This document shows, one piece after another, positions 1-64,000 of a stretch of 64,000 bases of DNA (position 1 is the first letter of the stretch; every line of letters starts with the position of its first letter). The notes beneath the pieces are model-generated. The model saw nothing but the letters and a program-made list of their open reading frames with translations. It was not told the origin of the DNA and made no database searches. The translations under genes were made by a program, and so were the position numbers. The stretch is from Emcibacter sp. SYSU 3D8 (GTDB taxonomy: Bacteria > Pseudomonadota > Alphaproteobacteria > SMXS01). Location of the stretch: the NCBI RefSeq assembly GCF_039655875.1, contig NZ_JBBYXK010000002.1, positions 434,001 through 498,000 of the forward strand, written 5' to 3'.

Positions 1-1
1 G

Positions 2-160
2 GCCGGGCGCGCCTACGCCGCCTATGGCGGCATCTACATCGCCGCCTCGCTGCTGTGGCTGTGGGGAGCCGAGAACGTCCGGCCCGACCGCTGGGACATG
101 ATCGGCGCTGCGCTCGCGATTGCGGGCGCCTGCGTCATCCTGTTCGGGCCGAGAGGCTAA
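2..160 (+). CDS. YnfA/UPF0060 family membrane protein (3' end only)
   Basis: Only the last 52 codons are present; the gene begins before the window. The reading frame from base 2 encodes a hydrophobic segment ([16 protein letters not shown]), a short polar turn containing RPDRWD, and a final hydrophobic helix ending FGPRG. This is the typical C-terminus of the YnfA/UPF0060 family, about 110-residue inner-membrane proteins with four helices related to small multidrug-resistance transporters. The family's substrate is not established. The stop codon at 158-160 overlaps the stop codon of the convergent MarR gene, so there is no space for a terminator between them. Confidence 0.8.
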
Positions 161-630
161 TACCCCCGGACGCTCTCCAGGGTCTGGCCCAGATCGACCA
201 GCATGCGGGTCCAGCGGTCTTCGCCGACCCGGCTGTTGAAACTTTCCTGGGCCTTGCGCCAAAGCGGCACCGCCTGGCGAATGCGGGCGGCGCCGCCGGC
301 GGTGATCCGAACCGTCTTGCGCCGGCGATCCGGGCCGGCCACCAGGTCGATCAGATTTTCGCGCTGGAGCGGCTGCAGGTTGCGAACGATGGTCGAGGTA
401 TCCATCACCAGTTCGCGCGCCAGCTGGCCGTAGGTCGGATCGCCCAGACGGGCGATCGAGAGCAGCATGACGAACTGGCCCGAGCGCAGGCCGCTGGGCT
501 GCAGCGCCTCGTCAAACATCCGTGACACCGCCCGCGCCGATTTTCGCAGATGGAAGCTGGGGCAAATCACAGCAGCCTGCTCGCACAGGGCGATTTCGTC
601 GGGCGTCAACATATCGTGATTATTCTTCAC
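157..630 (-). CDS. MarR family transcriptional regulator
   Basis: A 157-residue winged-helix regulator of usual MarR length. The N-terminal helix ([20 protein letters not shown]) is the dimerisation helix, followed by [16 protein letters not shown], a helix-turn-helix around residues 65-90 ([19 protein letters not shown]), and the wing with basic residues [10 protein letters not shown] near 100-110. MarR proteins usually bind palindromes as dimers and are released by small phenolic or lipophilic ligands. The listed start is a GTG; an ATG six codons downstream (612) is an equally plausible start because neither has a strong Shine-Dalgarno. The gene is convergent with the YnfA gene. The target is unknown; the TonB receptor just upstream is a possible one but nothing in the sequence proves it. 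Confidence 0.88.
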
Positions 631-706
631 AAAAGCGTTATCGAAAGGCCAGCCCCTATTATCAACTAATCCGGGATGGTTAAAGCCCGTTAGCGGGCGC
701 CGGCCG

Positions 707-3049
707 TCACCAGCTCACATCTACCTGCATGCCGATGCGGCGCGGCGCGCCATACTGGCTGAACGCCCATCCGAGCTGGTCGAGAAAGGTCGTGCCGGTG
801 GTCCGGAACAGCTTGTTGGTGGCGTTCTTGCAGAACAGGCTGACCCGCACCTGGCTGCCTTCCGGCTCCACGTCCAGCCGCAGATCGAGCAGGCCGAAGC
901 CGTTCTGGGCGAGGCTCGCGGTATTGGCGACGTCCTGATAGGCCTTCGACCGCCAGGTGAAATCGCCGGTCAGCGTCCAGTCCGCGTTGAACCAGTCCAC
1001 CGGCAGGGTGTAGATCGCCGCGATGCCGGCCGAGAAGTCCGGCGACAGCGGGAACCGCTTGTCGGAGAAATCCACGCCGCCGAAATCGAATGCGCGGTAG
1101 CGGGCGACGGACACGCCGAGGGTGCCGCGCAGCCGCAGGCTTTCATGGGCGGTCACGTCCAGCTCGAACTCGCCGCCCCACACATTGGCCTTGGCCGCGT
1201 TGGTGATGAAGGTGGTGACGTTGCCGCCCTCGAAGGTGAAGTCGGTGCGCTGGATGTTGGTGTAGTCGGCATAGAAAATGGTCAGGTTGGCCAGCCCGTT
1301 ACCGTCGAGGAAGGACGCCTTGAACCCGGTTTCCACGCTGAGCACCCGTTCGGGCTTGAACGGCTCGAAGGAAATGTCCGACTTGGCGCGCAGGTTGAAG
1401 CCGCCGCTCTTGAAACCGGTGGACAGCTTGGCAAACAGCAATGTCCGGTCGGTGACCTGCGCGTTGACCCCCGCTTCCCACGTGATGCGCGTGAAACTCT
1501 TGCCGAACTCGCCGCGGCAGCCGCCGGTTGCCAGATCCTGGTTGAACTCGGGCGGCACCAGGCAACCGACCAGCGCGTCCCGGCTGTCGGCGGTCAGTTC
1601 CTTGCGCTCCCAGGTAAAGCGCGCACCGCCGACCAGCGAGAACACGTCGTTCAGCGTCCAGACCGCGTGACCGTAGACACCGGCCGCGCTGTTCACGCCG
1701 CGCCCCGTGGCGGTGAACGGGTTGGTCGGATTGAGAAACGACAGCGCCCGCGCCACATTGTCGGTACGGCCGGCCTCGTGCAGATAGATGGCGCCGACCA
1801 GCCAGTTCACCGCGCCGCCCGGATTGTCGCTGAGAAGCTGGAACTCGGTCGATAGCTGACGCTGCGTGTCGGTCTGCACCGCTTCGCCGATATCGAACAC
1901 CGTGCCGTCGAAATCGAACGAGCTGAACTGTTCCATGTGCCGCCACGCCGAGATGTTCTTCAGGACGAGGCCATCCAGGCGAGCGGTCGTGATCAGCGCC
2001 ACGCCCTGGACGTCGGCGGAGGTACGGCCCGGCTCGCCGGTCAGCACCAGCGGGTTCTGTCCGGTACGGCGCGGGTCGCCGTCGAGCGCCGCCGTGCCCC
2101 ATTGTCCGCCGGTCAGAAACAGATTGATGGCGCAGGCCGAGGCGTTCACCGGGTTGGGATCGGCAAGGCTGCAGCCGGGATCAAGCCCGGCGGGCACGAT
2201 TTCCGACACCTGCACGAGCCGCTGCTGGCCGCGCGAGCGCATGCCGTCGTGAATCAGCAGCACGTCCACATCGTCATTGACCTGCCAGGCGAAACTCGCC
2301 CGCCACGACAGCGTGCGGTCGTCGTCCAGATCGCGGCCCAGGGCCGTGTTCTCGCTGTAGCCGGTCAGGCCCGAACTCTGTGCCACAAAGCGCGCTGCCA
2401 GCTTGTCGGACAGCGGAATATTGACCACGGCCGACACGTCGTGATTGACGCCGTTGCCGCTGCCCGGCTTGTCCGTATACATGCCGATGCCGCCGCTGAG
2501 CCGGCCCTCGAATTCCTGGGTCGGCTTGTTGGCGGTGACGGTGATGGCGCCGCCGGTGGTGTTTCGGCCATAGAGCGTGCCTTGCGGACCGTTCAGCACC
2601 TCGACCCGTTCCACATCGACGAGGTCGAGCAGCGAGGCCGCGCTGCGCGCCACATAGACGCCGTCCAGGTACAGCCCCACGGCCGGATCGACAGTGATCA
2701 GCGTGTCGTTTTGCACCTGCGAGCGCAGCGTAATGCGCGATGCGCGCGACGACACGTTATCGGGGGCGACCAGCAGGTTCGGCGCGATCTCGGAGAGATC
2801 CTCGAGGCTTTCCACACCAAGCCGGCGCATCAGCGCCTCCGGCAACACCGATATGGTGCCCGGAACCGACTGAACCGTTTCCGCGCGTCGGCGGGCGGTC
2901 GTGACAACCTGATCGAGAACCTGGAATTCCGCGCGAGCAAATCCAGCGGCGGGCCCATCAGCCGCCGTTGCCGTTTCAGTCCAGACGCCTGTCGTCAGCA
3001 GGCATACAAGGGCGACGTTCGACCGCTTTAGGGTCGTATGCGTCACCAT
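707..3049 (-). CDS. TonB-dependent outer-membrane receptor
   Basis: A 780-residue TonB-dependent receptor that would import a ligand across the outer membrane using TonB-ExbBD energy. A signal peptide (residues 1-29, ending TETATA) is followed by a TonB-box-like DQVVTTARRRAE stretch, the plug domain (about 50-170, with YLDGVYVARSAASLLDLVDV and VERVEVLNGPQGTLYGRNT, the classical plug motif) and a 22-strand type barrel ending in the C-terminal tryptophan expected of outer-membrane barrels. The start is supported by GGAGG eight bases upstream. It resembles the receptors abundant in sphingomonads and caulobacters rather than characterised siderophore receptors. The substrate cannot be told. It lies 139 bp downstream of the thioesterase gene, on the same strand. 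Confidence 0.93.
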   Translation of the reverse strand: MVTHTTLKRSNVALVCLLTTGVWTETATAADGPAAGFARAEFQVLDQVVTTARRRAETVQSVPGTISVLPEALMRRLGVESLEDLSEIAPNLLVAPDNVSSRASRITLRSQVQNDTLITVDPAVGLYLDGVYVARSAASLLDLVDVERVEVLNGPQGTLYGRNTTGGAITVTANKPTQEFEGRLSGGIGMYTDKPGSGNGVNHDVSAVVNIPLSDKLAARFVAQSSGLTGYSENTALGRDLDDDRTLSWRASFAWQVNDDVDVLLIHDGMRSRGQQRLVQVSEIVPAGLDPGCSLADPNPVNASACAINLFLTGGQWGTAALDGDPRRTGQNPLVLTGEPGRTSADVQGVALITTARLDGLVLKNISAWRHMEQFSSFDFDGTVFDIGEAVQTDTQRQLSTEFQLLSDNPGGAVNWLVGAIYLHEAGRTDNVARALSFLNPTNPFTATGRGVNSAAGVYGHAVWTLNDVFSLVGGARFTWERKELTADSRDALVGCLVPPEFNQDLATGGCRGEFGKSFTRITWEAGVNAQVTDRTLLFAKLSTGFKSGGFNLRAKSDISFEPFKPERVLSVETGFKASFLDGNGLANLTIFYADYTNIQRTDFTFEGGNVTTFITNAAKANVWGGEFELDVTAHESLRLRGTLGVSVARYRAFDFGGVDFSDKRFPLSPDFSAGIAAIYTLPVDWFNADWTLTGDFTWRSKAYQDVANTASLAQNGFGLLDLRLDVEPEGSQVRVSLFCKNATNKLFRTTGTTFLDQLGWAFSQYGAPRRIGMQVDVSW

Positions 3050-3188
3050 ATCATTGGCCTCCGTGCCGGATACTTAACAAACAAACTCAAGCGGCGAGCC
3101 CGACGCACTCCCCCAGCCCATCGGCAGCCCGGGCATGTTAAAACTGACAGGTGCCCGGATACAACACGTGTTTGAAGCAGACAGTGAA

Positions 3189-4007
3189 TTATCCCTTTGG
3201 TGTTTCATTGTGAATCCGCATTATCGCCGACTGGCTGGCGGTCGCCAGCAGGACGCCGTCGTCGCTCCACAGATGCATCCGGCCATGGCCGTAGCCGGCA
3301 TGGACGGCATGCACCTGGATGTCGCACAGCACCCATTCGGTCGGGCGGATCTGGTGTATCCGGATGGTGTTGTCGAGGCTGTTGCCTCCCACCCGGTGGC
3401 CCAGCGCGCCGCTGAAACCCGCCGGCATCTTGTCGGCAATGACCGCCAGCATGGGCGCCGTCATCTCGACCCCTTCCGGAATCCGCGCCCACAGAACCGC
3501 CCGCCCATCGCCCGGCGTGCCGTCGTCATGCATGCCCCAGCGGCCGCGGGCCACCCGCAACTCCACCCGGCTGTCGATGAATCCCTCGCGCTTCGACCAT
3601 CGCGGCACCGGATCGCAATCATCCGGCCGCGCAACGTCCGGCGGCGTCGCCCACTGGCCGGACAGCTCCATGTCGCGCGAACCCAGCGCCGCGTTCACGG
3701 TCAGGATTTCCGTGTCGCCCACATGGCCGACGACGCGCGCCTGGGTGCTGCTCTTGCCCGACACCGGCACGATGACGTCCAGGTCCATGATGCTTGGCGG
3801 CCGCGCATAGGACAGGTACTGGGCGGTTGCCCACACCGCCGGACGGCCGCATGTCTGTTCCATGGCCGAAATCGCCGCGGCGAGGCCGCAGCCGCCGAAC
3901 AGGAAATTGCCAGGAGTCGCCACGGCGTCGACCACCGGCAGGATCCAGCGGTGCGGATTGTGGGTCGGCTTGAGACCCAGAAATTCTTCAGCCGTCTTCT
4001 GTGGCAT
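3189..4007 (-). CDS. Acyl-CoA thioesterase, TesB-like double hotdog
   Basis: A 272-residue thioesterase-family protein predicted to hydrolyse acyl-CoA to free acid and CoA. The N-terminal half carries the hotdog helix segment FGGCGLAAAISAMEQTCGRPAVWATAQYL and the second half repeats a hotdog fold (GGNSLDNTIRIHQIRPTEWVLCDIQVHAVHAGYGHGRMHLWSDDG). This ending, with GxxLW-type 'LWSDDGVLLATASQSA', is typical of TesB-like proteins. The ATG at 4007 is preferred over an upstream in-frame start because GGAG lies eight bases ahead of it. It is divergent from the SDR gene across a 283-bp region. The natural acyl-CoA is unknown. Confidence 0.85.
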   Translation of the reverse strand: MPQKTAEEFLGLKPTHNPHRWILPVVDAVATPGNFLFGGCGLAAAISAMEQTCGRPAVWATAQYLSYARPPSIMDLDVIVPVSGKSSTQARVVGHVGDTEILTVNAALGSRDMELSGQWATPPDVARPDDCDPVPRWSKREGFIDSRVELRVARGRWGMHDDGTPGDGRAVLWARIPEGVEMTAPMLAVIADKMPAGFSGALGHRVGGNSLDNTIRIHQIRPTEWVLCDIQVHAVHAGYGHGRMHLWSDDGVLLATASQSAIMRIHNETPKG

Positions 4008-4290
4008 TACGGTCTCCGGTCGGGAAGGGGTTGGTGTGGGCGGCTGACACCAAAAAATCCAGCGGTATATTTGCACAGCCGGGTGGGACAACCGCACCGC
4101 CGGGCGAAGCAGCCCTTGTTCTTATGTGATTTTCACCCGGCACGAACCGCTCTAGGATCGCCCGGCATCCAGAGCAAACAACGTTCGGCTGAACCCGGAC
4201 CAGAAGCACTGGTACACGAGAATCGATCATCTTCGGGCGCTTCGGTGGAGCCTCATCGTTGCGGGGTGATCTGCAAACAGGGAGGAATTC
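4008..4290. promoter_or_regulatory. Divergent intergenic region, thioesterase / SDR
   Basis: This 283-bp gap separates two divergently transcribed lipid-type genes and must hold promoters for both. I see no credible coding frame in it and no strong dyad or consensus promoter. The only clear signals are the ribosome sites at each end (GGAG before 4007 on the minus strand, GGGAGGAATTC before 4291 on the plus strand). Confidence 0.4.
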
Positions 4291-5115
4291 ATGGCTAGGT
4301 TACAGGGCAAGGTCGCCGTCATCACCGGTGCGGCAAGCGGCATCGGGCTGGGCACGGCGCGGCGGTTTTTCGAAGAAGGGGCGTCGCTGGTTATCGCCGA
4401 CCTGCAGGCCGAGGCCGGGATCGCCGCTGCGGCCGAGTTCGGTGACCGGGCCCGCTTCATCAGCACGGATGTGACCCGCGAAGTCGACGTTGCCGCGGCC
4501 ATCGACCTGGCAATGGCCGAGTTCGGCCAGCTGGACATCATGGTCAACAATGCCGGTATCGTCGGCGCCATCGGTCCCATCTCGAAGACGTCGGTCGAGG
4601 CGTGGGACACCACCATCGCCATTCTGCTGCGCGGCGTGTTCCTCGGGATCAAGCACGCGGCACGCGTCATGCAGCCCCGCAATAGCGGCGTGATCCTGTC
4701 ACTGTCGAGCACCGCCGGCATCCTGGGCGGGCTGGGTCCCCACGCCTACACCGCCGCCAAACACGCTGTGGTCGGCCTGACGAAGTCGGCGGCATCGGAA
4801 TTGGCGTCCTCGGGCATCCGGGTCAACGCCGTGGCGCCGGCCGGTACGGTCACGCCAATGACGGCAAGCGCAGTAACCGGCAATGTCGATGACGAGGAGA
4901 AGACCGCCGCCGCGTTCAAGGCATCCTCGCCGCTGGGCATCGCGGCGTATCCGATCGATATCGCCAATGCGCTGCTGTATCTGGCGAGCGACGAGGCCCG
5001 CTACGTGACGGGCCAGACACTGGCGGTAGACGCCGGCGCGACGACCGCCGTCGGCAATGGCGCATTCCATCAGCAGGAGCCGACCATCCTGCGCGAGGCT
5101 GGCAAGCGCGGATAG
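4291..5115 (+). CDS. SDR family NAD(P)-dependent oxidoreductase
   Basis: A 274-residue classical short-chain dehydrogenase/reductase. Visible motifs in order: the nucleotide-binding GAASGIGLG near residue 13-21, an acidic residue after strand beta2 (VIADLQ, favouring NAD), the structural NNAG near 88, the catalytic serine in LSLSSTAG and the catalytic YTAAK (Tyr about 152, Lys about 156). A GGGAGGAATTC ribosome site precedes the ATG. The position-specific substrate loop is not diagnostic; family members of this size oxidise secondary alcohols, including steroid or acyl-CoA derived ones. It is the only gene of its transcript, since the next gene is convergent. Confidence 0.9.
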   Translation: MARLQGKVAVITGAASGIGLGTARRFFEEGASLVIADLQAEAGIAAAAEFGDRARFISTDVTREVDVAAAIDLAMAEFGQLDIMVNNAGIVGAIGPISKTSVEAWDTTIAILLRGVFLGIKHAARVMQPRNSGVILSLSSTAGILGGLGPHAYTAAKHAVVGLTKSAASELASSGIRVNAVAPAGTVTPMTASAVTGNVDDEEKTAAAFKASSPLGIAAYPIDIANALLYLASDEARYVTGQTLAVDAGATTAVGNGAFHQQEPTILREAGKRG

Positions 5116-5171
5116 CCTCGGCCTGATCGGCGCTGGCGTCTCCGTGAAAGCCGGAATGCCGGCGCCGGCCG

Positions 5172-6251
5172 CTAATCCATGCCCTCGACCGGCAATCGCT
5201 GGGTACGCCAGCGCAACATGCCGCCGGCCAGGTTGGCGACCTTGCCGAAGCCTTCCTTGTCGAGCATGACGGCCGCCTGGGCCGACCGGGCGCCGGAGCG
5301 GCACACCGTGACGACAGGCCGTGTCTTGTCGAGCGTGGCGGCCTGTTGCTTCAGTTCCCCCAGCGGCATCAGCACGGCGCCCTCGACATGCCCCAGGATG
5401 CCGTTGAATTCATCGGGCTCGCGCACATCGACGATCTGCACCTGGGCGTAATGCTCCTCGAGCCATTCGGGCTGCAACTCCCACAGACCCGCATAGGTAT
5501 AGGTCAGCGGCGCCCAGTCCGGCTCGGCGACACTGGGATCCACCGGCGCGGATGATTCGGGCTCGCCGCACCGCAGATTGGCGGGCACGGCGATATCAAT
5601 CTTGTTCGGGTGGGCAAGTCCCAGGTTACGCATGTAGCCGGCAAAGTCGTCCTCGCCGATGTCCTCACCCAGGCGCGGGTTGAACAGCTTCTCTTCGGCT
5701 ACGCTGGTAACCGTCGAGCCCTTGTAGTCGTGTGCCGGATAGAGCAGGCATTCATCGGGCAGGCGAAATATCCGGTCATGCACCGAGCGGTACATGGCGG
5801 CAGGATCGCCCTGCTGGAAGTCGGTCCGGCCGCAGCCCCTGATGAGCAGGCAGTCACCGGTAAACGCCATCGAATTGTCGTCCAGCACAAAGGTGGAACA
5901 GCCACCGGTGTGGCCGGGCGTTGCCATCACCCTCAGGTGGCGGCCACCGAATTCAAGGCGATCGCCGTCGCCGAACATTATGTCGGCACCTTGCGCCCCC
6001 GATCGCGCCGACATGGCGATCTGGCTGCCGAGTCGGCGCCGGAGCATCCACGCGCCGGTCACGTGGTCCGCGTGCACATGGGTTTCCAGGGTCAGCCGCA
6101 GCCTGAGTCCCAATTCCTCGATCAGCGCCACCTCCCGGCGGACCTGCTCGAACACCGGATCGATCAGAACCGCGTCGCGACTTCGGGAATCGGCCAGCAG
6201 ATAGCTGTAGGTCGATGATTGCGGATCGAATAGCTGCCGGAATATCAGCAT
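5172..6251 (-). CDS. Persulfide dioxygenase (ETHE1-like) fused to rhodanese
   Basis: A 359-residue two-domain protein. Residues 1-240 are a metallo-beta-lactamase fold of ETHE1 type: THVHADHVTG supplies metal-binding His/Asp, ATPGHTGGC the next His, and GDCLLIRGCGRTDFQ is the conserved ETHE1 signature; a later His lies in PAHDYKG. Residues 255-359 are a single rhodanese domain with the active-site loop VCRSGARS (Cys about 317). In known proteins of this architecture the dioxygenase oxidises glutathione persulfide to sulfite and the rhodanese moves sulfane sulfur to or from thiosulfate. It therefore probably works in sulfide detoxification. No sulfide:quinone oxidoreductase or CstR-type regulator is adjacent. 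Confidence 0.88.
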   Translation of the reverse strand: MLIFRQLFDPQSSTYSYLLADSRSRDAVLIDPVFEQVRREVALIEELGLRLRLTLETHVHADHVTGAWMLRRRLGSQIAMSARSGAQGADIMFGDGDRLEFGGRHLRVMATPGHTGGCSTFVLDDNSMAFTGDCLLIRGCGRTDFQQGDPAAMYRSVHDRIFRLPDECLLYPAHDYKGSTVTSVAEEKLFNPRLGEDIGEDDFAGYMRNLGLAHPNKIDIAVPANLRCGEPESSAPVDPSVAEPDWAPLTYTYAGLWELQPEWLEEHYAQVQIVDVREPDEFNGILGHVEGAVLMPLGELKQQAATLDKTRPVVTVCRSGARSAQAAVMLDKEGFGKVANLAGGMLRWRTQRLPVEGMD

Positions 6252-6294
6252 GGCGGTTCCCCTGGAGCATTTGTCCCAGTGTAGCGCAAATGCG

Positions 6295-6322
6295 AAGGGC
6301 CGGAACTTGCGTTCCGGCCCTT
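6295..6322 (-). terminator. Hairpin downstream of giant repeat gene 1
   Basis: A perfect 12-bp inverted repeat (AAGGGCCGGAAC, loop TTGC, then its complement) lies 25 bp beyond the stop codon of the 1773-aa repeat protein. It is very GC-rich and could stop or stabilise that transcript. No uridine run follows in the minus direction, so classical intrinsic termination is not certain. Confidence 0.55.
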
Positions 6323-6346
6323 GCGGGTTTCTCGCTGCAGCGGCGA

Positions 6347-9300
6347 TCAGTTGCCGGTGATGCTGCTGGTGGCGCTGTTGCCGATGGAGGTCGAGCCGAC
6401 CTGGTTGCCGCGCACCGTGAACGAGCTTCCGGTGCTGACGGCGTTGCCCAACGCAACCGTGTTGCCGATGCCGATGGACACATCGTTGACCGACGACGAG
6501 ATCGTGGCGCCCGACGTGGTCTGCAGGTTGGCCACCGTCGCGCTCGGATGCTGGAACGTACCGGTGTTCAGCACCAGGCTGTTGACCGCCCGGTTGCCCG
6601 TGGTGGTCGCCTCGACGATGTTGTCGTTGACGCTGAGCGCACTGTCGACCACACCGGTCAGGCCGGAGAAGTCGTCGATGGCAATCGTCACATTGTCGAT
6701 GTCCGTGTTCACCGTTGCGGCGTCCAGGCTCTGCCAGTTGAGAACGGCGTAGTCACTGTCGCTGACCACGATCGGCCGCACACCGGCCGGGTCGATGGTG
6801 ACGCCCGCACCCGAGGATTCCTGCAGGGTCGAGCCCGCCGTGGTCGACAGGGCGTTGAGCGCCGTGTTGCCGGTGGCGGAACCCAGCACTTCGTTCTCGT
6901 TGATCGTGACCGAGCTGTTGACGGCGCCGGTATCGGCGTCGTTGTGGCTGATGATCACCATGTCGATATCGTTTACGTCGGTATCGATGGTGCCGCCATT
7001 GATGTCCTGGCGGTTCAGCACGTTCGCCGTGGCGTCGCTGGCGGCGCCTGCATTGAGCACCAGGATGTTCGAGGAGCTGAAGCCCGTGCTGGTGCCGCTC
7101 ACGACATTCTGGTTCATCACGGCAGCATCGCCGTCCAGTTCCGATTCGATGTCGATGAGCAAGGAGCCGTCCTCGACATCAACATCGATTGCCTGGGCGC
7201 CGGTCTGGAAGTTCAGGATGTTGAAGTCGGCGTTGAGCGTGAGTGGATTGGTGGCCGACAGGTCGCCGACAACCGGGGCCGGTGCGCCAACCGCGCCGGT
7301 GATCGCCGCCCCTGCATAGATGTCGATCCGGTTGGAAGCCGAACCGCCGATGCCCTGGCCCAGCATGTTGTTGCCAGAGATGCTGACCGCGACCGCGTCG
7401 GTGCTGGCGATGCTGTTGATGTTGGCCTCAAGCGTCATGTCTTCCGTATCGACCTCGACGCTGCTGCCGTCCGTCAGGACCTGCTGCGAAATGACCGAGG
7501 CGGAGGCGCCGTCCAGATTGGCGAGGTTGCCGTTGTCGACAACAACAAGCTGGCCGCCTGAGTCGAGGCCATAGCCCGCGCCAATGCCCAGCCGGTTGGT
7601 GGCGCTATGGATGACCGCCTGACCGAGCAGCAGATTGTTGTCGATGGACACGGTGCCGCTATCGACCGTGTCGAAGAAGGCCGACAGGTTGGTGTTGTCC
7701 ACCTCGGCAATCACATCCTCGGTCTCGATACCGCCGATGGCGGGACCCTGGACGTTGAGGATGCTGGCATCCGAGGCCACGGTCACGTCGAATGCGCCCG
7801 TGGGATCGATGGTGGCGGCAGGCGCCGCACCGCCCGAGCCGCTGAATACGTTGGTCCCGTCGAGAACCAGCTGGTTGGTGGCGCGGTTGGAGCTAGCCAG
7901 GGCGGCGATCGCGTTGCCGTCGACGCTGGCATGGCTGTCGGTGGTGACCGATGTGCCGACCGGGTCACCGCGCACGATGAGCGAATTGCCATCCTGCGAC
8001 GCGGTCACGACCAGGTTACCCGGACCAGGCGTCTGGACATTGGCGACAAAGGCAGATGCGTTGTTGGTGACGAAGTCCACCGCCGCGGCATTGCTGGCTT
8101 CATTGCTGCGTGCCTCGGAAAGCAGGGTGTTTCCGCTCACCGAAATGGTCGAGGCGTCGATCGTGCCGGGGCCTTCCGCGTCGGCGATCAGGCTCATGCT
8201 CTGACCGATGGCGGTCACGTCATAGCCATTGATCTGATAGGACGCGATACCGAACGCCAGATCGTCCGCCGCCACACTGCCGCCGGGGGCGCCGCTGAGC
8301 GCCTTGACCTGAGGCGTGCCGGCAACGGCCTCCTCATAGGTGGTGCCACTGACGGCGAGGGTGTTGATGCCGTTGTTGACGCGGGCCACCGACCGGATGT
8401 CGTTCCCGTCCACCGTCAGCGTGATGCCGTCTGCGGCGTTATCCACATCGGCCACGCTGGCGAGGATATCGACGCCCTGGATCTGCGCCTGAACCACGCC
8501 GACAGCGCCCGCCTGGTCGGCGTCGCTGGAACGCTGGGCGTTGCCGATGATGCCAAGCGGCGCATTACCGGCGCCGCCGCCGATGAGAGCATCGTCCAGG
8601 TCGAACGAACCCACATCGAGGGTCATCGAGTTCCTGGCTTCATTGGCGAGCGATTGCGCCTTGATGCTGTTGGCGTCGGCCGTCACCGTGCTGTTCTCGA
8701 TGGAGCCATCATTGGTGCCGGCGGTCACCTGGATATCCGTATCGTCGATAAGCACGGACAGGCCGTTGCCCATCAGGCCATTGAAATCCTGATCGTTGAG
8801 CAGGCCCGTCTCGGCCCGCATCACGCTCTTGTCCGCGCCGATGTTGATCGAATTGATGTCTGCGCCTGCGATGATGCCGGTGACTTCCTGCGTCTGGGCG
8901 CTGATCTCGACAGCGTTCGTGCTGTTATTGATCCGGGCAGACCCGAGGATGCTGTTGCTGTTGGCCTCGGCATTCAGGTCGCTGATCGTGGTGGCGCCAG
9001 CCTGAACGTCGACAAGGATGTCGCCGGTAACGCTGACTTCCACCGAACCGGAACCGTTGAACTGGTCTTCCTCGTCCCACAGGGTCTGGGTGTTGACCAG
9101 CGTGCTGTTAGCGTCGAGCGTCACGGCGCCGACATCGATCAGGTTGTTGCTGGTATTGAGTGCAACCGAGCCCTCGATGGCATTCTGGCTGGCCGAGACA
9201 TCGACCTTGCTGAGCGTCGCGCCGGCATCGGTGGACCCGATCGCCACATCGACGAAATTGCCGATGACGGTGGCCGTGATCGGGTTGCCCTCCGAATCCT

Positions 9301-11668
9301 CGAAGCTCTGATCGCTGATCAGCGAGAAGCCGGAATTGACGGTCGTCTGGGGCAGATCGTCACCCGCGATGTTGCGGTCGACCTGGGCTTCAATGGCGCC
9401 GATCGATACTTCCAGAGCCTTGGACCCTGCCGCCGTGCGCGAGCCCATGTCATTGTCGCCAACTGTAACACCCGAGATGGTGATCGCGTTGGTGTCCGAG
9501 TTCACCAGGTTGCCGAATACCTGGGCGCTGATGCTGTTGCCGTCGGCATCGAACTGCGAGTCGGAGGTCGCCAGCGCATTCGAGTCCATGTCGACGATGG
9601 CCAGGCCTGCGACGTCGTCGCCGGGACGGACGGTGGCAGAGAGGTTGAGACCGATCTTCGACGCGTCGTTGGAATTCTGCACCACCTGGGTGCTGACCAG
9701 GCCGACCGAAGCGTCGAACGTCGCGCCGCCGCCATCGCTGTTGATGTCGATATGGTTTTCGTTGATGACGTTGCCGATGATCAGGGCGACCGCGGCGTTG
9801 CCCGACGCGCTGACATCGGCCTGGGTGACCGAGCCCTTGGTGCCGCCGATATCGGCAGCCTCGACAACAAAGCTGCCGATCGTCGTCGAGGACAGCGTGC
9901 TGTCGTCGACATGCTGCGAACTGACAAGCGCGATATCGGTCGAGGCGCTGGACACCAGGTTCGACCGCCAGGACCGGGTCATGAAGCCGAGGTTGGTTTC
10001 ATTCGGATCGACGCCCGGACCGTTGATGGTGGTGGCATCGATGCTGAGATTGTTCGAGCCGTTATTGGTGATCGCCGAGCTGCCGATCCGGTTGCCATCG
10101 GCGTTGATCGCCGTGTCGTCGATCGTGCCGTCAGACCCGCCCAGTGTTGCAACGCTGACGGTCAGGTCGCCGTTGGTCGAGGCGATCTGCTGGTTGCCGC
10201 CATCGGTGTTCTGAAGGCTGGTCAGGGTGGTCAGGGCGTTGAAGGTGGTGACATTCTCCACATCGACGCGGTTGCTGACCGAGTTGCCCCCGGCGGCGGC
10301 GAAGATGGAGTTGCCGTCGAACACGCCGTCCAGCAGATCGGTGTCGCCGCCGATCACGCTGGAGCCCGTCGTGTCTTCGACCAGCACATTCAGGTCGCCG
10401 TCATTGACGTCGAGCGCACCGACGCCGTCGCCGATGGTCGCGGTGACGGTGGCCTCGGTGAACTGCAGGCTGGAGACAAAGACATCGCCCACCGCCAGCA
10501 CATGACCTTCTTCATTGCCCGCGTTGATCAGGCCAACATTGTCAGTCGCCTTGCCGGCGCTGAAGGTGCCGTTGACGGTGATGCCGTCGACCCGCGCCTT
10601 GTTGGTTGCGGTATTACCCATCGCGTCGGCAAGAATGTCGTTGCCCGCGAAATTGACCGTGGAGCCGGTCAGATTGTCGATCGGCTCGGTGCCGCCGAAC
10701 GTATCGCCGGCCTCGATTGCCACGTCCTTGACCTCGGCGGTGAGGCTCATCGCGTCCTGGCGATTGAGCTGGGCGTTCACGACGCCAACCGCGCCATCGA
10801 GGACGACATCCGAGGCGTTCTTCACGTCCAGGTCGTCGTCGAGCTGCAGGGTGTTGATGCCGTCGTTGCCCACGATCAGCGCTTCGATGGTGTTGTCCTG
10901 CACCGACAGCGGGATCCCGTCGATGGTGATCGTATCGTCGTTGACCAGCGCCAGCGAGCCGATTCGCGCGGTGGTCACCGTGGCCGTCGCATCGATCCCG
11001 TCATTGACCTGGGCCGATCCGATCAGCAGTCCGGCACTGGCCTCGAGGAAATCATTGAGTCCCTGAGCGATCTGGGTCTGCCCCAGTTCGGTGCTGCTCC
11101 AGGCCGGGTTGAGGTCGCCCTCGACCACGTTGACCGTGATGTTGCCCGAGGTGGTGGAGGTCAGCCTGTTGCGGTCGACCAGCTGCGAGCTGCCCAGCCC
11201 CAGATCCTCGGATGCCGCCTCGATTTCGAAGTTGGAAATCGCGCTGTCGATGGTCGTGGTGCCGCGGTTCATCTGGATGGAGCCGAGCGTGCCGGCGTCC
11301 GTTGCGCCCGATCCGGTTACTGTCCAGATGCTGATGGACTTGGTGTCTTCGATGTTGCCGATCGCCGTCGCGGTGCCGACGTTGTCGGTGACGGAAATGC
11401 TGTTGCCGGCGCCGCCCATGAAATCGTTGAGACCAGGCGCGTTGCTGGTGATCTTGGTGACATCGATCGTTGCACTGATCGGCGTGTTGTTGTTGTCCTG
11501 GTTGGTGACCGCCGCAATCGCCGTCGAACCGGCGTCTATGGCCAGCAACGGCGCGGGCTCCCAGGTCAGGCGCAGATTGGCATCACCCGCAGCATTGGCG
11601 CCGGTGAAACCTGCAGCCGTGGAAAGCGCGATTACGCTGACAGTTGCCAGCACATTGGATTTACGCAT
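6347..11668 (-). CDS. Giant secreted repeat protein 1 (HfaD/curlin-like, beta-strand repeats)
   Basis: A 1773-residue exported protein. An N-terminal signal peptide (MRKSNVLATVSVIALSTAAG, cleavage near ANA-AGD) is followed only by tandem, diverged modules of about 85-95 residues. Each module has a GN-x-I-x-A-x-A-x-GN-x-A-x-N-x-L block (for example VDGNAIAALASSNRATNQL), a spacer, an N-x-Q block (LVNTQ, LLNDQ, VANLQ) and a Ser/Thr/Asp-rich strand. I count about 19-20 copies by eye. The protein is acidic, rich in N, D, S, T, A and V, almost free of Cys, and ends FTVRGNQVGSTSIGNSATSS plus four residues. Such N/Q ladders suggest a beta-solenoid or curlin-like fibre. The ATG at 11668 is chosen over upstream in-frame codons because GAGGGGGG precedes it and the signal peptide begins there. 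It is divergent from tamA. No enzymatic domain is visible; an adhesin or fibre role is inference. Confidence 0.85.
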   Translation of the reverse strand: MRKSNVLATVSVIALSTAAGFTGANAAGDANLRLTWEPAPLLAIDAGSTAIAAVTNQDNNNTPISATIDVTKITSNAPGLNDFMGGAGNSISVTDNVGTATAIGNIEDTKSISIWTVTGSGATDAGTLGSIQMNRGTTTIDSAISNFEIEAASEDLGLGSSQLVDRNRLTSTTSGNITVNVVEGDLNPAWSSTELGQTQIAQGLNDFLEASAGLLIGSAQVNDGIDATATVTTARIGSLALVNDDTITIDGIPLSVQDNTIEALIVGNDGINTLQLDDDLDVKNASDVVLDGAVGVVNAQLNRQDAMSLTAEVKDVAIEAGDTFGGTEPIDNLTGSTVNFAGNDILADAMGNTATNKARVDGITVNGTFSAGKATDNVGLINAGNEEGHVLAVGDVFVSSLQFTEATVTATIGDGVGALDVNDGDLNVLVEDTTGSSVIGGDTDLLDGVFDGNSIFAAAGGNSVSNRVDVENVTTFNALTTLTSLQNTDGGNQQIASTNGDLTVSVATLGGSDGTIDDTAINADGNRIGSSAITNNGSNNLSIDATTINGPGVDPNETNLGFMTRSWRSNLVSSASTDIALVSSQHVDDSTLSSTTIGSFVVEAADIGGTKGSVTQADVSASGNAAVALIIGNVINENHIDINSDGGGATFDASVGLVSTQVVQNSNDASKIGLNLSATVRPGDDVAGLAIVDMDSNALATSDSQFDADGNSISAQVFGNLVNSDTNAITISGVTVGDNDMGSRTAAGSKALEVSIGAIEAQVDRNIAGDDLPQTTVNSGFSLISDQSFEDSEGNPITATVIGNFVDVAIGSTDAGATLSKVDVSASQNAIEGSVALNTSNNLIDVGAVTLDANSTLVNTQTLWDEEDQFNGSGSVEVSVTGDILVDVQAGATTISDLNAEANSNSILGSARINNSTNAVEISAQTQEVTGIIAGADINSINIGADKSVMRAETGLLNDQDFNGLMGNGLSVLIDDTDIQVTAGTNDGSIENSTVTADANSIKAQSLANEARNSMTLDVGSFDLDDALIGGGAGNAPLGIIGNAQRSSDADQAGAVGVVQAQIQGVDILASVADVDNAADGITLTVDGNDIRSVARVNNGINTLAVSGTTYEEAVAGTPQVKALSGAPGGSVAADDLAFGIASYQINGYDVTAIGQSMSLIADAEGPGTIDASTISVSGNTLLSEARSNEASNAAAVDFVTNNASAFVANVQTPGPGNLVVTASQDGNSLIVRGDPVGTSVTTDSHASVDGNAIAALASSNRATNQLVLDGTNVFSGSGGAAPAATIDPTGAFDVTVASDASILNVQGPAIGGIETEDVIAEVDNTNLSAFFDTVDSGTVSIDNNLLLGQAVIHSATNRLGIGAGYGLDSGGQLVVVDNGNLANLDGASASVISQQVLTDGSSVEVDTEDMTLEANINSIASTDAVAVSISGNNMLGQGIGGSASNRIDIYAGAAITGAVGAPAPVVGDLSATNPLTLNADFNILNFQTGAQAIDVDVEDGSLLIDIESELDGDAAVMNQNVVSGTSTGFSSSNILVLNAGAASDATANVLNRQDINGGTIDTDVNDIDMVIISHNDADTGAVNSSVTINENEVLGSATGNTALNALSTTAGSTLQESSGAGVTIDPAGVRPIVVSDSDYAVLNWQSLDAATVNTDIDNVTIAIDDFSGLTGVVDSALSVNDNIVEATTTGNRAVNSLVLNTGTFQHPSATVANLQTTSGATISSSVNDVSIGIGNTVALGNAVSTGSSFTVRGNQVGSTSIGNSATSSITGN

Positions 11669-11983
11669 TGGTAGCCCCCCTCGAGAAAATTTTGCGGCCT
11701 CAACAACACGCGGACTGATAGCCCGCCCATGCGCGACGCGGCAGCCCCACGGCCGAAAGACGCACATTTGATGTAAAAACCTTACCTTAGCCTGCGGCGC
11801 CTTACAACCATCGAAACGCGCCATCATCGAAACATCATACAACCTTAACCTGTTGTCGTGCCTCGTCCGCTCGTGGAAATAACGGCCCATTCGTGCCACA
11901 CTTGCCGGGGTCGAGGCCGCCCGCGACGGCGCGGGACGAACCATTCGCATGTTGCCGCGTTAACGCTCCGGAGGGGCGGACAG
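11669..11983. promoter_or_regulatory. Divergent promoter region, giant gene 1 / tamA
   Basis: This 315-bp region has no convincing gene. It must carry the promoters for the giant repeat protein (minus) and for tamAB (plus). It holds a direct repeat CATCGAAAC at 11809-11817 and 11825-11833, a 16-bp period that would suit two protomers of a regulator on one face of DNA, and an AT-richer stretch around 11766-11790. No binding protein can be named. Confidence 0.35.
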
Positions 11984-13972
11984 GTGGCGACCAGTCCGGC
12001 GGTCAAGCCGCCCACCAACAGGAGAGCGGTGATTCGGCCGGCCTTGACGACAATTGCGATAATCACGTGGGCCGGACTGGCCGTGCCGCTTGGCGCGGCG
12101 TCGGCGCTTGCCCAATCCGCGCTCGACCCGCCCCGGATGACCAAGGCGCAAAAGAAGGCCGAAAAGGCCGAGCGCAAGAGTCTCAAGCAGGAAACGGAGA
12201 GACTGGACGAGGAAAAGAAGCGGGAACAAGAGGAACAGGACCGCAAGCGCGCCGCTTTGGGCCTGCCCTCCTACGCCTACAAGGTCGACATCGAAGGACT
12301 GAAGAAGACAGGGCTGGAGCAACTGCTGAAGGACCGGTCGGATCTGGTGCGGCTGCGCAAGGAGGAACCGGCGTCGATCTGGGATCTGCGCGCGCGCATT
12401 CGCCGCGACATCACCGGCTTTGCCGACGTGCTGCGTTCCGAGGGCTATTACGGCGCCCGCATTACCTACGAAATCGACCGGGCTGCGAAGCCGATCAGGG
12501 TGGCCATCGACGTGGAACCGGGCGAGCGATTCGTCATCGGCGCCTATTCCATCGAACTCGTGGGCCCGGATTCGGTGCCCCAGCCGGTCATGGACGAGGC
12601 GCGCTCGATCGCCGACCGCCAGGTTGGCCGGCCGGCGCGGAGCGAGACCGTGGCGCTGGCGTTCGGACAGGTGATGGCCAAGCTGCCGGAACGCGGCTAT
12701 CCGCGCGCCAAACTGGCGGTGCAGGACTTCAAGGCCGATCACAAGACCGGCAAGCTGACCGCCCGGGTGCGGATCGATACCGGGCCGCGGGTGCGTTTCG
12801 GCGAGATCAGTCTCGACGGGCTCGCCAGTGTGAAATCCGGCTATGTGCTGAAGTCGGTAACCTGGAAGACCGGCGACGTCTACGACAGCCGCAAGGTCGA
12901 GGCGTTCCGCCAGGAACTGACCGAGATGAACCTGTTCGCCTCGATCCGGATCGACACCGACGATCCGCTGCAGGGCGACCGCCAGCCGGTCAAGATCCGG
13001 CTGCGCGAGGCCAAGCACCGCTCGATCGGCGCAACGGCATCCTATTCCACGGTCAACGGGCCTGGCGGCTCGGTCTTCTGGGAGCATCGCAACATCTTCG
13101 GCGCAGGAGAACGGCTGGTGCTGGAGTTGGAAGGCGACCAGAAACTGCAGCAATTCACGGCCGACCTGACCAAGCCGCGCTTCCTGCGCAAGGACCAGAA
13201 ACTCCTATTCGGCGCCGAGGCGGCGCGCGAGGACACCGACGCGTTCCTTGAATATCGCGGCGTGCTGCGCGCGGCGGTGGAGCGCGAGATCAACAAACGG
13301 TTGCGGGTGCGGGTTGGCCCGGAAGTATCGTACCTGGACACGCGCGACGCCTTCGCGCCGGCGAAGAACGTGCTGGTCGGCCTGCCAGCCATCGTCACCT
13401 ATGACCACAGCGACAACCTGCTCGACCCGACCAGGGGCTACCGCCTCGACGGCAAGGTCTCGCCCTACGCGGTGTTCGGCGACGGCAAGCATTTCGTCAG
13501 CATGGAGGGCACCGCGCGGGCCTATTTCCGGCTCGACGACGGCGGCCGGTTCGTCTCGGCCAGCCGCGTGAAAGTGGGTGTGCTGTTCGGCGCGGACGAT
13601 ATCCGCAACGTACCCGCATCGAAGCGGTTCTATTCCGGGGGAGGCAACTCGATCCGCGGCTATGGCTATCAGGCCATCGGCCCCAAGGATCCGGCCGGTG
13701 AGCCGATTGGCGGCATGTCGCTGTTCGAAGTCAGTACCGAAATGCGCATCAAGATCACCGAGACCTGGGGCGTGGTGCCGTTCTTCGAAGGCGGCAGCGT
13801 GTTCGACAGCGAATTGCCCGATTTCTCGCGCAAGCTGCGCTGGGGCGCGGGCATCGGCGTGCGTTACTACACCGGATTCGGGCCCATCAGGCTCGACGTC
13901 GCCTTTCCGATCAACAAACAGCCCACCGACGACAAGTTCCAGATCTATGTCAGCATAGGACAGGCATTCTGA
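11984..13972 (+). CDS. tamA: TamA-type Omp85 outer-membrane assembly protein
   Basis: A 662-residue Omp85-family protein, the outer-membrane half of the translocation and assembly module that inserts certain outer-membrane proteins and adhesins. A signal peptide (hydrophobic core LTTIAIITWAGLAVPLGAASALA) precedes an unusually charged Lys/Glu coiled segment (KKAEKAERKSLKQETERLDE), then POTRA domains (about residues 90-330), and a C-terminal barrel with the conserved FYSGGGNSIRGYGYQ motif and terminal phenylalanine. There is no ATG start: GTG at 11984 has GGAGG nine bases upstream; GTG at 12029 with AGGAG is the alternative. The stop overlaps the tamB ATG (TGATG), so the two are translationally coupled. 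Confidence 0.88.
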   Translation: MATSPAVKPPTNRRAVIRPALTTIAIITWAGLAVPLGAASALAQSALDPPRMTKAQKKAEKAERKSLKQETERLDEEKKREQEEQDRKRAALGLPSYAYKVDIEGLKKTGLEQLLKDRSDLVRLRKEEPASIWDLRARIRRDITGFADVLRSEGYYGARITYEIDRAAKPIRVAIDVEPGERFVIGAYSIELVGPDSVPQPVMDEARSIADRQVGRPARSETVALAFGQVMAKLPERGYPRAKLAVQDFKADHKTGKLTARVRIDTGPRVRFGEISLDGLASVKSGYVLKSVTWKTGDVYDSRKVEAFRQELTEMNLFASIRIDTDDPLQGDRQPVKIRLREAKHRSIGATASYSTVNGPGGSVFWEHRNIFGAGERLVLELEGDQKLQQFTADLTKPRFLRKDQKLLFGAEAAREDTDAFLEYRGVLRAAVEREINKRLRVRVGPEVSYLDTRDAFAPAKNVLVGLPAIVTYDHSDNLLDPTRGYRLDGKVSPYAVFGDGKHFVSMEGTARAYFRLDDGGRFVSASRVKVGVLFGADDIRNVPASKRFYSGGGNSIRGYGYQAIGPKDPAGEPIGGMSLFEVSTEMRIKITETWGVVPFFEGGSVFDSELPDFSRKLRWGAGIGVRYYTGFGPIRLDVAFPINKQPTDDKFQIYVSIGQAF

Positions 13973-16900
13973 TGGCCGAGGCACCAGCGGAACACAAGGG
14001 CACGACCCGGTGGAAGCGGGCCGCGGCCTATGTGCTGGGCGCCCTGGTGCTGGCCGTCGTGCTGCTCTATGCGCTGGTCCGCATGGGCGCCTTCAACGGC
14101 ATGATCGCAGGTCTCATCGAGGACGCCTTGAGCGACCCGGCCACCGGAACGGTCGCCACCGTCAACGGCCTGCGGGGCGACCCGCTGTCCGACGCCGCCA
14201 TCCGCGGATTGACCATTGCCGAGCGCGGCAAGGTCACCGTGGCCGCCGAGCAGATCGAGCTGCGCTGGAGCCATCTGCGCCTGCTGTCCGGACGCGTGCG
14301 GGTCGAGACGCTGACGGCCGAACGGCTGCTGCTGGCGGCGGCGCCGCCGGGCGGTCCCGAGCAGCCGCTGCCAACCGCTTTGCCGAAACTGCCCGTCGAC
14401 GTCCGGCTCGTCCGGCTGAAGGTGGACGAAATCCGTTTCGAGGGGTCGCCTACGGTCTTCACGCTGGTGGGTGCCGGCCGCTGGACCACCGATCCCGCGA
14501 TCGAGGTGCGCCTGGCGCTCGCGCCGCAGGACCCGGATGGCGAGTTCATCCGTCTCTCCGTGGACTACGAGCCCAACGAAAACCGCCTGGTCCTGGACGG
14601 AAAGTTGACGAGCAAGTCTGGCGGCGGGCTGGGCGACTTCCTGTTCCCCGGCGAATCAGGCGATATTTCACTGGTGCTGGCTGGCGAGGGATCGGTGGAG
14701 AACTGGCGCGGCCGGCTGGACGGCAAGCGCGGCAACGACGTCGTCGCGGCGCTGGATATCGCCGTCACCGACCGGCTGCGCATCGACGGCATGCTCGATC
14801 CCCGGCCCTTCCTGCCCGGAACCGAGACCACGGCGCTGATCGGCGCGCCGCGCGTGACCCTTGACCTCAAGTTGAAGAACGGCCTGCCCGATACCTACAC
14901 CGCCGGCATCGTAAACGACGGCGCGAATATCCGCCTGGCAGGCAGTCTCGCCGACCGCGAGGCCATATTGTCGCCGCGGTTCTCCGTCGTCTCCAGCAAT
15001 GCGGCGTGGTTTGCGCCGGTGCTGGGCGGCTGGACCTTCGGGCGGGCGTCACTATCCGGCGCCGTGTCCCAGACCGGCGACGGCCCGAATGTGCAAGCCA
15101 CCATGGCTGTCGAACGGCTCGCGGGCGATGGCTTCGCCGCGCGAAAATTTTCCGGCGACATCAGCCTGACCGCCAGCGACGCGGGCGGGACCCTGGCCTA
15201 TGCACTGACCGGCAAGGGCGCGGTGGAGGGCATTGATGCCGGCGAGCGCAACCTGCGCGCCGACTGGATGCTGGACGGCCGCTACGATCCCGGCAAGGAA
15301 CAGATATCGATCACCGACCTGCGGCTTTCGGACAATGGCTCGCGCATCGCCGCCAAGGGCGACGTGAGTCTCTCGCCGCTGTCGGTCAAAGGCTCGGCCA
15401 CGGTGGCGGTAACGGAGATCGGCCGCTGGACCGGCGCAGGCATGCGCGGCGGCATTGCCGCCGACGGCAGCTTCGAGTGGCGGCCCGATCGCGGCCGTCT
15501 GATGGTGAAGGCCAAGGGCTCGGCCAAGGGCCTGGTGCTGGCCGACGCACGGCTTTCGGCGCTGCTGGGTCCGGCGCCGTCGTTCCGCCTGGAGCTGGAC
15601 GATCCGGCCGGCAACGGTCAGGGCGAACTCGACGGCGCCGTCACCGGCGCGCAGGTGACGGCCAGCCTGAAGGGCCGCATCGGCCGTACCGTCGACGCGG
15701 TTTACGAGGCGCGCTTTGCGGACGTCGCGGCATTGGCTGGAGACGGTGCGCTGGAAGCGTCCGGTCCGCTGATCGTGACCGGCACGCTGAGGGGCGCCAC
15801 CGACTCGCCCGATGTGACCCTGCGCACCCAATTGGCGCAGGCATCGCTTTCCGGTATTGCGATCACCGACCTTGCCCTGACCGCCGAGGCCACCGATCTG
15901 GGCGGCGCACCGCGCGGCCGGATCGATGCCGCCTTTGCCATGGACGGCGAAAAGGTGACGGCCGAGATCCCCTTCCTGTTCGACGAGACCGGCGGCTGGA
16001 CCGCCGATCCCATCGAGGTAAAAGGCAAGTCGGCGAGCCTGTCGGGCAGCCTCGCCTCCGCCAGCCTGGGCGCGCCCATGACCGGCAGACTCGACCTGCG
16101 TCTGTCGGGACGCGGCGTGATGTCCGCGCTGGCCGGTATGCCGGCCTCCGGCTCGGTAGAGGGCGCGGTGATCCTCGAGCCGGAAGAGGACGTCCAGGGA
16201 CTGCGTTTCGATGTGGCTGTGGCCAAGGCCTCCTTCGCCACGGGAGACGGCTCGGTCGCCACCGTTGCCCGCGCGCGTCTCGAGGGCGATGTCGCCATCG
16301 GCGATGCACTCGACGTGCGCCGCATCACCCTGGATGGAACCGACATCACCGCCGGCCGCGCCAAGCTGGCCAGCCTTGCCGCCACCGTCACGCCCAGCGG
16401 CGGCGGCCTGGCGCTCACCGCCTCGGCCAAGGGCGAGTTCGAGGGGCCGCTGGAATTGTCGCTGCAAGGCCGCGCCGACCGCGCCATATTGGCCGCGCCC
16501 AACACCATCACCCTGGACAGCCTGGACGGCACCTTTGCCGGCCAGAAGATCGCCCTGTCGGCACCGGCCACCGCCGTGCTTGCCGAGGATCGCACCGACA
16601 TTGGCCCGATCCGGCTGAGCTACAACGGCGCGCCGCTGGAAATGCAGGCAACCCTGCGCGACAGCGGCAGCACCGCGAGACTCTCGGGCAGGGACCTCGA
16701 CCTGTCGGTGATGTCGATCCTGACCGGCGGCCAGGACGTCGCCGGCAAGCTGACCATCGACGGCCAGATCGATTTCAGCGGCGGCATGCCGCGCGGCGAG
16801 GCAAACCTGCAGGTCAAGGATCTGATCGTCGAAGATACGCTCGACCAGAAGCCGGTCGACCTGAAGGGCAGCGTCACGCTGGCAGGCGGCCGGGTGAAGG

Positions 16901-18330
16901 GCGGGTTGACCGTCGACACGGCCAGCGAACGGGCGCTGGACGTGGCGCTCGACCTGCCGGTGGCGCGCGGCACCAAGGGGCCATTCGCGCTCGCGGTCGA
17001 AACCGACAAGCCGCTCGCCCTCGACATCAAGGGCAACGCCGAACTGGCCTATCTCTGGCCGCTCACCGGCGCCTATGAACATATCGTCGGCGGACGGGCG
17101 ACCGTGGATGCGCGTGTCACCGGGTCCGTCGCCAATCCGACATTGAACGGCGACTTTGCCATTGCCGGTCTCACCTATCGCAACCTGTCCACGGGAACCC
17201 AGATCGAGGCCGCCAATATGCGCTTCGTGCTCAAGGACAGCCTGCTCGAGTTGCCGACCACCAATGCAACCGACGGTAGCAAGGGCAGCATCGTGCTGTC
17301 CGGCTGGGTGAGACCGCTGGCGCCCGGCGGCATGCAGGCCGACATCACCGCCCAGTTCACCAAGGCGCGCATCCTTAAGCTGCGCGACATGACGGCGCGC
17401 GCCACCGGCCAGATCCAATACACCCAGGACAAGGACGGCGCGCTGCTCAAGGGCGAGGCCGCCATCAACGAGGCCGAGTACACCCTCAATGCCAAGGCGT
17501 CGGACGATTTCGTCAAGCTCTACGTGGTCGAGCTGAACCGTCCGCCAGGTCTGATCAGCCTGCCCGAGAAGCCATCCGAGCGCACGTTCAAGACCCGGCT
17601 GCGGATCGACGTCACCGCAGGCAACCGCATTTTCGTGCGCGGCCGCGGCCTCGATTCCGAATGGAGCGGCAAGGTCCGCGTGCGCGGCACCACCGACCAG
17701 CTTGCCATGCAGGGACGGATCGAACTGGTGAAAGGCGAATTCGATTTCGCCGGCCGCCGCTTCGTGCTGCAGGACGGCTCGCGGATAGAATTGCTGGGCG
17801 GCACGGATCTCGATCCGGTCATCACCGCCCGCGCGGTATATTCGGTGACCTCGCTGACTGCCGAGATCGCGCTGACCGGGCGCGCCTCCAACCCGCAGAT
17901 CAAGCTGTCCTCCAACCCGGAGATGCCGCAGGACGAGATCATCTCGCGGGTATTGTTCGGCCAGGACAAGCAGAACCTGTCGGCATTCGAGGCCGCCCAG
18001 CTTGCGGCAGCCGTCGCCTCGCTGGGCTCGTCCGGCTCTGGCTTCGATGTCATCGGCAAGCTGCGCGGCGCCTTGACCCTGGACCGGCTGTCCGTGGGCA
18101 CCCTCGATCAGCCCGGCGCCGACGACGAGGACAATGCCGGCAAGCCGGTGATCCGTGGTGGCAAGTACATCACCAAGAACATCTATATCGAGGCGGGCAG
18201 CGCCACCGAGGAGGAAGACGCGCAGTCTGTCTCGGTGGAAATCGACCTGACCAAACATCTGAGCGTGGGCACGGAAGCGACAACGACCGGAAACCAGAAG
18301 TTCAAGCTGCAGTACAAGCTGGATTACTAA
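13972..18330 (+). CDS. tamB: TamB inner-membrane AsmA-like translocation module
   Basis: A 1452-residue protein, matching the usual TamB length of 1200-1500. An N-terminal transmembrane anchor (YVLGALVLAVVLLYALVRMG, residues 16-35) is followed by a long, repetitive beta-taco region and the conserved C-terminal DUF490 domain (about 1110-1452), which includes FDFAGRRFVLQDGSRIEL, the NPQIKLSSNPEMPQDEIISR signature and the ending FKLQYKLDY. In other bacteria TamB spans the periplasm, contacts TamA and helps move phospholipids and outer-membrane proteins. It follows tamA with a one-base overlap. Given the divergent giant repeat gene, a role in surface display of that protein is worth considering, but this is inference. 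Confidence 0.92.
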   Translation: MAEAPAEHKGTTRWKRAAAYVLGALVLAVVLLYALVRMGAFNGMIAGLIEDALSDPATGTVATVNGLRGDPLSDAAIRGLTIAERGKVTVAAEQIELRWSHLRLLSGRVRVETLTAERLLLAAAPPGGPEQPLPTALPKLPVDVRLVRLKVDEIRFEGSPTVFTLVGAGRWTTDPAIEVRLALAPQDPDGEFIRLSVDYEPNENRLVLDGKLTSKSGGGLGDFLFPGESGDISLVLAGEGSVENWRGRLDGKRGNDVVAALDIAVTDRLRIDGMLDPRPFLPGTETTALIGAPRVTLDLKLKNGLPDTYTAGIVNDGANIRLAGSLADREAILSPRFSVVSSNAAWFAPVLGGWTFGRASLSGAVSQTGDGPNVQATMAVERLAGDGFAARKFSGDISLTASDAGGTLAYALTGKGAVEGIDAGERNLRADWMLDGRYDPGKEQISITDLRLSDNGSRIAAKGDVSLSPLSVKGSATVAVTEIGRWTGAGMRGGIAADGSFEWRPDRGRLMVKAKGSAKGLVLADARLSALLGPAPSFRLELDDPAGNGQGELDGAVTGAQVTASLKGRIGRTVDAVYEARFADVAALAGDGALEASGPLIVTGTLRGATDSPDVTLRTQLAQASLSGIAITDLALTAEATDLGGAPRGRIDAAFAMDGEKVTAEIPFLFDETGGWTADPIEVKGKSASLSGSLASASLGAPMTGRLDLRLSGRGVMSALAGMPASGSVEGAVILEPEEDVQGLRFDVAVAKASFATGDGSVATVARARLEGDVAIGDALDVRRITLDGTDITAGRAKLASLAATVTPSGGGLALTASAKGEFEGPLELSLQGRADRAILAAPNTITLDSLDGTFAGQKIALSAPATAVLAEDRTDIGPIRLSYNGAPLEMQATLRDSGSTARLSGRDLDLSVMSILTGGQDVAGKLTIDGQIDFSGGMPRGEANLQVKDLIVEDTLDQKPVDLKGSVTLAGGRVKGGLTVDTASERALDVALDLPVARGTKGPFALAVETDKPLALDIKGNAELAYLWPLTGAYEHIVGGRATVDARVTGSVANPTLNGDFAIAGLTYRNLSTGTQIEAANMRFVLKDSLLELPTTNATDGSKGSIVLSGWVRPLAPGGMQADITAQFTKARILKLRDMTARATGQIQYTQDKDGALLKGEAAINEAEYTLNAKASDDFVKLYVVELNRPPGLISLPEKPSERTFKTRLRIDVTAGNRIFVRGRGLDSEWSGKVRVRGTTDQLAMQGRIELVKGEFDFAGRRFVLQDGSRIELLGGTDLDPVITARAVYSVTSLTAEIALTGRASNPQIKLSSNPEMPQDEIISRVLFGQDKQNLSAFEAAQLAAAVASLGSSGSGFDVIGKLRGALTLDRLSVGTLDQPGADDEDNAGKPVIRGGKYITKNIYIEAGSATEEEDAQSVSVEIDLTKHLSVGTEATTTGNQKFKLQYKLDY

Positions 18331-18368
18331 GCCGACGTCACCATCTTTCGAGCGTCGCGAGGGAGCCG

Positions 18369-18558
18369 ATGAGCAGCGATTCGACCCGCCGGTTAGCGGC
18401 CGGGTCGCCGATTACATCCGATACCGGACATCCTATCCGGCCGCGGCCATGGACTTCTTGCTTTGGCGCTGCACGATCTGTTCGAGCGCACGGCGCGAAA
18501 CGACACGGTCGATCTGGAATACAGCACGAGAATTTATGTCGGTTCCGGCGCGCAATGA
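18369..18558 (+). pseudogene. Remnant of a SAM-dependent methyltransferase
   Basis: The 254-bp gap after tamB is not empty. A start (ATG at 18369) leads after a one-base shift into the frame of GRVADYIRYRTSYPAAAMDF (from 18401), which looks like the N-terminus of class I methyltransferases that begin '(F)SGRVxDYxRYRPxYP'. After a second shift near 18465 the frame gives LHDLFERTARNDTVDLEY and STRIYVG, ending at TGA 18556-18558, resembling the C-terminus of the same family. The central portion of roughly 190 residues, including the SAM-binding site, is gone. I interpret this as an internal deletion plus frameshifts. The parts are short, so the family assignment is tentative. Confidence 0.5.
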
Positions 18559-18584
18559 TCGCCGCGCCGCGATAGTCTCTGGCC

Positions 18585-19262
18585 ATGCAGCTTTATGAAC
18601 TCATTCTCGATCACGGCCGCTCGGTCAGCCCGTTCGTCTGGCGGGCCAAGATGGCGCTCGCCCACAAGGGCTTCACCCCTGAAACCGTCGCTATCGGCTA
18701 TGGCGACAAGGCGGCCCTTGCCTTCTCGGGCCAGGACCGGGTGCCGGTGCTGGTCGACGGTGACAGGGTGATCGCGGATTCGTGGCGCATCGCGTGCCAT
18801 CTGGAAGACCGCTATCCCGACCGGCCGAGCCTGTTCGGCGGCGACGGCGGCCGGGCGCTGTCGCGGGTGTTCAACCACTGGTGCGACAGCCAGTTCCTGT
18901 CCAGCCTGTTCATGCTGTGCTGCGCGCCGACCTACGACCTGACACCCGAGGCCGATCAGCCCTATTACCGCGAGAGCCGGTTCCAGTGGACCGGTATGAC
19001 CATCGAGCAGATCCGCGACGCCGGCAATGTGGGCAAGGTGCGCGCCAGCCTGGAGCCCATGCGGCTGACCCTGAAGGAGCGGCCGTTCCTGTCCGGCCAC
19101 GCGCCCGCCTATGCCGATTACTGCGCGTTCGGCGGCTTCATGTGGGCACGGACCAGCACCGGCCCGATCCTCGAGCCGGACGATATCGTCGAGCACTGGC
19201 GCCAGCGCATGCTGGATCTGTTCGATGGCTTCGCACGCAAGGCGCCCTGCGCCGAGAAATGA
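18585..19262 (+). CDS. Glutathione S-transferase family protein
   Basis: A 225-residue GST-like protein. The thioredoxin-like N-terminal domain (residues 1-80) shows the RSVSPFVWRAKMALAHKGF active-site helix with a serine where many bacterial GSTs have the catalytic Ser/Cys, the cis-proline strand (RVPVLVDGDRVIADSWRIACHLE) and the glutathione-contacting DS pair. The all-helical C-terminal domain (90-225) contains PAYADYCAFGGFMWAR, the conserved N-capping box region. It probably conjugates or reduces small electrophiles; the substrate is unknown. The amidohydrolase gene follows after 63 bp on the same strand and may be cotranscribed. Confidence 0.85.
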   Translation: MQLYELILDHGRSVSPFVWRAKMALAHKGFTPETVAIGYGDKAALAFSGQDRVPVLVDGDRVIADSWRIACHLEDRYPDRPSLFGGDGGRALSRVFNHWCDSQFLSSLFMLCCAPTYDLTPEADQPYYRESRFQWTGMTIEQIRDAGNVGKVRASLEPMRLTLKERPFLSGHAPAYADYCAFGGFMWARTSTGPILEPDDIVEHWRQRMLDLFDGFARKAPCAEK

Positions 19263-19325
19263 TGAGCCCCGTTTTCCTGCAGCGCCGCTTGGGGTAGGCT
19301 CGCTGCGCAACTGAATGGGGAGAAC

Positions 19326-20342
19326 ATGATGGCAGGTGATGCAGCCTGGCTGGCACAGGTGCAGGAGGAGGCGCTGGAGCCCGACCTGCCGATCGTCGAT
19401 CCGCACCATCATTTGTGGGATCACCCCGGCTCGCGCTATCTGCTCGACGAATTGCTTGCCGACACCGGCAGCGGTCACAACGTCGTTGCCACCGTATTCA
19501 TGGAATGCGCCGCCATGTACCGGGCCGACGGACCGGTGCGCATCGCGCCGGTCGGCGAGACCGAATTCGTCAACGGCGTCGCCGCCATGAGCGCCAGCGG
19601 CCTTTACGGGAAGACCCGGGCCTGCGCCGGCATCGTCGGCTTTGCCGACCTGACCCTGGGCGCTGCGGTCGCCGAGGTGCTCGAGGCGCATATGAACGCC
19701 GCGCCCGACCGGTTCCGCGGCATCCGCCACGCCGCCGGCTGGGACAAGGACGACCGGGTGCGCCGCTCGCACACCAACCCGACCGAGCACCTGCTGCTCG
19801 ATGCCACCTTCCGCGAGGGCTACGCCCAGCTGGGCAAGTTCGGCATGAGCTTCGATTCCTGGCTGTACCATCCGCAGATTCCCGAGCTGACCGACCTGGC
19901 GCGTGCCTTTCCCGGCATCCCGGTGATCTTCAACCATTTCGGCGGACCACTCGGCGTCGGCCCCTATGAAGGCAGGCGCGACGAGATATTCACCCAGTGG
20001 AAGAAGGACGTCGCCGAACTGGCGGCATGCCCGAACGTCAACGCCAAGCTGGGCGGCATCAACATGGCGGTGAACGGTTTCGGCTGGCACAAACGCGACA
20101 AGCCGCCGACATCCGCCGAACTGACCGCGGCGACGCGGGACTGGTACCTGCACATGATCGACGTGTTCGGTCCCGGCCGGTGCATGTTCGAGAGCAATTT
20201 CCCCGTCGACAAGCTGTCCGTCTCCTACGGAATATTGTGGAATTCCTTCAAGCAGATCGCCGCCGGTTTCAGCGCGCCCGACAAGACCGCGCTATTTTCG
20301 GGCACGGCCAGCCGGGTCTACCGCTTGCCTGACTTTGGCTGA
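19326..20342 (+). CDS. Amidohydrolase family protein (TIM-barrel, PDC-like)
   Basis: A 338-residue amidohydrolase-2 type protein. The first strand carries the metal motif LPIVDPHHHLWD (residues 19-30), and later pieces fit the family: RGIRHAAGW, FDSWLYHPQIPELTDLARAFP, IPVIFNHFGGP and the acidic motif in CMFESNFPVDK near the end. Members hydrolyse lactones or decarboxylate aromatic or dicarboxylic acids. The substrate is not deducible. GGGGAGA precedes two adjacent ATG codons (19326 and 19329); either could be used. It follows the GST gene closely, consistent with a small catabolic transcript. Confidence 0.85.
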   Translation: MMAGDAAWLAQVQEEALEPDLPIVDPHHHLWDHPGSRYLLDELLADTGSGHNVVATVFMECAAMYRADGPVRIAPVGETEFVNGVAAMSASGLYGKTRACAGIVGFADLTLGAAVAEVLEAHMNAAPDRFRGIRHAAGWDKDDRVRRSHTNPTEHLLLDATFREGYAQLGKFGMSFDSWLYHPQIPELTDLARAFPGIPVIFNHFGGPLGVGPYEGRRDEIFTQWKKDVAELAACPNVNAKLGGINMAVNGFGWHKRDKPPTSAELTAATRDWYLHMIDVFGPGRCMFESNFPVDKLSVSYGILWNSFKQIAAGFSAPDKTALFSGTASRVYRLPDFG

Positions 20343-20367
20343 GAAACTCCCGAAGTGTATTTCGCAC

Positions 20368-20406
20368 TTGCAATATAATATTTGATGGTTATGTTGCAGT
20401 GCACAA
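20368..20406 (+). promoter_or_regulatory. Candidate promoter/operator upstream of phasin
   Basis: The 151-bp gap before the phasin gene contains an AT-rich core flanked by TTGCA at 20368-20372 and TTGCAGTGCA at 20394-20403. Phasin promoters of alphaproteobacteria are commonly repressed by PhaR through TGC-rich sites, so this is a reasonable candidate; no phaR gene is present in the window. Confidence 0.3.
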
Positions 20407-20493
20407 AACAGCAGCCCCGGCCGTTTTGGAACCTTTTCATCACTGAGCATCGGGGTCGATCCCGCCGCAAGGCGACAACGAGAGGAACTGAAG

Positions 20494-20913
20494 ATGGCTA
20501 GCAAGAACTCCAGCACCCCGGCGAACCCGTTCGCCGACTGGTATGAGAACGTACAGAAGATGGTCGGTGGCACCCTGCCGGCCGTCGATCTCAAGTCGCT
20601 GACCGAGGCCGGTCAGGGCAACATGAAGGCCATGGGTGACGTGGCGAAGATCGCCGCGAACGCACTGCAGGACATCGTCAAGCAGCAGCAGGCCATCGCC
20701 ACCCAGGCGGTTGCCGAGTGGCAGGATACGGCCGGCAAGCTCGCCAGGGGCGAAGGCCAGGCGCTGATGACCGGCTCGCTCGACACCTTCCGCACCAAGG
20801 CGGAAGAAGCCGCCAAGAATTTCGGTGACCTGTCGGAAATCGCCCGCAAGGCCCAGACCGACATCTGGGGCGTGCTGACGACCCAGTTTGAAAAGAATAC
20901 TGGCAAGAAATAG
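20494..20913 (+). CDS. Phasin family protein
   Basis: A 139-residue amphipathic helical protein with no signal peptide and no cysteine. The sequence PFADWYENVQKM followed by long heptad-like helices (DVAKIAANALQDIVKQQQ, FRTKAEEAAKNFGDLSEI) matches the phasin family, which coats polyhydroxyalkanoate granules in the cytoplasm. GAGGAA seven bases before the ATG supports the start. A strong intrinsic terminator follows. A second phasin-like gene and a carboxyltransferase lie downstream, consistent with carbon storage and propionyl/acyl-CoA metabolism. Confidence 0.88.
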   Translation: MASKNSSTPANPFADWYENVQKMVGGTLPAVDLKSLTEAGQGNMKAMGDVAKIAANALQDIVKQQQAIATQAVAEWQDTAGKLARGEGQALMTGSLDTFRTKAEEAAKNFGDLSEIARKAQTDIWGVLTTQFEKNTGKK

Positions 20914-20962
20914 CCATAAAACCCGGCGCGGCGCCCCACGGGAGCCGCACCGCACGACTTGA

Positions 20963-21004
20963 CGAAGGCGCGGGCCAGCCCTGCGCCTTCGTTTTTCCTT
21001 TTTC
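20963..21004 (+). terminator. Rho-independent terminator after phasin
   Basis: The arms CGAAGGCGC (20963-20971) and GCGCCTTCG (20983-20991) pair perfectly, with further GGG/CCC pairing inside. They are followed by the pyrimidine run TTTTTCCTTTTTCC. This is the clearest intrinsic terminator in the window and ends the phasin transcript. Confidence 0.85.
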
Positions 21005-21088
21005 CCGATCCCTTCCCGGCCACGCGCGTTGGGTAGATCGAGAGTGTCGGCCTCCGTGCCGCCCCGTCGCCGAGAAAGGAACCCGATC

Positions 21089-21559
21089 ATGGCCACCACG
21101 CTTTTCCCCTTTTCGTCCTGGTTTGCCGCCGGCACCCCTTTCGCCGGTTCGGCGCAGGGGCCAGCAGAGGTGATGGCAGCACTCGCCCGTATCGGCGCCG
21201 AAGCCAGCCGGCAGGTGCTCGAGCAACAGCAGGAGATGGCAGCGACGATCCTGGAAAGCTGGCGCGAGACCGCCGTGCCCCGGGATCCGGCAGGCCTGCT
21301 CGAGCTGCCGCTCGAGGCCGCGCGCCTCGGCACCAGGATTACCCTGCAGAACGCCAGCCAGCTCGCCGGGATCACCCGCCAGGCGCAGTCCGACCTGCTC
21401 GCTGTCATGGCGGCAAGCACCGGGGCCGTTGCGGCGGATGCGGTCGAGAAGACCATCGAGGAATCCGGCAAACTGGCAAAAGACGTTGTCGCCAAGGCTG
21501 CCGCAACGGGCGATGCGAGCATCGAGGAAATCGCGCTCGCCGGCCAGTTGGTCGAATAG
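21089..21559 (+). CDS. Second phasin-like protein
   Basis: A 156-residue protein, helical and alanine-rich, without cysteine or signal peptide. The pattern EVMAALARIGAEASRQVLEQ, ILESWRETAV, ITLQNASQLAGITRQAQSDL and a C-terminal amphipathic helix resembles phasins and differs in sequence from the upstream 139-residue phasin. AGAAAGGAA precedes the ATG at 21089, which is preferred over an in-frame codon 60 bases earlier. It probably also binds polyhydroxyalkanoate granules. It lies between a terminator and the carboxyltransferase gene, which begins 81 bp downstream. Confidence 0.75.
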   Translation: MATTLFPFSSWFAAGTPFAGSAQGPAEVMAALARIGAEASRQVLEQQQEMAATILESWRETAVPRDPAGLLELPLEAARLGTRITLQNASQLAGITRQAQSDLLAVMAASTGAVAADAVEKTIEESGKLAKDVVAKAAATGDASIEEIALAGQLVE

Positions 21560-21640
21560 GGACCGCGCTGGCCGCGCGTGAATTGCGTCCCGGCCCCTTA
21601 TCCGTGAGAATGCCTTCTCTGTGAAACGGGGAGACACGGA

Positions 21641-23188
21641 ATGAGCTGGGAAGCCGACGTCGCCGAACTGCGCCGCCGCCAGGAAATGGCGCTGAAGATG
21701 GGCGGCGAAGACAAGGTCCTGAAGCAGACATCCCGGGGCAAGCTGACGGTCCGCGACCGGATCGCCCGGCTGGTCGATGCGGACTCGTTCCGCGAGGTCG
21801 GCGGCCTCTCCGGCAAAGCGACCTATGACGAGAACGGCAACCTGATCGAGGTGATGCCGGCCAACACGGTGATGGGGCGCGGCAAGGTCGAGGGCCGCAC
21901 CATCATGGTGCAGGGGGACGACTTCACCGTGCGCGGCGGCGCATCGGATGCCGCCATCGCCGGCAAGCAGGCCTATGCGGAACAGATGGCGCTGGAGCTG
22001 CGCATTCCGCTGGTGCGGCTGATCGACGGCACCGGCGGCGGCGGCTCGGTCAAGATGCTCGAAAAGGACGGCCGCACCTATCTGCCGCGCAATCCCGGCT
22101 GGGATCTGGTCGTCGCCAATATGGGCACGGTCCCCGTGGTGGCGCTGGGTCTGGGCCCGGTCGCGGGTTTGGGCGCGGCACGGCTCGTGACCAGCCATTA
22201 TTCGGTGATGGTCAAGGAACTCAGCCAGGTATTCGTCGCCGGCCCGCCCGTTGCCAGGCATGTGGGCGAGGACGTCACCAAGGAGGAACTGGGCGGCAGC
22301 TGGATGCACACCCGCAACGGCTCGGTCGACGACGAGGTGGCGACCGAGGACCAGGCCATCGCCAATGCCCGCCGGTTTCTGTCCTACCTGCCGCCCAGCG
22401 TTCATGAACTGCCGCCGCGCGGCCCCACGACCGACGACCCGGACCGCCGGGACGACGCGCTGCTGTCGATCGTCCCGAGGGACCGGCGCAAGGTCTACAA
22501 GATGCGCAAGATCGTCGATTCCGTGGTCGATGCGGGCTCGTTCATGGAGATCGGCAAATACAATGGTCGCCCGCTGATTACCGGCCTTGCCCGGTTGGAC
22601 GGCTGGCCTGTCGCCGTGCTGGCCAGCGATCCGTACTTCTATGGCGGCGGCTGGACGGCCGACGCGTCGCACAAGGCGATCCGTTTCATCGACATGGCCG
22701 AGACGTTCCACCTGCCGGTGGTGCATTTCGTCGATAATCCGGGCTTTGCCGTGGGCGTGGCGCACGAACAGGCGGCCACCATCCGGCACGGCTCGCGCGC
22801 GCTGGCCGCCGTCTATCAGGCAACGGTGCCCTGGTGCTCGGTGGTGATCCGCAAGGCCTTCGGGGTTGCCGGTTCGGCCCACGCCAATCATGAGCGGCTG
22901 CGCTATCGCTATGCATGGCCGTCGGGCGACTGGGGTTCGCTGCCCATCGAAGGCGGCATCGAGGCCGCCTACACGCAGGAGTTGCGGGAAGCCGAGGACC
23001 CGGAAGCCATGCTGGCCGACATCCTGGAACGCCTGAACCGGGTGCGCTCGCCGTTCCGCACCGCGGAAGCCTTCCTGATCGAGGACATCATCGACCCGCG
23101 CGACACCCGCCCGCTGTTGTGCGAGTTCGCCAACCTGGCCGCCCCGCTACGCACCGCCGGCAGGGCGCTGTTCCACATGCGGCCCTGA
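21641..23188 (+). CDS. Acyl-CoA carboxylase, carboxyltransferase (beta) subunit
   Basis: A 515-residue carboxyl-transferase-domain protein, the usual size for the beta subunit of propionyl-, methylcrotonyl- or acetyl-CoA carboxylases. The N-terminal crotonase-like half has RGKLTVRDRIARLVD and GGASDAAIAGKQAYAEQMAL; the C-terminal half has VVHFVDNPGFAVGVAHEQ, the carboxybiotin-site glycine motif, and a loop KAFGVAGSAH. It transfers CO2 from biotin to an acyl-CoA. The biotin-carboxylase/BCCP subunit is not adjacent, so its partner must be encoded elsewhere. The acyl specificity is unknown, and the sequence is not a standard PccB. GGGGAG precedes the ATG. Confidence 0.88.
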   Translation: MSWEADVAELRRRQEMALKMGGEDKVLKQTSRGKLTVRDRIARLVDADSFREVGGLSGKATYDENGNLIEVMPANTVMGRGKVEGRTIMVQGDDFTVRGGASDAAIAGKQAYAEQMALELRIPLVRLIDGTGGGGSVKMLEKDGRTYLPRNPGWDLVVANMGTVPVVALGLGPVAGLGAARLVTSHYSVMVKELSQVFVAGPPVARHVGEDVTKEELGGSWMHTRNGSVDDEVATEDQAIANARRFLSYLPPSVHELPPRGPTTDDPDRRDDALLSIVPRDRRKVYKMRKIVDSVVDAGSFMEIGKYNGRPLITGLARLDGWPVAVLASDPYFYGGGWTADASHKAIRFIDMAETFHLPVVHFVDNPGFAVGVAHEQAATIRHGSRALAAVYQATVPWCSVVIRKAFGVAGSAHANHERLRYRYAWPSGDWGSLPIEGGIEAAYTQELREAEDPEAMLADILERLNRVRSPFRTAEAFLIEDIIDPRDTRPLLCEFANLAAPLRTAGRALFHMRP

Positions 23189-23210
23189 ACAGGTCCGCCG
23201 GACGCAGCCC

Positions 23211-24365
23211 CTAATACAGGAACATGGGCTTGCCCTGAACCTGGCGGATCACCGGGCGGTACTGCTCGGTGTCGTAGAGCTCGGCCACGTCGACCCGCCG
23301 CTTGCCCTGGATGCAGGTATCCACAGGCACGGTGGTGTAGTTGCCGTCGCGGATCGCCATCATCAGGCCGCTCCTGCCCTCGGCCAGCAATTGCACCGCA
23401 CCGACGCCATAGGCCGAGGCAACCATGCGGTCGAGGGCGTCCGGCGCACCGGCACGCATCAGATAGGCCAGCGACTGGTTGACGATGCCCTGGCCGGTGA
23501 TCCGTTGCAGTTCCTCGCCCAGATAGGTGCCGATGCCGCCCAGCTTGCGGTGGCCGTAGGCATCGGCCTCACCGGTCTCGACAGTCCTGCCGCCCGTCAT
23601 CGAGGCGCCTTCGGAAATCACCACCATGGCATACCCCGCCGGATTGTCGGTCTTGTCGCGCATCACCAGTTCGGCGACCTTCTCCACGTCGAACGGCACC
23701 TCGCTGATCAATACCCGATCGGCGGCAGCGAGATAGCCTGAGATCAGCGCCGTCTCGCCGCTGTTGCGCCCGAACAGCTCCACCACGGCGATACGCTCGT
23801 GGCTCCCCGTCGGCGTGCGCAGGGCGTCGATGGCCTCGACGCTACGGCTGACCGCCGTGCCGAAGCCGATGCAGTAATCGGTGCCGAAGACGTCATTGTC
23901 CATGGTCTTCGGACAGGCCATCACCTTGACACCCTCCTGATGCAGCCGCGCCGCATAGGACAGGGTGTCGTCGCCGCCAACGGCAATCAGCGCGCCGATG
24001 CCCAGCTTCTCCAGCACATCGACCACATGGTCGGTACAGTCGATGCGCGCGCCGGCGTCGACCGCATAGGGCGATTCCAGAAAGCGGGGAAGATCCTTCA
24101 CCGCCACCCGTCCGGGATTGGTGCGCGATGTGTGAAGGATGGTGCCGCCGGTGCGGTCGATGCCGCGTACCCGGCCCCGGTCGAGGATCATCGTGTTGGC
24201 GTCGATGGATTCTCGGTCGTCCGGATCGATGTTGAGGAGACCGGCCCAGCCGCGGCGGAAGCCGACGGTTTCCCAACCAAGCTCGGCGGCGCTGGTGGCC
24301 ACCGCCTTGATACAGGGATTGAGGCCCGGAACGTCGCCGCCGCCCGTGAGAATTCCGATCCGCAT
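23211..24365 (-). CDS. 6-phosphofructokinase, probably PPi-dependent
   Basis: A 384-residue phosphofructokinase. [17 protein letters not shown] near the N-terminus is the phosphate-donor loop; [14 protein letters not shown] and [15 protein letters not shown] are the donor and catalytic motifs, and later [22 protein letters not shown] contributes the sugar-phosphate site. In the family, GGDD rather than GGDG, together with PKT rather than PGT, marks pyrophosphate-dependent enzymes, so reversible fructose-6-phosphate phosphorylation with PPi is likely. The ATG at 24365 has AGGAG seven bases upstream, so the longer in-frame extension is rejected. It is convergent with the carboxyltransferase gene and lies downstream of giant gene 2. 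Confidence 0.85.
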
Positions 24366-24448
24366 AATGCCACTCCTTCCGCCGGTGAATCGCGAGGGCA
24401 TCATACAGGCAGCGCCCCGCCTGCCCATAGACCCGGCGTTGACAGCAT

Positions 24449-24478
24449 TTCGGGCGAAGCAGTGCTGCTTCGCCCGAA
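24449..24478 (-). terminator. Hairpin downstream of giant repeat gene 2
   Basis: A perfect 14-bp inverted repeat (TTCGGGCGAAGCAG, two-base centre, complement) lies 45 bp after the stop of the 1727-aa repeat protein and 84 bp before the phosphofructokinase start. It probably ends or protects the giant transcript. There is no uridine tract, as also seen after giant gene 1. Confidence 0.55.
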
Positions 24479-24522
24479 TGTCGTGCCGGGGACCGCCGGG
24501 AAGCGGCCCGATCGAACCGAGA

Positions 24523-27500
24523 CTAGTTGCTGCCGATGCTGTTGGTAGCCCGGTTGCCGATGGCCGTGGCGCCAACCGTGTTGCCCTGCACCTTCAGCGT
24601 GCTGTTGTTGCTGACGCCGCTGATATTGACGCCGCTGCCAATGCCCACCAGCGTATTGGTGACCGTTGCGGAAATCGTGGTCCCCGAGATGGTCTGCAGG
24701 TTCGCAACAGCTGCGGACGGATGCTCGAACGTACCCGTGTTCAGCACCAGGGAATTGACCGCATCATTGCCAATGCTGCTGGCGCCGACCTCGTTGCCGC
24801 TGACGTTCAGCACTGAATCGGTGACGCCGCCGACAAACCCGTCGATCCCAACCGTCACGTCCGATGCCGTGGCCAACAATCCCTCGTCAAATCCAGACAC
24901 CGACTGACGGTTCAGCACCGCATATTCGGCGCCGGTGATTCCGATCTCGGTCGAGGCGCCCGGATCGATGGATACGCCCGCGCCGGCTTCTTCCTGCAAG
25001 GCCGCGCCCGCGATGGTGGCAAGGCTGTTCAGGGCCGTGTTGCCGGAAACCGAAGCCTGCACCTGGTTGCCGGCGACATTGGCGCTGCTGTCCAGCCCGC
25101 TGCCCGCTACGGCCAGGCCGATGGCGATCTCGTCGGCATCGGCGGACAGGGCCGCGAAGCCGTCAAGCACCTGGATGCTGGCAACCTGTGCGGTGGCGTC
25201 ACTGGACGATCCCGCATCCAGGCCGAGTGCATTGCTCGCATAGAAACCGCGCGTCTGCGCGATCACCATGTTGTTGTCGACGGTCAGCGCGTCGGTGACC
25301 GCATCGGAGTCGACAACGATGCCGATGCCGGTCAGCGATACCTCTGACGCAATGTCCTCTTCGTCGCTGAAGGCTGTCTGCATGTTGAGCAGGGAGTAAT
25401 CCGCATCCAGGTTGATGTCGTCCGAGCCGGGGAAACCGACGGACGGTGCCGGTGCGGTAACCCCGCCGAGGATGGCCGCACCTGCGGTCGCCGTCAGGCG
25501 ATTGGTTGCCGTGCCACCGGTGGCGGTGCTGGCCACGGAGTTCCCCGACACACTTGCCGCCACACTGCCGCTGCTGCCGATTGCATCAAGGCCCTCCGAG
25601 GCCGCCGAGTTGATCGCGTCGGCCGCCCCGATTGTCACGTTGGTGGTAAGGGCCTCGACCTCGCCGTCGTCAGAGATTGTCTGAACCGAGACCAGCGCCG
25701 CGCTGGGCGTTTCGTCCACCGCGCCGATATTGGCGGCGCCGGCGATGGACAGCAGATTTGACGCGCTGTGCACCATTGCCTGACTGAGCACGGCATTGTT
25801 GTCCACGGTCAACGACCCGGTATTGAACGTCGCCACGTCCGCCAGAATGTTGACGGTATCGACGGTTGCGTAGACGTCTTCGTCCTCGTTGGGCGATGTG
25901 AAGTCCGGACTGCCCTGCATGTTGATCAGCGCGATATCGCCGGTCACCCCGATCATGGGCGCGCCGCCTGCACTGATGGACGCTGAGGGCGCTACGTCGA
26001 AGCTGCTGAGGATATTGGTGCCCGTGACAGAAAGCGTATTGGCTGTCCGGTTGGAGGAGGCGAGAGCACCGATACCATTGCCCTCCAGGCTGATGCTGAC
26101 CCCATCCAGCGCCGGGCTGATGCCGATCGTATCGCCATCCACATCCACCAGAATCTCGATATCGAAGACGTCGGCGGTAATGGACGGATCCTCATCCGTC
26201 GCGCTCTGCACATTGGCCAGGAATGCCTGTCCGTAATTGGTGACGTAGTCGGACACCAGCAGGTTCGACGAATCGCTGCCGCGCGCTTCCGCGATCAGCG
26301 AATTGCCGCTGGCTGACAGGTCGGTGCCGGTGATGGTGGGCGCACCGTCGGCGATGATCCGCATGCCGACGGGCGTGCCGCCGCCCGAACCGGTCAGCGC
26401 CGCTGTGACGTCGTGGCTGTTTACCTGGTTGGAGGCCAGACCGAATACGGAGTCGGTGAAGGTCACGATGTCGCCGGAGCCGGAATCGTACACCTCTGCG
26501 GTGGGAAATTGGGTGTCGGCGGGATTGATATTGGGCAGCGAGGTGCCCGTGGCCGTCAGCACGTTGCTGACATTGTTGACCCTGGCCACCGCCCGCATTT
26601 CATTGCCGTCGATGGTCACTGAACCATCGCTGATCGCGCCGGCAACGCCGGAAAGGTCCAGGATGGCCCGCGTCGTATCGCCGAGCGCCGAGAAGCCGTT
26701 GTTAGTATCCGTGACTTCTGATCCCTGGTTCGACACCAGCATGGCAAACGGTGCGCTGCCGGTGACCGGCGCGCTCAAGGTCCCGATGTCGAGGGCCAGC
26801 CTGTTGCTGGCATCATTGCCCAGGGCCTGAATGGTCATGGCGTTGCCATCGATCTCGGCGACATTGTTGGTGAAGGCACCCGCGGTGCCGACGACCATGC
26901 TGAAGTCCGAATTGTCGTTGACGACGTCGAGACCGGCGCCGCTGCCCGCATCGCCAAGATCGACAAACCACTGGTCATTGACGAGTGAGTGCGCGGCGGC
27001 TGTGAACATGCCCGAACCGTCAATTGCCGCAGTTTGATTGCCGACTGATTGATACTCGCCGGGCGCCTGTGTCTGAGCCTCGACCGACAAAGTGTTGGTG
27101 GCGAGGTTGATGCGGCCGGAGGCCAGCAGTTCGTTGCCGTCAATCTCGAAGCGCGCGCCGGTAATGGATTCGGGCGAGCCGTCGCCGGTCCTGCCGACGC
27201 TCAGGGTGATGTCCGCATCGTATTGGTTGGCGATCAGTGCCGCCGAATTGCCGTCACCATCATCGTCGGCGACGGACTGCATATTGATCAGCGACGACAT
27301 GGCATCCAGCGTGGTTGCCGCATCGACGGACAGCGAGGAGGTGGCCTGGTTCAAGGTGGCCGAGACGACACCGGCATTGCCATTGGCGGTGAATTTGCTG
27401 TCGGTCAGCGCGAATGCGGGATTCAGTCCGATGCGCACGAAGACAAGGTCACCCTGCGCCCCATCCGCGACGATGCCGTTGGTCGCGGTGACGATGGCGC

Positions 27501-29706
27501 CTTCCAGGTCTTCCACGGCCTGGTCGTTCAACACGATAAAGTCCGAGACGCTTTCGGCCTCTGCAACACCGGAGCCCCGCTGGGTAGCGGCATAGCCAAG
27601 CGCGGAACCCGAGACGATGGTGGTGCCGGCGACGTCAAGCGAGGTCCCGGTGCCATCCGACAGGTTGCCGAAGACGCGGGCGCTGAACACGTTGCCGTCC
27701 GTGTTGATGCTGGAATCCGCGATCTGCTGCGGAAATCCCCACACTTCGAGTTGCGATTGATTGGTCGACGGCGAATCCGTCTGAGCCGTCAGCGAGGCGC
27801 CGTCCTCGACGGTCTGGGAATTCGCTGCAATGGCGCCCAGGGTTACGCTGTTACCGGTGATATCAACGCTTGCCCCGGTGGACAGGTTGCCCACGGTCAG
27901 TGCCGAGATCTCGTTATTCGACGTGCTGATATGGGCGGTGTCGATCTCGGAGCCCGCCGGCGACAACATTGCCGAGTTCACACGGATATTGGAGATCGTG
28001 GTGGATTGGGCGCCGCCACCGTCAAGCACCTGCCCGTTGAGCAGAGATACCTCCGCGGATGCACCAATGAACGGAGACGAGCGGTAGTCCGCCAGGTCCG
28101 ATCCTGTCGTGCCATCACCCACAGTCGTGCCATCGATGACGATCGCGCTGTCGCCCACATTGCCCATGGCCTTGGAGAACAGGCGGTTATCCTCGACCAG
28201 CACTTCGGTGCCGACGATGTCGCCGGCGGCGCCGGCGAGGCTGGCGATAGACACCTGAAGATTGGCGCCATCACCCGCGGCGCCGGTATCGGCGGTCTGC
28301 AGGTTCTCGGCATATTGGATGGACTGGACCGCGGCGATCGAACCGAACGTGGTCGCCCCTTCTACCTGCAGATCGTTGACGGTGGCGTTGGCTGTTGCGG
28401 CGGCGCCGATGCTGTTGGACGACGCCGTGACGGTGGCGCCATCCAGATCCTCGGTCAGCACGAACATGTCGCCCTGGTCGCTGGCTGCGGCATCGACGAG
28501 GCTGTATTGCCCATTCTGGACGAACAGATCAGCGCCCACCTCGGCGATGTCGGGCGAACCGCCCGTGTAGGTGTTTGCCTGAGTGCTGAGGCTGGCAGCC
28601 TGGTTGACGCCATCAGCCAGATTCAGGGAATTGGCGGAAGTATTGGCCGTGGACTGGGCAATGATGTCGTTGCCGGTGAAGGTCAGGCTGCTGCCCGCCA
28701 GATCGGCAATGGCCGTGGATGTCGCCGACTCGCCGGCTTCGACCACGGAATTGGTGACGCTGGCCGAAAACGGTACGTCTCCGCCGCTGAGCTGAACGCT
28801 CGTGACTCCGGCGGTGCCGACCAGATCCAGCTTGCCGTCGTTGCCGACGTTCACGCTGGTGGCCGCGTCATTGCCGGTGAAATCCGCCCGGATCAGGCTG
28901 TTGGTCAGATCGAGATTGACGCCAGCAAGCGCCGCAGGCGTGCCGTCAACAGTGGCCAGGGTGCCGATCCGCGAATCGCCGACCGTCGCCGACGCTACCG
29001 CCAGATTGGCGTTGAGCTGCGCGCTGGCGGCGAGGATGGTCGCGCCCGCCACCACTTCGTCCGGCGCGCCGGGATTGGTCAGTGTCGACTGGCCAGCTTC
29101 GGCGCTGGAGAGACCGGGGTTGATGTCGCCCGCCACCATAGTCGAGGCCTGGTTGCCGCGGCCGTCGGACACGATGGCGTTGTTGTCGAGAATCACGGAA
29201 CTGCCCGTGCCGAGATCATCGAATTCCGACCGGATCTCCGCGCTGGACGTGGTGGCGCTGATGCCGACCGCACCAAGATTGACATTGGATTGAAGCGTGG
29301 CGGCTGTGGCCGCGCTGGTGGTGCCGGTGCCGGTGGCCGTGTACAGATCCACGAAGGTGCCGGGATCGGTATCGACCGCACCGACCACCACCGGACTGAT
29401 CGCCGCATTGCCCACGGCCAGGGCGAAAATCGTATTGAAATCCTCGAGCACGGTTACCGTGCCGCCCTCGACGTCCTGCGGACCGATCAGCGGAATGGAG
29501 ATGGACGCAACCGCGTTCGTGGCGCTGAGGGAGGTCGTCGTGTTGTTCTGGACGCTGGTGTCGATCACCGAACTCGCGCCTGGTGCCGTCAACGTCGGCG
29601 CCAGCGACAGGTCGAACAGGATGTTGTCGGCACGCGCACCGGAAACACCGGCCGCCGTGGCCAAAGCAATAGCGCTCACCGCCGTCAAGGCGAGATTAAA
29701 TTTCAT
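24523..29706 (-). CDS. Giant secreted repeat protein 2 (HfaD/curlin-like)
   Basis: A 1727-residue exported protein and clear paralog of the 1773-residue protein at 6347-11668. The signal peptide ([20 protein letters not shown], cleavage near ARA-DNI) is followed by about 19 modules with the pattern GN-x-I-x-A-x-A-x-GN-x-A-x-N-x-L, an N-x-Q block (LINMQ, LVNDQ, VANLQ) and Asp/Ser/Thr-rich strands. It ends [20 protein letters not shown] plus IGSN, near identical to its paralog. The start at 29706 is chosen because AGGGGG lies six bases ahead. It is the last gene of a minus-strand block after HfaA-like, CsgG-like and unknown exported proteins, which suggests it is the main exported subunit or adhesin of that system. 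Function is inferred from context and composition only. Confidence 0.87.
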
Positions 29707-29906
29707 GATTAGCCCCCTCAAAGCCCTACAAATCGCGGCAGCCGGCCACTGGCCGTATTTGCGCGCGGCTGAATCTCAGACTCAGCGGCTAAAGGGTACA
29801 AGACAGGGGGGCAACGGCCAAGAAAAATGACATCAATTTGGCGAAAAATATCGAGAAGAAGCAATGAGATACCACTGCCGCTCTCGGGTTCCCGGCAGGA
29901 TCTGGA

Positions 29907-31124
29907 TCAGAACGCCGGCATACCCGGCGCGAGCGGAACATGGCCATAGGTCTGGCCCGGCACGAAGAATATGCCGTTGTGATGCACCACGAGAGCCAGC
30001 GGATCGTGCATCACCGAAACATAGTTGCGGCCGCAGCAATCATGCAGATGACGGATGAGCCAGTCGCGGCGGTCATACACGGACCGGTCCGACAGCGACA
30101 ACTGGATATCGCCGGGCAGATCCCAGTTGCCGATGGCATAGGCGCTGCGCGCAGCCGGGGACAGGTCGGCAGGGTCCTGCGCGCTCTGCAGCGGCTCGAC
30201 ATTGATGGCCTGGAACGAGTTCACGGTCTCGAACGAATTGATCGGGCCGAACGGGCGGAACCGGCCGCGCGGATAGACCACGAACTCACCGCCATCCGGC
30301 CGCTCGCCCCTGGCGAATTGCGATACGTGGACGACGCTGACCTTGTCTCCCAGGTCGACCCCCACCAGATCGCCCTTCGCCAGGGTGATCATGTAGGCCT
30401 TGTCCTCGGCCGGCCGGTCGGGCGCCGCATCCTGACTGTAGATCGGCCCGCCGTCGTAATTCTCGGCGGGCGGCATGTCCTGCAACGGGCCTTCACCCGG
30501 CATCGGGCCTGTCGCCAGCTTGGGCGCGGCACCGATTTCCGGCAATTGTCGCTCGAACAGGGTGCCTTTGGAACGGCTGCGCGCCAGTGGCGCCATGGAT
30601 ATGCCGTCGGCCAGTTCGGCCCCCATCAGCGCGCCTTCGGGTCCGACGATCGAGCGGGCATGGGCGCGGCTGGTGCGTTTCATGAACAATATCCGCGCGC
30701 TGGCGCCACCCTGGTCGGGTGCAGCGGCGGCGTGCTTGTCCAAGGCGTTCTCGACGGAACTGAGGTCGCTGCCCGCCTGGATTGCGTCTGGTCGATTGCG
30801 AATCGGCGCGTCTGGCGTTGCAGCCGCCTCGGACATGGGCGCAGTCGCGCCATCGATCCAGCGGCGGAAGGACGGCGAAACATGCTCGGCCCACTCGACG
30901 CCCGGCGCCGGGAGACCGGTGACACCCGGTGGCGGCGGCGTCATGGCTGGTGGCGGCGTGCGGCTGTCACCGATGTCGCCGGTTTCGCCCAGCGGCATGC
31001 CGTCCCCGGTAACCGGGTCGGCAGGTATCTCGGTGTTAAGGGGTTGGGCGTCCACAGCGGCAGCGAGAACCCCCGCCAGTACCGCCGCGATCACTCCCGA
31101 GCCGCCCCACCATGCCTTCACCAT
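29907..31124 (-). CDS. Unknown exported protein of the Hfa-like operon
   Basis: I do not recognise this 405-residue protein. It has a signal peptide (VIAAVLAGVLAAAVDA), a Pro-rich linker at about residues 35-75 (TPPPAMTPPPPGVTGLPAPG), a low-complexity Ala/Asp middle, and a more folded-looking C-terminal half (about 235-405). That half contains AYMITLAKGDLVGVDLGDKV, INSFETVNSFQAINVEP and the cysteine-containing RHLHDCCGRNYVSVMHDP. It lies 40 bp downstream of the CsgG-like gene and 200 bp before giant gene 2, so it is probably cotranscribed with the export system. A GGGGGG run lies just before the ATG. It may be an accessory periplasmic factor, analogous in position only to CsgE/CsgF-type helpers. 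Confidence 0.75.
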   Translation of the reverse strand: MVKAWWGGSGVIAAVLAGVLAAAVDAQPLNTEIPADPVTGDGMPLGETGDIGDSRTPPPAMTPPPPGVTGLPAPGVEWAEHVSPSFRRWIDGATAPMSEAAATPDAPIRNRPDAIQAGSDLSSVENALDKHAAAAPDQGGASARILFMKRTSRAHARSIVGPEGALMGAELADGISMAPLARSRSKGTLFERQLPEIGAAPKLATGPMPGEGPLQDMPPAENYDGGPIYSQDAAPDRPAEDKAYMITLAKGDLVGVDLGDKVSVVHVSQFARGERPDGGEFVVYPRGRFRPFGPINSFETVNSFQAINVEPLQSAQDPADLSPAARSAYAIGNWDLPGDIQLSLSDRSVYDRRDWLIRHLHDCCGRNYVSVMHDPLALVVHHNGIFFVPGQTYGHVPLAPGMPAF

Positions 31125-31164
31125 TGCCCCCCATGGCCTGCCTACGCCCGCTGCATCAGCCGCT

Positions 31165-32478
31165 TCACTTCAGCAGGGCGGTATCTTCCAGAATCTGGAT
31201 CACCACGCGGCGGTTCAGCGGTTCGGCGGCATTGTCCCCGGTCTTCACGGCCGGCTGGCTTTCGCCATACCAGACCAGCGAGATACGGTTCTTCGGAATG
31301 CCTTCCTTGACCAGCGCCTCCTGGACCACCACGGCGCGGCGCCGCGACAGGTCAAGGTTGTAGAGTTCCCCGCCCTGGGTATCCGCATGGCCCTCAAGCA
31401 GCAGGTTGGCTGCCTGACCGGCCCTTGCGGCGGCGGCGGCATCGGCGATGGTCTTCGCGGCCTCCGGCGTCAACTGGGCGCTGGCGGTGGCGAAATATAC
31501 GGTGAACGTGCTGGCCTTGGGCGGAACCGGGGCTTCCGGCGGCGGCGGCGGCTCTTCCGGCGCGACGGCCACCGGCACGCCAGCCACTGACGGACAGGAA
31601 TTCACGCCCTCAAAATTGACCAGCGGCTTTTCGTCAACGCCGGTGACGGCGCCGACCAGCTCGAGCACGCCCAGTTCGAGGACGGTGCGAACGCCCAGCT
31701 GCAGCGGCTCCTGGCTCTTCAGGCCGGCATTGACGTCGACCAGGGTGTTCTTGAAGAAATTGAAGACGTTGGCGCCCACTTCGTAGCCGGTAATCTGCTT
31801 CTGCAGGCTGACGGTCTTCAGCACTTCCAGCGACGAGGTGTCGACGATGCGCAGGTCAGCCGCGACGTTCACGGTGAACACGCGGCCCTTGCCGCCGAAC
31901 CCGTCGACGTTCACTTCCAGGCCACCGGACTGCACGTTGTAATTGAGCTCGGTGATGCCGCCCACGATGAAGTAGTCGGATTCGATGACCGTGCCGCCGT
32001 AATACGGCTTCCACGGAACCTTCTGCGAACTGCCGGTCTTGCCGCGAACCTCGTGCACGGACCCGTCGCCGAGATAGCGCCGGTCGAGATAGCGCAACTC
32101 AAGCTCGGTAACCTGCGTGTCGAAACGTTCCTGCATCCGCACCGCGTCGCCCAGCTTGCCGAGCGCCGACATCACCATGAGCGAGCCGCCCTGGGTGATC
32201 GGGTTGCCACCTTCCGATTCACTGAATTTGCCGGTGTAGTCCTTCACCGTGCCGACGGCGACGCGGATCTTGTTGCGGCCATTTTCACGGATTTTCTGAG
32301 CCATGCACTGGAATGTGCCTTCCAGCGGCGTGGTGTTGTCGGTAACCGGCGGGCCCTGCACAGTGGGCGCCTCATCAGGGTTACGTTTGTAGTGATCGAC
32401 CGACGCCATGCACCCGGTCAGCGAAATGATCGCTGCGTAGGTGACGATATTCCTGCACAAAGTAAAGCCGGTAGTCAC
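31165..32478 (-). CDS. hfaB: HfaB-like CsgG secretion lipoprotein with C-terminal OmpA domain
   Basis: A 437-residue outer-membrane lipoprotein. A lipobox (AAIISLTGC, Cys about 23) is followed by a CsgG domain at about 50-270. Key pieces are IRVAVGTVKDYTGK, SDYFIVGGITELNY, AADLRIVDTSSLEVLKTVSL and VGANVFNFFKNTLVDVNAGL, where CsgG forms the nonameric export pore. A Pro-rich linker (EEPPPPPEAPVPP) joins an OmpA-like peptidoglycan-binding domain at 330-437 (EGHADTQG, YNLDLSRRRA, YGESQP, EPLNRRVVIQIL). E. coli CsgG lacks this domain. The start is GTG at 32478 with GAGGGGG six bases upstream. By family it should export amyloid-like subunits; the OmpA domain would anchor the pore to the cell wall. 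Confidence 0.82.
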   Translation of the reverse strand: MTTGFTLCRNIVTYAAIISLTGCMASVDHYKRNPDEAPTVQGPPVTDNTTPLEGTFQCMAQKIRENGRNKIRVAVGTVKDYTGKFSESEGGNPITQGGSLMVMSALGKLGDAVRMQERFDTQVTELELRYLDRRYLGDGSVHEVRGKTGSSQKVPWKPYYGGTVIESDYFIVGGITELNYNVQSGGLEVNVDGFGGKGRVFTVNVAADLRIVDTSSLEVLKTVSLQKQITGYEVGANVFNFFKNTLVDVNAGLKSQEPLQLGVRTVLELGVLELVGAVTGVDEKPLVNFEGVNSCPSVAGVPVAVAPEEPPPPPEAPVPPKASTFTVYFATASAQLTPEAAKTIADAAAAARAGQAANLLLEGHADTQGGELYNLDLSRRRAVVVQEALVKEGIPKNRISLVWYGESQPAVKTGDNAAEPLNRRVVIQILEDTALLK

Positions 32479-32537
32479 GTTATTCCCCCTCTTGCCCTTG
32501 CCCATTGGCCGGCGACGCCTGCCCGCGGACCAGATGT

Positions 32538-33224
32538 TCAGTTCAACGGCGCTGCGGCCGATTCACTGAACCCGCATGCTTCGCTGTTATCGACAGATGC
32601 GGTCTGCGGGCTATCCATGTTGCTCATATCAGAATTCAGCGCGACGTCCGAATGCCCCCCTGAGGAATTCATGCCGTCGACGCTGCCGGATACGCTGGAA
32701 TTGTCCACACCTGCGGTCTGCGGACTGTCGGTATTGCCCTGCGACGTATTGCTGAGCTGGCCAGCCTGCCCCACTGCGGACGATTGCCCGGAAGAGCTGC
32801 TGTTGGCCGAGCTGTCCGCCCCGTTTCCGGGCGACGAGCCGTTGGTCGCCGTGCTGCTGCTGTTGCCGGTTGCATTGGCGCCGATGCTGCCAGGCATATC
32901 GACCACCGGCGAGGACGCATTGCTGGTCACGCCGTTCGAGCCGGTGTTGCCAATCGCCGACGCGGTCAGGTTGCAGTTGATCTGATCGCCCGCGATGTTC
33001 GTGCTGTACGTGTTGTTGATGTTGGTGTCGAAACCATCGTAGTAGCCGCCCTTCTTCTTCTCGCGAAGGTCGGCGATCGACGCCTTGGCAATCTTGTCAT
33101 TCGGTGTATCGAACTGCCACGGCCGGTTCTCGAGGAACCCGTTGCCGAAGGCCGCGGATGCGCCCAAGACGACAGTGACCACCGAACATACGGCGGCCGT
33201 CATCAACTTGTTGGCATTCGTCAT
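32538..33224 (-). CDS. HfaA-like small secreted subunit candidate
   Basis: A 228-residue secreted protein with signal peptide (LMTAAVCSVVTVVLGASAAFG). The mature N-terminus has ENRPWQFDTPNDK and a short conserved-looking block INNTYSTNIAGDQINCNLTA, AIGNTGSN; the rest is low complexity, rich in Ser, Asn, Gly, Asp and Ala, with a duplicated DSPQTA[GS]VDNS motif 39 residues apart (about 166 and 205). Position as the first gene before a CsgG-like pore, the small size and the N/S/G-rich composition fit HfaA or a curlin-like subunit, but sequence similarity to HfaA is weak. ATG at 33224 is chosen because GGAGGGGG lies five bases upstream. Confidence 0.65.
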   Translation of the reverse strand: MTNANKLMTAAVCSVVTVVLGASAAFGNGFLENRPWQFDTPNDKIAKASIADLREKKKGGYYDGFDTNINNTYSTNIAGDQINCNLTASAIGNTGSNGVTSNASSPVVDMPGSIGANATGNSSSTATNGSSPGNGADSSANSSSSGQSSAVGQAGQLSNTSQGNTDSPQTAGVDNSSVSGSVDGMNSSGGHSDVALNSDMSNMDSPQTASVDNSEACGFSESAAAPLN

Positions 33225-33569
33225 AGTCACCCCCTCCGAAACCCCCAGCGGCTTACAGCGTCATTAGGCATATCATCGTGCACCACGAGCGGCAATGGAA
33301 TTTTTCGTGTCAACGCGCCGCCGCGATCACCTAAGGGGAGATTATCACTACGCTTTTTGTAATGCCAGCCTGTTCGGGCAGACTCCGGCAACCGGAAACA
33401 AGCATATGCAGTGATGGTTACGGAACCAGAATATATTGCGGCGCCGCCGCGCCGCTCGCGCCGCGCCTCGCGCACAGAACGCCCCGGCATGCATGATCAT
33501 CGCAATTTTACCGACGTTGTTTTATTGATGGACGGAATACACATGCTTCTCAACGGTTTGGGATCTCGG
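33225..33569. promoter_or_regulatory. Divergent region, Hfa-like operon / thermonuclease
   Basis: This 345-bp stretch separates the Hfa-like operon (minus) from the thermonuclease-like gene (plus). Candidate signals are a TTGACA hexamer on the minus strand around 33303-33308 and a TCCGG-TTG-CCGGA dyad at 33384-33396. No convincing gene is present, although a weak frame continues upstream of the thermonuclease start from 33411. No regulator can be named. Confidence 0.35.
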
Positions 33570-34127
33570 ATGGTTCTACAGACATTTACCCGCGGAAGGC
33601 TGGCCGTGCTGGGCCTGGTGCTGTGTATCGGCACCGCGCATGCCGACCAGACCGGCACCGCCGATGTCATCGACGGCGAAACCCTCGAGATGCAAGGGCA
33701 GGTTGTGAAGCTGTTCGGCATCGACGCCCTGGAACCCGAGCAGATCTGCCTGAACGGCAACCGGCCGTGGCCCTGCGGCGAGGAATCCGCCCGGTCGCTG
33801 TCGTCGCTGATTGGCGGACAGCCGGTCCGGTGCCAGACGATTCGCAATGTGGGCGGCTATATTCTCGCCACCTGCGACCTCAACGGGGAAGACCTCGGCG
33901 CATGGATGGTGGCAAGCGGCTGGGCCTTTGCCGACCGCTCGGTCAACAACGACTACGCGCCCTATGAGGATACCGCCCAGAGCGCCAGGCAGGGCGTTTG
34001 GACCGGCGACTACATCGCTCCGTGGGACTGGCGCGAGGGCAAACGCCTCAAGCTGCCGGAAACGCCGCAAACCGAGGAGCAGGATGACGGCCTGCCTGAT
34101 TTCGGCCCGCTCAACATGGCGCCCTAG
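33570..34127 (+). CDS. Secreted thermonuclease-like (SNase fold) protein
   Basis: A 185-residue exported protein if translation starts at 33570; in-frame ATGs at 33543 and 33528 would add nine or fourteen residues. The signal peptide (RLAVLGLVLCIGTAHA) precedes an SNase/thermonuclease OB-fold: TADVIDGETLEMQGQVVKLFGIDALEPEQIC, GEESARSLSSLIGG, CDLNGEDLGAWMVASGWAF and ARQGVWTGDYIAPWDWR. The arginine in the first loop that staphylococcal nuclease uses (R of RLIDxP) is replaced here (KLFGIDALE), so nuclease activity is uncertain. Many alphaproteobacteria carry such secreted SNase-like proteins of unknown role. The stop overlaps the stop of the convergent dehydrogenase gene. Confidence 0.8.
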   Translation: MVLQTFTRGRLAVLGLVLCIGTAHADQTGTADVIDGETLEMQGQVVKLFGIDALEPEQICLNGNRPWPCGEESARSLSSLIGGQPVRCQTIRNVGGYILATCDLNGEDLGAWMVASGWAFADRSVNNDYAPYEDTAQSARQGVWTGDYIAPWDWREGKRLKLPETPQTEEQDDGLPDFGPLNMAP

Positions 34128-35059
34128 ACAACCCGATTGAGCAGGGTCCCGCCATCTCGCAGCAGGCGGCTATTCTCGATCGCCACATGAATGCTTCGCG
34201 CCAGGGTCTCGGGTGTCAGCCACGCCACATGCGGCGACACGATCACATTATCGAGAGCAAACAATGGATTGTCCGCCGGCGCCGGTTCCCCGGCGAAGAC
34301 GTCGAGGCCGGCGGCCCCGACTCGCCCCGAGCGGAGCGCGTCGATCAGCGCCGGCTCGTCGACAAGACCGCCCCGCGCGGTATTGACCAGCACGGCGCCC
34401 GGCTTCATCACGCCGAGACTGTCCGCGTTGATCAGCCGCCTGGTCTCGTCTGTCAGCGGAACATGCAGCGACACCACGTCGGCGCGGGCGAGCAGGTCGG
34501 CAAGCGGCTGCCAGCCTTCATGCCTTCGCGTGCGCGAGGTGTGAATGACATGGGCGCCCAGCGCCCGCAGCACCGGCGCCAGCCGCTGGGGAATCGCGCC
34601 AAATCCGATCAACCCGATCGTGCGCCCGCCAAGCTCGCCCACCCGGTCGAAGACGTCGGCGCTCATGCGCCAACCCTGACCGTCACGCGTCCTTCGATCG
34701 AATGGAACCGCCTGCCGAAGCGCCGCCAGCATCAGCATGAGGGTGGCCTCGGCCACCGCCTGGCTATTGCTGCCGGGCATGTTGCAGACGGCGGCGCCAC
34801 AGGCGCGCGCGGCATCGAGATCGATGGTGTTGACGCCCACGCCGATCTTCTGGATCAGCCGCAGCCGCGGCGCCGCCCGGATCACGGCCGCGGTCACCGG
34901 CTCCAATACGTGCAGCAATATGTCGGCATCCGCCATCTCGTGGGCGAAGGCAGGGCGGTCATCCTCGTCGACGATGGCGAGCGACAGCCAGTCCGGCCGC
35001 GCCGCCTCGAGCTGGCTGCGGAATCCGGTGCTGGCGCGGTATTGCAGGACAGCCTTCAA
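34124..35059 (-). CDS. D-2-hydroxyacid dehydrogenase family protein
   Basis: A 311-residue D-isomer-specific 2-hydroxyacid dehydrogenase. The catalytic-domain start ADILLHVLEPVT, the conserved KIGVGVNTID, the NAD-binding GRTIGLIGFGAIPQR (a GxGxxG-like loop), the hydroxyacid loop ADVVSLHVPLTDETRRLI, KPGAVLVNTARGGLVDE (Arg catalytic region), LDVFAGEPAP and the histidine in SPHVAW are all visible. The only matching start is TTG at 35057-35059, which overlaps the TGA stop of the upstream CMD gene (TTGA), so translation is coupled. It probably oxidises or reduces a 2-hydroxy/2-keto acid in a catabolic pathway; the substrate is unknown. Confidence 0.88.
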   Translation of the reverse strand: MKAVLQYRASTGFRSQLEAARPDWLSLAIVDEDDRPAFAHEMADADILLHVLEPVTAAVIRAAPRLRLIQKIGVGVNTIDLDAARACGAAVCNMPGSNSQAVAEATLMLMLAALRQAVPFDRRTRDGQGWRMSADVFDRVGELGGRTIGLIGFGAIPQRLAPVLRALGAHVIHTSRTRRHEGWQPLADLLARADVVSLHVPLTDETRRLINADSLGVMKPGAVLVNTARGGLVDEPALIDALRSGRVGAAGLDVFAGEPAPADNPLFALDNVIVSPHVAWLTPETLARSIHVAIENSRLLRDGGTLLNRVV

Positions 35060-35730
35060 GCCGGCTTCGACCAGGCGCGGCCGGCCCAGTTTTCAGTATC
35101 GCGGTTGGCCTGCACGCCAGGGCCGTCGGGCATGGGCACTTCCTCGATGCGCTCGGGCACGTCGTCATATTCCAGCCGCAGCGCCCGGCACATGGTGGCA
35201 TGCAGATTGTAACCGCAGACGTGATAGGTCAGCTCCAGGATGTCCTCATCGCTCATCAGCGCCTTGAGCGCATCGAACACGCCGTCCGGTGTCCGGCCCC
35301 CGTCGTAGACCAGGCAGTCCGTATAGGCGAGCACCGCGCGTTCCAGCGGCGTCCAGACATCCGCAACGGCCCAATGCGGGATGGCCGCGATCTTGGCGTC
35401 GGACACACCGTTCTTCCGGCCGGCCTTGCAATGCTGAGAGAACACGAACTGGCTGCCGGCGGCGAATCCGGCGCGCAGAATGCCGATTTCGCGAATCGCC
35501 GGATCCAGCTTGCTGATCGAACTGTCGGCGAACATGCCGAACATGGCGAAGTGCGCGGTTGCGTGGCTGAAAATCGCCGGCTGGAGCGCGAAGACGGTCC
35601 ACCAGTTGCCGGGCGTTCCCGTCGCCGTGCCCGGCTCGGCAACCGGGTCGCGGCCCGGAAACAGCGCATCGTAATATTTCAGCACCTCGGACGCGGCTTC
35701 GGCGCGTGGCACCTGGCGAAGTCTGGGCAT
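35056..35730 (-). CDS. Carboxymuconolactone decarboxylase family protein
   Basis: A 224-residue protein of the CMD/AhpD-like fold. The core is around residues 70-150: FAMFGMFADSSISKLDPAIREIGILRAGFAAGSQFVFSQHCKAG, matching the CMD family helix pair; only one cysteine is present in the SQHCKAG motif, so the AhpD CxxC disulfide is absent. The second ATG (35730) is preferred because GGGGAG lies six bases ahead of it. The stop overlaps the dehydrogenase start, so the two form an operon. Function may be in detoxification or aromatic breakdown. Confidence 0.82.
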   Translation of the reverse strand: MPRLRQVPRAEAASEVLKYYDALFPGRDPVAEPGTATGTPGNWWTVFALQPAIFSHATAHFAMFGMFADSSISKLDPAIREIGILRAGFAAGSQFVFSQHCKAGRKNGVSDAKIAAIPHWAVADVWTPLERAVLAYTDCLVYDGGRTPDGVFDALKALMSDEDILELTYHVCGYNLHATMCRALRLEYDDVPERIEEVPMPDGPGVQANRDTENWAGRAWSKPA

Positions 35731-35812
35731 GGTCATCTCCCCTGTCGTGCGGTCGACACACGATAGGATGAGCAGCCTGCCAAGGGAACCGGGCCGCGGT
35801 GCCTGGCCGGCA

Positions 35813-36412
35813 TTACTGCGCCGGTTCCTTCACCTTCGGCTTCATCGCCATGTAGCGGGCCTTGTCCGTGTCGGTCGCCGGTTCGTGGCGGACGTCGCCC
35901 GGCGCTCCCATGGCGCGGGTCCAGGCGGCGAATTCAAGCATCATGCCGTCCGGGTCGAGGAAGTAGATGGACCGCACAAAGGTGGACGGCGTCAGCTCCA
36001 TGCTGGCCTGGGTCTCGGATTCGTCGTGGTTGACCACCGGCGTCACCTCGATGCCCGCCGCTTCCAGCTTTCTCTGGTATTCATCGATTCTTTCGGCGGG
36101 AACGTTGAACGCCAGATGGTTCATGGAGGCATGCGCCGAGGTCATCGAGCCCCTGCCGATCAGGTTGGCCGGATGGGTCACGCCCGGCACGGAGTCGGGC
36201 GCATCGGGAAACCAGAAGAACGCCAGCGCGTCGCCGTTGCCGATGTCGAAGAAAAAGTGCTGGCCGGAGCCATAGGGCAGATCGAGGGTCTTGATCAACG
36301 GCATGCCCAGCACGCCTGAATAGAACTCGACCGTGCGCTTCATGTCCCGGCACACCAGCGCCAGGTGATTGATGCCCATGATCTCGAACTTCTCGTTCTT
36401 CGGCACGGCCAT
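35813..36412 (-). CDS. VOC family protein (glyoxalase/extradiol dioxygenase fold)
   Basis: A 199-residue vicinal-oxygen-chelate protein. The first module has MGINHLALVCRDMKRTVEFYSGVLGMPLIKTLDLP, with metal-ligand His in NHLALV, and the second starts STHAHASMNHLAFNV-like (SAHASMNHLAFNVP) and ends SIYFLDPDGMMLEFAAW with the Glu ligand. The fold suits dioxygenases, glyoxalases and epimerases. GGGAG lies seven bases before the ATG. It is upstream of CMD and dehydrogenase genes on the same strand and 82 bp apart, so it probably belongs to the same catabolic group. The substrate is unknown. Confidence 0.85.
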   Translation of the reverse strand: MAVPKNEKFEIMGINHLALVCRDMKRTVEFYSGVLGMPLIKTLDLPYGSGQHFFFDIGNGDALAFFWFPDAPDSVPGVTHPANLIGRGSMTSAHASMNHLAFNVPAERIDEYQRKLEAAGIEVTPVVNHDESETQASMELTPSTFVRSIYFLDPDGMMLEFAAWTRAMGAPGDVRHEPATDTDKARYMAMKPKVKEPAQ

Positions 36413-36483
36413 TCCCGGTCTCCCGCCCGTTTCAAAACCCGAGCATCGTATAATTTTTCGCGGCGATTGGAAACGGAGGCTGC

Positions 36484-37230
36484 CTAGTCGCCCATCGCCT
36501 CCGCAAGTTCCTCAAGCGCGTCCGCGTTCTCGATGACCACATGGGCGGCGCCGTCGAGACTGATCACGCCGTCGTTTCTCAGCTTGGTGAAGGTTCGGCT
36601 GACCGTCTCGATGGTCAGGCCCAGATAATCGGCGATGTCCGAGCGGCTCATGGCCAGGTCGATGCGATCCTCCGACCCGCCGCAACGGCTGCCGTCCCGG
36701 TGCAGCCGCCACAGGAACGAGGCCAGCTTTTCGGCAGGCGACTTGCGCCCCAGCAACAGCATCTGCTCCTGCGCCTCGCTGAGTTCGTCGGCGGCAATGT
36801 CGAGCAGCCTTGTCTTCAGGTTGGGAAATTCGTCGAGCAGCGCCAGCAGCTTGCCGCGCGGGAAGCGGCAGACGCCGACCTTGCCGATGGCCTCGGCCGA
36901 ACAGGTATAGGCGCCGTGGCTCGACAGGCCCAGCATGTCGCCGGGAAACACGAAGCCGACCACCTGCCGCCGGCCGTTGGGAAGGAGCTTGACCAGGCGG
37001 ATCGCGCCTTGGGTGAGGTTGAAGATAAAGCGGGGTTCGTCGCCCTGCTCGAATATGGTCTGGCCGTCCTCGAAGCTGGTGGAAACGGTGATCGCCTCCA
37101 ACTGCTGGAGTTCCCAGTCATCGAGCGCGGCGCAGGCCGCCACGGTGCGCACCCCGCAGCGCGCGCACAGGCCGCCGCGCGGCACAAGGCGCAGTGGGGT
37201 CAGCCGCTCTCCGGGGAACTCCAACGCCAT
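36484..37230 (-). CDS. Crp/Fnr family regulator with FNR-type cysteines
   Basis: A 248-residue Crp/Fnr regulator. Residues 22, 25 and 33 are cysteines (CARCGVRTVAAC), and Cys110 lies in the beta-roll (AYTCSAEA), a four-Cys set matching the [4Fe-4S] ligands of FNR, although the spacing between the second and third Cys (7 residues) is longer than E. coli FNR (5). The cyclic-nucleotide-like roll spans about 40-150, and the HTH at 200-228 (SDIADYLGLTIETVSRTFTKL) has the E..SR recognition pattern of FNR proteins that bind TTGAT-N4-ATCAA sites. It is likely an oxygen-responsive regulator. It lies 10 bp downstream of the SCP2 gene on the same strand. Confidence 0.88.
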   Translation of the reverse strand: MALEFPGERLTPLRLVPRGGLCARCGVRTVAACAALDDWELQQLEAITVSTSFEDGQTIFEQGDEPRFIFNLTQGAIRLVKLLPNGRRQVVGFVFPGDMLGLSSHGAYTCSAEAIGKVGVCRFPRGKLLALLDEFPNLKTRLLDIAADELSEAQEQMLLLGRKSPAEKLASFLWRLHRDGSRCGGSEDRIDLAMSRSDIADYLGLTIETVSRTFTKLRNDGVISLDGAAHVVIENADALEELAEAMGD

Positions 37231-37240
37231 CGCCCCGGTC

Positions 37241-37546
37241 CTATTGCGACGTATAGGTGCCGAACGCCATGGCGCCCATCAGATCGCCTTCGACCTGCAA
37301 TTCGCCGGTCATGAAGGCCTGCTGGCCCTGCAGCTCGCCGCTGCGCAGCCGGCCGAAATTCTCGAGCGTGATGACCAGTGTGGTGTCGGCCTCGCCGTCT
37401 TCGTTCGAAACCGAGTTTGGCGCAGACTTAGCGTCGATGAATACCACGCCATCGTTTCCGAAGTTGAGCTTCAGGGTACGGCCAATGCCGCTGTCCTTGC
37501 CGTCGAACAGGCTTTTCATCGCCTGTGTTGCCTCGTCCAGTGTCAC
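37241..37546 (-). CDS. SCP2 sterol-carrier domain protein
   Basis: A 101-residue single-domain protein of the SCP2 fold, which binds lipids such as acyl-CoA or sterols. The pattern MTLDEATQAMKSLFDGK, IGRTLKLNFGNDGVVFIDAK, DTTLVITLENFGRLRSGEL and AFMTGELQVEGDLMGAMAFG is characteristic. The start is a GTG with GGGAGG five bases ahead. The Fnr-type regulator follows after 10 bp and the enoyl-CoA hydratase gene lies 71 bp upstream, so the genes may share a transcript tied to lipid or aromatic acyl-CoA metabolism. Confidence 0.83.
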   Translation of the reverse strand: MTLDEATQAMKSLFDGKDSGIGRTLKLNFGNDGVVFIDAKSAPNSVSNEDGEADTTLVITLENFGRLRSGELQGQQAFMTGELQVEGDLMGAMAFGTYTSQ

Positions 37547-37617
37547 TTGAGCCTCCCGCTCTATTTATGCCCTCTCAATATGTCTCTCAAAGTGGTTACA
37601 GCCAAGCGATACCGCAC

Positions 37618-38412
37618 TTACGAGCCGGTGAACCTGGCCTTGCGTTTCTCGACGAAGGAGTGGACCGCCTCGGCGTGGTCGTCGGCGACCTGCGTCATCA
37701 ACTCGTAGGCCATACCCGCATCGAACACGCCATGGGCCAGCTGCTTCAGGGCGATATTGGCCGATACCTTGGTCCAGCGAATCGCCTTGGTGGCGCCGTT
37801 CACCAGCTTGTCCGCCAGCGTGTCGACCGCCGCGTCCAGCCCGTCCGCGGGCACGGCACGGTTGATCAGGCCCATGCTGACCGCGTCCGCGGCCTCGATC
37901 AGATCGCCGGTCATCAGATAGTATTTGGCGCGGACATAGCCGATCAGCTGGGGCCAAAGCACCGCGCCGCCGTCGCCCGCCACCAGGCCGGCCCGCACAT
38001 GCGGGTCACCGATCCGGGCGGTGTCGGCGGCGATCACCATGTCGCAGCACAGCGCCAGCGTGGCGCCCAGGCCGATCGCGTCGCCGTTCATGCGGCAGAT
38101 CACCGGCTTTTCGCATTCCAGCAGGTTGAACACCACGCGCTTGGCCTCGTAGCTCGACAGCTTGCCCACGCTGCGGTCTTTCAGCCCCTCGAGCAGCCAG
38201 GGGAAATCGCCGCCCGCCGAGAATGCGCGTCCCGCGCCGGTCAGCACCACAACATCGACCTCGTCGTCATACATCACGTCGTCCCAGATGTGGGACAGCT
38301 CGTAATGCAGCCGCGCATTCACCGCGTTGAGCACGTCGGGCCGGTTCAGCGTGACCCGCAGCACCTTGTCCCGGCGCTCGATCAGCAGGTGTTGATAGGA
38401 CGAGTAATCCAT
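37618..38412 (-). CDS. Enoyl-CoA hydratase/isomerase family protein
   Basis: A 264-residue crotonase-fold protein. Motifs in order: VTLNRPDVLNAVN, VVVLTGAGRAFSAGGDF (oxyanion-hole region with SAGGD), CRMNGDAIGLGATLALCCDMVIAADTARIGDPH, RAGLVAGDGGAVLWPQLIG and an ADAVSMGLINRAVP segment. The conserved catalytic glutamate pair of hydratases is not clearly in place, so isomerase, decarboxylase or hydrolase activity is possible. AAAGGGGAGAAAG precedes the ATG at 38412, which is preferred over an upstream in-frame start. It is divergent from the Rieske gene at 38515 and shares its promoter region. Confidence 0.86.
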   Translation of the reverse strand: MDYSSYQHLLIERRDKVLRVTLNRPDVLNAVNARLHYELSHIWDDVMYDDEVDVVVLTGAGRAFSAGGDFPWLLEGLKDRSVGKLSSYEAKRVVFNLLECEKPVICRMNGDAIGLGATLALCCDMVIAADTARIGDPHVRAGLVAGDGGAVLWPQLIGYVRAKYYLMTGDLIEAADAVSMGLINRAVPADGLDAAVDTLADKLVNGATKAIRWTKVSANIALKQLAHGVFDAGMAYELMTQVADDHAEAVHSFVEKRKARFTGS

Positions 38413-38441
38413 CTTTCTCCCCTTTTCCGCGCCCCTGACTT

Positions 38442-38457
38442 CGCGACATGAGTCGCG
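38442..38457. promoter_or_regulatory. Operator-like dyad, enoyl-CoA hydratase / Rieske 1
   Basis: The dyad CGCGAC-ATGA-GTCGCG (6-bp arms, four-base centre) sits in the 102-bp divergent region between the enoyl-CoA hydratase and the first Rieske oxygenase. It is well placed for a dimeric regulator acting on both genes. No regulator gene is next to it, so the cognate protein is unknown. Confidence 0.35.
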
Positions 38458-38514
38458 CACCCCGCATTGTTGGCGTAAAACCTGCGGAAGTCATCGACGC
38501 TAAGGGGAAACGCG

Positions 38515-39900
38515 ATGAATGTGGAGACGCCCAAGACATTGCAGCCCGGCGAAGCGCGCTGTCCCGGCCCGAGCGCCCAGGACATCATCACCGCCGACGG
38601 TCAGGATGTCCCCGCGGTGCTGCGCGAGCAGTCCTATCGCTTTCTCGGCGATGCCGACGTTCCCACCGAGCGCTATACCAGCCGCGTCTTCCACGACCTG
38701 GAAGTGGCCAGGATGTGGACCAGGGTCTGGCAATTCGCCTGCCGCGAGGAGGAAATTTCCGAGCCGGGCGATTATGTGGAATACAGCATCGCCGATTACT
38801 CGTTCCTGGTGGTGCGCACCGACTCGGGCGCCATCAGGGCATACGTCAATTCCTGCCTGCACAGGGGAACCCAGCTTCGCCCTTCCGACTCGGCGGGGAC
38901 GGCGGCGCAGTTCCGCTGCCCGTTCCACGGCTGGACCTGGAATCTGGACGGATCATTGAAGGAAATCCCCTGCCGCTGGGACTTCCCCAAGGTCACCGAC
39001 GAGGGATTCAGATTGCCCGAGGTGAAGGTCGGCACCTGGGGCGGTTTCGTGTTCATCAATCCGGACGAGAACTGCCAGCCCTTCGAGGATTATCTGGGCG
39101 TGCTGCCCGAGCAGATGAAGATCTGGCCGCTGGAAGACCGCGCCATCGTCGCCAACGTCCGCAAGGTGATCCGCTGCAACTGGAAGGTGACCCAGGAAGC
39201 CTTCATGGAATCCTACCACGTGCTGGCGACGCATCCGCAGGCGCTGGCCTATCTGGGCGACGCCAATTCCCAGTACGACATCTGGGGCGACCACGTCAGC
39301 CGCCAGCTCAACACCCAGGCCGTCGCCAGCCCGCATCTGGGCGAGGTCAGCCAGCAGGTGATCGCCGACGCCATGCTGATGGATCTGGGCCACGCCGGCG
39401 AGGGCAACATGCTGAAGGTGCCCGACGGCATGACCGCGCGGCAGGTGATCGCGAAAGGCGTGCAGGAGTCGATCGGGCCGGCGCTGGGCACCGACCTGTC
39501 GCATCTGAGCATCAGCGAGACGCTCGACACCATCGAGTACTTCCTGTTCCCCAATTTCCACCCCTGGGCGAACATCACGGTGCCGCTGGTCTATCGTTTC
39601 CGGCCCAACGGCAACGATCCGGACAGCTCGATCATGGACGTCCTGATCATGCGGCCCTGCCCGAAGGACGGCCCGCGTCCCGACCCGGCGCCGCTGCACA
39701 TCCTGGGCGATGACGAGATGTTCTCGGACGCGCCGGAGCTGGGCGGACTTGGCCCCGTATTCGACCAGGACACGTCCAATCTGGAGCGGCTGCAGATCGG
39801 CTTGAAGGCGGCGCGCAAGCCGGGCATCACCCTCGGCAATTACCAGGAAGCGCGGGTGCGGCACATCCACCAGACGCTGGACAAATATCTGGCCGGGTAA
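38515..39900 (+). CDS. Rieske aromatic ring-hydroxylating oxygenase, alpha subunit 1
   Basis: A 461-residue alpha subunit. The Rieske [2Fe-2S] motif is Cys114-x-His116 and Cys135-x2-His138 (CLHRGTQL; CPFHGWTW); the catalytic mononuclear iron ligands follow in AFMESYHVLATH (His235, His240) with an Asp later. Such enzymes, with a ferredoxin and reductase, dioxygenate or demethylate aromatic and steroid-like substrates; here no beta subunit or electron-transfer gene is adjacent. It is closely related to the gene at 42999, aligning without gaps over the first 240 residues. AGGGGAAACGCG precedes the ATG. The substrate is unknown. Confidence 0.9.
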   Translation: MNVETPKTLQPGEARCPGPSAQDIITADGQDVPAVLREQSYRFLGDADVPTERYTSRVFHDLEVARMWTRVWQFACREEEISEPGDYVEYSIADYSFLVVRTDSGAIRAYVNSCLHRGTQLRPSDSAGTAAQFRCPFHGWTWNLDGSLKEIPCRWDFPKVTDEGFRLPEVKVGTWGGFVFINPDENCQPFEDYLGVLPEQMKIWPLEDRAIVANVRKVIRCNWKVTQEAFMESYHVLATHPQALAYLGDANSQYDIWGDHVSRQLNTQAVASPHLGEVSQQVIADAMLMDLGHAGEGNMLKVPDGMTARQVIAKGVQESIGPALGTDLSHLSISETLDTIEYFLFPNFHPWANITVPLVYRFRPNGNDPDSSIMDVLIMRPCPKDGPRPDPAPLHILGDDEMFSDAPELGGLGPVFDQDTSNLERLQIGLKAARKPGITLGNYQEARVRHIHQTLDKYLAG

Positions 39901-39909
39901 CGCCTTTCC

Positions 39910-40824
39910 CTACCGCAGCATGATCTCGGCGGCCCGCTCGCGGATGCGGGGCGCCGCAAAGTCGAGAAAGGCCCGCAGCTTCAGCGGCGCCATGCCCTGT
40001 CCCGCGTGGACCAGGTGGATCGGCATCGGGGCCGGCTCGAATTCGCTGAGGACGACAGCCAGCGCGCCGGAGGCGACGGGCGCTGCCGCCTGATACGACA
40101 GGACGCGCGTGACGCCCAGGCCCGCGACGGCCGCGTCGATGGCGGCTTCAGCCGTGTTGACCGACAGCCGGGGAATGACGGGAACCTGCGCGGCACCGCC
40201 TGATCGAGGACCGCCGAAAATCCATGAGGACGCCGGTGCGAGCCCATCGAAGCTGATGCACGACAGCGCCGACAGGTCTGCCGGCGTGGCGGGCGCGCCA
40301 TGGCTGGCGAAGTAGTCCGGACTGCCGCAGACGACCAGCCGCACCGCGCCGACGCGGGCCGCGACCAGTCCGCTGTCGGGCAGCGCGCCGATCCGCACGG
40401 CGAGATCGATATGATCGTCGATCAGGTGGGCATTCCGGTCGGACAGCGACAGGCGAATATTGATGTCCGGATAGGCGGCGAGAAAGGCCGTCACCACCGG
40501 CAGCACATGCAGCCGGCCGAACACGACCGGCGCGGTGACGACAAGGTCTCCCCGGGGCGCGCTGTATTCGCCCGAGGCGACCCTCTCGGCATCTCCCACC
40601 TGTTCCAGAATACGCCGGCACGCGGCCAGATAGGCCTGGCCCGTATCGGTCAAGGTGAGCTTCCGGGTCGAACGGATCAGGAGGCGCGCATTGAGGTGCG
40701 TTTCGAGCTCCGCCACCTTGCGGCTGACCGTCGGCAACGACGTGCCGAGCCGGCGCGCCGCTGCCGAGAAACTGCCGGTCTCGACGGCAGCGACGAGGAT
40801 GGACATGGCCTCTAATCGATCCAC
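39910..40824 (-). CDS. LysR family transcriptional regulator
   Basis: A 304-residue LysR-type regulator. The HTH is at the N-terminus (DRLEAMSILVAAVETGSFSAAARRLGTSLPTVSRKVAELE), followed by the linker helix (LNARLLIRSTRKLTLTDTGQAYLAACRRIL) and the two-lobed effector domain. A GTG at 40824 is chosen because the family begins MDRLEAM at this point; it avoids an upstream extension. It is divergent from an AhpD-like/PPOX/DUF1348 operon across 120 bp of AT-rich DNA and most likely controls it. The effector is unknown. Confidence 0.86.
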   Translation of the reverse strand: MDRLEAMSILVAAVETGSFSAAARRLGTSLPTVSRKVAELETHLNARLLIRSTRKLTLTDTGQAYLAACRRILEQVGDAERVASGEYSAPRGDLVVTAPVVFGRLHVLPVVTAFLAAYPDINIRLSLSDRNAHLIDDHIDLAVRIGALPDSGLVAARVGAVRLVVCGSPDYFASHGAPATPADLSALSCISFDGLAPASSWIFGGPRSGGAAQVPVIPRLSVNTAEAAIDAAVAGLGVTRVLSYQAAAPVASGALAVVLSEFEPAPMPIHLVHAGQGMAPLKLRAFLDFAAPRIRERAAEIMLR

Positions 40825-40944
40825 ACGATCATTCCATTTTTCGAGAAGGTGATTATACAAAAGTCTATATTATTGGAATTACCGAAACTGGATAGGGTTC
40901 TCCTGCCGCGCCGGAACCGGCGCAAATCCACAAGGAGAAAACCC

Positions 40945-41490
40945 ATGTCCCGCATCGCCATTCCATCCCGTGAAAATGCCCCCGACGCCGCCCAGCCCAT
41001 CCTGGACGCCATCGAAAAGCAGCTTGGCACCCTGCCGAACCTGTACCGCCTCGCCGCTTCGAGCCCGGCCGTCCTTGCCGGCCTGACCGGTCTTGGCGGC
41101 GCGCTGTCAAAGGCCCTGGACGTCAAGACCCGCGAGCGGATCGCGCTGGCGGTGGCGCAGGTGAACGGCTGCGATTATTGCCTGTCGGCCCACACCTATA
41201 TCGGCCGCAACATGGCCCGCCTGAGCGACGAGGAAATCGCCCTGAACCGCCAGGGCAGGTCCAGCGACCCCAAAGCCGATGCGGCCGTCCGCTTCGCCGC
41301 CAGCGTGGCCGAGACCCGGGGCCGCGTGTCCGACGTCGACCTGTCGGCCGTGAAACTGGCCGGGTTCGGCGACGCGCAGATCATCGAGATCGTGGCGATC
41401 GTGGCCGAGAACATGTTCACGAACCTGATCAACAATGTCGCCCGTACCGACATCGACTTCCCGGTCGTCCAGGCCGCGCAAGCAGCCTGA
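40945..41490 (+). CDS. AhpD-like carboxymuconolactone decarboxylase family protein
   Basis: A 181-residue protein with the AhpD alkylhydroperoxidase signature. The core is RERIALAVAQVNGCDYCLSAHTYIG, containing CxxC and the downstream His that make the peroxidatic centre; this contrasts with the single-Cys CMD protein at 35056. It probably reduces organic peroxides or acts in detoxification. AAGGAG precedes the ATG at 40945 by seven bases, so an upstream in-frame extension is rejected. It is the first gene of a tight three-gene operon with a PPOX protein and a DUF1348 protein, facing the LysR gene. Confidence 0.87.
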   Translation: MSRIAIPSRENAPDAAQPILDAIEKQLGTLPNLYRLAASSPAVLAGLTGLGGALSKALDVKTRERIALAVAQVNGCDYCLSAHTYIGRNMARLSDEEIALNRQGRSSDPKADAAVRFAASVAETRGRVSDVDLSAVKLAGFGDAQIIEIVAIVAENMFTNLINNVARTDIDFPVVQAAQAA

Positions 41491-41554
41491 TCGGCATACG
41501 GATACGGACCGGCAGCACCTGCCGGTCCGCCTGCCGCATAAGGAGAGCACGATC

Positions 41555-42184
41555 ATGGCCTACGGATTTCTGGACATCGCGGCGACGCCGAGTGTCCGCG
41601 AGGCACAGGCGGCCAATGGCAGCGCGGCGCTCTGGTCCGGCACGAAGGCACACCGCGCATTCGATCGCTTCACCGGGGTGGAGGAACAGTTCATCGCCGC
41701 CCGTGACAGCTTCTACATGGCCAGTGTCTCGGAAACCGGCTGGCCCTATGTCCAGCACCGCGGCGGGCCAAAAGGCTTTCTGCGCGTGCTCGACGACAAG
41801 ACGCTCGCATTCGCGGATTTTCGCGGCAACCGGCAATATATCAGCCTGGGCAATCTGACCGCGAACGACCGGGCCGCCCTGATTCTGATGGATTACCCGA
41901 ACCGCCGCCGGCTCAAGATCTACGCCAGGGCAGAGCAGCGCGGTATGGCCGCCGATCCGGCGCTGGCACAAGCGCTGGACCTGGGCAGTTACAAGGCGAA
42001 GCCCGAACGCGCCTTCCTGCTCCATCTGGAGGCCTTCGACTGGAACTGCCCGCAGCACATCACGCCGCGTTTCACCGAGGCGGAACTGGAGGCGGCGCTG
42101 GCGCCTGTCCGCGACCGCATGGAACAACTGGAATCGGAAAACGCCGCCCTTACCCGGGAACTGGCGGCCTTGAAGGGAGCATGA
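41555..42184 (+). CDS. Pyridoxamine 5'-phosphate oxidase family protein
   Basis: A 209-residue split-barrel flavoprotein-like protein. The FMN-binding region is around 45-110: [59 protein letters not shown], then [22 protein letters not shown]. The C-terminal helix [21 protein letters not shown] is a probable coiled coil. It may bind FMN and reduce or oxidise a small molecule; the exact reaction is unknown. TAAGGAGAG precedes the ATG. Its stop overlaps the start of the DUF1348 gene (ATGA), indicating translational coupling. Confidence 0.85.
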
Positions 42185-42660
42185 CCATGCAGGACGACCA
42201 ACGCCCGCCGCTGCCGCCTTTCACCGCCGAGAGCGCCGCCCTGAAGGTGCGCCTTGCCGAGGATGGCTGGAACAGCCGCGATCCGTCCCGCGTGGCACTG
42301 GCCTATACGCCGGACAGCCGGTGGCGCAACCGGGCCGAATTCGTCGAGGGGCGCGCGGCGATAGAGGCATTCCTCACTCGCAAATGGACGCGGGAGATGG
42401 AGTACCGCCTGATCAAGGAATTGTGGGCCTTCACGGGCAACCGCATCGCCGTACGATTCGCCTATGAGTGGCGCGACGACAGCGGCCAATGGTACCGCAG
42501 CTATGGCAATGAAAACTGGGAGTTCGACGACCGCGGGCTGATGCAGTGGCGCATCGCCAGCATCAACGATGCGCCCATCGCCGCCGCAGCCCGCAGGTTC
42601 CACTGGCCTCAGGGCCGGCGTCCCGACGACCACCCGGGGTTGAGCGCGCTTGGATTCTGA
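42181..42660 (+). CDS. DUF1348 (SnoaL-like) protein
   Basis: A 159-residue protein of the DUF1348 family, with the NTF2/SnoaL-like alpha+beta cone fold. Typical segments are [68 protein letters not shown] and [27 protein letters not shown], which make the core recognisable. The role of the family is not established. It starts within the stop of the PPOX gene (ATGA at 42181); a second ATG at 42187 is possible. This gene is the end of the LysR-linked operon. Confidence 0.88.
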
Positions 42661-42998
42661 TTCTACCGGCCTTCCCGGGCAAGGTTTCGGTCGCCACGGT
42701 CCTCTTCTGGCGGTATAGTAAAAAGTCATTAACGCTTAATAATTGCTGCGCGCGTGCACACTGCGACGGTTGCCGGTAACGGGCAAAGCGTCTCCGCCGC
42801 CCCGATCTTGCACCGCCTGAAAAAAGGTGGGAAATTTCAGCCGCGTTGTCGCCAGCCTGACGGGTATTCCATTTGACGGCGCAAGGTCAAATATGGAACG
42901 TGTTCGGCAAGGGCCGTAGACAACGCGCAAAATCGCCCGGCCACGGTACGACCGGCAACCCGTCTGACACGTCGCCGCCGCGAAACGAGGAGCAGAGC
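42661..42998. other. Intergenic region before Rieske 2
   Basis: A 338-bp stretch separates the DUF1348 stop from the second Rieske gene. I see no supported gene in it. Apart from the strong dyad at 42871-42892 and the ribosome site GAGGAG before 42999, it shows AT-rich DNA at 42715-42745 that may hold a promoter. Confidence 0.4.
42871..42892. promoter_or_regulatory. Operator-like dyad upstream of Rieske 2
   Basis: ATTTGAC (42871-42877) and GTCAAAT (42886-42892) form a perfect 7-bp inverted repeat with an eight-base centre, flanked by TTCC on the left and GGAA on the right. The distance from the ATG is 107 bp, suitable for a promoter-proximal operator of a dimeric regulator. Its protein is not known; the TetR gene at 44660 is a candidate but its own dyad differs. 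Confidence 0.45.
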
Positions 42999-44393
42999 AT
43001 GAACATCGAGAACCCAAAGAAGCTGAAGCCCGGCGAGGCGCGCTCGGAAGCGATTTCGGTGCAGGAGTTGCTCGATCGCGAAAAGCTCGCCGTGCCGCCG
43101 GTGCTGCGCAAGAACTTCAACGTCCATATGGGCTCGGACCGGCTGCCGACATCGCGCTGGACCGACCCGGCCTTCGCCCGGCTCGAAATGGACAAGATGT
43201 GGACCAAGGTCTGGCAGTTCGCCTGCCGCGAGGAGCACATCCCGGAAGTGGGCGACTTTACCACCTACGAGATCGGCGAGTGGTCGTTCCTCGTCATCCG
43301 CATCGAGGCCGAGACCATCAAGGCCTACTGGAACGCCTGCCTGCACCGCGGCAACCAGCTGAAGCCGGAGGGCACCCACGGCAACGCCACCGAGCTGCGC
43401 TGCACCTTCCACGGCTTCACCTGGACCCTCGACGGCACGCTGAGCGACTTCCCCTGCCGCTGGGACTTCCCGCATATCGTCGACGCCGAATATCACCTGC
43501 CGGAAGTGAAGGTCGGCACCTGGGGCGGCTTCGTGTTCATCAACATGGATGAGAACGCCGACAGCCTGGAAAGCTTCCTGGGCGACCTGGTCCCGGAGTT
43601 CGAGCGCTGGGACTTCAAGAACAAATACGTCATGAATCACATCGCCAAGCGGGTGGACATGAACTGGAAGGTGGGCATCGAGGCCTTCGCCGAGAGCTTC
43701 CACGTGGTCGCCACCCATCCGCAGATCATGCCCTCGACCGCCGACGCCAACACCCAGTACGACGTCGATCCGAAGCTGAATTACAACCGCATGATTACCG
43801 CCATGGGCGTGCAGAGCCCGCACATTCCGCCGATGGAGGAGCAGGCCATCGTCGATTCCATGACGCCGCGCGCCTATCGCATGGGCATGGCCATGGACGA
43901 GTTCAAGGTGCCCGAAGGCATGACCGCGCGCCAGTACATGGCCGAGATGCGGCGCAAGCAGGTGGGCGATGCCAAGAACCGCGACTATTCGGACGCCACC
44001 GACAGCGAGATGCTGGATGCCATCCAGTACTGGGTGTTCCCGAACTTCTTCCCGTGGGGCGGCATGGGCACCAACATCACCTACCGCTTCCGCCCCGACG
44101 GGCTGAACCCGGATTCGGCGCTGATGGAGGTGTTCATTCTCAGCGATTACGACCTGAACGGCCCGCGTCCCGACCCGGCGCCCATGCGCCTGCTGGGCGA
44201 GGACGAGGAATGGATCGTCGCCGAAGACGAGATCGGCGGCCTCGCGGCCGTATTCCAGCAGGACATGCTCAACATGCCCAAGGTGCAGAAAGGCATGAAG
44301 TCGCTGAAACGCGGCGTGACGCTGGCGAATTACCAGGAAAGCCGGCTGCGCCACCTGCACTGGAAGATCGACGAATACATCAACGCCGAGTAA
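42999..44393 (+). CDS. Rieske aromatic ring-hydroxylating oxygenase, alpha subunit 2
   Basis: A 464-residue alpha subunit. The Rieske motif is Cys114-x-His116 and Cys135-x2-His138 (CLHRGNQL; CTFHGFTW), and the mononuclear iron site has ESFHVVATH (His235, His240). It shares the opening LKPGEAR with the paralog at 38515 and the same numbering, indicating duplication within the region. AACGAGGAG precedes the ATG by six bases, so the upstream in-frame extension is not used. No beta subunit, ferredoxin or reductase is adjacent. A dyad at 42871 and a terminator after the gene frame a single-gene transcript or one read into the 62-aa gene. Confidence 0.9.
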   Translation: MNIENPKKLKPGEARSEAISVQELLDREKLAVPPVLRKNFNVHMGSDRLPTSRWTDPAFARLEMDKMWTKVWQFACREEHIPEVGDFTTYEIGEWSFLVIRIEAETIKAYWNACLHRGNQLKPEGTHGNATELRCTFHGFTWTLDGTLSDFPCRWDFPHIVDAEYHLPEVKVGTWGGFVFINMDENADSLESFLGDLVPEFERWDFKNKYVMNHIAKRVDMNWKVGIEAFAESFHVVATHPQIMPSTADANTQYDVDPKLNYNRMITAMGVQSPHIPPMEEQAIVDSMTPRAYRMGMAMDEFKVPEGMTARQYMAEMRRKQVGDAKNRDYSDATDSEMLDAIQYWVFPNFFPWGGMGTNITYRFRPDGLNPDSALMEVFILSDYDLNGPRPDPAPMRLLGEDEEWIVAEDEIGGLAAVFQQDMLNMPKVQKGMKSLKRGVTLANYQESRLRHLHWKIDEYINAE

Positions 44394-44404
44394 CGCACGG
44401 TTCA

Positions 44405-44426
44405 GGACCCGGCTTCGGCCGGGTCC
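44405..44426 (+). terminator. GC-rich UUCG hairpin after Rieske 2
   Basis: A 9-bp perfect stem GGACCCGGC / GCCGGGTCC closed by the stable tetraloop TTCG lies 11 bp after the stop codon of the second Rieske gene and 20 bp before the 62-aa gene. It could attenuate or end the transcript; only TTCG, not a long T tract, follows. Confidence 0.55.
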
Positions 44427-44445
44427 TTCGATTCAGGAGAACAGC

Positions 44446-44634
44446 ATGGCGGTTTCGCGCACCAGCGCCATCGACGGACGCGTCTACACCAGGCAGGAGG
44501 ACGGCACCGTCGCCGTCCAAGATCCGGCCACCGGCAAGACCGGCCGGTTCAAGGGCAACGGCCGCTGGCTCGACGGCGAGATGAAGGACGCCGACCCGCA
44601 CATGATCGACTTCGTCGCGCTGCTGAAGGAATAG
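44446..44634 (+). CDS. Small hypothetical protein downstream of Rieske 2
   Basis: I do not recognise this 62-residue protein. It is polar, soluble-looking and has no signal peptide, cysteine or membrane segment. The sequence includes IDGRVYTRQEDGTVAV, PATGKTGRFKGNGRWLDGEM and an acidic end DADPHMIDFVALLKE. AGGAG six bases before the ATG supports translation. It follows the second Rieske gene by 52 bp across a hairpin, so it may be a minor partner or accessory of that oxygenase. Confidence 0.6.
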   Translation: MAVSRTSAIDGRVYTRQEDGTVAVQDPATGKTGRFKGNGRWLDGEMKDADPHMIDFVALLKE

Positions 44635-44659
44635 ATCGGGCAAGGCCGCGCCGCTTGGG

Positions 44660-45319
44660 TTATCGCGGCGCCTTGGCCAATGCCATGAACCCCGCCGTGA
44701 AGAACGGAACGAAGCGGTCGAGCAGGGTGTCGAAATCCGACGAATCCATCTTGCCGTCGGACAGCCGCTCGATCGCGCCGGTCTCGGCCAGCGCGTAGAC
44801 GATGGCGCCGTGCATGAAATAGACGGCGTGGAACAGGTTCTTCTCATCCGCCTCGGGCAGCGCCTCGCGGAAGGCGGCGATGAAGGCGCGGGTCATGGGC
44901 TCGAAGGTCTTTTCGTAGGGCGCCAGGAACACCTCGCTCTGGCGGGCCAGTGCCCGGTGCGCCAGCAGGTGCATGTAGTTCCGCCATTCCGGGCCGCGGC
45001 CCATTTTCTCGAACATCGGCGCACAGAAGGCGCGGATCAGCGCGGCGACGCCGGGCGGGCCGTCCGACTCGGCCCGCAGCTTGTCCAACGCCGCCATGTG
45101 GTCGGCGGCGTGCCCGGCGCCGCGGCGCTCGATCACCTCGCGGAACAGCGCGTCCTTCGGCCCGAAATAGTAATGCACCAGCGCCAGATCGACACCGGCC
45201 AGCGCGACGATTTCGCGAATGGAGACGCCATGATAGCCGCGCTCGGCGAACAGCTCTTCGGCCGCGTCGAGGATCTTCCCGCGCGTCGCCGCCGCATCCC
45301 GCCTGCGCACCGTGGACAT
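44660..45319 (-). CDS. TetR/AcrR family transcriptional regulator
   Basis: A 219-residue TetR-type repressor. The N-terminal HTH is RGKILDAAEELFAERGYHGVSIREIVALAGVDLALVHYYFGPKDALFREVIERR, with the C-terminal ligand domain of helices behind it (MFEKMGRGPEWRNYMHLLAH; ARAFIAAFREALPEADEK). The ATG at 45319 is preferred; a TTG 36 bases upstream is possible but overlaps the operator. It is divergent from the third Rieske gene, and a perfect 7-bp dyad between them is a likely operator for autoregulation and control of that oxygenase. Confidence 0.87.
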   Translation of the reverse strand: MSTVRRRDAAATRGKILDAAEELFAERGYHGVSIREIVALAGVDLALVHYYFGPKDALFREVIERRGAGHAADHMAALDKLRAESDGPPGVAALIRAFCAPMFEKMGRGPEWRNYMHLLAHRALARQSEVFLAPYEKTFEPMTRAFIAAFREALPEADEKNLFHAVYFMHGAIVYALAETGAIERLSDGKMDSSDFDTLLDRFVPFFTAGFMALAKAPR

Positions 45320-45346
45320 CGACACTTGCCTGACTGCCGCTTCATG

Positions 45347-45364
45347 ATTAGACAAACGTCTAAT
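45347..45364. promoter_or_regulatory. TetR-type operator between tetR and Rieske 3
   Basis: ATTAGAC-AAAC-GTCTAAT: a perfect 7-bp inverted repeat with a four-base centre, lying in the 65-bp divergent region. Its size and symmetry fit a TetR-family dimer site, and its position would block both promoters. Prediction only. Confidence 0.65.
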
Positions 45365-45384
45365 TGATCACGGGGACGAACGCA

Positions 45385-46767
45385 ATGAACGAGCGCATCA
45401 GGAAGTTCAACAAGGCGGACGCGCCGGCATTCGAGAGCTACCAGGACATCATCGCCCGCGACAGCACGCCGGTGGCGGACCTGCTGGCGCTGAAATCCAA
45501 CCCGCCGCAGCCCACCGACGACATTCCGCTGGACCAGTTCACCTCGCAGGCGTTCTTCGACCTGGAGATGGAGCGCATGTGGCCGCGGGTGTGGCAGTTC
45601 GTCTGCCGCGAGGAGCATGTGCCCGAGGTCGGCGACTATTGGGTGCACGACATCGGCGACTGGTCGATCGTCGTCATCCGCACCGAGGACGGCATTCGCG
45701 GCTACTACAATTCCTGCCTGCACCGCGGCACCAAGCTGAAGCCGTCGGGCACCAGTGGCTGGACAGGCGAGTTGCAGTGCCCGTTCCATGGCTGGACCTG
45801 GACCCTGGACGGCACGCTGAACGAAGTGCCCTGCGCCTGGGAGTTCAAGCACCTGGACTACGCAGCCAACCGGCTGCCGCAGGTGAAGGTCGAGGTGTGG
45901 AACAGCTTCGTGTTCATCAACATGGACGAGAACGCCCGGCCGCTGCTCGAGTATCTGGAAGTGCTACCCGAGCACTTCGCCAGGCGCGACCTGAGCAACT
46001 GGTACACCTTCATCCATTTCCGCAAGGAGCTCGCCTGCAACTGGAAGGTCGTGCTGGAGGCGTTCATGGAGGCCTATCACACGCCGGTGGTGCATCCGGA
46101 GCTGACCACCGTGGTCGGCGACTGGAACCTGCAGCACGACGTGTTCGGCGACCATGTCAGCCGCGACCTGTCGGCCATGGGCGTCACCAGCCCGACCGCC
46201 GAGAAGCGCACCGAGCAGGAGCTGCTCGACAACATGTTCCTGGGCGACCCCAGCACCGCCAAGGGCGGCAACCGGATGATGGTGCCGGAGGGCGAGACGG
46301 CGCGCATCGTGCTCGCGAAGACCATGCGCAAGAATTACGCGGACAAGTACGGCATGGACCTGTCGGATCTGTCCGACGCCGAGATCATCGACTCGCTGAA
46401 ATACAACCTGTTCCCCAACGTGATGGTGAACGCGGGCGTCGCCGCTGCGTCGATCACCGTGTTCTGGCCGGTGGCAAACGACCCGAACCGGTCGGTGATG
46501 GAATCCTTCCGCCTGCGCCCGTTCCGCCCCGAGGACGGCCGCCCCGACCCCGCCGAGCCGGTAACCATCCGCGAGGACGAGAGCTTCGCCAAGGTGCCCG
46601 GTCTCGACCCGTTCGTCGCCAAGGTCTATGACCAGGACACCAGCATCATGCGCTGGCAGCAGGAAGGCATGCGGACCAGCAAGAAGGGCAAGGCGACCCT
46701 GTCGAGCTACCAGGAGTCACGCATCCGCCGGGTGCATGAGACGCTGCTGACCTATCTGGACGCGTGA
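45385..46767 (+). CDS. Rieske aromatic ring-hydroxylating oxygenase, alpha subunit 3
   Basis: A 460-residue alpha subunit. The Rieske motif is Cys111-x-His113 and Cys132-x2-His135 (CLHRGTKL; CPFHGWTW) and the mononuclear iron site is in EAFMEAYHTPVVH. It is more distant from the two Rieske paralogs upstream and has its own TetR regulator and operator. GGGGA precedes the ATG. No beta subunit, ferredoxin or reductase is adjacent, so the electron donors must lie elsewhere. A gene remnant and an MFS transporter gene follow. Confidence 0.9.
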   Translation: MNERIRKFNKADAPAFESYQDIIARDSTPVADLLALKSNPPQPTDDIPLDQFTSQAFFDLEMERMWPRVWQFVCREEHVPEVGDYWVHDIGDWSIVVIRTEDGIRGYYNSCLHRGTKLKPSGTSGWTGELQCPFHGWTWTLDGTLNEVPCAWEFKHLDYAANRLPQVKVEVWNSFVFINMDENARPLLEYLEVLPEHFARRDLSNWYTFIHFRKELACNWKVVLEAFMEAYHTPVVHPELTTVVGDWNLQHDVFGDHVSRDLSAMGVTSPTAEKRTEQELLDNMFLGDPSTAKGGNRMMVPEGETARIVLAKTMRKNYADKYGMDLSDLSDAEIIDSLKYNLFPNVMVNAGVAAASITVFWPVANDPNRSVMESFRLRPFRPEDGRPDPAEPVTIREDESFAKVPGLDPFVAKVYDQDTSIMRWQQEGMRTSKKGKATLSSYQESRIRRVHETLLTYLDA

Positions 46768-46768
46768 G

Positions 46769-46992
46769 TCCACGGCTGACCTGCTGGCCAGCTATTTCAC
46801 CCTTGCGGGCGATCATCCGCTGTCGCGATCGGCGCCCGGCGCTCCTGTTTCATCGACACCCGCCCCGCCTTCGGCATCATGACCGAGCTGCTGGAAGACA
46901 CGCCCGACCTGCAGGATCTGTTCGGCTGCATCGCCGTCGCATCGGTGGGCTGGAAAGGCACCGATCCGTACCGCGACCGGACACGCTGGTAA
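46769..46992 (+). pseudogene. Fused remnants: sugar isomerase/epimerase-like start, VOC-like end
   Basis: The 277-bp gap between the third Rieske gene and the MFS gene holds protein-like fragments. From 46769 a frame reads STADLLASYFTLAGDHP, resembling the N-terminus of TIM-barrel sugar phosphate isomerase/epimerases. From 46846 a second frame of 48 codons reads CFIDTRPAFGIMTELLEDTP and then FGCIAVASVGWKGTDPYR to a TAA at 46990-46992, resembling the C-terminus of VOC/glyoxalase proteins. The two parts belong to different families, which suggests deletion joined the end of one gene to the beginning of another. Both identifications are from memory of short motifs and are tentative. Confidence 0.45.
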
Positions 46993-47044
46993 TCCTTCAT
47001 CCCGTCGGTCTAAGGTTCCTCACCCAGGATCAGGAGCCCGCCGC

Positions 47045-48340
47045 TTGAACACCCCAGACCGGACGGCCATGTCGCCCGAAACCGCCGGACGCTGGACCAT
47101 CGTGGCGCTGCTGCTGGCGGTGCAGATCTTCGCCAATATCGACCGCCAGATCCTCAACGTGGTGGTCGAGCCGGTGAAGGCCGAGTTCGGGTTGTCCGAC
47201 AAGGTGATGGGGCTGCTGACCGGCGCCGCGTTCTCGGTATTCTATGCCGTGCTGGGCGTGCCGCTCGCCCTGCTGGCCGACCGGTCCAACCGGCGCAACC
47301 TGATCGCCGCCGCCATCGCGGTGTGGAGCGCCATGACCGTGTTCTGCGGCATGGCGGCAACCGCCCTTCAGCTCGTGCTTGCGCGCATCGGCGTGGCGGT
47401 GGGCGAGGCGGGCGCGGGACCGGCGTCGCAGAGCATCGTCTCGGACCTGTTTGCGCCCAGCGAACGCGCGACACCCATGGCGCTGCTGGCCGTGGGTCCC
47501 AATCTCGGCATCATGTTCGGCTTTATCGCCGGCAGCATCCTCGCCGAGATGTTCGGCTGGCGCATGGCGTTCATTGCTGTCGGCGTGCCCGGCCTGCTGA
47601 TGGCCGTGATCCTCGTCACCTCGATGCGCGAGCCGCGCCGGGGCATGATCGACAAGGTCGAGGACCGCGCCGGGGACCGGCCCGGCTTCGGCACACTGCT
47701 GCGGACCATCGCCGCGCGGCCGGCCCTGTTGTGGATCATTGCCGGCTTCTCCTGCGCCGGCATGTTCGGCTATGGCGCCATCGCCTGGGCGACGGCATTC
47801 TTCCACCGCAGCTACGGGCTGAGCCCGGGCGAGATCGGGCCGATCATCGGCATCCTGGTCGGCGTGGGCGGCGCCATCGGCACCTTTGCCGGCGGCTGGC
47901 TGGCCGACCGCACCGGCAAGCGCGACGTGCGCTGGCGGCTGTGGATCATCTGCATCTCGGCCAGCATCGCCGCGCCGCTGGCGGCCGCCGCGTTCCTGGC
48001 GCAGAACCAGTGGCTGACCCTGGCACTGATGACGTTTCCCGCCTCCGTCGCCATCTTCCATGCCGGCCCCAGCTTTGCGCTGGTGCAGGAACTGGTGCCG
48101 CTGCGGCTGCGGGCGCTGGCGGCGGCATTCCTGCTGTTCTGCCTCAATGTGATCGGCGGCGGCGTGGGCCCGTTCGTCGTCGGCCTGCTGAGCGATCTGC
48201 TGCAGCCGTCGCTGGGCCTCGAATCCCTGCGCTACGCCATGCTGGCGCTGACCGTGCCGATCCTGCTCAGCGTGTTGTTCTACTACCTGGCGGCGCGCCG
48301 CCTGCCGCGCGACCTGGCGGCGGCGCACGCGGCAAGCTGA
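47045..48340 (+). CDS. MFS transporter
   Basis: A 431-residue, 12-helix major-facilitator transporter, probably importing or exporting a small organic acid or aromatic compound. Visible family features are the N-terminal helix (IVALLLAVQIFANIDRQILNVVV), the loop LLADRSNRRNLI between helices 2 and 3 (the GxxxDRxxRR-type motif), the helix-4/5 region RIGVAVGEAGAGPASQSIV and a corresponding second-half loop LADRTGKRDVR. The start is a TTG at 47045, supported by AGGAG eight bases upstream; an ATG eight codons later (47069) is possible. It lies next to the Rieske region, so transport of the oxygenase substrate is an inference. Confidence 0.88.
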   Translation: MNTPDRTAMSPETAGRWTIVALLLAVQIFANIDRQILNVVVEPVKAEFGLSDKVMGLLTGAAFSVFYAVLGVPLALLADRSNRRNLIAAAIAVWSAMTVFCGMAATALQLVLARIGVAVGEAGAGPASQSIVSDLFAPSERATPMALLAVGPNLGIMFGFIAGSILAEMFGWRMAFIAVGVPGLLMAVILVTSMREPRRGMIDKVEDRAGDRPGFGTLLRTIAARPALLWIIAGFSCAGMFGYGAIAWATAFFHRSYGLSPGEIGPIIGILVGVGGAIGTFAGGWLADRTGKRDVRWRLWIICISASIAAPLAAAAFLAQNQWLTLALMTFPASVAIFHAGPSFALVQELVPLRLRALAAAFLLFCLNVIGGGVGPFVVGLLSDLLQPSLGLESLRYAMLALTVPILLSVLFYYLAARRLPRDLAAAHAAS

Positions 48341-48814
48341 TCAGATCTGCTGCACCGTGCTGGGACGGGCCGAGGGATCGCTGAACACCGGAGACCGGAT
48401 GTTGAGCGCGTTCAGCTTCAGGTCGCCGCCACTGCTGCGCAGCACCATGCGGATGACCGCCGGCCCCCTGGCAAACCTGGCATTCACCTCCACCGTGACG
48501 AACGTGCCCTTTCCGGTGGAGCTCGTGTAGCCGGTCATGGTGGGCGCCTGGAAGCTGGCCAGATCGCCCAGCTTGGAGAACACCACGAACATCCGCTGCT
48601 GGTCGGCGCTGCCGATCCTGCCATTGAACTCGTCGGTGCCGAACGGCTTCAGCGCGTCCGCCCGCCACTCGGAAATGACCGGCACCACCTCCGTGCAGAA
48701 CGTCTCGACCGACTGCTTGGACGGCCCGATCACGCCGCAGCCGGCGAGCCACGCCGCCAGCGCCAGCACACCGGCGAGCCATGCCCGCTGGAACGGAGAA
48801 GGGGCTGGCGGCAT
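48341..48814 (-). CDS. Putative lipoprotein of unknown function
   Basis: A 157-residue protein starting MPPAPSPFQRAWLAGVLALAAWLAGC, a signal peptide with lipobox LAGC, so probably a membrane-anchored lipoprotein. The mature part (GVIGPSKQSVETFCTEVVPVISEW and on) is soluble-looking, with VTVEVNARFARGPAVIRMVL near the centre. I do not recognise its family. GAGGA precedes the ATG at 48814, which is preferred to an upstream in-frame start. The stop adjoins the stop of the convergent MFS gene. Confidence 0.65.
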   Translation of the reverse strand: MPPAPSPFQRAWLAGVLALAAWLAGCGVIGPSKQSVETFCTEVVPVISEWRADALKPFGTDEFNGRIGSADQQRMFVVFSKLGDLASFQAPTMTGYTSSTGKGTFVTVEVNARFARGPAVIRMVLRSSGGDLKLNALNIRSPVFSDPSARPSTVQQI

Positions 48815-48960
48815 CGGCGGTCCTCGGCGGTGGATAATGACCCAGTTTCCCTTGGTCGCGGAGCGGTGGCAACAGCGATGCACCGCATGCTTCGTTCCGG
48901 GGCCACTTTGCGGTAAACTGGAACCACCGTGGACTGCGTTCGACCATCATGGAGGGGACC

Positions 48961-50763
48961 ATGAACCGCATTCTTACCGGCGGTCTGACCGCAGCGGCCA
49001 TCGTCATCGGCGCATTGATCCTTGCGCCCGGCAGCGGCCAGCAAGAAACCGCGCCCCATGCCGCCGACGCGGCGCGGCTGCTCGACCCGACCCAGCTTCG
49101 CGCCGGACTGTGCGGCGGCGCGCGGGAGGCGGACAACCGCCTGTCCCGACTCGTCGCCCTGTTCGGCATTCCCGCCGCCATTGCCGCGTCGCAATCCACC
49201 GAGGCACCGCCGCTCTACGACAACCTCGGCAGCTATGCCATGGCCGTGACCACGACCTCGCCGCAGGCCCAGGCCTATTTCAACCAGGGCCTGCGCCTGA
49301 TGTTCGGTTTCAACCACGCCGAGGCGATCCGCGCCTTCAAGGCGGCGCAGCGGCTCGATCCCGACTGCGCCATGTGCTTCTGGGGCGAATCGCTGTCGCT
49401 GGGCGCCAATATCAACGTGCCCATGGATCCCGATGCAGCGCCGCCCGCCTGGGAGGCGCTGCAGCGGACCGTGGCGGCGGTCAATGACGAAACCGATGTG
49501 GAACGGGCGCTGATCGAGGCGCTCAGGTCACGCTACTCCATCGATCAGAAAGCCGAGCGCGCCCCCTTCGACATCGCCTATGCCGACGCCATGAAGGCTG
49601 TCCACGAGCGCTTCCCGGACCACCAGGATGTCGCCGTCCTTTATGCCGAGGCGGCCATGGACACCCAGCCCTGGGACTATTGGGAAGCCGACCGGGTGAC
49701 GCCCAAGGGGCGGATCGGTCCGGCGATCGCTGCCATCGAGACGGTGCTGGCCGCCAACCCGGACCATCCCGGCGCGATCCATCTCTACATCCACCTCACC
49801 GAGGCATCGGGTGATCCGTGGAAGGCAGAGGCACCGGCCGGGCGGCTGGCGGCGCTGATGCCGGGACAGGGGCACCTGGTGCACATGCCGTCGCATACCT
49901 ATTACCGCGTGGGCCGGTTCCGGGACTCGCTGGCCAGCAACATCACCGCCACGGCAGCGGACGAGGCGTTCATTCGCGCCGCGAATGCGGGCGCGGGGCT
50001 CTATGCCAACGCCTATTATCCCCACAACGTCCACTTCCTGCTGACTTCGGCGCTGATGGCCGGCGACCGGACGAACGCCCTGGCGGCGGCGGAGAAACTG
50101 TCGCGGATCATCAATCCCGAAATGGCGCTGGCGGTCGCGGGTCTGCTGCAGCCGATGATGGCATCGCCCTATATGGTGCAGGCGCGGTTCGCCTCGCCCG
50201 GGGAAGTGCTCGCCCTGGAGCGTCCCGACGCACAATTTCCGTACGTGGTCGCCCAGTGGCATTACGCCCGCGGCGTCGCCCTCGCACTGAAAGGCGACCC
50301 GGCCGGCGCCGAGGCCGAGGCCAAGGCCATCGCCGGCATCCGCGCCAGCGCCGACATGACGGCGCTGGTCAACGCCAATGTACCCGTGGCCGACATTCTC
50401 CAGGTTGCAGAACGGGTCGTGGCTGCGCGCGCCGCGCAGGCGCGGGGCGACTACGCCGCCAGCGCCGTCCAATTGCGCGCGGCCATCGCCATCGAGGACA
50501 CCATTCCCTATACGGAGCCGCCCTACTGGTATTATCCGCTCCGGCAGACCCTGGGCGCCGTCCTGCTGCAGGCGGGCGAGACCGGCAAGGCGGTGCAGGC
50601 GTTCCGCGAGGCGCTGATCCGCAGCCCCAACAACGGCTGGGCGCTGTATGGCCTGAAGGAAGCCTATGCGCAGGCCGGCGATCCGTTCGCCGCTTCCGCG
50701 ACGCGGGAGCTCTACCGCAAGGCCTGGGCCGGCGGGGCAGACCCGGCGATCAACCGGATCTGA
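48961..50763 (+). CDS. Secreted or membrane-anchored TPR protein
   Basis: A 600-residue protein with an N-terminal hydrophobic segment (ILTGGLTAAAIVIGALILAPG) that could be a signal anchor or cleaved signal. Behind it lie tetratricopeptide-like helix pairs: QAYFNQGLRLMFGFNHAEAIRAFKAAQRLDPDCAMCFWG, VVAARAAQARGDYAASAVQLRAAIAI and GKAVQAFREALIRSPNNGWALYGLKEAY. A conserved His-rich patch, HLYIHLTEAS and HMPSHTYYRVGRF, is present in the middle. GGAGGGG precedes the ATG at 48961. This protein type is widespread in proteobacteria but its role is unknown. It overlaps the convergent DUF72 gene by 14 bp. Confidence 0.8.
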   Translation: MNRILTGGLTAAAIVIGALILAPGSGQQETAPHAADAARLLDPTQLRAGLCGGAREADNRLSRLVALFGIPAAIAASQSTEAPPLYDNLGSYAMAVTTTSPQAQAYFNQGLRLMFGFNHAEAIRAFKAAQRLDPDCAMCFWGESLSLGANINVPMDPDAAPPAWEALQRTVAAVNDETDVERALIEALRSRYSIDQKAERAPFDIAYADAMKAVHERFPDHQDVAVLYAEAAMDTQPWDYWEADRVTPKGRIGPAIAAIETVLAANPDHPGAIHLYIHLTEASGDPWKAEAPAGRLAALMPGQGHLVHMPSHTYYRVGRFRDSLASNITATAADEAFIRAANAGAGLYANAYYPHNVHFLLTSALMAGDRTNALAAAEKLSRIINPEMALAVAGLLQPMMASPYMVQARFASPGEVLALERPDAQFPYVVAQWHYARGVALALKGDPAGAEAEAKAIAGIRASADMTALVNANVPVADILQVAERVVAARAAQARGDYAASAVQLRAAIAIEDTIPYTEPPYWYYPLRQTLGAVLLQAGETGKAVQAFREALIRSPNNGWALYGLKEAYAQAGDPFAASATRELYRKAWAGGADPAINRI

Positions 50764-51559
50764 GCCGTTCGATCAACGCCATGGCCGCCGCCGGATTGCG
50801 CACCTTGTCGCCGCTGATGACGTAGAGGAAGACGTCGCGCGGCGTCGCGGCCGCGGGAGTGCCGATGACGGCGAGGTCTTCGGGCACGCTGCCCTGCGCG
50901 AATGTCTTCGCACGCGCCGCCCAAACATCGAGCGCCTCGGGCGTATAGCCGTGGGGAAGATTTTCCTGCGTCCCCATGATGCGGATATAGACGAAATCCG
51001 TGGTCGGATCAGCAATCTGCGGGTAATCCGAATCGCCGGCGGTGATAGCCGCGACCTTGTAGCTACGGGCGAGATCGACGAATGCCGGCACGCGGAAGCT
51101 GTCGTGCCGCACTTCGACGGCATGGCGAATCCTGCGCCCGTTCAATTCATGGGGCAGCAGGCCCAGGAACGCCTCGAAATCGTCCGGATCGAACGTCTTG
51201 CTGGCGGCGAACTGCCAGTTGATGGGGCCGAGCTTGTCCTTGAACTCCAGCACACCGCTGGCTAGGAACCGCTCGACCGATTCTCCCGCCCCGGCCAGTA
51301 CGCGGCGGTTGGTGGCGAATCGCGGGCCCTTGAGCGCGAACATGAAGTCCTCGGGCGTCTCGTCGTGCCACTTGGCAAAAGTCTCCGGTTTCTGCGAGCC
51401 GTAGAACGTGCCGTTGACCTCGATGGAGGTGAGTCGGCGGCTGGCATATTCCAGCTCGCGCCGCTGCACCAGACCTTCGGGGTAGAATTCGCCGCGCCAC
51501 GGCTCGAACGTCCAGCCGCCGATACCGACGCGGATCGCGGGTTTTACAGCTCTGCTCAT
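50750..51559 (-). CDS. DUF72 family protein
   Basis: A 269-residue DUF72 protein, a TIM-barrel-like fold of unknown function. Diagnostic pieces are the start RVGIGGWTFEPWRGEFYPEGL, SIEVNGTFYGSQKPETFAKW, FMFALKGPRFATN, HAVEVRHDSFRV and YVYIRIMGT-like (DFVYIRIMG). GGAGGTG precedes the ATG at 51559, which is preferred over a GTG six bases upstream. Members are found near many kinds of genes, so context gives no help. Confidence 0.85.
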   Translation of the reverse strand: MSRAVKPAIRVGIGGWTFEPWRGEFYPEGLVQRRELEYASRRLTSIEVNGTFYGSQKPETFAKWHDETPEDFMFALKGPRFATNRRVLAGAGESVERFLASGVLEFKDKLGPINWQFAASKTFDPDDFEAFLGLLPHELNGRRIRHAVEVRHDSFRVPAFVDLARSYKVAAITAGDSDYPQIADPTTDFVYIRIMGTQENLPHGYTPEALDVWAARAKTFAQGSVPEDLAVIGTPAAATPRDVFLYVISGDKVRNPAAAMALIERLRSG

Positions 51560-51633
51560 GGTCACCTCCGGCCCCGAAGCGCGAAGGCTACACCGGCTGG
51601 CCGAGACTGCAAAACCCGCGCCGCCTCGCGCCG

Positions 51634-51867
51634 TCAGGCGGCCCGGCTTGCGCCGGCGGCCTGCATGGCCTTTACGTCTGCGGCGGCCAGTGTCTTGCCG
51701 CCAATTCCCCAGTCGCCGCTCTTCACTTCCTCGAAGATGACGAACGTGTAGGGGCGCAGCGCCTCGCCTTCCACCGCGACCATGGCCTCGGTGACGCGCT
51801 CGATCACGTCGCGCTTCTGTTCCGGGGAAAACACGCCTTCGATTCCCTTGATGGTGACCAATGGCAT
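51634..51867 (-). CDS. Tautomerase family protein (4-oxalocrotonate tautomerase-like)
   Basis: A 77-residue protein in the size range of 4-OT tautomerases. After removal of Met the N-terminal proline (PLVTIKGIEG) is the catalytic base; VFSPEQKRDVIERVTEAMV is the usual helix and YTFVIFEEVKSGDWGIGG is the conserved second strand and loop. It likely interconverts enol and keto acids, which fits aromatic breakdown. AAGGAG precedes the ATG at 51867. Confidence 0.85.
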   Translation of the reverse strand: MPLVTIKGIEGVFSPEQKRDVIERVTEAMVAVEGEALRPYTFVIFEEVKSGDWGIGGKTLAAADVKAMQAAGASRAA

Positions 51868-52037
51868 CTCTCTCACTCCTTCTGGTTGGGCGGAGGCGCC
51901 GCCCTGCGCGTCGCCGTGAGTGGGGACGACGAGCGGAAACCTAGCGCCGGAAGCCCGCGCATGTCCTTGCGTTCTTTGGGGAAAAGCCCGACAGTATTGG
52001 CGTTCTCTGCCAATTTTTACCTGATTAAACGTGTCTT

Positions 52038-52520
52038 ATGCCAAAACTGACTCTCGACGCCATCGACCGGCGCATCCTGCGCGAGCTGCAGGAAGACGCC
52101 CGGCTGACCAATGTGGAACTGGCCGACCGCATCGGCCTGTCGCCCTCGCCCTGCCTGCGCCGGGTGCGGATTCTGGAGGAGGCGGGGATCATCGCCGGCT
52201 ACCGCGCGACGTTGTCGCGCAAGAACGCCGGGCTGGGCCTGACCGTGTTCGTCGGCGTGAAGGTGGAGCGCCACCACGACGAGGAAGCGACGGCGTTCCA
52301 GCGGGCGGTGGCGGACGTGCCCGAGGTGATCGCCTGCTACCTGGTGTCGGGCGAGCACGATTTCCTGCTGGAGGTGGTGGTGCCGGACCTGGAAGGCTAC
52401 GAGCAGTTCCTGATGGGCCGCCTGCTCAGGCTTCCCGGCGTGATCGACGTGCGCTCCAACTTCGCCATCCGCACGGTAAAGTCGCCGGCATCGCTGCCGC
52501 TCGATCACCTGCCGGTATGA
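52038..52520 (+). CDS. Lrp/AsnC family transcriptional regulator
   Basis: A 160-residue Lrp/AsnC regulator. The HTH is DAIDRRILRELQEDARLTNVELADRIGLSPSPCLRRVRILEEAGIIAGYRATL, followed by the RAM (regulation of amino-acid metabolism) ligand domain VFVGVKVERH, VIACYLVSGEHDFLLEVVVPDLEGYEQFL and GVIDVRSNFAIRTVK. It would bind an amino acid or similar effector as an octamer or dimer. The upstream neighbours are unrelated, so the target is not evident. Its DNA start matches the ATG at 52038. Confidence 0.9.
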   Translation: MPKLTLDAIDRRILRELQEDARLTNVELADRIGLSPSPCLRRVRILEEAGIIAGYRATLSRKNAGLGLTVFVGVKVERHHDEEATAFQRAVADVPEVIACYLVSGEHDFLLEVVVPDLEGYEQFLMGRLLRLPGVIDVRSNFAIRTVKSPASLPLDHLPV

Positions 52521-52567
52521 GTCATATCGTCCTTGGCTCGCCAAGCCGAAGCGTGCAGCGCGAAGGC

Positions 52568-52653
52568 TGGTGCGGGCGGTCGGACTCGAACCGACACTCT
52601 ATCGCTAGAAACGGATTTTGAGTCCGCCGCGTCTACCATTCCGCCACGCCCGC
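52568..52653 (-). tRNA. tRNA-Leu (anticodon CAA)
   Basis: Minus-strand tRNA of 86 nt including an encoded CCA. The acceptor stem GCGGGCG pairs perfectly with CGCCCGC; the anticodon loop CTCAAAA has anticodon CAA; the long variable arm typical of leucine tRNA and the TTCGAGTCC T-loop are present. It sits between the Lrp gene and the DUF805 gene. Confidence 0.93.
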
Positions 52654-52768
52654 GCGGAGGAAGCGCATCATAGCGAGGGCGCGCGCCGGGTCAATGTCGG
52701 CAAGCGCCGCCTGTGGACCGTGGCGCCAGGCCGGAGTACACAAAAGCGATATTGTGCGGGGGAGGACC

Positions 52769-53206
52769 ATGAGTTTCGGTAGAATATTTGGGCTGGTCTG
52801 GCGTGGATTCCGCATGGTTGCCGTGTTTTCCGGCAGGGACACGCGGTCGCAGTTCTGGTCCTACGCCATCTTCCTCTATCTCGCGCTGACGATGGCCCAG
52901 ATTGCGGTCACCGTTCCGCTGATCTACGGCGTGATGGAGCGCAGGACCGAACTGTCCGTCGGCCATCCCGAGCTACTGGCCGCCGAGCCGGACTTCAACC
53001 GATTGATCCCGTGGGGTATCGCCGCGAGCGCAGGCTTCTGCCTGTTGCTGGCGGGCGCGGTGACGCGGCGGCTGCATGATCGCGGCCTGGGGGGCGCGTG
53101 GGGACTAATGGCCCTGCCGCCGATGCTCATCGTGCTGGTGGTCATGCTCGCCCGCGCCGGCACGAAAGGTCCCAACCGCTACGGCGACGATCCTGCCGCG
53201 CCCTAG
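52769..53206 (+). CDS. DUF805 small membrane protein
   Basis: A 145-residue inner-membrane protein with about three hydrophobic segments: SYAIFLYLALTMAQIAVTVP, LIPWGIAASAGFCLLLAGAV and LMALPPMLIVLVVMLA. Between the last two lies RRLHDRGLGGAW, and the end KGPNRYGDDPA is the conserved DUF805 ending. GGGGAGG precedes the ATG at 52769. The function of the family is not established. Confidence 0.87.
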   Translation: MSFGRIFGLVWRGFRMVAVFSGRDTRSQFWSYAIFLYLALTMAQIAVTVPLIYGVMERRTELSVGHPELLAAEPDFNRLIPWGIAASAGFCLLLAGAVTRRLHDRGLGGAWGLMALPPMLIVLVVMLARAGTKGPNRYGDDPAAP

Positions 53207-53233
53207 CCCTTGCCGGTATTTGTAAGGCTGTCT

Positions 53234-53896
53234 CTAAAGCGCCTTGCGAAAGGTGAGGTTGTACCGCAGCTGGCCGGTAAGATCGTGATGCCCCTGCTTA
53301 AGCGCATCGACGCCGTGGAAAGCGAGTCGCGACGGGCCGCCCCAGACGGCGACGTCGCCATGGTCGACCCGGAACCGGCGCGGCTTGTCCTTCCGGTCGA
53401 GACCGCCGAACAGGAAGGTGGCGGGCACGCCCAGCGATACCGAGACGATCGGGTGCGACAGGTTCCCCTCGTCCCGGTCCTGGTGCAGGGTGAGCCGGGC
53501 GCCCGGTTCGTAGCGGTTGATCAGGCAGGCCTCGGGTTCGAAGCCGGGAAAGCCCGCTTCACGCGCCGCGCGCCCGGCCAGGCCGCGGAACAGCGGCGGC
53601 ATTGCGGGCCACGGCTTGCCGGTTTCAGGATCATCGGCGCCATAGCGGTAGCCGCGCCGGTCGCTGATCCAGCCGACCGCGCCGCAATTGGTCATGGCCA
53701 CCGACATGCGGAATCCACCCGGCGTGACCAGGTGCCGGAAAGGCGCCTGCGCGGCGATCCGGCCGATCGCCTCAAGCAGTGCGGCTGCCTCATCAGCGGC
53801 GAAGCCGCGCAGCAGCACCGCACCGCTGGCGAGCGGCTCGGTCGACGGACCAGCCAGACCTGCCAACAAATCCCCCGATGGCAGGCCGTCACTCAT
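53234..53896 (-). CDS. alkB: AlkB alpha-ketoglutarate-dependent DNA dioxygenase
   Basis: A 220-residue AlkB, the normal size. The Fe(II)/2-oxoglutarate motif is HQD (His138, Asp140) with distal His194 (AFHGVD), and RYNLTFR at about 212-218 holds the 2-oxoglutarate-binding arginines. MSVAMTNCGAVGWISDRRGYRY and FLFGG are family signatures. It repairs 1-methyladenine and 3-methylcytosine by oxidative demethylation. The start ATG overlaps the stop of ada (ATGA), so the pair is translationally coupled. Confidence 0.93.
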   Translation of the reverse strand: MSDGLPSGDLLAGLAGPSTEPLASGAVLLRGFAADEAAALLEAIGRIAAQAPFRHLVTPGGFRMSVAMTNCGAVGWISDRRGYRYGADDPETGKPWPAMPPLFRGLAGRAAREAGFPGFEPEACLINRYEPGARLTLHQDRDEGNLSHPIVSVSLGVPATFLFGGLDRKDKPRRFRVDHGDVAVWGGPSRLAFHGVDALKQGHHDLTGQLRYNLTFRKAL

Positions 53897-54942
53897 TCTT
53901 CGCTTTCCCGATCCAGCAGCGCGCGCTTGCGCTCGAGCCCCCAGCGATAGCCGGCCAGGGCGCCGCCGATGCGCTGGACCCGGTGGCACGGTATAGCGAC
54001 CGAGATCGGATTGGACGCGCAGGCGCTCGCCACCGCCCGCACCGCATTCGGCGTGCCGAGCGACTCGGCGATCTGGGTATAGGTGCGGGTCTCGCCCACG
54101 GGGATCGCGACCAGCGCCCGCCACACCCGCTGCTGGAAGGCGGTGCCGCGGATGTCGAGCGGCAGGCCGAGGCCAAGCCGGGGATCGTCCACACAAGCGA
54201 CCACCTGCGCCACCCACAGGTCGAAATCCGCACCGCCCGGCACCAGCGCCGCCTTGCGGAACTGGCTGCGCAACTCGTCCAGCACCGCCGCGCGGTCGTC
54301 GCCCAGCATGATGGCGCAGACGCCCCGGCTTGTGGCCGCGACCAGCACGCCGCCCAGCGAGCTTTCGCCCCAGGCGTAGCGGATGGTCTCGCCCTGACCG
54401 CCGGCCTTGAACCGGGTGGGCGTCATGCCGAGGCTGGCATTGGCGCCGGCATAAAACCGGCCCGACGAGCCGAAGCCGGCGTCATAGAGCGCCTCGGTCA
54501 CGGTGCTTGCCTCGCCCAGCGCCGCGCGCACCCGCCGGTCGCGCAGGGCCCTGGCGTATTCGCGCGGCGTGACACCGGTGCGGGCCTTGAACAGCCGGTG
54601 AAAGTGGAAGGTGCTGAGCCCCGCCGCCTCGGCCAGCGCCCTCAGGTCGGGCGCTTCCTCGGCGTCCTCAATCATCCGGCAGGCCCGTTCGACCAGCGCG
54701 GCGTTGCGGTCCGCCTGACCGGGACGGCAGCGCAGGCAGGCGCGGAATCCGGCCGACTGGGCGTCCTCCCCGGTGTCGAAGAACCGGACGTTTTCGCGTT
54801 TTGCCCGCCGTGACGGACAATCGGGCCGGCAATAGATGCCGGTGGTGACGACGGCGTAGACGAAGCCGCCGGCCGGATCGCGGTCCAGCACGGCTTGCCA
54901 GCGGGATGTGTCGGTCGAGGCGATCGGGGTCATGTCCATCAT
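53893..54942 (-). CDS. ada: Ada bifunctional DNA repair methyltransferase and activator
   Basis: A 349-residue Ada protein. The N-terminal zinc domain has Cys38, Cys42, Cys69 and Cys72 (GIYCRPDCPSR; FRACLRCRP), where Cys38 accepts methyl from phosphotriesters. An AraC-type HTH follows (LRALAEAAGLSTFHFHRLFKARTGVTPREYARA), then the O6-methylguanine methyltransferase domain with the acceptor Cys319 in VAIPCHRV. It is self-methylated and activates the adaptive response. Several ATGs are clustered (54942, 54939, 54933); 54942 is listed. The downstream alkB is coupled. Confidence 0.93.
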   Translation of the reverse strand: MMDMTPIASTDTSRWQAVLDRDPAGGFVYAVVTTGIYCRPDCPSRRAKRENVRFFDTGEDAQSAGFRACLRCRPGQADRNAALVERACRMIEDAEEAPDLRALAEAAGLSTFHFHRLFKARTGVTPREYARALRDRRVRAALGEASTVTEALYDAGFGSSGRFYAGANASLGMTPTRFKAGGQGETIRYAWGESSLGGVLVAATSRGVCAIMLGDDRAAVLDELRSQFRKAALVPGGADFDLWVAQVVACVDDPRLGLGLPLDIRGTAFQQRVWRALVAIPVGETRTYTQIAESLGTPNAVRAVASACASNPISVAIPCHRVQRIGGALAGYRWGLERKRALLDRESEE

Positions 54943-55037
54943 CCTGATCCTTTCCATTGAGCCGCGCGCAAACGCCGGCTTCAACCCCTATCTATGGAAG
55001 GATGCAACAGCGGACACTCCGGGGCTTGCGGTTGAAC

Positions 55038-55850
55038 TCAGGATGCAAACGACGCCGCGATGCGGGCGCGCATGGCTTCATCGGGCAGCGGGCCGCAGCC
55101 GGCGCGGGCATTGTCCGCCATGTGAACCGCATTGGCGGTGGCGGGAATGGCGCAGGTGACGGCCGGATGGCCGAGAATAAACTTCAGCAGCAATTGCGGC
55201 CAGGTGTCGCAGCCCAGCTCGGCGGCGAAGTCCGGCACCGCGCGGCCGCGCACCCGCCGGGCCAGCCCGCCGCCGCCGAACGGCCGGTTGACGATAACCG
55301 CGATGCCCTTGTCGGCCGCCAGCGGCAGCAGCCGGCGCTCGGCGGCCCGGTCGTCCAGCGCATAGTCGAGCTGGACGAAATCCATGGCCTCGGCGCGCAT
55401 GGCCGCTTCCAGCGCGTCGTGGGCGGTGGGCGTATAATGGGTCACGCCCAGATAGCGCACGCGGCCCTCATCCTTCCAGCGCCGCAAGGTTTCGAAATGG
55501 GTGCGCCAGTCGAGCAGATTGTGCACCTGCATCAGGTCGGTTTTGCCGAGCAGCGCCATGGAGCGCTCCATCTGCGCGATGCCGGCGTCGCGGCCCGAAG
55601 TCCAGACCTTGGTGGCGACAAAGGCGCGGTCCAGCGATTCCATGCGGCCGAGCAGCGCACCGGCCACCGCCTCGGCCCTGCCGTACATGGGCGAGCTATC
55701 GACCAGCGAGCCGCCAGCAGCGAACAATTCCTCGAGCACCGGCACCAGCGGCGCGCCGTCGCGCACGTCGAAGGCCTGCCAGGTGCCGCAGCCGATCACC
55801 GGCAGCAACTCGCCGGTCGATGGAATGGGCCGCCGGTGCATGGTCTGCAT
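55038..55850 (-). CDS. Aldo/keto reductase
   Basis: A 270-residue TIM-barrel aldo/keto reductase. The sequence has the catalytic Asp in SLVDSSPMYGRAE, Tyr in the same loop, the Lys in FVATKVWTSGRDAG and the active-site His in LMQVHNLLDW; FVQLDYALDDR and KGIAVIVNRPFGGGGLARR form the cofactor region. It would reduce aldehydes or ketones with NADPH. The sequence opens HRRPIPSTGELLPVIGCGTW, which fits subfamily members from proteobacteria. Confidence 0.88.
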   Translation of the reverse strand: MQTMHRRPIPSTGELLPVIGCGTWQAFDVRDGAPLVPVLEELFAAGGSLVDSSPMYGRAEAVAGALLGRMESLDRAFVATKVWTSGRDAGIAQMERSMALLGKTDLMQVHNLLDWRTHFETLRRWKDEGRVRYLGVTHYTPTAHDALEAAMRAEAMDFVQLDYALDDRAAERRLLPLAADKGIAVIVNRPFGGGGLARRVRGRAVPDFAAELGCDTWPQLLLKFILGHPAVTCAIPATANAVHMADNARAGCGPLPDEAMRARIAASFAS

Positions 55851-55960
55851 ATCGCTCTCCCGCTCACGTTCCGCTTAGATAGGCGATCCGGTTTGGATTG
55901 CAGCGGCAAAAGCGGCCTGTTACACGATTCGGGCGCACGTTCCACGGCAGCGAGGACCGC

Positions 55961-56449
55961 ATGATTCGTTCAGCGAAACCGTCGATCTCCGGACCCGTCG
56001 TCCTGTTCGCGGCGTGCCTCGCCATGATCCTGGGCGCCTATGGTTTTCAGTATATCGGCGGGTTCGAACCCTGCGCATTGTGCTACTGGCAGCGCTACGC
56101 CTATTACGCGGCGATTCCGCTGGCCGGGCTAGCGCTGGTGGTCGCCGCGACGCGCGGCACGCCAGCCGCACGGGCGCTGTTGATCCTGACCGGCCTCGCG
56201 CTGCTGGCCGGCATGGGCATCGCCGGGTACCATGCCGGCGTCGAATATCACTGGTGGCCCGGCCCCGATACCTGTTCGGGCCCGCCGGTGACCGGCGACA
56301 TCTTCCACCAGGACATCGGCCCCGGCCTGATCCGCTGCGACCAGACGCCCTGGTCCCTGTTCGGCGTGTCCATGGCGGGTTACAATTTCGTCATCTCGGG
56401 TCTGCTGGCGCTCGGCGCGTTCCGGCTGGCCCTGAAAGGACGGCCATGA
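55961..56449 (+). CDS. dsbB: DsbB-like disulfide bond formation protein
   Basis: A 162-residue, four-helix inner-membrane protein. The first periplasmic loop has Cys38 and Cys41 (FEPCALCYWQR), the quinone-linked pair, and the second loop has Cys105 and Cys126 (PDTCSG; LIRCDQ), which exchange with DsbA. TM segments are clear at 12-32, 44-62, 70-90 and the C-terminal VSMAGYNFVISGLLALGAF. GAGGA precedes the ATG at 55961. The stop overlaps the start of coq7, consistent with a quinone-linked pair. Confidence 0.9.
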   Translation: MIRSAKPSISGPVVLFAACLAMILGAYGFQYIGGFEPCALCYWQRYAYYAAIPLAGLALVVAATRGTPAARALLILTGLALLAGMGIAGYHAGVEYHWWPGPDTCSGPPVTGDIFHQDIGPGLIRCDQTPWSLFGVSMAGYNFVISGLLALGAFRLALKGRP

Positions 56450-56994
56450 CCGACACGCCCGAACGCCTGCCCGGCACGCTGACCCTGGACGAAGAGAAGG
56501 CGCGGATGATCCGCGTCGACCAGGCCGGCGAATATGGCGCCGTGCGCATCTATGAAGGCCAGCTTGCCGTGCTGGGCGCCCGCACCTCAGGCGCGGTGAT
56601 CCGCCGCATGGCCGCGCAGGAAGCCCGGCACCTGGATAAATTCGACCGGCTGATGACCCGGCGCCAGGTGCGCCCCACCTTGTTGTCGCCGGTGTGGCAC
56701 ATGGCCGGCTTCGCCCTGGGCGCGGCCACCGCGCTGATCGGCGAGAAGGCCGCCATGGCGTGTACGGTCGCCGTCGAGGAAGTGATCGACGAGCACTATT
56801 CCCGCCAGGCCGAGCGGCTGGAAGACGGCGACCCCGAACTGAAGACTCTGATCGAGGAATGCCGCGCCGAGGAGATCGAGCACAAGGCCGAAGCCGAGGA
56901 GCAGGGCGCCCGCGAGGCCATCGGCTACCCCGTCCTGACGGGCGCCATCAAGACCGGCGCCCGGCTGGCCATCTGGCTGTCGAGCAGGGTTTAG
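56446..56994 (+). CDS. coq7: Demethoxyubiquinone hydroxylase COQ7
   Basis: A 182-residue di-iron hydroxylase for the C6 hydroxylation of demethoxyubiquinone in ubiquinone synthesis. The pattern AGEYGAVRIYEGQ, EARHLDKFDRLM, VEEVIDEHYSRQ and EEIEHKAEAE supplies the Glu/His ligands of the di-iron centre in the usual order. It begins at an ATG overlapping the dsbB TGA (ATGA) and is followed by a palindromic repeat with an intrinsic hairpin. Confidence 0.92.
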   Translation: MTDTPERLPGTLTLDEEKARMIRVDQAGEYGAVRIYEGQLAVLGARTSGAVIRRMAAQEARHLDKFDRLMTRRQVRPTLLSPVWHMAGFALGAATALIGEKAAMACTVAVEEVIDEHYSRQAERLEDGDPELKTLIEECRAEEIEHKAEAEEQGAREAIGYPVLTGAIKTGARLAIWLSSRV

Positions 56995-57007
56995 CCACCA
57001 CTTTAGC

Positions 57008-57107
57008 CGTCATCCCGGCGAGGGCCGGGACCCAGACTTGACAGTCCGGCGCGATTCGCGCCGGTGTTTTCGTTGGGGACTGGATCCCGCCCTCCGGCGG
57101 GATGACG
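57008..57107. repeat. MITE/REP-like palindromic element A
   Basis: A 100-bp element bounded by 28-nt imperfect inverted repeats, CGTCATCCCGGCG...CCCAG on the left and CTGGATCCCGCC...GATGACG on the right. The arms match those of the elements at 60996-61147 and 63762-63907. It holds an inner CCGGCGCG-ATT-CGCGCCGG hairpin. It lies between coq7 and an SDR gene. Confidence 0.75.
57046..57070 (+). terminator. Hairpin within repeat A, after coq7
   Basis: The 8-bp stem CCGGCGCG / CGCGCCGG with loop ATT is followed by TGTTTT. It is well placed to end the dsbB-coq7 transcript, 52 bp after the coq7 stop. The T run is short, so efficiency is uncertain. Confidence 0.6.
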
Positions 57108-57158
57108 GCTGATGGGATTGCGAATACACTCCCCGCCACATCAAGGGGAGGATACCGA

Positions 57159-57911
57159 ATGCTTGAAGGCAAAGTCGTACTCGTGACCGGCGGCTCCAGC
57201 GGGATCGGGCGGATCACCGCGCAGGCGATCTCGAAGGCAGGAGCCAAGGTCGCCGTCACCGGCCGGCGGCCGGAGGAAGGCGCCGAATGCGTCGCGCTGA
57301 TCGAGCAGGCGGGCGGGCAGGCGCTGTTCGTGCAGGGCGACGTCTCCAACGAAGAGGACATCGAGAAGGCGATCGCCGAGACGGTGAAGAAATTCGGCAA
57401 GCTGGACGCCGCGTTCAACAATGCCGGCATCGGCGCGGCGGGCGGCCGGCTGGCCGACATGGACGCCGACAGCTTCGACGACATGTTCAACATCAACGTG
57501 AAAGGCGTGTTCCTGTCGATGAAGCACGAGATCCTGCAGTTCCTCAAGCAGGGGACCGGCGGCGCCATCGTCAATTGCAGCTCGGTGCAGGGCCATGTGA
57601 GCATCGCCGGCTCGGGCCACTATCCGGCCACCAAGCACGCCGTCGAGGGCTATACCAAGATGGCGGCGCTGGAATATGCCGGCGACCGCATCCGGATCAA
57701 CGCGGTCTCGCCCGCCGTGATCTCCGATGGCCGGCTGGGTTCCGGCCCGCTGCCCGAGGAATTCCAGAAGATGCTGCTCGACCTGCACCCGATCGGCCGC
57801 TTCGGCACCGGACAGGACGTGGCCGACGCGGTGATCTTCCTGATGTCCGACAAGGCCAGCTTCATCACCGGCTCGTCGCTGGTGGTGGATGGTGGGTATA
57901 TGGCGAAGTAA
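57159..57911 (+). CDS. SDR family oxidoreductase
   Basis: A 250-residue classical SDR. Motifs are GGSSGIGR (nucleotide binding), a basic loop VTGRRPEE suggesting NADP preference, NNAGIG, the catalytic Ser in NCSSVQG and the Tyr/Lys pair in GHYPATKHAVEGY. GGGGAGG precedes the ATG at 57159; an upstream in-frame start overlaps the repeat and is rejected. The substrate is unknown. Confidence 0.9.
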   Translation: MLEGKVVLVTGGSSGIGRITAQAISKAGAKVAVTGRRPEEGAECVALIEQAGGQALFVQGDVSNEEDIEKAIAETVKKFGKLDAAFNNAGIGAAGGRLADMDADSFDDMFNINVKGVFLSMKHEILQFLKQGTGGAIVNCSSVQGHVSIAGSGHYPATKHAVEGYTKMAALEYAGDRIRINAVSPAVISDGRLGSGPLPEEFQKMLLDLHPIGRFGTGQDVADAVIFLMSDKASFITGSSLVVDGGYMAK

Positions 57912-57914
57912 CGG

Positions 57915-58205
57915 ATGGACGATACGGCAGCGTTGAAGTGGCCCGTCTTGGTCGCTGTTGGACTGCTCTGCCTGGAGCTGGCGCTCAGCGCCGCTAATCT
58001 GTTCGTCATATCGCCCGAAACCAAGCCTTGGGTCTTCTTTGGCCCGCCGGGTTTCGGACACGACGTGCTGTTCATAGCGCTCTATGGTGCGGGCCTATGC
58101 GCCGTCGTTGGAATCTACCGAAGGGCGAGATGGGGGGAGGCCATGAACTCGCCGGCGGAGCGCAGCCGGATCGAACGCGCCAAGCCGCTGCCAAGCGCAG
58201 CGTGA
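57915..58205 (+). CDS. Small two-helix membrane protein, hypothetical
   Basis: A 96-residue protein beginning three bases after the SDR stop. It shows two hydrophobic segments, LVAVGLLCLELALSAANLFVI and DVLFIALYGAGLCAVVGIY, with a short polar loop and a charged tail. Codon use looks normal and the frame stays open between the SDR and HNH genes. I do not recognise it. It is convergent with the HNH gene, whose stop begins one base after its stop codon. Confidence 0.5.
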   Translation: MDDTAALKWPVLVAVGLLCLELALSAANLFVISPETKPWVFFGPPGFGHDVLFIALYGAGLCAVVGIYRRARWGEAMNSPAERSRIERAKPLPSAA

Positions 58206-58206
58206 A

Positions 58207-58767
58207 TTACGGCTCCAGCTCCGCATCCCAGTAGAGATAGTCCCGCCAGCTTTCGTGCAAGTAATTGGGCGGGAAGCGCCGTCCGCGATCCTGCAGGTCG
58301 TGCTGGTTGGGTCGGAACGGCACCGTACGCGGATGCATGCCGGCCTCGCCCGGTGTGCGACCGCCCTTGCGCAGATTGCACGGTGCGCAGGCGGTGATGA
58401 CGTTCTCCCAGGTGGTGATGCCGCCATAGGCGCGCGGCACCAGGTGGTCGAAGGTCAGATCGTGGCGATCACCGCAATACTGGCAGGCGAATTCGTCGCG
58501 CAGGAACAGATTGAACCGGGTGAAAGCCGGGAACGGCGCCGGCTTCACGTAGCGCTTCAGGCAGATCACGCTGGGCAGCTTGAATTCGAAGCTGGGCGAG
58601 CGGATCACCCGGTCGTATTCGGCGACGATGACCACCCGCTCCATGAACACCGCCTTGACGGCGTCCTGCCAGCACCAGAGCGAGAGCGGGTAATAGCTGA
58701 GCGGACGATAATCCGCGTTCAGCACCAGCGCAGGGCAACTCTCCAGGGTCGGTACGGCAGTTTCCAC
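58207..58767 (-). CDS. HNH endonuclease family protein
   Basis: A 186-residue protein with the HNH nuclease core in its C-terminal half. The zinc pair CQYCG, HDLTFDHLVPRAYGG with the catalytic His, and ENVITACAPCNLRKGGRTP with a second CxxC place it in the housekeeping HNH group often found outside mobile elements in alphaproteobacteria. The N-terminal part (LVLNADYRPLSYYPLSLWCW) is typical of that subfamily. There is no evidence of phage around it. Confidence 0.9.
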   Translation of the reverse strand: METAVPTLESCPALVLNADYRPLSYYPLSLWCWQDAVKAVFMERVVIVAEYDRVIRSPSFEFKLPSVICLKRYVKPAPFPAFTRFNLFLRDEFACQYCGDRHDLTFDHLVPRAYGGITTWENVITACAPCNLRKGGRTPGEAGMHPRTVPFRPNQHDLQDRGRRFPPNYLHESWRDYLYWDAELEP

Positions 58768-58863
58768 AGGCGTTCCGCTTCCTTAGTCATCGATGTCATA
58801 CCAGATCGGGTATGACGCCGTGATGACACCACCAAGTTTTGCACGCGCAAGTGCCGTTCGCCA

Positions 58864-59544
58864 CTATTTTTCAGGGCCAAGCACCCGTGCCAGAAATGTC
58901 TCCCCCAGGTCGACGCCGTCCGGCCCGATGCCGTGGCCGACATGGGCCGACAGGTGCGTCTCTACCGGAACATGGTTCCGTCGCAGGAAATTGGCAGCGG
59001 AATCCATCGCCATGGGCGGAATCATCTGGTCCAGGTCGCCGTGGACAAGCTGCACCGGCGGCCGCGAGCGGATCAGCGGCTCCAGCAGCCTGGGCGCGGC
59101 GATGGCGCCCGAATAGCCGAGAATGCCGGCAACCGGCTTCTCGCGCGTCAGCCCCACATGCAGCGCCAGCATGGTGCCCTGGGAGAAGCCGAGCAGCGCC
59201 AGGTCGGCCTCGGTCAGCCCGGCCTTCTCCAGCAGGCGATCGAGGAAGTGATTCAGGATCGGCGCGGCATAGGCCAGGCCCGCCTCGCTCTCGGCGGCCG
59301 AGAAGTTGCGGATCGGCCACCACTGGTAGCCGATCTGGTAACCGTCCTCCATGCCGGGCACACGGTCCGGCCCGTCGGGCGAATAGAACGCGGTGTGCGG
59401 GAACGCCATACGCCAGCCCAGCGCCAGCCCGTTCAGGTCCTGGCCGCTGGCGCCGAAGCCATGGCACAGCACCACGATCTTGCTGGGGCGGCCGCCGGCA
59501 AAGGGCGGCAGGCTGGGACCGGAAAGTTTTGGCAGATCGGGCAT
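58864..59544 (-). CDS. Alpha/beta-hydrolase, phospholipase/carboxylesterase type
   Basis: A 226-residue hydrolase. The oxyanion-hole loop is VVLCHGFGASGQDL, the nucleophile Ser is in LLGFSQGTMLA, the Asp in VHGDLDQMIPP and the His in HVGHGIGPDG, giving the full catalytic triad. This resembles small carboxylesterases that act on acyl-thioesters or short esters. It is divergent from the GNAT gene. Confidence 0.88.
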   Translation of the reverse strand: MPDLPKLSGPSLPPFAGGRPSKIVVLCHGFGASGQDLNGLALGWRMAFPHTAFYSPDGPDRVPGMEDGYQIGYQWWPIRNFSAAESEAGLAYAAPILNHFLDRLLEKAGLTEADLALLGFSQGTMLALHVGLTREKPVAGILGYSGAIAAPRLLEPLIRSRPPVQLVHGDLDQMIPPMAMDSAANFLRRNHVPVETHLSAHVGHGIGPDGVDLGETFLARVLGPEK

Positions 59545-59609
59545 TGTGCTTCCTTGCGGCAGGAACGGTTCGCGTGAAAGATAGCGGGGCGGCGAGGGGA
59601 GCGAAACCG

Positions 59610-60101
59610 ATGATCCGGGTCAGGCGTCTGGACGTTGACGATGCGGCCGCGTTTCGCGCGGTGCGCCTCGAATGCCTGCGCCTGCATCCGGAGAATTTCG
59701 GCACGGTTTGGGAAGTCGAGCGGGAGCGGCCCGCCGGCGACTTCGCGGCCACGCTGGCGGCGCACCAGTTCTGGGGCGGCTTCGAGGGCGAGGCGCTCGC
59801 CGGTATCGTCGGCTTCTACGTCATGCCCCGCGCCAAGGAGCGGCACCGCGGGGTGCTCTATGCCATGTATGTGCGCGAGAGCGCCCGCGGCACCGGCATG
59901 GCCGCCGCGCTGGTACAGGCGGTGATCGAGCATGCGCGCCCGCTGGTCGACATGATCTGGCTGAAGGTGGCCGTCGCCAACGCACCGGCCCGCGCGCTCT
60001 ATGCCCGCTTCGGCTTCACGGTCTACGGGCTGGAGAAGGCCAGCCTGCGCGTCGGCGGGCGCAACATCGACCAGGAATACCAGGTGCTGGCCCTGCGATG
60101 A
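59610..60101 (+). CDS. GNAT family N-acetyltransferase
   Basis: A 163-residue acetyltransferase. The acetyl-CoA-binding motif A is in LYAMYVRESARGTGMAAALVQAVIEHA (R-x2-G-x-G/A), with the preceding strand GIVGFYVMP and the later ANAPARALYARFGFTVYG. GAGGGGA precedes the ATG at 59610; a longer upstream frame is an antisense artefact over the hydrolase. The stop overlaps the start of the GluQRS gene. The target amine is unknown. Confidence 0.87.
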   Translation: MIRVRRLDVDDAAAFRAVRLECLRLHPENFGTVWEVERERPAGDFAATLAAHQFWGGFEGEALAGIVGFYVMPRAKERHRGVLYAMYVRESARGTGMAAALVQAVIEHARPLVDMIWLKVAVANAPARALYARFGFTVYGLEKASLRVGGRNIDQEYQVLALR

Positions 60102-60925
60102 TCGTCACCCGCTTCGCTCCCAGCCCCAACGGCTACCTGCATCTTGGCCATGCCCTGTCCGCCATGACCGGGTTCCGGGCGGCACGGCCGGATGGCCGGT
60201 TTCTGCTGCGTATCGAAGACATCGACACGGCCCGTGCCCGGCCCGAATTCGAGAAGGCGATCTTCGAGGATCTGGCCTGGCTTGGCTTGACCTGGAGGGT
60301 ACCGGTGCGCCGCCAGTCCGAGCATGTCGCCGACTATGAAGCCGCGCTCGCCCGGCTGGAGTCGATGGGCCTGACCTATCCCTGTTTCTGCACCCGCAAG
60401 GACATCGCGGCCGAGATCGCAAGGAGCCCTGCCGCGCCGCATGGTCCCGAGGGCGCGCTCTATCCGGGCATCTGCCGCCACCTGTCTGACGGCGAACGCC
60501 GGCGGCGGATCGAGGCCGGCGAGAAATTCGCCATCCGCCTCGACGTGGCCAGAGCGGTGGCGATGACCGGGCCGCTGGGCTGGTCCGACCGGCTGAGGGG
60601 CCAGGTCGCCGCCGATCCGGCATCGCTGGGCGATGTGGTGCTGGCGCGCAAGGATATCCCCACGTCCTATCACCTCGCGGTTACCGTAGACGACGCGCTG
60701 CAAGGCGTGACCCTGGTGACACGCGGCGAGGACCTGTTCCACGCCACCCATATCCACCGGCTGCTGCAGGAATTGCTGCAGCTGCCGGTGCCGGACTACT
60801 GGCATCACCGACTGATCCGGGATGCCGGCGGCATGCGTCTTGCCAAGTCCAAGGGCGCCCCGGCGCTGCGCGACCTGCGCGCCGCGGGTATGACGACGGC
60901 CGAGGCGCGGGCGCTGGTGGATTAG
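60098..60925 (+). CDS. gluQ: Glutamyl-Q tRNA(Asp) synthetase
   Basis: A 275-residue truncated glutamyl-tRNA synthetase paralog that glutamylates queuosine at position 34 of tRNA-Asp. It has the class I signature start MIVTRFAPSPNGYLHLGHA (HxGH), LLRIEDIDTAR, a zinc site typical of the family (Cys96-x-Cys98, Tyr122, Cys126) and the KMSKS-equivalent MRLAKSKGA. The anticodon-binding domain of normal GluRS is absent, as expected. Its ATG overlaps the GNAT stop. Confidence 0.93.
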   Translation: MIVTRFAPSPNGYLHLGHALSAMTGFRAARPDGRFLLRIEDIDTARARPEFEKAIFEDLAWLGLTWRVPVRRQSEHVADYEAALARLESMGLTYPCFCTRKDIAAEIARSPAAPHGPEGALYPGICRHLSDGERRRRIEAGEKFAIRLDVARAVAMTGPLGWSDRLRGQVAADPASLGDVVLARKDIPTSYHLAVTVDDALQGVTLVTRGEDLFHATHIHRLLQELLQLPVPDYWHHRLIRDAGGMRLAKSKGAPALRDLRAAGMTTAEARALVD

Positions 60926-60943
60926 GCTCCGCCTTCCCAACAT

Positions 60944-61193
60944 CGTCATCCCGCTGAATAGCGTGTGAAGAAAACAATATCTTGAAATAAGTCCTCGTCA
61001 TTCCCGCGCACGCGGGGTCCAAGGTGGGCAAGGGCAAGAAGCGTTCAACCCCTCCATAGAGCGAAATGATTTTTCTGCGGATATGGGCCATGGCGACTAA
61101 CTCGCTCTACGACGACCGTCCGGGATTCCGCGTGCGCGGAAATGACAGCTTTGTTAATTGGTTTGATCACAATCTCCTTCGGCGGGATGACAG
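60944..61193. repeat. MITE/REP-like element B (outer), interrupted by a second copy
   Basis: CGTCATCCCG at 60944 and CGGCGGGATGAC near 61180-61191 look like the ends of one palindromic element. Between them lies another complete copy (60996-61147). The simplest reading is that one copy was inserted into another. The outer ends are short and less certain than the inner ones. Confidence 0.5.
60996..61147. repeat. MITE/REP-like palindromic element B (inner)
   Basis: A 152-bp element with inverted ends CGTCATTCCCGCGCACGCGG and the matching CCGCGTGCGCGGAAATGAC on the right. It is the same family as elements A and C. It lies in the gap after gluQ; no gene is supported in the interval. Confidence 0.7.
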
Positions 61194-61928
61194 CTGAAGT
61201 TGGGGCTTCCCACGCGACGACGCCGCCCGCGAGCCCACCTGCTTCGGCGTCAGGGCCGCGCTCTTACCACGGTCGGTCCAAAAGCGGCGGATGTTGGCCA
61301 TGAAGAACTCGAGCAGCGCCCGCTTGCGGGCTGCGTCATCGGTGGCGAAGGCAGTCTCGGACAGGCCGTGCAGGAATACCTCCATGTAGTCGGCCAGCAT
61401 GGCGAAGCCTTCCGGATCGAGTTCGATCACCTCGCGGTAGAGATGGCGCAACCGGTCGTTGCGGTCGCCCTCAATGCCGGCACGGCTTTCGTCGAGCACT
61501 TGACGCAGCCCGGCGTCGGTACGTGCGGCGGCTGTCAATTCGCGCGCGGCGGTCTGCATGGGACCACCAGCGTGATTCCACAGCGCCACGACCGCCGTTT
61601 CGACGATGTCGCGGCCTGCCGCCTGGGCAAGCGATTCGTCCAGTTCGCGGCCGATCTCGGCGTGCAGCCAGCGCACCGCCGCCAGCAACAGGTCGCGGGT
61701 GGTGGCGAAGTGGTGCTGCACCTGGCCGCGAGTGACGCCGGCGTGTTTGGCGACCTCGCTCATGGTAGTGCGGGCGTAGCCGACCTCTACGAAGCAAGCC
61801 ACGGCGGCGCGCAGTATGGTCTCGCGCGCGCTCTCGCCACGTCGTGTGAGCCACCGGCGGGGCCGCCGTTCGAGGGGTTTCATGGTTGCCATGGCGCCAG
61901 AGTGGTCGAAACTGGCGAGTCTGTCCAT
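61167..61928 (-). CDS. TetR family transcriptional regulator
   Basis: A 253-residue TetR regulator, longer than usual. The HTH is RETILRAAVACFVEVGYARTTMSEVAKHAGVTRGQVQHHFATTRDLLLAA; the helical ligand domain follows. The last about 15 residues (GKPQLQLSSRRRRL) are encoded within the outer palindromic repeat at 61178-61193, which seems to have replaced the natural C-terminus. Internal ATGs at 61892 and 61883 are possible starts, since no ribosome site marks the listed one. A perfect dyad lies between it and the NmrA gene, so autoregulation and control of that gene are likely. Confidence 0.85.
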   Translation of the reverse strand: MDRLASFDHSGAMATMKPLERRPRRWLTRRGESARETILRAAVACFVEVGYARTTMSEVAKHAGVTRGQVQHHFATTRDLLLAAVRWLHAEIGRELDESLAQAAGRDIVETAVVALWNHAGGPMQTAARELTAAARTDAGLRQVLDESRAGIEGDRNDRLRHLYREVIELDPEGFAMLADYMEVFLHGLSETAFATDDAARKRALLEFFMANIRRFWTDRGKSAALTPKQVGSRAASSRGKPQLQLSSRRRRL

Positions 61929-61934
61929 ATTAAA

Positions 61935-61954
61935 GACCGATCATGCTTGATCGG
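61935..61954. promoter_or_regulatory. TetR-type operator between tetR and nmrA-like gene
   Basis: ACCGATCA-TGCT-TGATCGGT: a perfect 8-bp inverted repeat with a four-base centre in the divergent region. Its position six bases before the listed tetR start suits autorepression and control of the gene at 62006. Confidence 0.65.
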
Positions 61955-62005
61955 TATTTCGCCGTGTGCTTATATCCGCCCACATCAATCAGACGGGAGG
62001 ACCAG

Positions 62006-62944
62006 ATGGCATTGGTGGCGGTATTCGGCGCGAGCGGGCGCCAGGGCCTGGCGCAGGTGCGCCAGCTGGTGAAGGCGGGCCATGACGTGCGCGCCCTATC
62101 GCGCAGCAAGGACCCATTCTACGGCGAGGTTTTCGAGGGCGCCGGCAAGATCAGCGTGATGCCGGCCGATACCGCCGACGACGTCTCGCTGCAGAACGCG
62201 GTGAACGGCGTCGATGCCGTGTTCTACACCCATCCGGTGCGCGGCGGCGACCGCGTGACCTGGGTCGAACGGGTCGGCAAGGCCTGCGCCAAAGCCGGGG
62301 TCAAGCGCATGGTGTGGAACACCTCCATGTGGATTCCCGACCGGCCGGGCGATCCGGGCGCATATGGCGCCAACACCATCGCCATCAACAAGCTGTGGCG
62401 CACCGGCTGCCCGGCCACCGTATTCGGCTCGGTGCTGTTCATGGACAATCTGCTGACCGGCTGGGCGTTCGAGTCGATCGTCCGCGACGGCATCTACACC
62501 TATCCGCACAACCCCTTCCTGCAGGCCAACTGGATCAGCCTGGACGACGTGGCCAAGTTCATGATCGCGGCCATCGACCGGCCCGACCTGGAAGGCGCGT
62601 GGATGAACATCGGCGGTCCCGAGCGCATGGTGCCCGAGGATGTGGCGCAGGTGCTGAGCGAGACCATCGGCCGCCCCATCGAATTCGTCCCGCGCACGCC
62701 GGCCCAGTTCGGCAAGGCGCTGGCCGACGCGTTCGGCGACAGCGTATCGCCGGAAGAACATGCGGCCATTTCGGCCCGCATCGCCGAATTCTACATCTAC
62801 AACAATTTCGCCCCGACCAAGCCGTTCGTGGTCGACATGAAGCCGGTGCTCGACCGCATCCCGATCAAGCTCGAGAGCATGCGCGAATGGGCGGCCCGCC
62901 AGGAGTGGAAACTGACCAACAAGCCGCGCCCGCCGGCCGGCTGA
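62006..62944 (+). CDS. NmrA-like NAD(P)-binding family protein
   Basis: A 312-residue atypical SDR. The Rossmann start VAVFGASGRQGLAQVRQLVKAGHDVRALSRSK has the NmrA-type GxxGxxG; FYTHPVRGGDRVTWVERVGKACAKAGVKRMVWNTSM is the following strand-helix; the active-site Tyr/Lys of classical SDRs is not in place. These proteins often act as redox sensors or quinone or ether reductases. GGGAGG precedes the ATG at 62006, which is preferred over an upstream in-frame start overlapping the operator. It is probably the target of the divergent TetR. Confidence 0.87.
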   Translation: MALVAVFGASGRQGLAQVRQLVKAGHDVRALSRSKDPFYGEVFEGAGKISVMPADTADDVSLQNAVNGVDAVFYTHPVRGGDRVTWVERVGKACAKAGVKRMVWNTSMWIPDRPGDPGAYGANTIAINKLWRTGCPATVFGSVLFMDNLLTGWAFESIVRDGIYTYPHNPFLQANWISLDDVAKFMIAAIDRPDLEGAWMNIGGPERMVPEDVAQVLSETIGRPIEFVPRTPAQFGKALADAFGDSVSPEEHAAISARIAEFYIYNNFAPTKPFVVDMKPVLDRIPIKLESMREWAARQEWKLTNKPRPPAG

Positions 62945-63074
62945 TCAGGCACCGCACGACCCGATCGCGCCCAAGGGGTCATGGATTCGACACAAGCGAG
63001 GATGTATCCTGCGGCGCGTTTGGCGTCCCCGTGCCCCGTTTGGCCGGTCGGGCGCCCCGAGAGAGGAGCTTCCC

Positions 63075-63734
63075 ATGTCGCTGCGCATCAATTCCGACGC
63101 CCCGAATTTCACCGCCGAGACCACCCAGGGCACCATCAACTTCCATGAGTGGCTGGGCGACAGCTGGGGCGTGCTGTTCTCCCATCCCAAGGACTTCACG
63201 CCGGTTTGCACCACCGAGCTGGGCTATGTGGGCCGCCTCGCGCCCGAATTCGCCAAGCGCAACGTGAAGGTGATTGGGCTCTCCGTCGATCCGGTGACGA
63301 ATCACGGCGAATGGGCCAAGGACATCGAGGAAACCCAGGGTTCGCCGGTGAACTTCCCGATGATCGGCGACCCCGATCTGAAGGTGGCCAAGCTGTACGA
63401 CATGCTGCCCGAGGACGCGGGCACCACATCGGAAGGCCGGACCGCCGCCAACAACGCCACGGTGCGCACCGTGTTCGTCATCGGCCCCGACAAGAAGATC
63501 AAGCTGATGCTGATCTATCCCATGAGCACGGGCCGCAACTTCGACGAGATCCTGCGGGTGATCGACTCCCTGCAGCTCACGGCGAAGCACTCGGTGGCGA
63601 CGCCGGTGAACTGGAAGAGCGGCGAGGACGTGATCATCGTCCCGTCGGTCTCCGACGAGCAGGCCAAGGAAAAATTCCCCGGCGGCTGGAAGACGGTGAA
63701 GCCGTATCTGCGCGTGGTGCCCCAGCCGAAGTAA
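63075..63734 (+). CDS. 1-Cys peroxiredoxin (Prx6 type)
   Basis: A 219-residue peroxiredoxin. The peroxidatic Cys45 is in PKDFTPVCTTELG, and it is the only cysteine of the protein, so it is a 1-Cys enzyme; the C-terminal PVNWKSGEDVIIVPSVSDEQ and FPGGWKTVKPYLRVVPQ is the Prx6 extension. It reduces peroxides with a thiol donor. GAGAGGAG precedes the ATG. No reductase is adjacent. Confidence 0.92.
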   Translation: MSLRINSDAPNFTAETTQGTINFHEWLGDSWGVLFSHPKDFTPVCTTELGYVGRLAPEFAKRNVKVIGLSVDPVTNHGEWAKDIEETQGSPVNFPMIGDPDLKVAKLYDMLPEDAGTTSEGRTAANNATVRTVFVIGPDKKIKLMLIYPMSTGRNFDEILRVIDSLQLTAKHSVATPVNWKSGEDVIIVPSVSDEQAKEKFPGGWKTVKPYLRVVPQPK

Positions 63735-63761
63735 GGGCCGTTCTCGCATTCAAAATATCGT

Positions 63762-63907
63762 CGTCATACCCGCGCACGCGGGTACCCAGTCGGGGCCGTC
63801 ACGTGGCCTCTCAACCGCGCCGTCACGAAGAATGCCTTTCGCTTAAGGGGCGGTCCCAGGTAACCGGCCCTACGAAGAGCTGGGTTTCCGCGTGCGCGGG
63901 AATGACG
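63762..63907. repeat. MITE/REP-like palindromic element C
   Basis: A 146-bp element with 28-nt terminal inverted repeats matching at 25 of 28 positions (left CGTCATACCCGCGCACGCGG..., right ending GCGGGAATGACG). It lies between the peroxiredoxin gene and the partial gene at the window end. It has the same terminal motif as elements A and B. Confidence 0.8.
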
Positions 63908-63923
63908 AGGTTTTTTTAAATGG

Positions 63924-64000
63924 TCAGACCAACCCCAGCGTCCCCAACGCCGCCCTGATCTCCAGCGGCCCCTGCACATGGTGCGTGTCCCATCCGAACG
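63924..64000 (-). CDS. C-terminus of a partial protein
   Basis: Only the last 25 codons of a minus-strand gene are in the window, reading FGWDTHHVQGPLEIRAALGT followed by LGLV and a stop at 63924-63926. The gene starts beyond the window. I cannot name the family from this fragment. The 189 bp between the peroxiredoxin stop and this end is mostly repeat C. Confidence 0.55.
   Translation of the reverse strand, partial: FGWDTHHVQGPLEIRAALGTLGLV

What the first reader, a model, noticed from the sequence alone, without database searches (positions are those of the whole stretch)
24523..33224. CsgG/Hfa-like secretion operon with a giant repeat protein as likely cargo
Four minus-strand genes lie in a row with short gaps: an HfaA-like secreted protein, a CsgG-domain lipoprotein, an unknown exported 405-aa protein, and a 1727-aa N/Q-rich repeat protein. 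CsgG-family pores export curlin-like subunits (curli system) and HfaA/B/D anchor holdfasts in Caulobacter; HfaD is normally a few hundred residues. A cargo of over 1700 residues with about 19 N-x-Q/GN modules would be an unusually large amyloid- or solenoid-like surface protein. The assembly may be a new variant of the Hfa/curli pathway. Function is inferred from domains and gene order.
Basis: partly seen in the sequence, partly recalled or inferred. Interest (0 to 1): 0.88.

Follow-up and report, generated by a model that had tools for sequence, protein, structure and literature searches.

The report
Giant repeat proteins beside curli-type pore
A little-known group of bacteria carries a curli-type outer-membrane export pore fused to a cell-wall-binding domain, together with a scattered family of enormous, evenly repeated surface-type proteins that may be its cargo and may form adhesive fibres.

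Summary
In detail: window 24523-33224 (-) encodes a secreted Asn-rich protein, a CsgG-type lipoprotein, an exported 405-aa protein and a 1727-aa repeat protein.

The interpretation needs revising. The pore gene is HfaB-like but under the HfaB cut-off (229.7 vs 300 bits) and carries a C-terminal OmpA domain. P0004 and the giant do not match HfaA or HfaD.

The giant belongs to a dispersed multigene family: 5 full-length copies in this genome (one more in this window, 6347-11668), 10 in a relative. All 24 full-length copies lack cysteine, are strongly acidic, about 1.7-1.8 kaa, and share 20 Gln anchor columns with alternating short/long spacing. Only 3 of 6 assembled operons have a giant attached.

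A second bacterial family has the same gene pair beside two ~365-aa relatives of the giants.

Most likely this is a CsgG/HfaB-type export system with expanded giant cargo. Export by this pore is inferred; 2 of 9 giant-bearing relatives have no detected pore gene. New variant of a known kind.

The parts
32538..33224 (-). P0004: secreted 228-aa Asn/Ser-rich protein, first gene; conserved N-terminal half (PWQFxT...GGYYDGFD...TNIAGDQINCNLTASAIGNT)
   Evidence: no Pfam/NCBIfam/PHROG match; signal peptide by eye
31165..32505 (-). P0003: CsgG/HfaB-type pore lipoprotein fused to an OmpA domain (446 aa); lipobox LTGC read by eye
31636..32271 (-). CsgG domain of P0003 (about aa 79-290)
   Evidence: Pfam CsgG 57.7 bits at aa 172-289; E. 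coli CsgG chains over 79-285
31192..31500 (-). OmpA/Pal-type peptidoglycan-binding domain of P0003 (about aa 336-438)
   Evidence: Pfam OmpA 74.3 bits; Pal structures E about 5e-12
29907..31124 (-). P0002: exported 405-aa protein of unknown function, third gene; relatives seen only in the same bacterial family
   Evidence: no match in Pfam, NCBIfam or PHROGs; AF2 model useless (pLDDT 27.9)
24523..29706 (-). P0001: giant 1727-aa repeat protein with 20 Gln anchors; signal peptide by eye; no Cys, net charge -157
24526..24600 (-). C-terminal cap of P0001 ([25 protein letters not shown]); similar ends in the 24 full-length giants and, more weakly, in the short relatives
6347..11668 (-). Second giant of the same family (1773 aa), about 34% identical to P0001, divergent from tamA-tamB
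23211..24365 (-). Phosphofructokinase gene (neighbour); boundary of the empty site in operons without a giant

Best explanation
It is an export operon of the CsgG/HfaB kind. Shown by sequence: P0003 has a CsgG pore domain and a C-terminal OmpA domain; P0004 and P0002 are conserved operon partners; the giants have Sec-type signal peptides (by eye), no cysteine, no translocation domain that Pfam or NCBIfam recognises, and 20 repeated Asn/Gln/Gly-anchored modules. Inferred: P0003 forms an oligomeric outer-membrane channel tied to peptidoglycan by its OmpA domains; P0004 is a small secreted partner with the position HfaA has in holdfast operons; Sec delivers unfolded giants to the periplasm, and they thread through the channel and fold outside into a long stacked beta structure held by Asn and Gln ladders, as in the functional amyloids CsgA and FapC. 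The paralogs would be alternative or joint components of surface fibres or adhesins. P0002 is probably a periplasmic helper.
For: CsgG and OmpA domains. P0004-P0003-P0002 in 6 of 6 assembled operons of two genera. In 385 genomes of the class the giant profile rings in 6: five of this family (f1) and G087 of family f79; the P0004 family and a CsgG match of at least 64% identity occur in the same genomes except G004 (the P0004 profile contains the G087 row, which was first found by tblastn at 37% identity, E 7e-27). In G087 the P0004-pore pair lies about 1.7 kb from two tandem ~365-aa relatives of the giants (profile E 2.1e-9 at the C-terminal side, 7e-5 at the N-terminal side). Gln is kept in 22-24 of 24 giants at each of 20 anchors, with alternating 74.7/96.8-residue spacing in all 24. 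No RTX, autotransporter or TPS family; 0 Cys in 24 of 24. AF2 on four modules gives 18 strands and no helix, at low confidence.
Against: No experiment links pore and cargo. In 3 of 6 operons no giant is attached. Of 9 giant-bearing genomes of the family two, G004 and G008, have no CsgG-domain match; both are drafts, G004's contig starts in P0002 and G008 holds only a giant fragment at a contig end, so loss and assembly gap cannot be told apart. Another giant is divergent from tamA-tamB in 4 of 5 genomes read there, and beside tamB in the fifth. Co-occurrence rests on two lineages. The 200-bp gap before the giant shows no promoter or terminator pattern. The module model has pLDDT 58 and no significant fold match. 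No sequence similarity to any solved structure.
Confidence: 0.5

Rival explanations
1. The pore exports only the small partner P0004 (as HfaB is thought to export HfaA, and CsgG exports curlin). The giants are a separate surface or periplasmic family that merely lies beside it in some genomes.
For: P0004-P0003 is the constant pair, also in family f79 and, weakly, in small clusters of f41 with no modular neighbour; giants are absent from 3 of 6 operons, and other copies lie elsewhere; G004 and G008 have giants and no detected pore.
Against: In the 385-genome sample giants occur only in the two lineages that have this pore type, and short relatives lie beside the pair in f79. Giants carry no other recognised export domain.
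Confidence: 0.26
2. The giants are exported or folded with help of the TamA/TamB machinery or another Omp85-type channel, as in two-partner secretion.
For: A giant is divergent from tamA-tamB in 4 of 5 genomes read at that place, and next to tamB in the fifth, where tamA was not found and the giant lacks its 5' part.
Against: No two-partner-secretion or haemagglutinin domain in any of 16 giants scanned; in the other fetched giant loci no tamA or tamB match; none in the 18 kb of L146, where short relatives lie by the CsgG gene. The tree does not put all tamAB-side giants in one group.
Confidence: 0.1
3. It is a diverged holdfast anchor: P0004 is HfaA, P0003 is HfaB and the giant is an overgrown HfaD that anchors an adhesive polysaccharide.
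For: HfaB is the best NCBIfam match of P0003 (229.7 bits); giants and HfaD share a pattern of A-x-x-GN and N-x-Q motifs and have similar C-terminal ends.
Against: P0003 is under the HfaB cut-off of 300 while HfaB controls score 391 and 409; no HfaA or HfaD match; giant-HfaD profile comparison E 0.2, and no HfaD of 30 among the printed module-HMM matches.
Confidence: 0.11

Closest known systems
HfaA-HfaB-HfaD holdfast anchor of Caulobacter
   Same: CsgG-family pore gene after a small secreted Asn-rich gene; downstream repeat protein with N-x-Q and GN motifs; HfaB model matched over nearly its whole length
   Different: P0003 has an OmpA domain and scores below the HfaB cut-off; HfaA and HfaD profiles do not match P0004 or the giants; the giant is about four times as long as the HfaD proteins, multicopy, and there is an extra gene P0002
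Curli system (CsgA/CsgG)
   Same: CsgG channel domain; cargo of repeated modules with conserved Asn and Gln
   Different: No curlin-repeat match; modules of about 75 and 97 aa instead of about 23 (PMC10192328, passages read); no CsgE or CsgF match in P0002 or P0004 (the genome was not searched for them); giant copies of near-constant length, dispersed
Fap functional amyloid (FapC)
   Same: Long imperfect repeats with conserved Asn and Gln, stacked into a solenoid with loops (PMC12822426, passages read); FapC was the first but non-significant fold match
   Different: Fap uses the FapF porin, not CsgG; the giant profiles match no solved chain by sequence
Very large Shewanella adhesins with curli-like repeats (mentioned in PMC3521004, passages read)
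   Same: Very large proteins with regularly spaced curli-like repeats
   Different: The passage does not link them to a CsgG-OmpA pore; their sequences were not compared here

Membership tests
CsgG family (Pfam PF03783) | CsgG domain above gathering score | tested here: met
   57.7 bits vs 20.8; E. coli CsgG over 79-285
HfaB (NCBIfam NF037935) | Score over curated cut-off 300 | tested here: not met
   229.7 bits; controls L041 391.1 and L060 409.3
OmpA family (Pfam PF00691) | OmpA C-terminal domain above gathering score | tested here: met
   74.3 bits vs 27.2, profile positions 1-98 of 98
HfaA (NCBIfam NF037934) | Score over cut-off 50 for P0004 | tested here: not met
   no match at E up to 1; control 158.7 bits; profile comparison E 0.092 over 11 columns
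HfaD (NCBIfam NF037936) | Score over cut-off 100 for the giant | tested here: not met
   no match for P0001 or in genome G000; control 338.8 bits
Curlin (CsgA/B) | Curlin repeat Pfam model | tested here: not met
   no curlin match for P0001 or P0004 or among 16 giants
Autotransporter, RTX or two-partner-secreted adhesin | Translocator barrel, RTX nonapeptides or TPS domain | tested here: not met
   no such Pfam/NCBIfam match in 16 giants; GGxGxD 0-1 per protein in 24
Functional amyloid | Fibre formation with cross-beta structure | not testable with these tools
   only a sequence pattern; AF2 model of low confidence
Substrate of the CsgG-type pore | Surface export depends on the pore | not testable with these tools
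   needs gene removal and a surface assay

The most novel reading that the evidence does not exclude
A peptidoglycan-tethered CsgG-type channel that serves a whole multigene family of giant cargos, each chain folding into a complete, near-fixed-length, amyloid-like 20-module rod by itself, so that length is set by the gene and not by polymerisation. It would have arisen by internal expansion of a ~365-aa ancestor of the kind kept in family f79.
Probability: 0.28. Interest if true: 0.8.

Novelty: new variant of a known kind. Interest (0 to 1): 0.6.

Why it matters
The cargo known for CsgG-type pores is mostly short and self-polymerising (recalled, and PMC10192328 passages). A pore fused to a cell-wall-binding domain and paired with a dispersed family of ~1700-residue, 20-module proteins would widen what this secretion route can carry and would give a natural, length-defined amyloid-like rod. 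It also makes testable how CsgG-family pores select cargo: the conserved ends of the giants and of the short relatives are candidate signals.

Tried and rejected
HfaD and HfaA membership for the giants and P0004: rejected by NCBIfam, profile-profile comparison and a module HMM. As positive control HfaA and HfaD align significantly with each other (E 8e-7).

Phage origin: no PHROGs match for P0001, P0002, P0004, P0008 at E up to 0.1.

Structure: AF2 of four modules (10 rows from the two window giants) gave pLDDT 58.2, pTM 0.49; Foldseek gave no match at E below 0.001, so no fold is claimed. AF2 of P0002 (window plus L034-L036) failed, pLDDT 27.9. A first module alignment with overlapping rows collapsed and was replaced.

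Wider searches: the giant profile in 398 genomes of the phylum matched only the own genome. In some searches at most 2 candidates per genome were scored, so copy numbers come. The organism's name was not found; same-genus records are labelled inconsistently.

A last search showed that G004, G008 and G009 have no CsgG-domain match; odds of the best explanation were lowered from 0.56 to 0.5 for that, and those of the first two rivals raised a little.

Full report
Observation. The four minus-strand genes are at the stated coordinates. In transcription order: P0004 (228 aa from ATG), P0003 (446 aa), P0002 (405 aa) and P0001 (1727 aa from ATG 29706). Gaps are 32, 40 and 200 bp. A promoter/terminator scan of 29500-33450 found 1 promoter-like and 2 terminator-like sites, about as many as in shuffles (0.7 and 2.6 on average), none between P0002 and P0001. 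Whether P0001 belongs to the same transcript is open.

The pore gene. P0003 has a lipobox (LTGC, by eye), a CsgG domain (57.7 bits) and a C-terminal OmpA domain (74.3 bits). Both halves match solved structures: E. coli CsgG over residues 79-285 and Pal-type lipoproteins over about 336-436. Its best NCBIfam model is HfaB, 229.7 bits, under the cut-off of 300; HfaB controls from two other families reach 391 and 409. The fusion is seen in the six complete copies of this bacterial family (G000, G001, G002, G003, G006, G007). In the 385-genome class sample 4 copies span both domains; of 31 other CsgG-domain matches in the printed rows, none runs past residue 348 (the list was cut at weak matches).

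Operon partners. In six assembled operons the order is P0004-P0003-P0002. In G001, G002 and G006, P0002 is followed by pfk after about 100 bp with no giant; in G000 and G003 a giant lies between; in G007 (another genus) a giant follows P0002. So the giant is adjacent in 3 of 6. A seventh copy (G005) is cut by a contig end.

The giant family. A search of 13 genomes found matches in 9, all 9 being of this family (a tenth member, G009, was searched only with the short relative, no match). Full-length copies: 5 in G000, 5 in G003, 10 in G006 (plus 3 partial), 2 in G002, 2 in G007 (plus one cut by a contig end); G001, G004, G005 and G008 show only pieces. The 24 full-length proteins are 1673-1824 aa (starts chosen by script, two left untrimmed), pairwise 26-65% identical (median 38%), have no cysteine, and net charge -107 to -207. 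Columns with Gln in at least 60% of them number 27; I took 20 of these as module anchors for their N-x-Q-like context and spacing and left 7 out. Gln is kept at each anchor in 22 to 24 of 24, and gaps alternate, 74.7 +/- 6.6 and 96.8 +/- 9.4 residues, in all 24. The ends are alike, of the type V-x-GN-x-x-G-x-x-x-x-GN. A control that counts all invariant columns, not only the anchors: residue-shuffled segments give 0-1 against 9. A tree of 25 rows (the 24 plus the cut G007 copy) shows several groups shared by species of the genus, so multiplication predates these species; the operon-adjacent copies of G000 and G003 are not each other's closest relatives.

No known family. P0001 has no match in Pfam, NCBIfam or PHROGs. 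Among 16 giants scanned no family matches more than one member (single matches down to E 0.0017, judged chance). No solved chain matches the profile at E up to 10.

Distribution and the short relatives. In 385 genomes of the class the giant profile rings in 6: G000, G001, G003, G004, G007 and G087, the last weakly (E 7e-6) and from another family, f79. G087 has a P0004 relative (37% identity, E 7e-27) and the closest CsgG gene outside the family, 64% identical and without OmpA. The P0004 profile, which contains rows from this family and G087, rings in G000, G001, G003, G007 and G087, and weakly in two f41 genomes. In G087 the genes lie together: two tandem modular proteins of 362 and about 365 aa (79% identical), about 1.7 kb of other sequence, then divergently the P0004 relative and the pore gene. 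The short proteins match the giants best at the C-terminal side (profile-profile E 2.1e-9; HMM 1e-10 and 1e-6) and more weakly at the N-terminal side (profile-profile 7e-5; HMM 0.0018 and 0.45). This suggests, without proving, that giants grew internally between conserved ends. In f41 the pore follows a short P0004-like gene and precedes a ~145-aa gene; no modular protein was seen within the fetched 19.5 kb.

Cases against. Of the 9 giant-bearing genomes of the family, 7 have the pore gene (one partial); G004 and G008 have none, nor has G009, where no giant was found either. All three are drafts. G004 keeps P0002, pfk and giant pieces, with P0002 matching only from residue 144 on near a contig start; G008's giant piece lies at a contig end.

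Relation to Hfa and curli. Giants and HfaD share a pattern (A-x-A-x-GN, N-x-Q) but are not alignable: hhalign E 0.2, against 0.58-0.94 for one reversed and five shuffled controls. A module HMM finds the two G087 proteins (E 1e-10 and 1e-3); none of 30 HfaD appears in the printed matches and of 19 HfaA only one at E 10; best reversed decoy 0.32. HfaA and HfaD do align with each other (E 8e-7). In Caulobacter HfaA and HfaD need HfaB to reach the outer membrane (PMC6707917, outline and introduction read), which is the model for the proposed role of P0003.

A competing neighbour. Another giant (window 6347-11668) is divergent from an Omp85/TamA and a TamB gene. The same arrangement was found in G002, G003 and G006; in G001 a giant lacking its 5' part abuts tamB and tamA was not found. 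The G002 copy there falls in another group of the tree than the G000, G003 and G006 copies. This keeps TAM-assisted export alive as a rival.

Structure. The AF2 model of the last four modules has only strands but low confidence, and no significant fold match; FapC came first at E 0.035, probability 0.06, which is not evidence.

Literature. Searches: hfaA/B/D with holdfast (4 papers), CsgG/HfaB/curli (20 of 209 listed), CsgG with OmpA, fusion, curli-like and holdfast (none), CsgG with OmpA-like domain (12 of 51 listed), HfaB/CsgG-like (12 of 90 listed), CsgG with giant protein and solenoid. No listed title or abstract start describes such a fusion or such cargo. OMPdb (PMC9581022), which holds both CsgG and 'OmpA-like domain', was not read. 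Read in part: PMC6707917 (outline, introduction), PMC10192328, PMC3521004, PMC12822426 (passages). Subscription papers are mostly not held.

Verdict. The locus is a real and unusual variant of the CsgG/HfaB export theme. Pore and cargo are linked by gene order in two families and by co-occurrence in two lineages, with two draft-genome exceptions; export itself is inferred.

Noticed in passing
window 6347-11668 (-) and 11858-18330 (+): Second giant, divergent from tamA (Omp85) and tamB; same arrangement in G002, G003, G006, and tamB with a shortened giant in G001.
   Followed up: partly
L146 6974-9500 (-), G087: Two tandem ~365-aa secreted proteins related to the giants, near the P0004-pore pair.
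   Followed up: yes
L164 7862-9576 and L165 8041-9707 (-): Small three-gene clusters in family f41: P0004-like gene, CsgG gene and a ~145-aa unknown.
   Followed up: partly
L040 12015-12977 (-), with 13769-14437 (-): Genome G003 has a second CsgG/HfaB gene without OmpA, near a LuxR-type regulator-like ORF (regulator judged by eye).
   Followed up: no
L045, L046, L047 (G024): One genome of family f16 carries at least five CsgG-type genes, three of them within 10 kb.
   Followed up: no
L147 (G004): P0002 matches only from residue 144 on, with unrelated sequence before it; no pore or P0004 gene found in this genome, loss or misassembly.
   Followed up: partly
L114 5513-9914 (G001:C56): A giant in three pieces of open frame in a row: broken gene or assembly errors.
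   Followed up: no
window 707-3049 (-): TonB-dependent receptor, ordinary.
   Followed up: no
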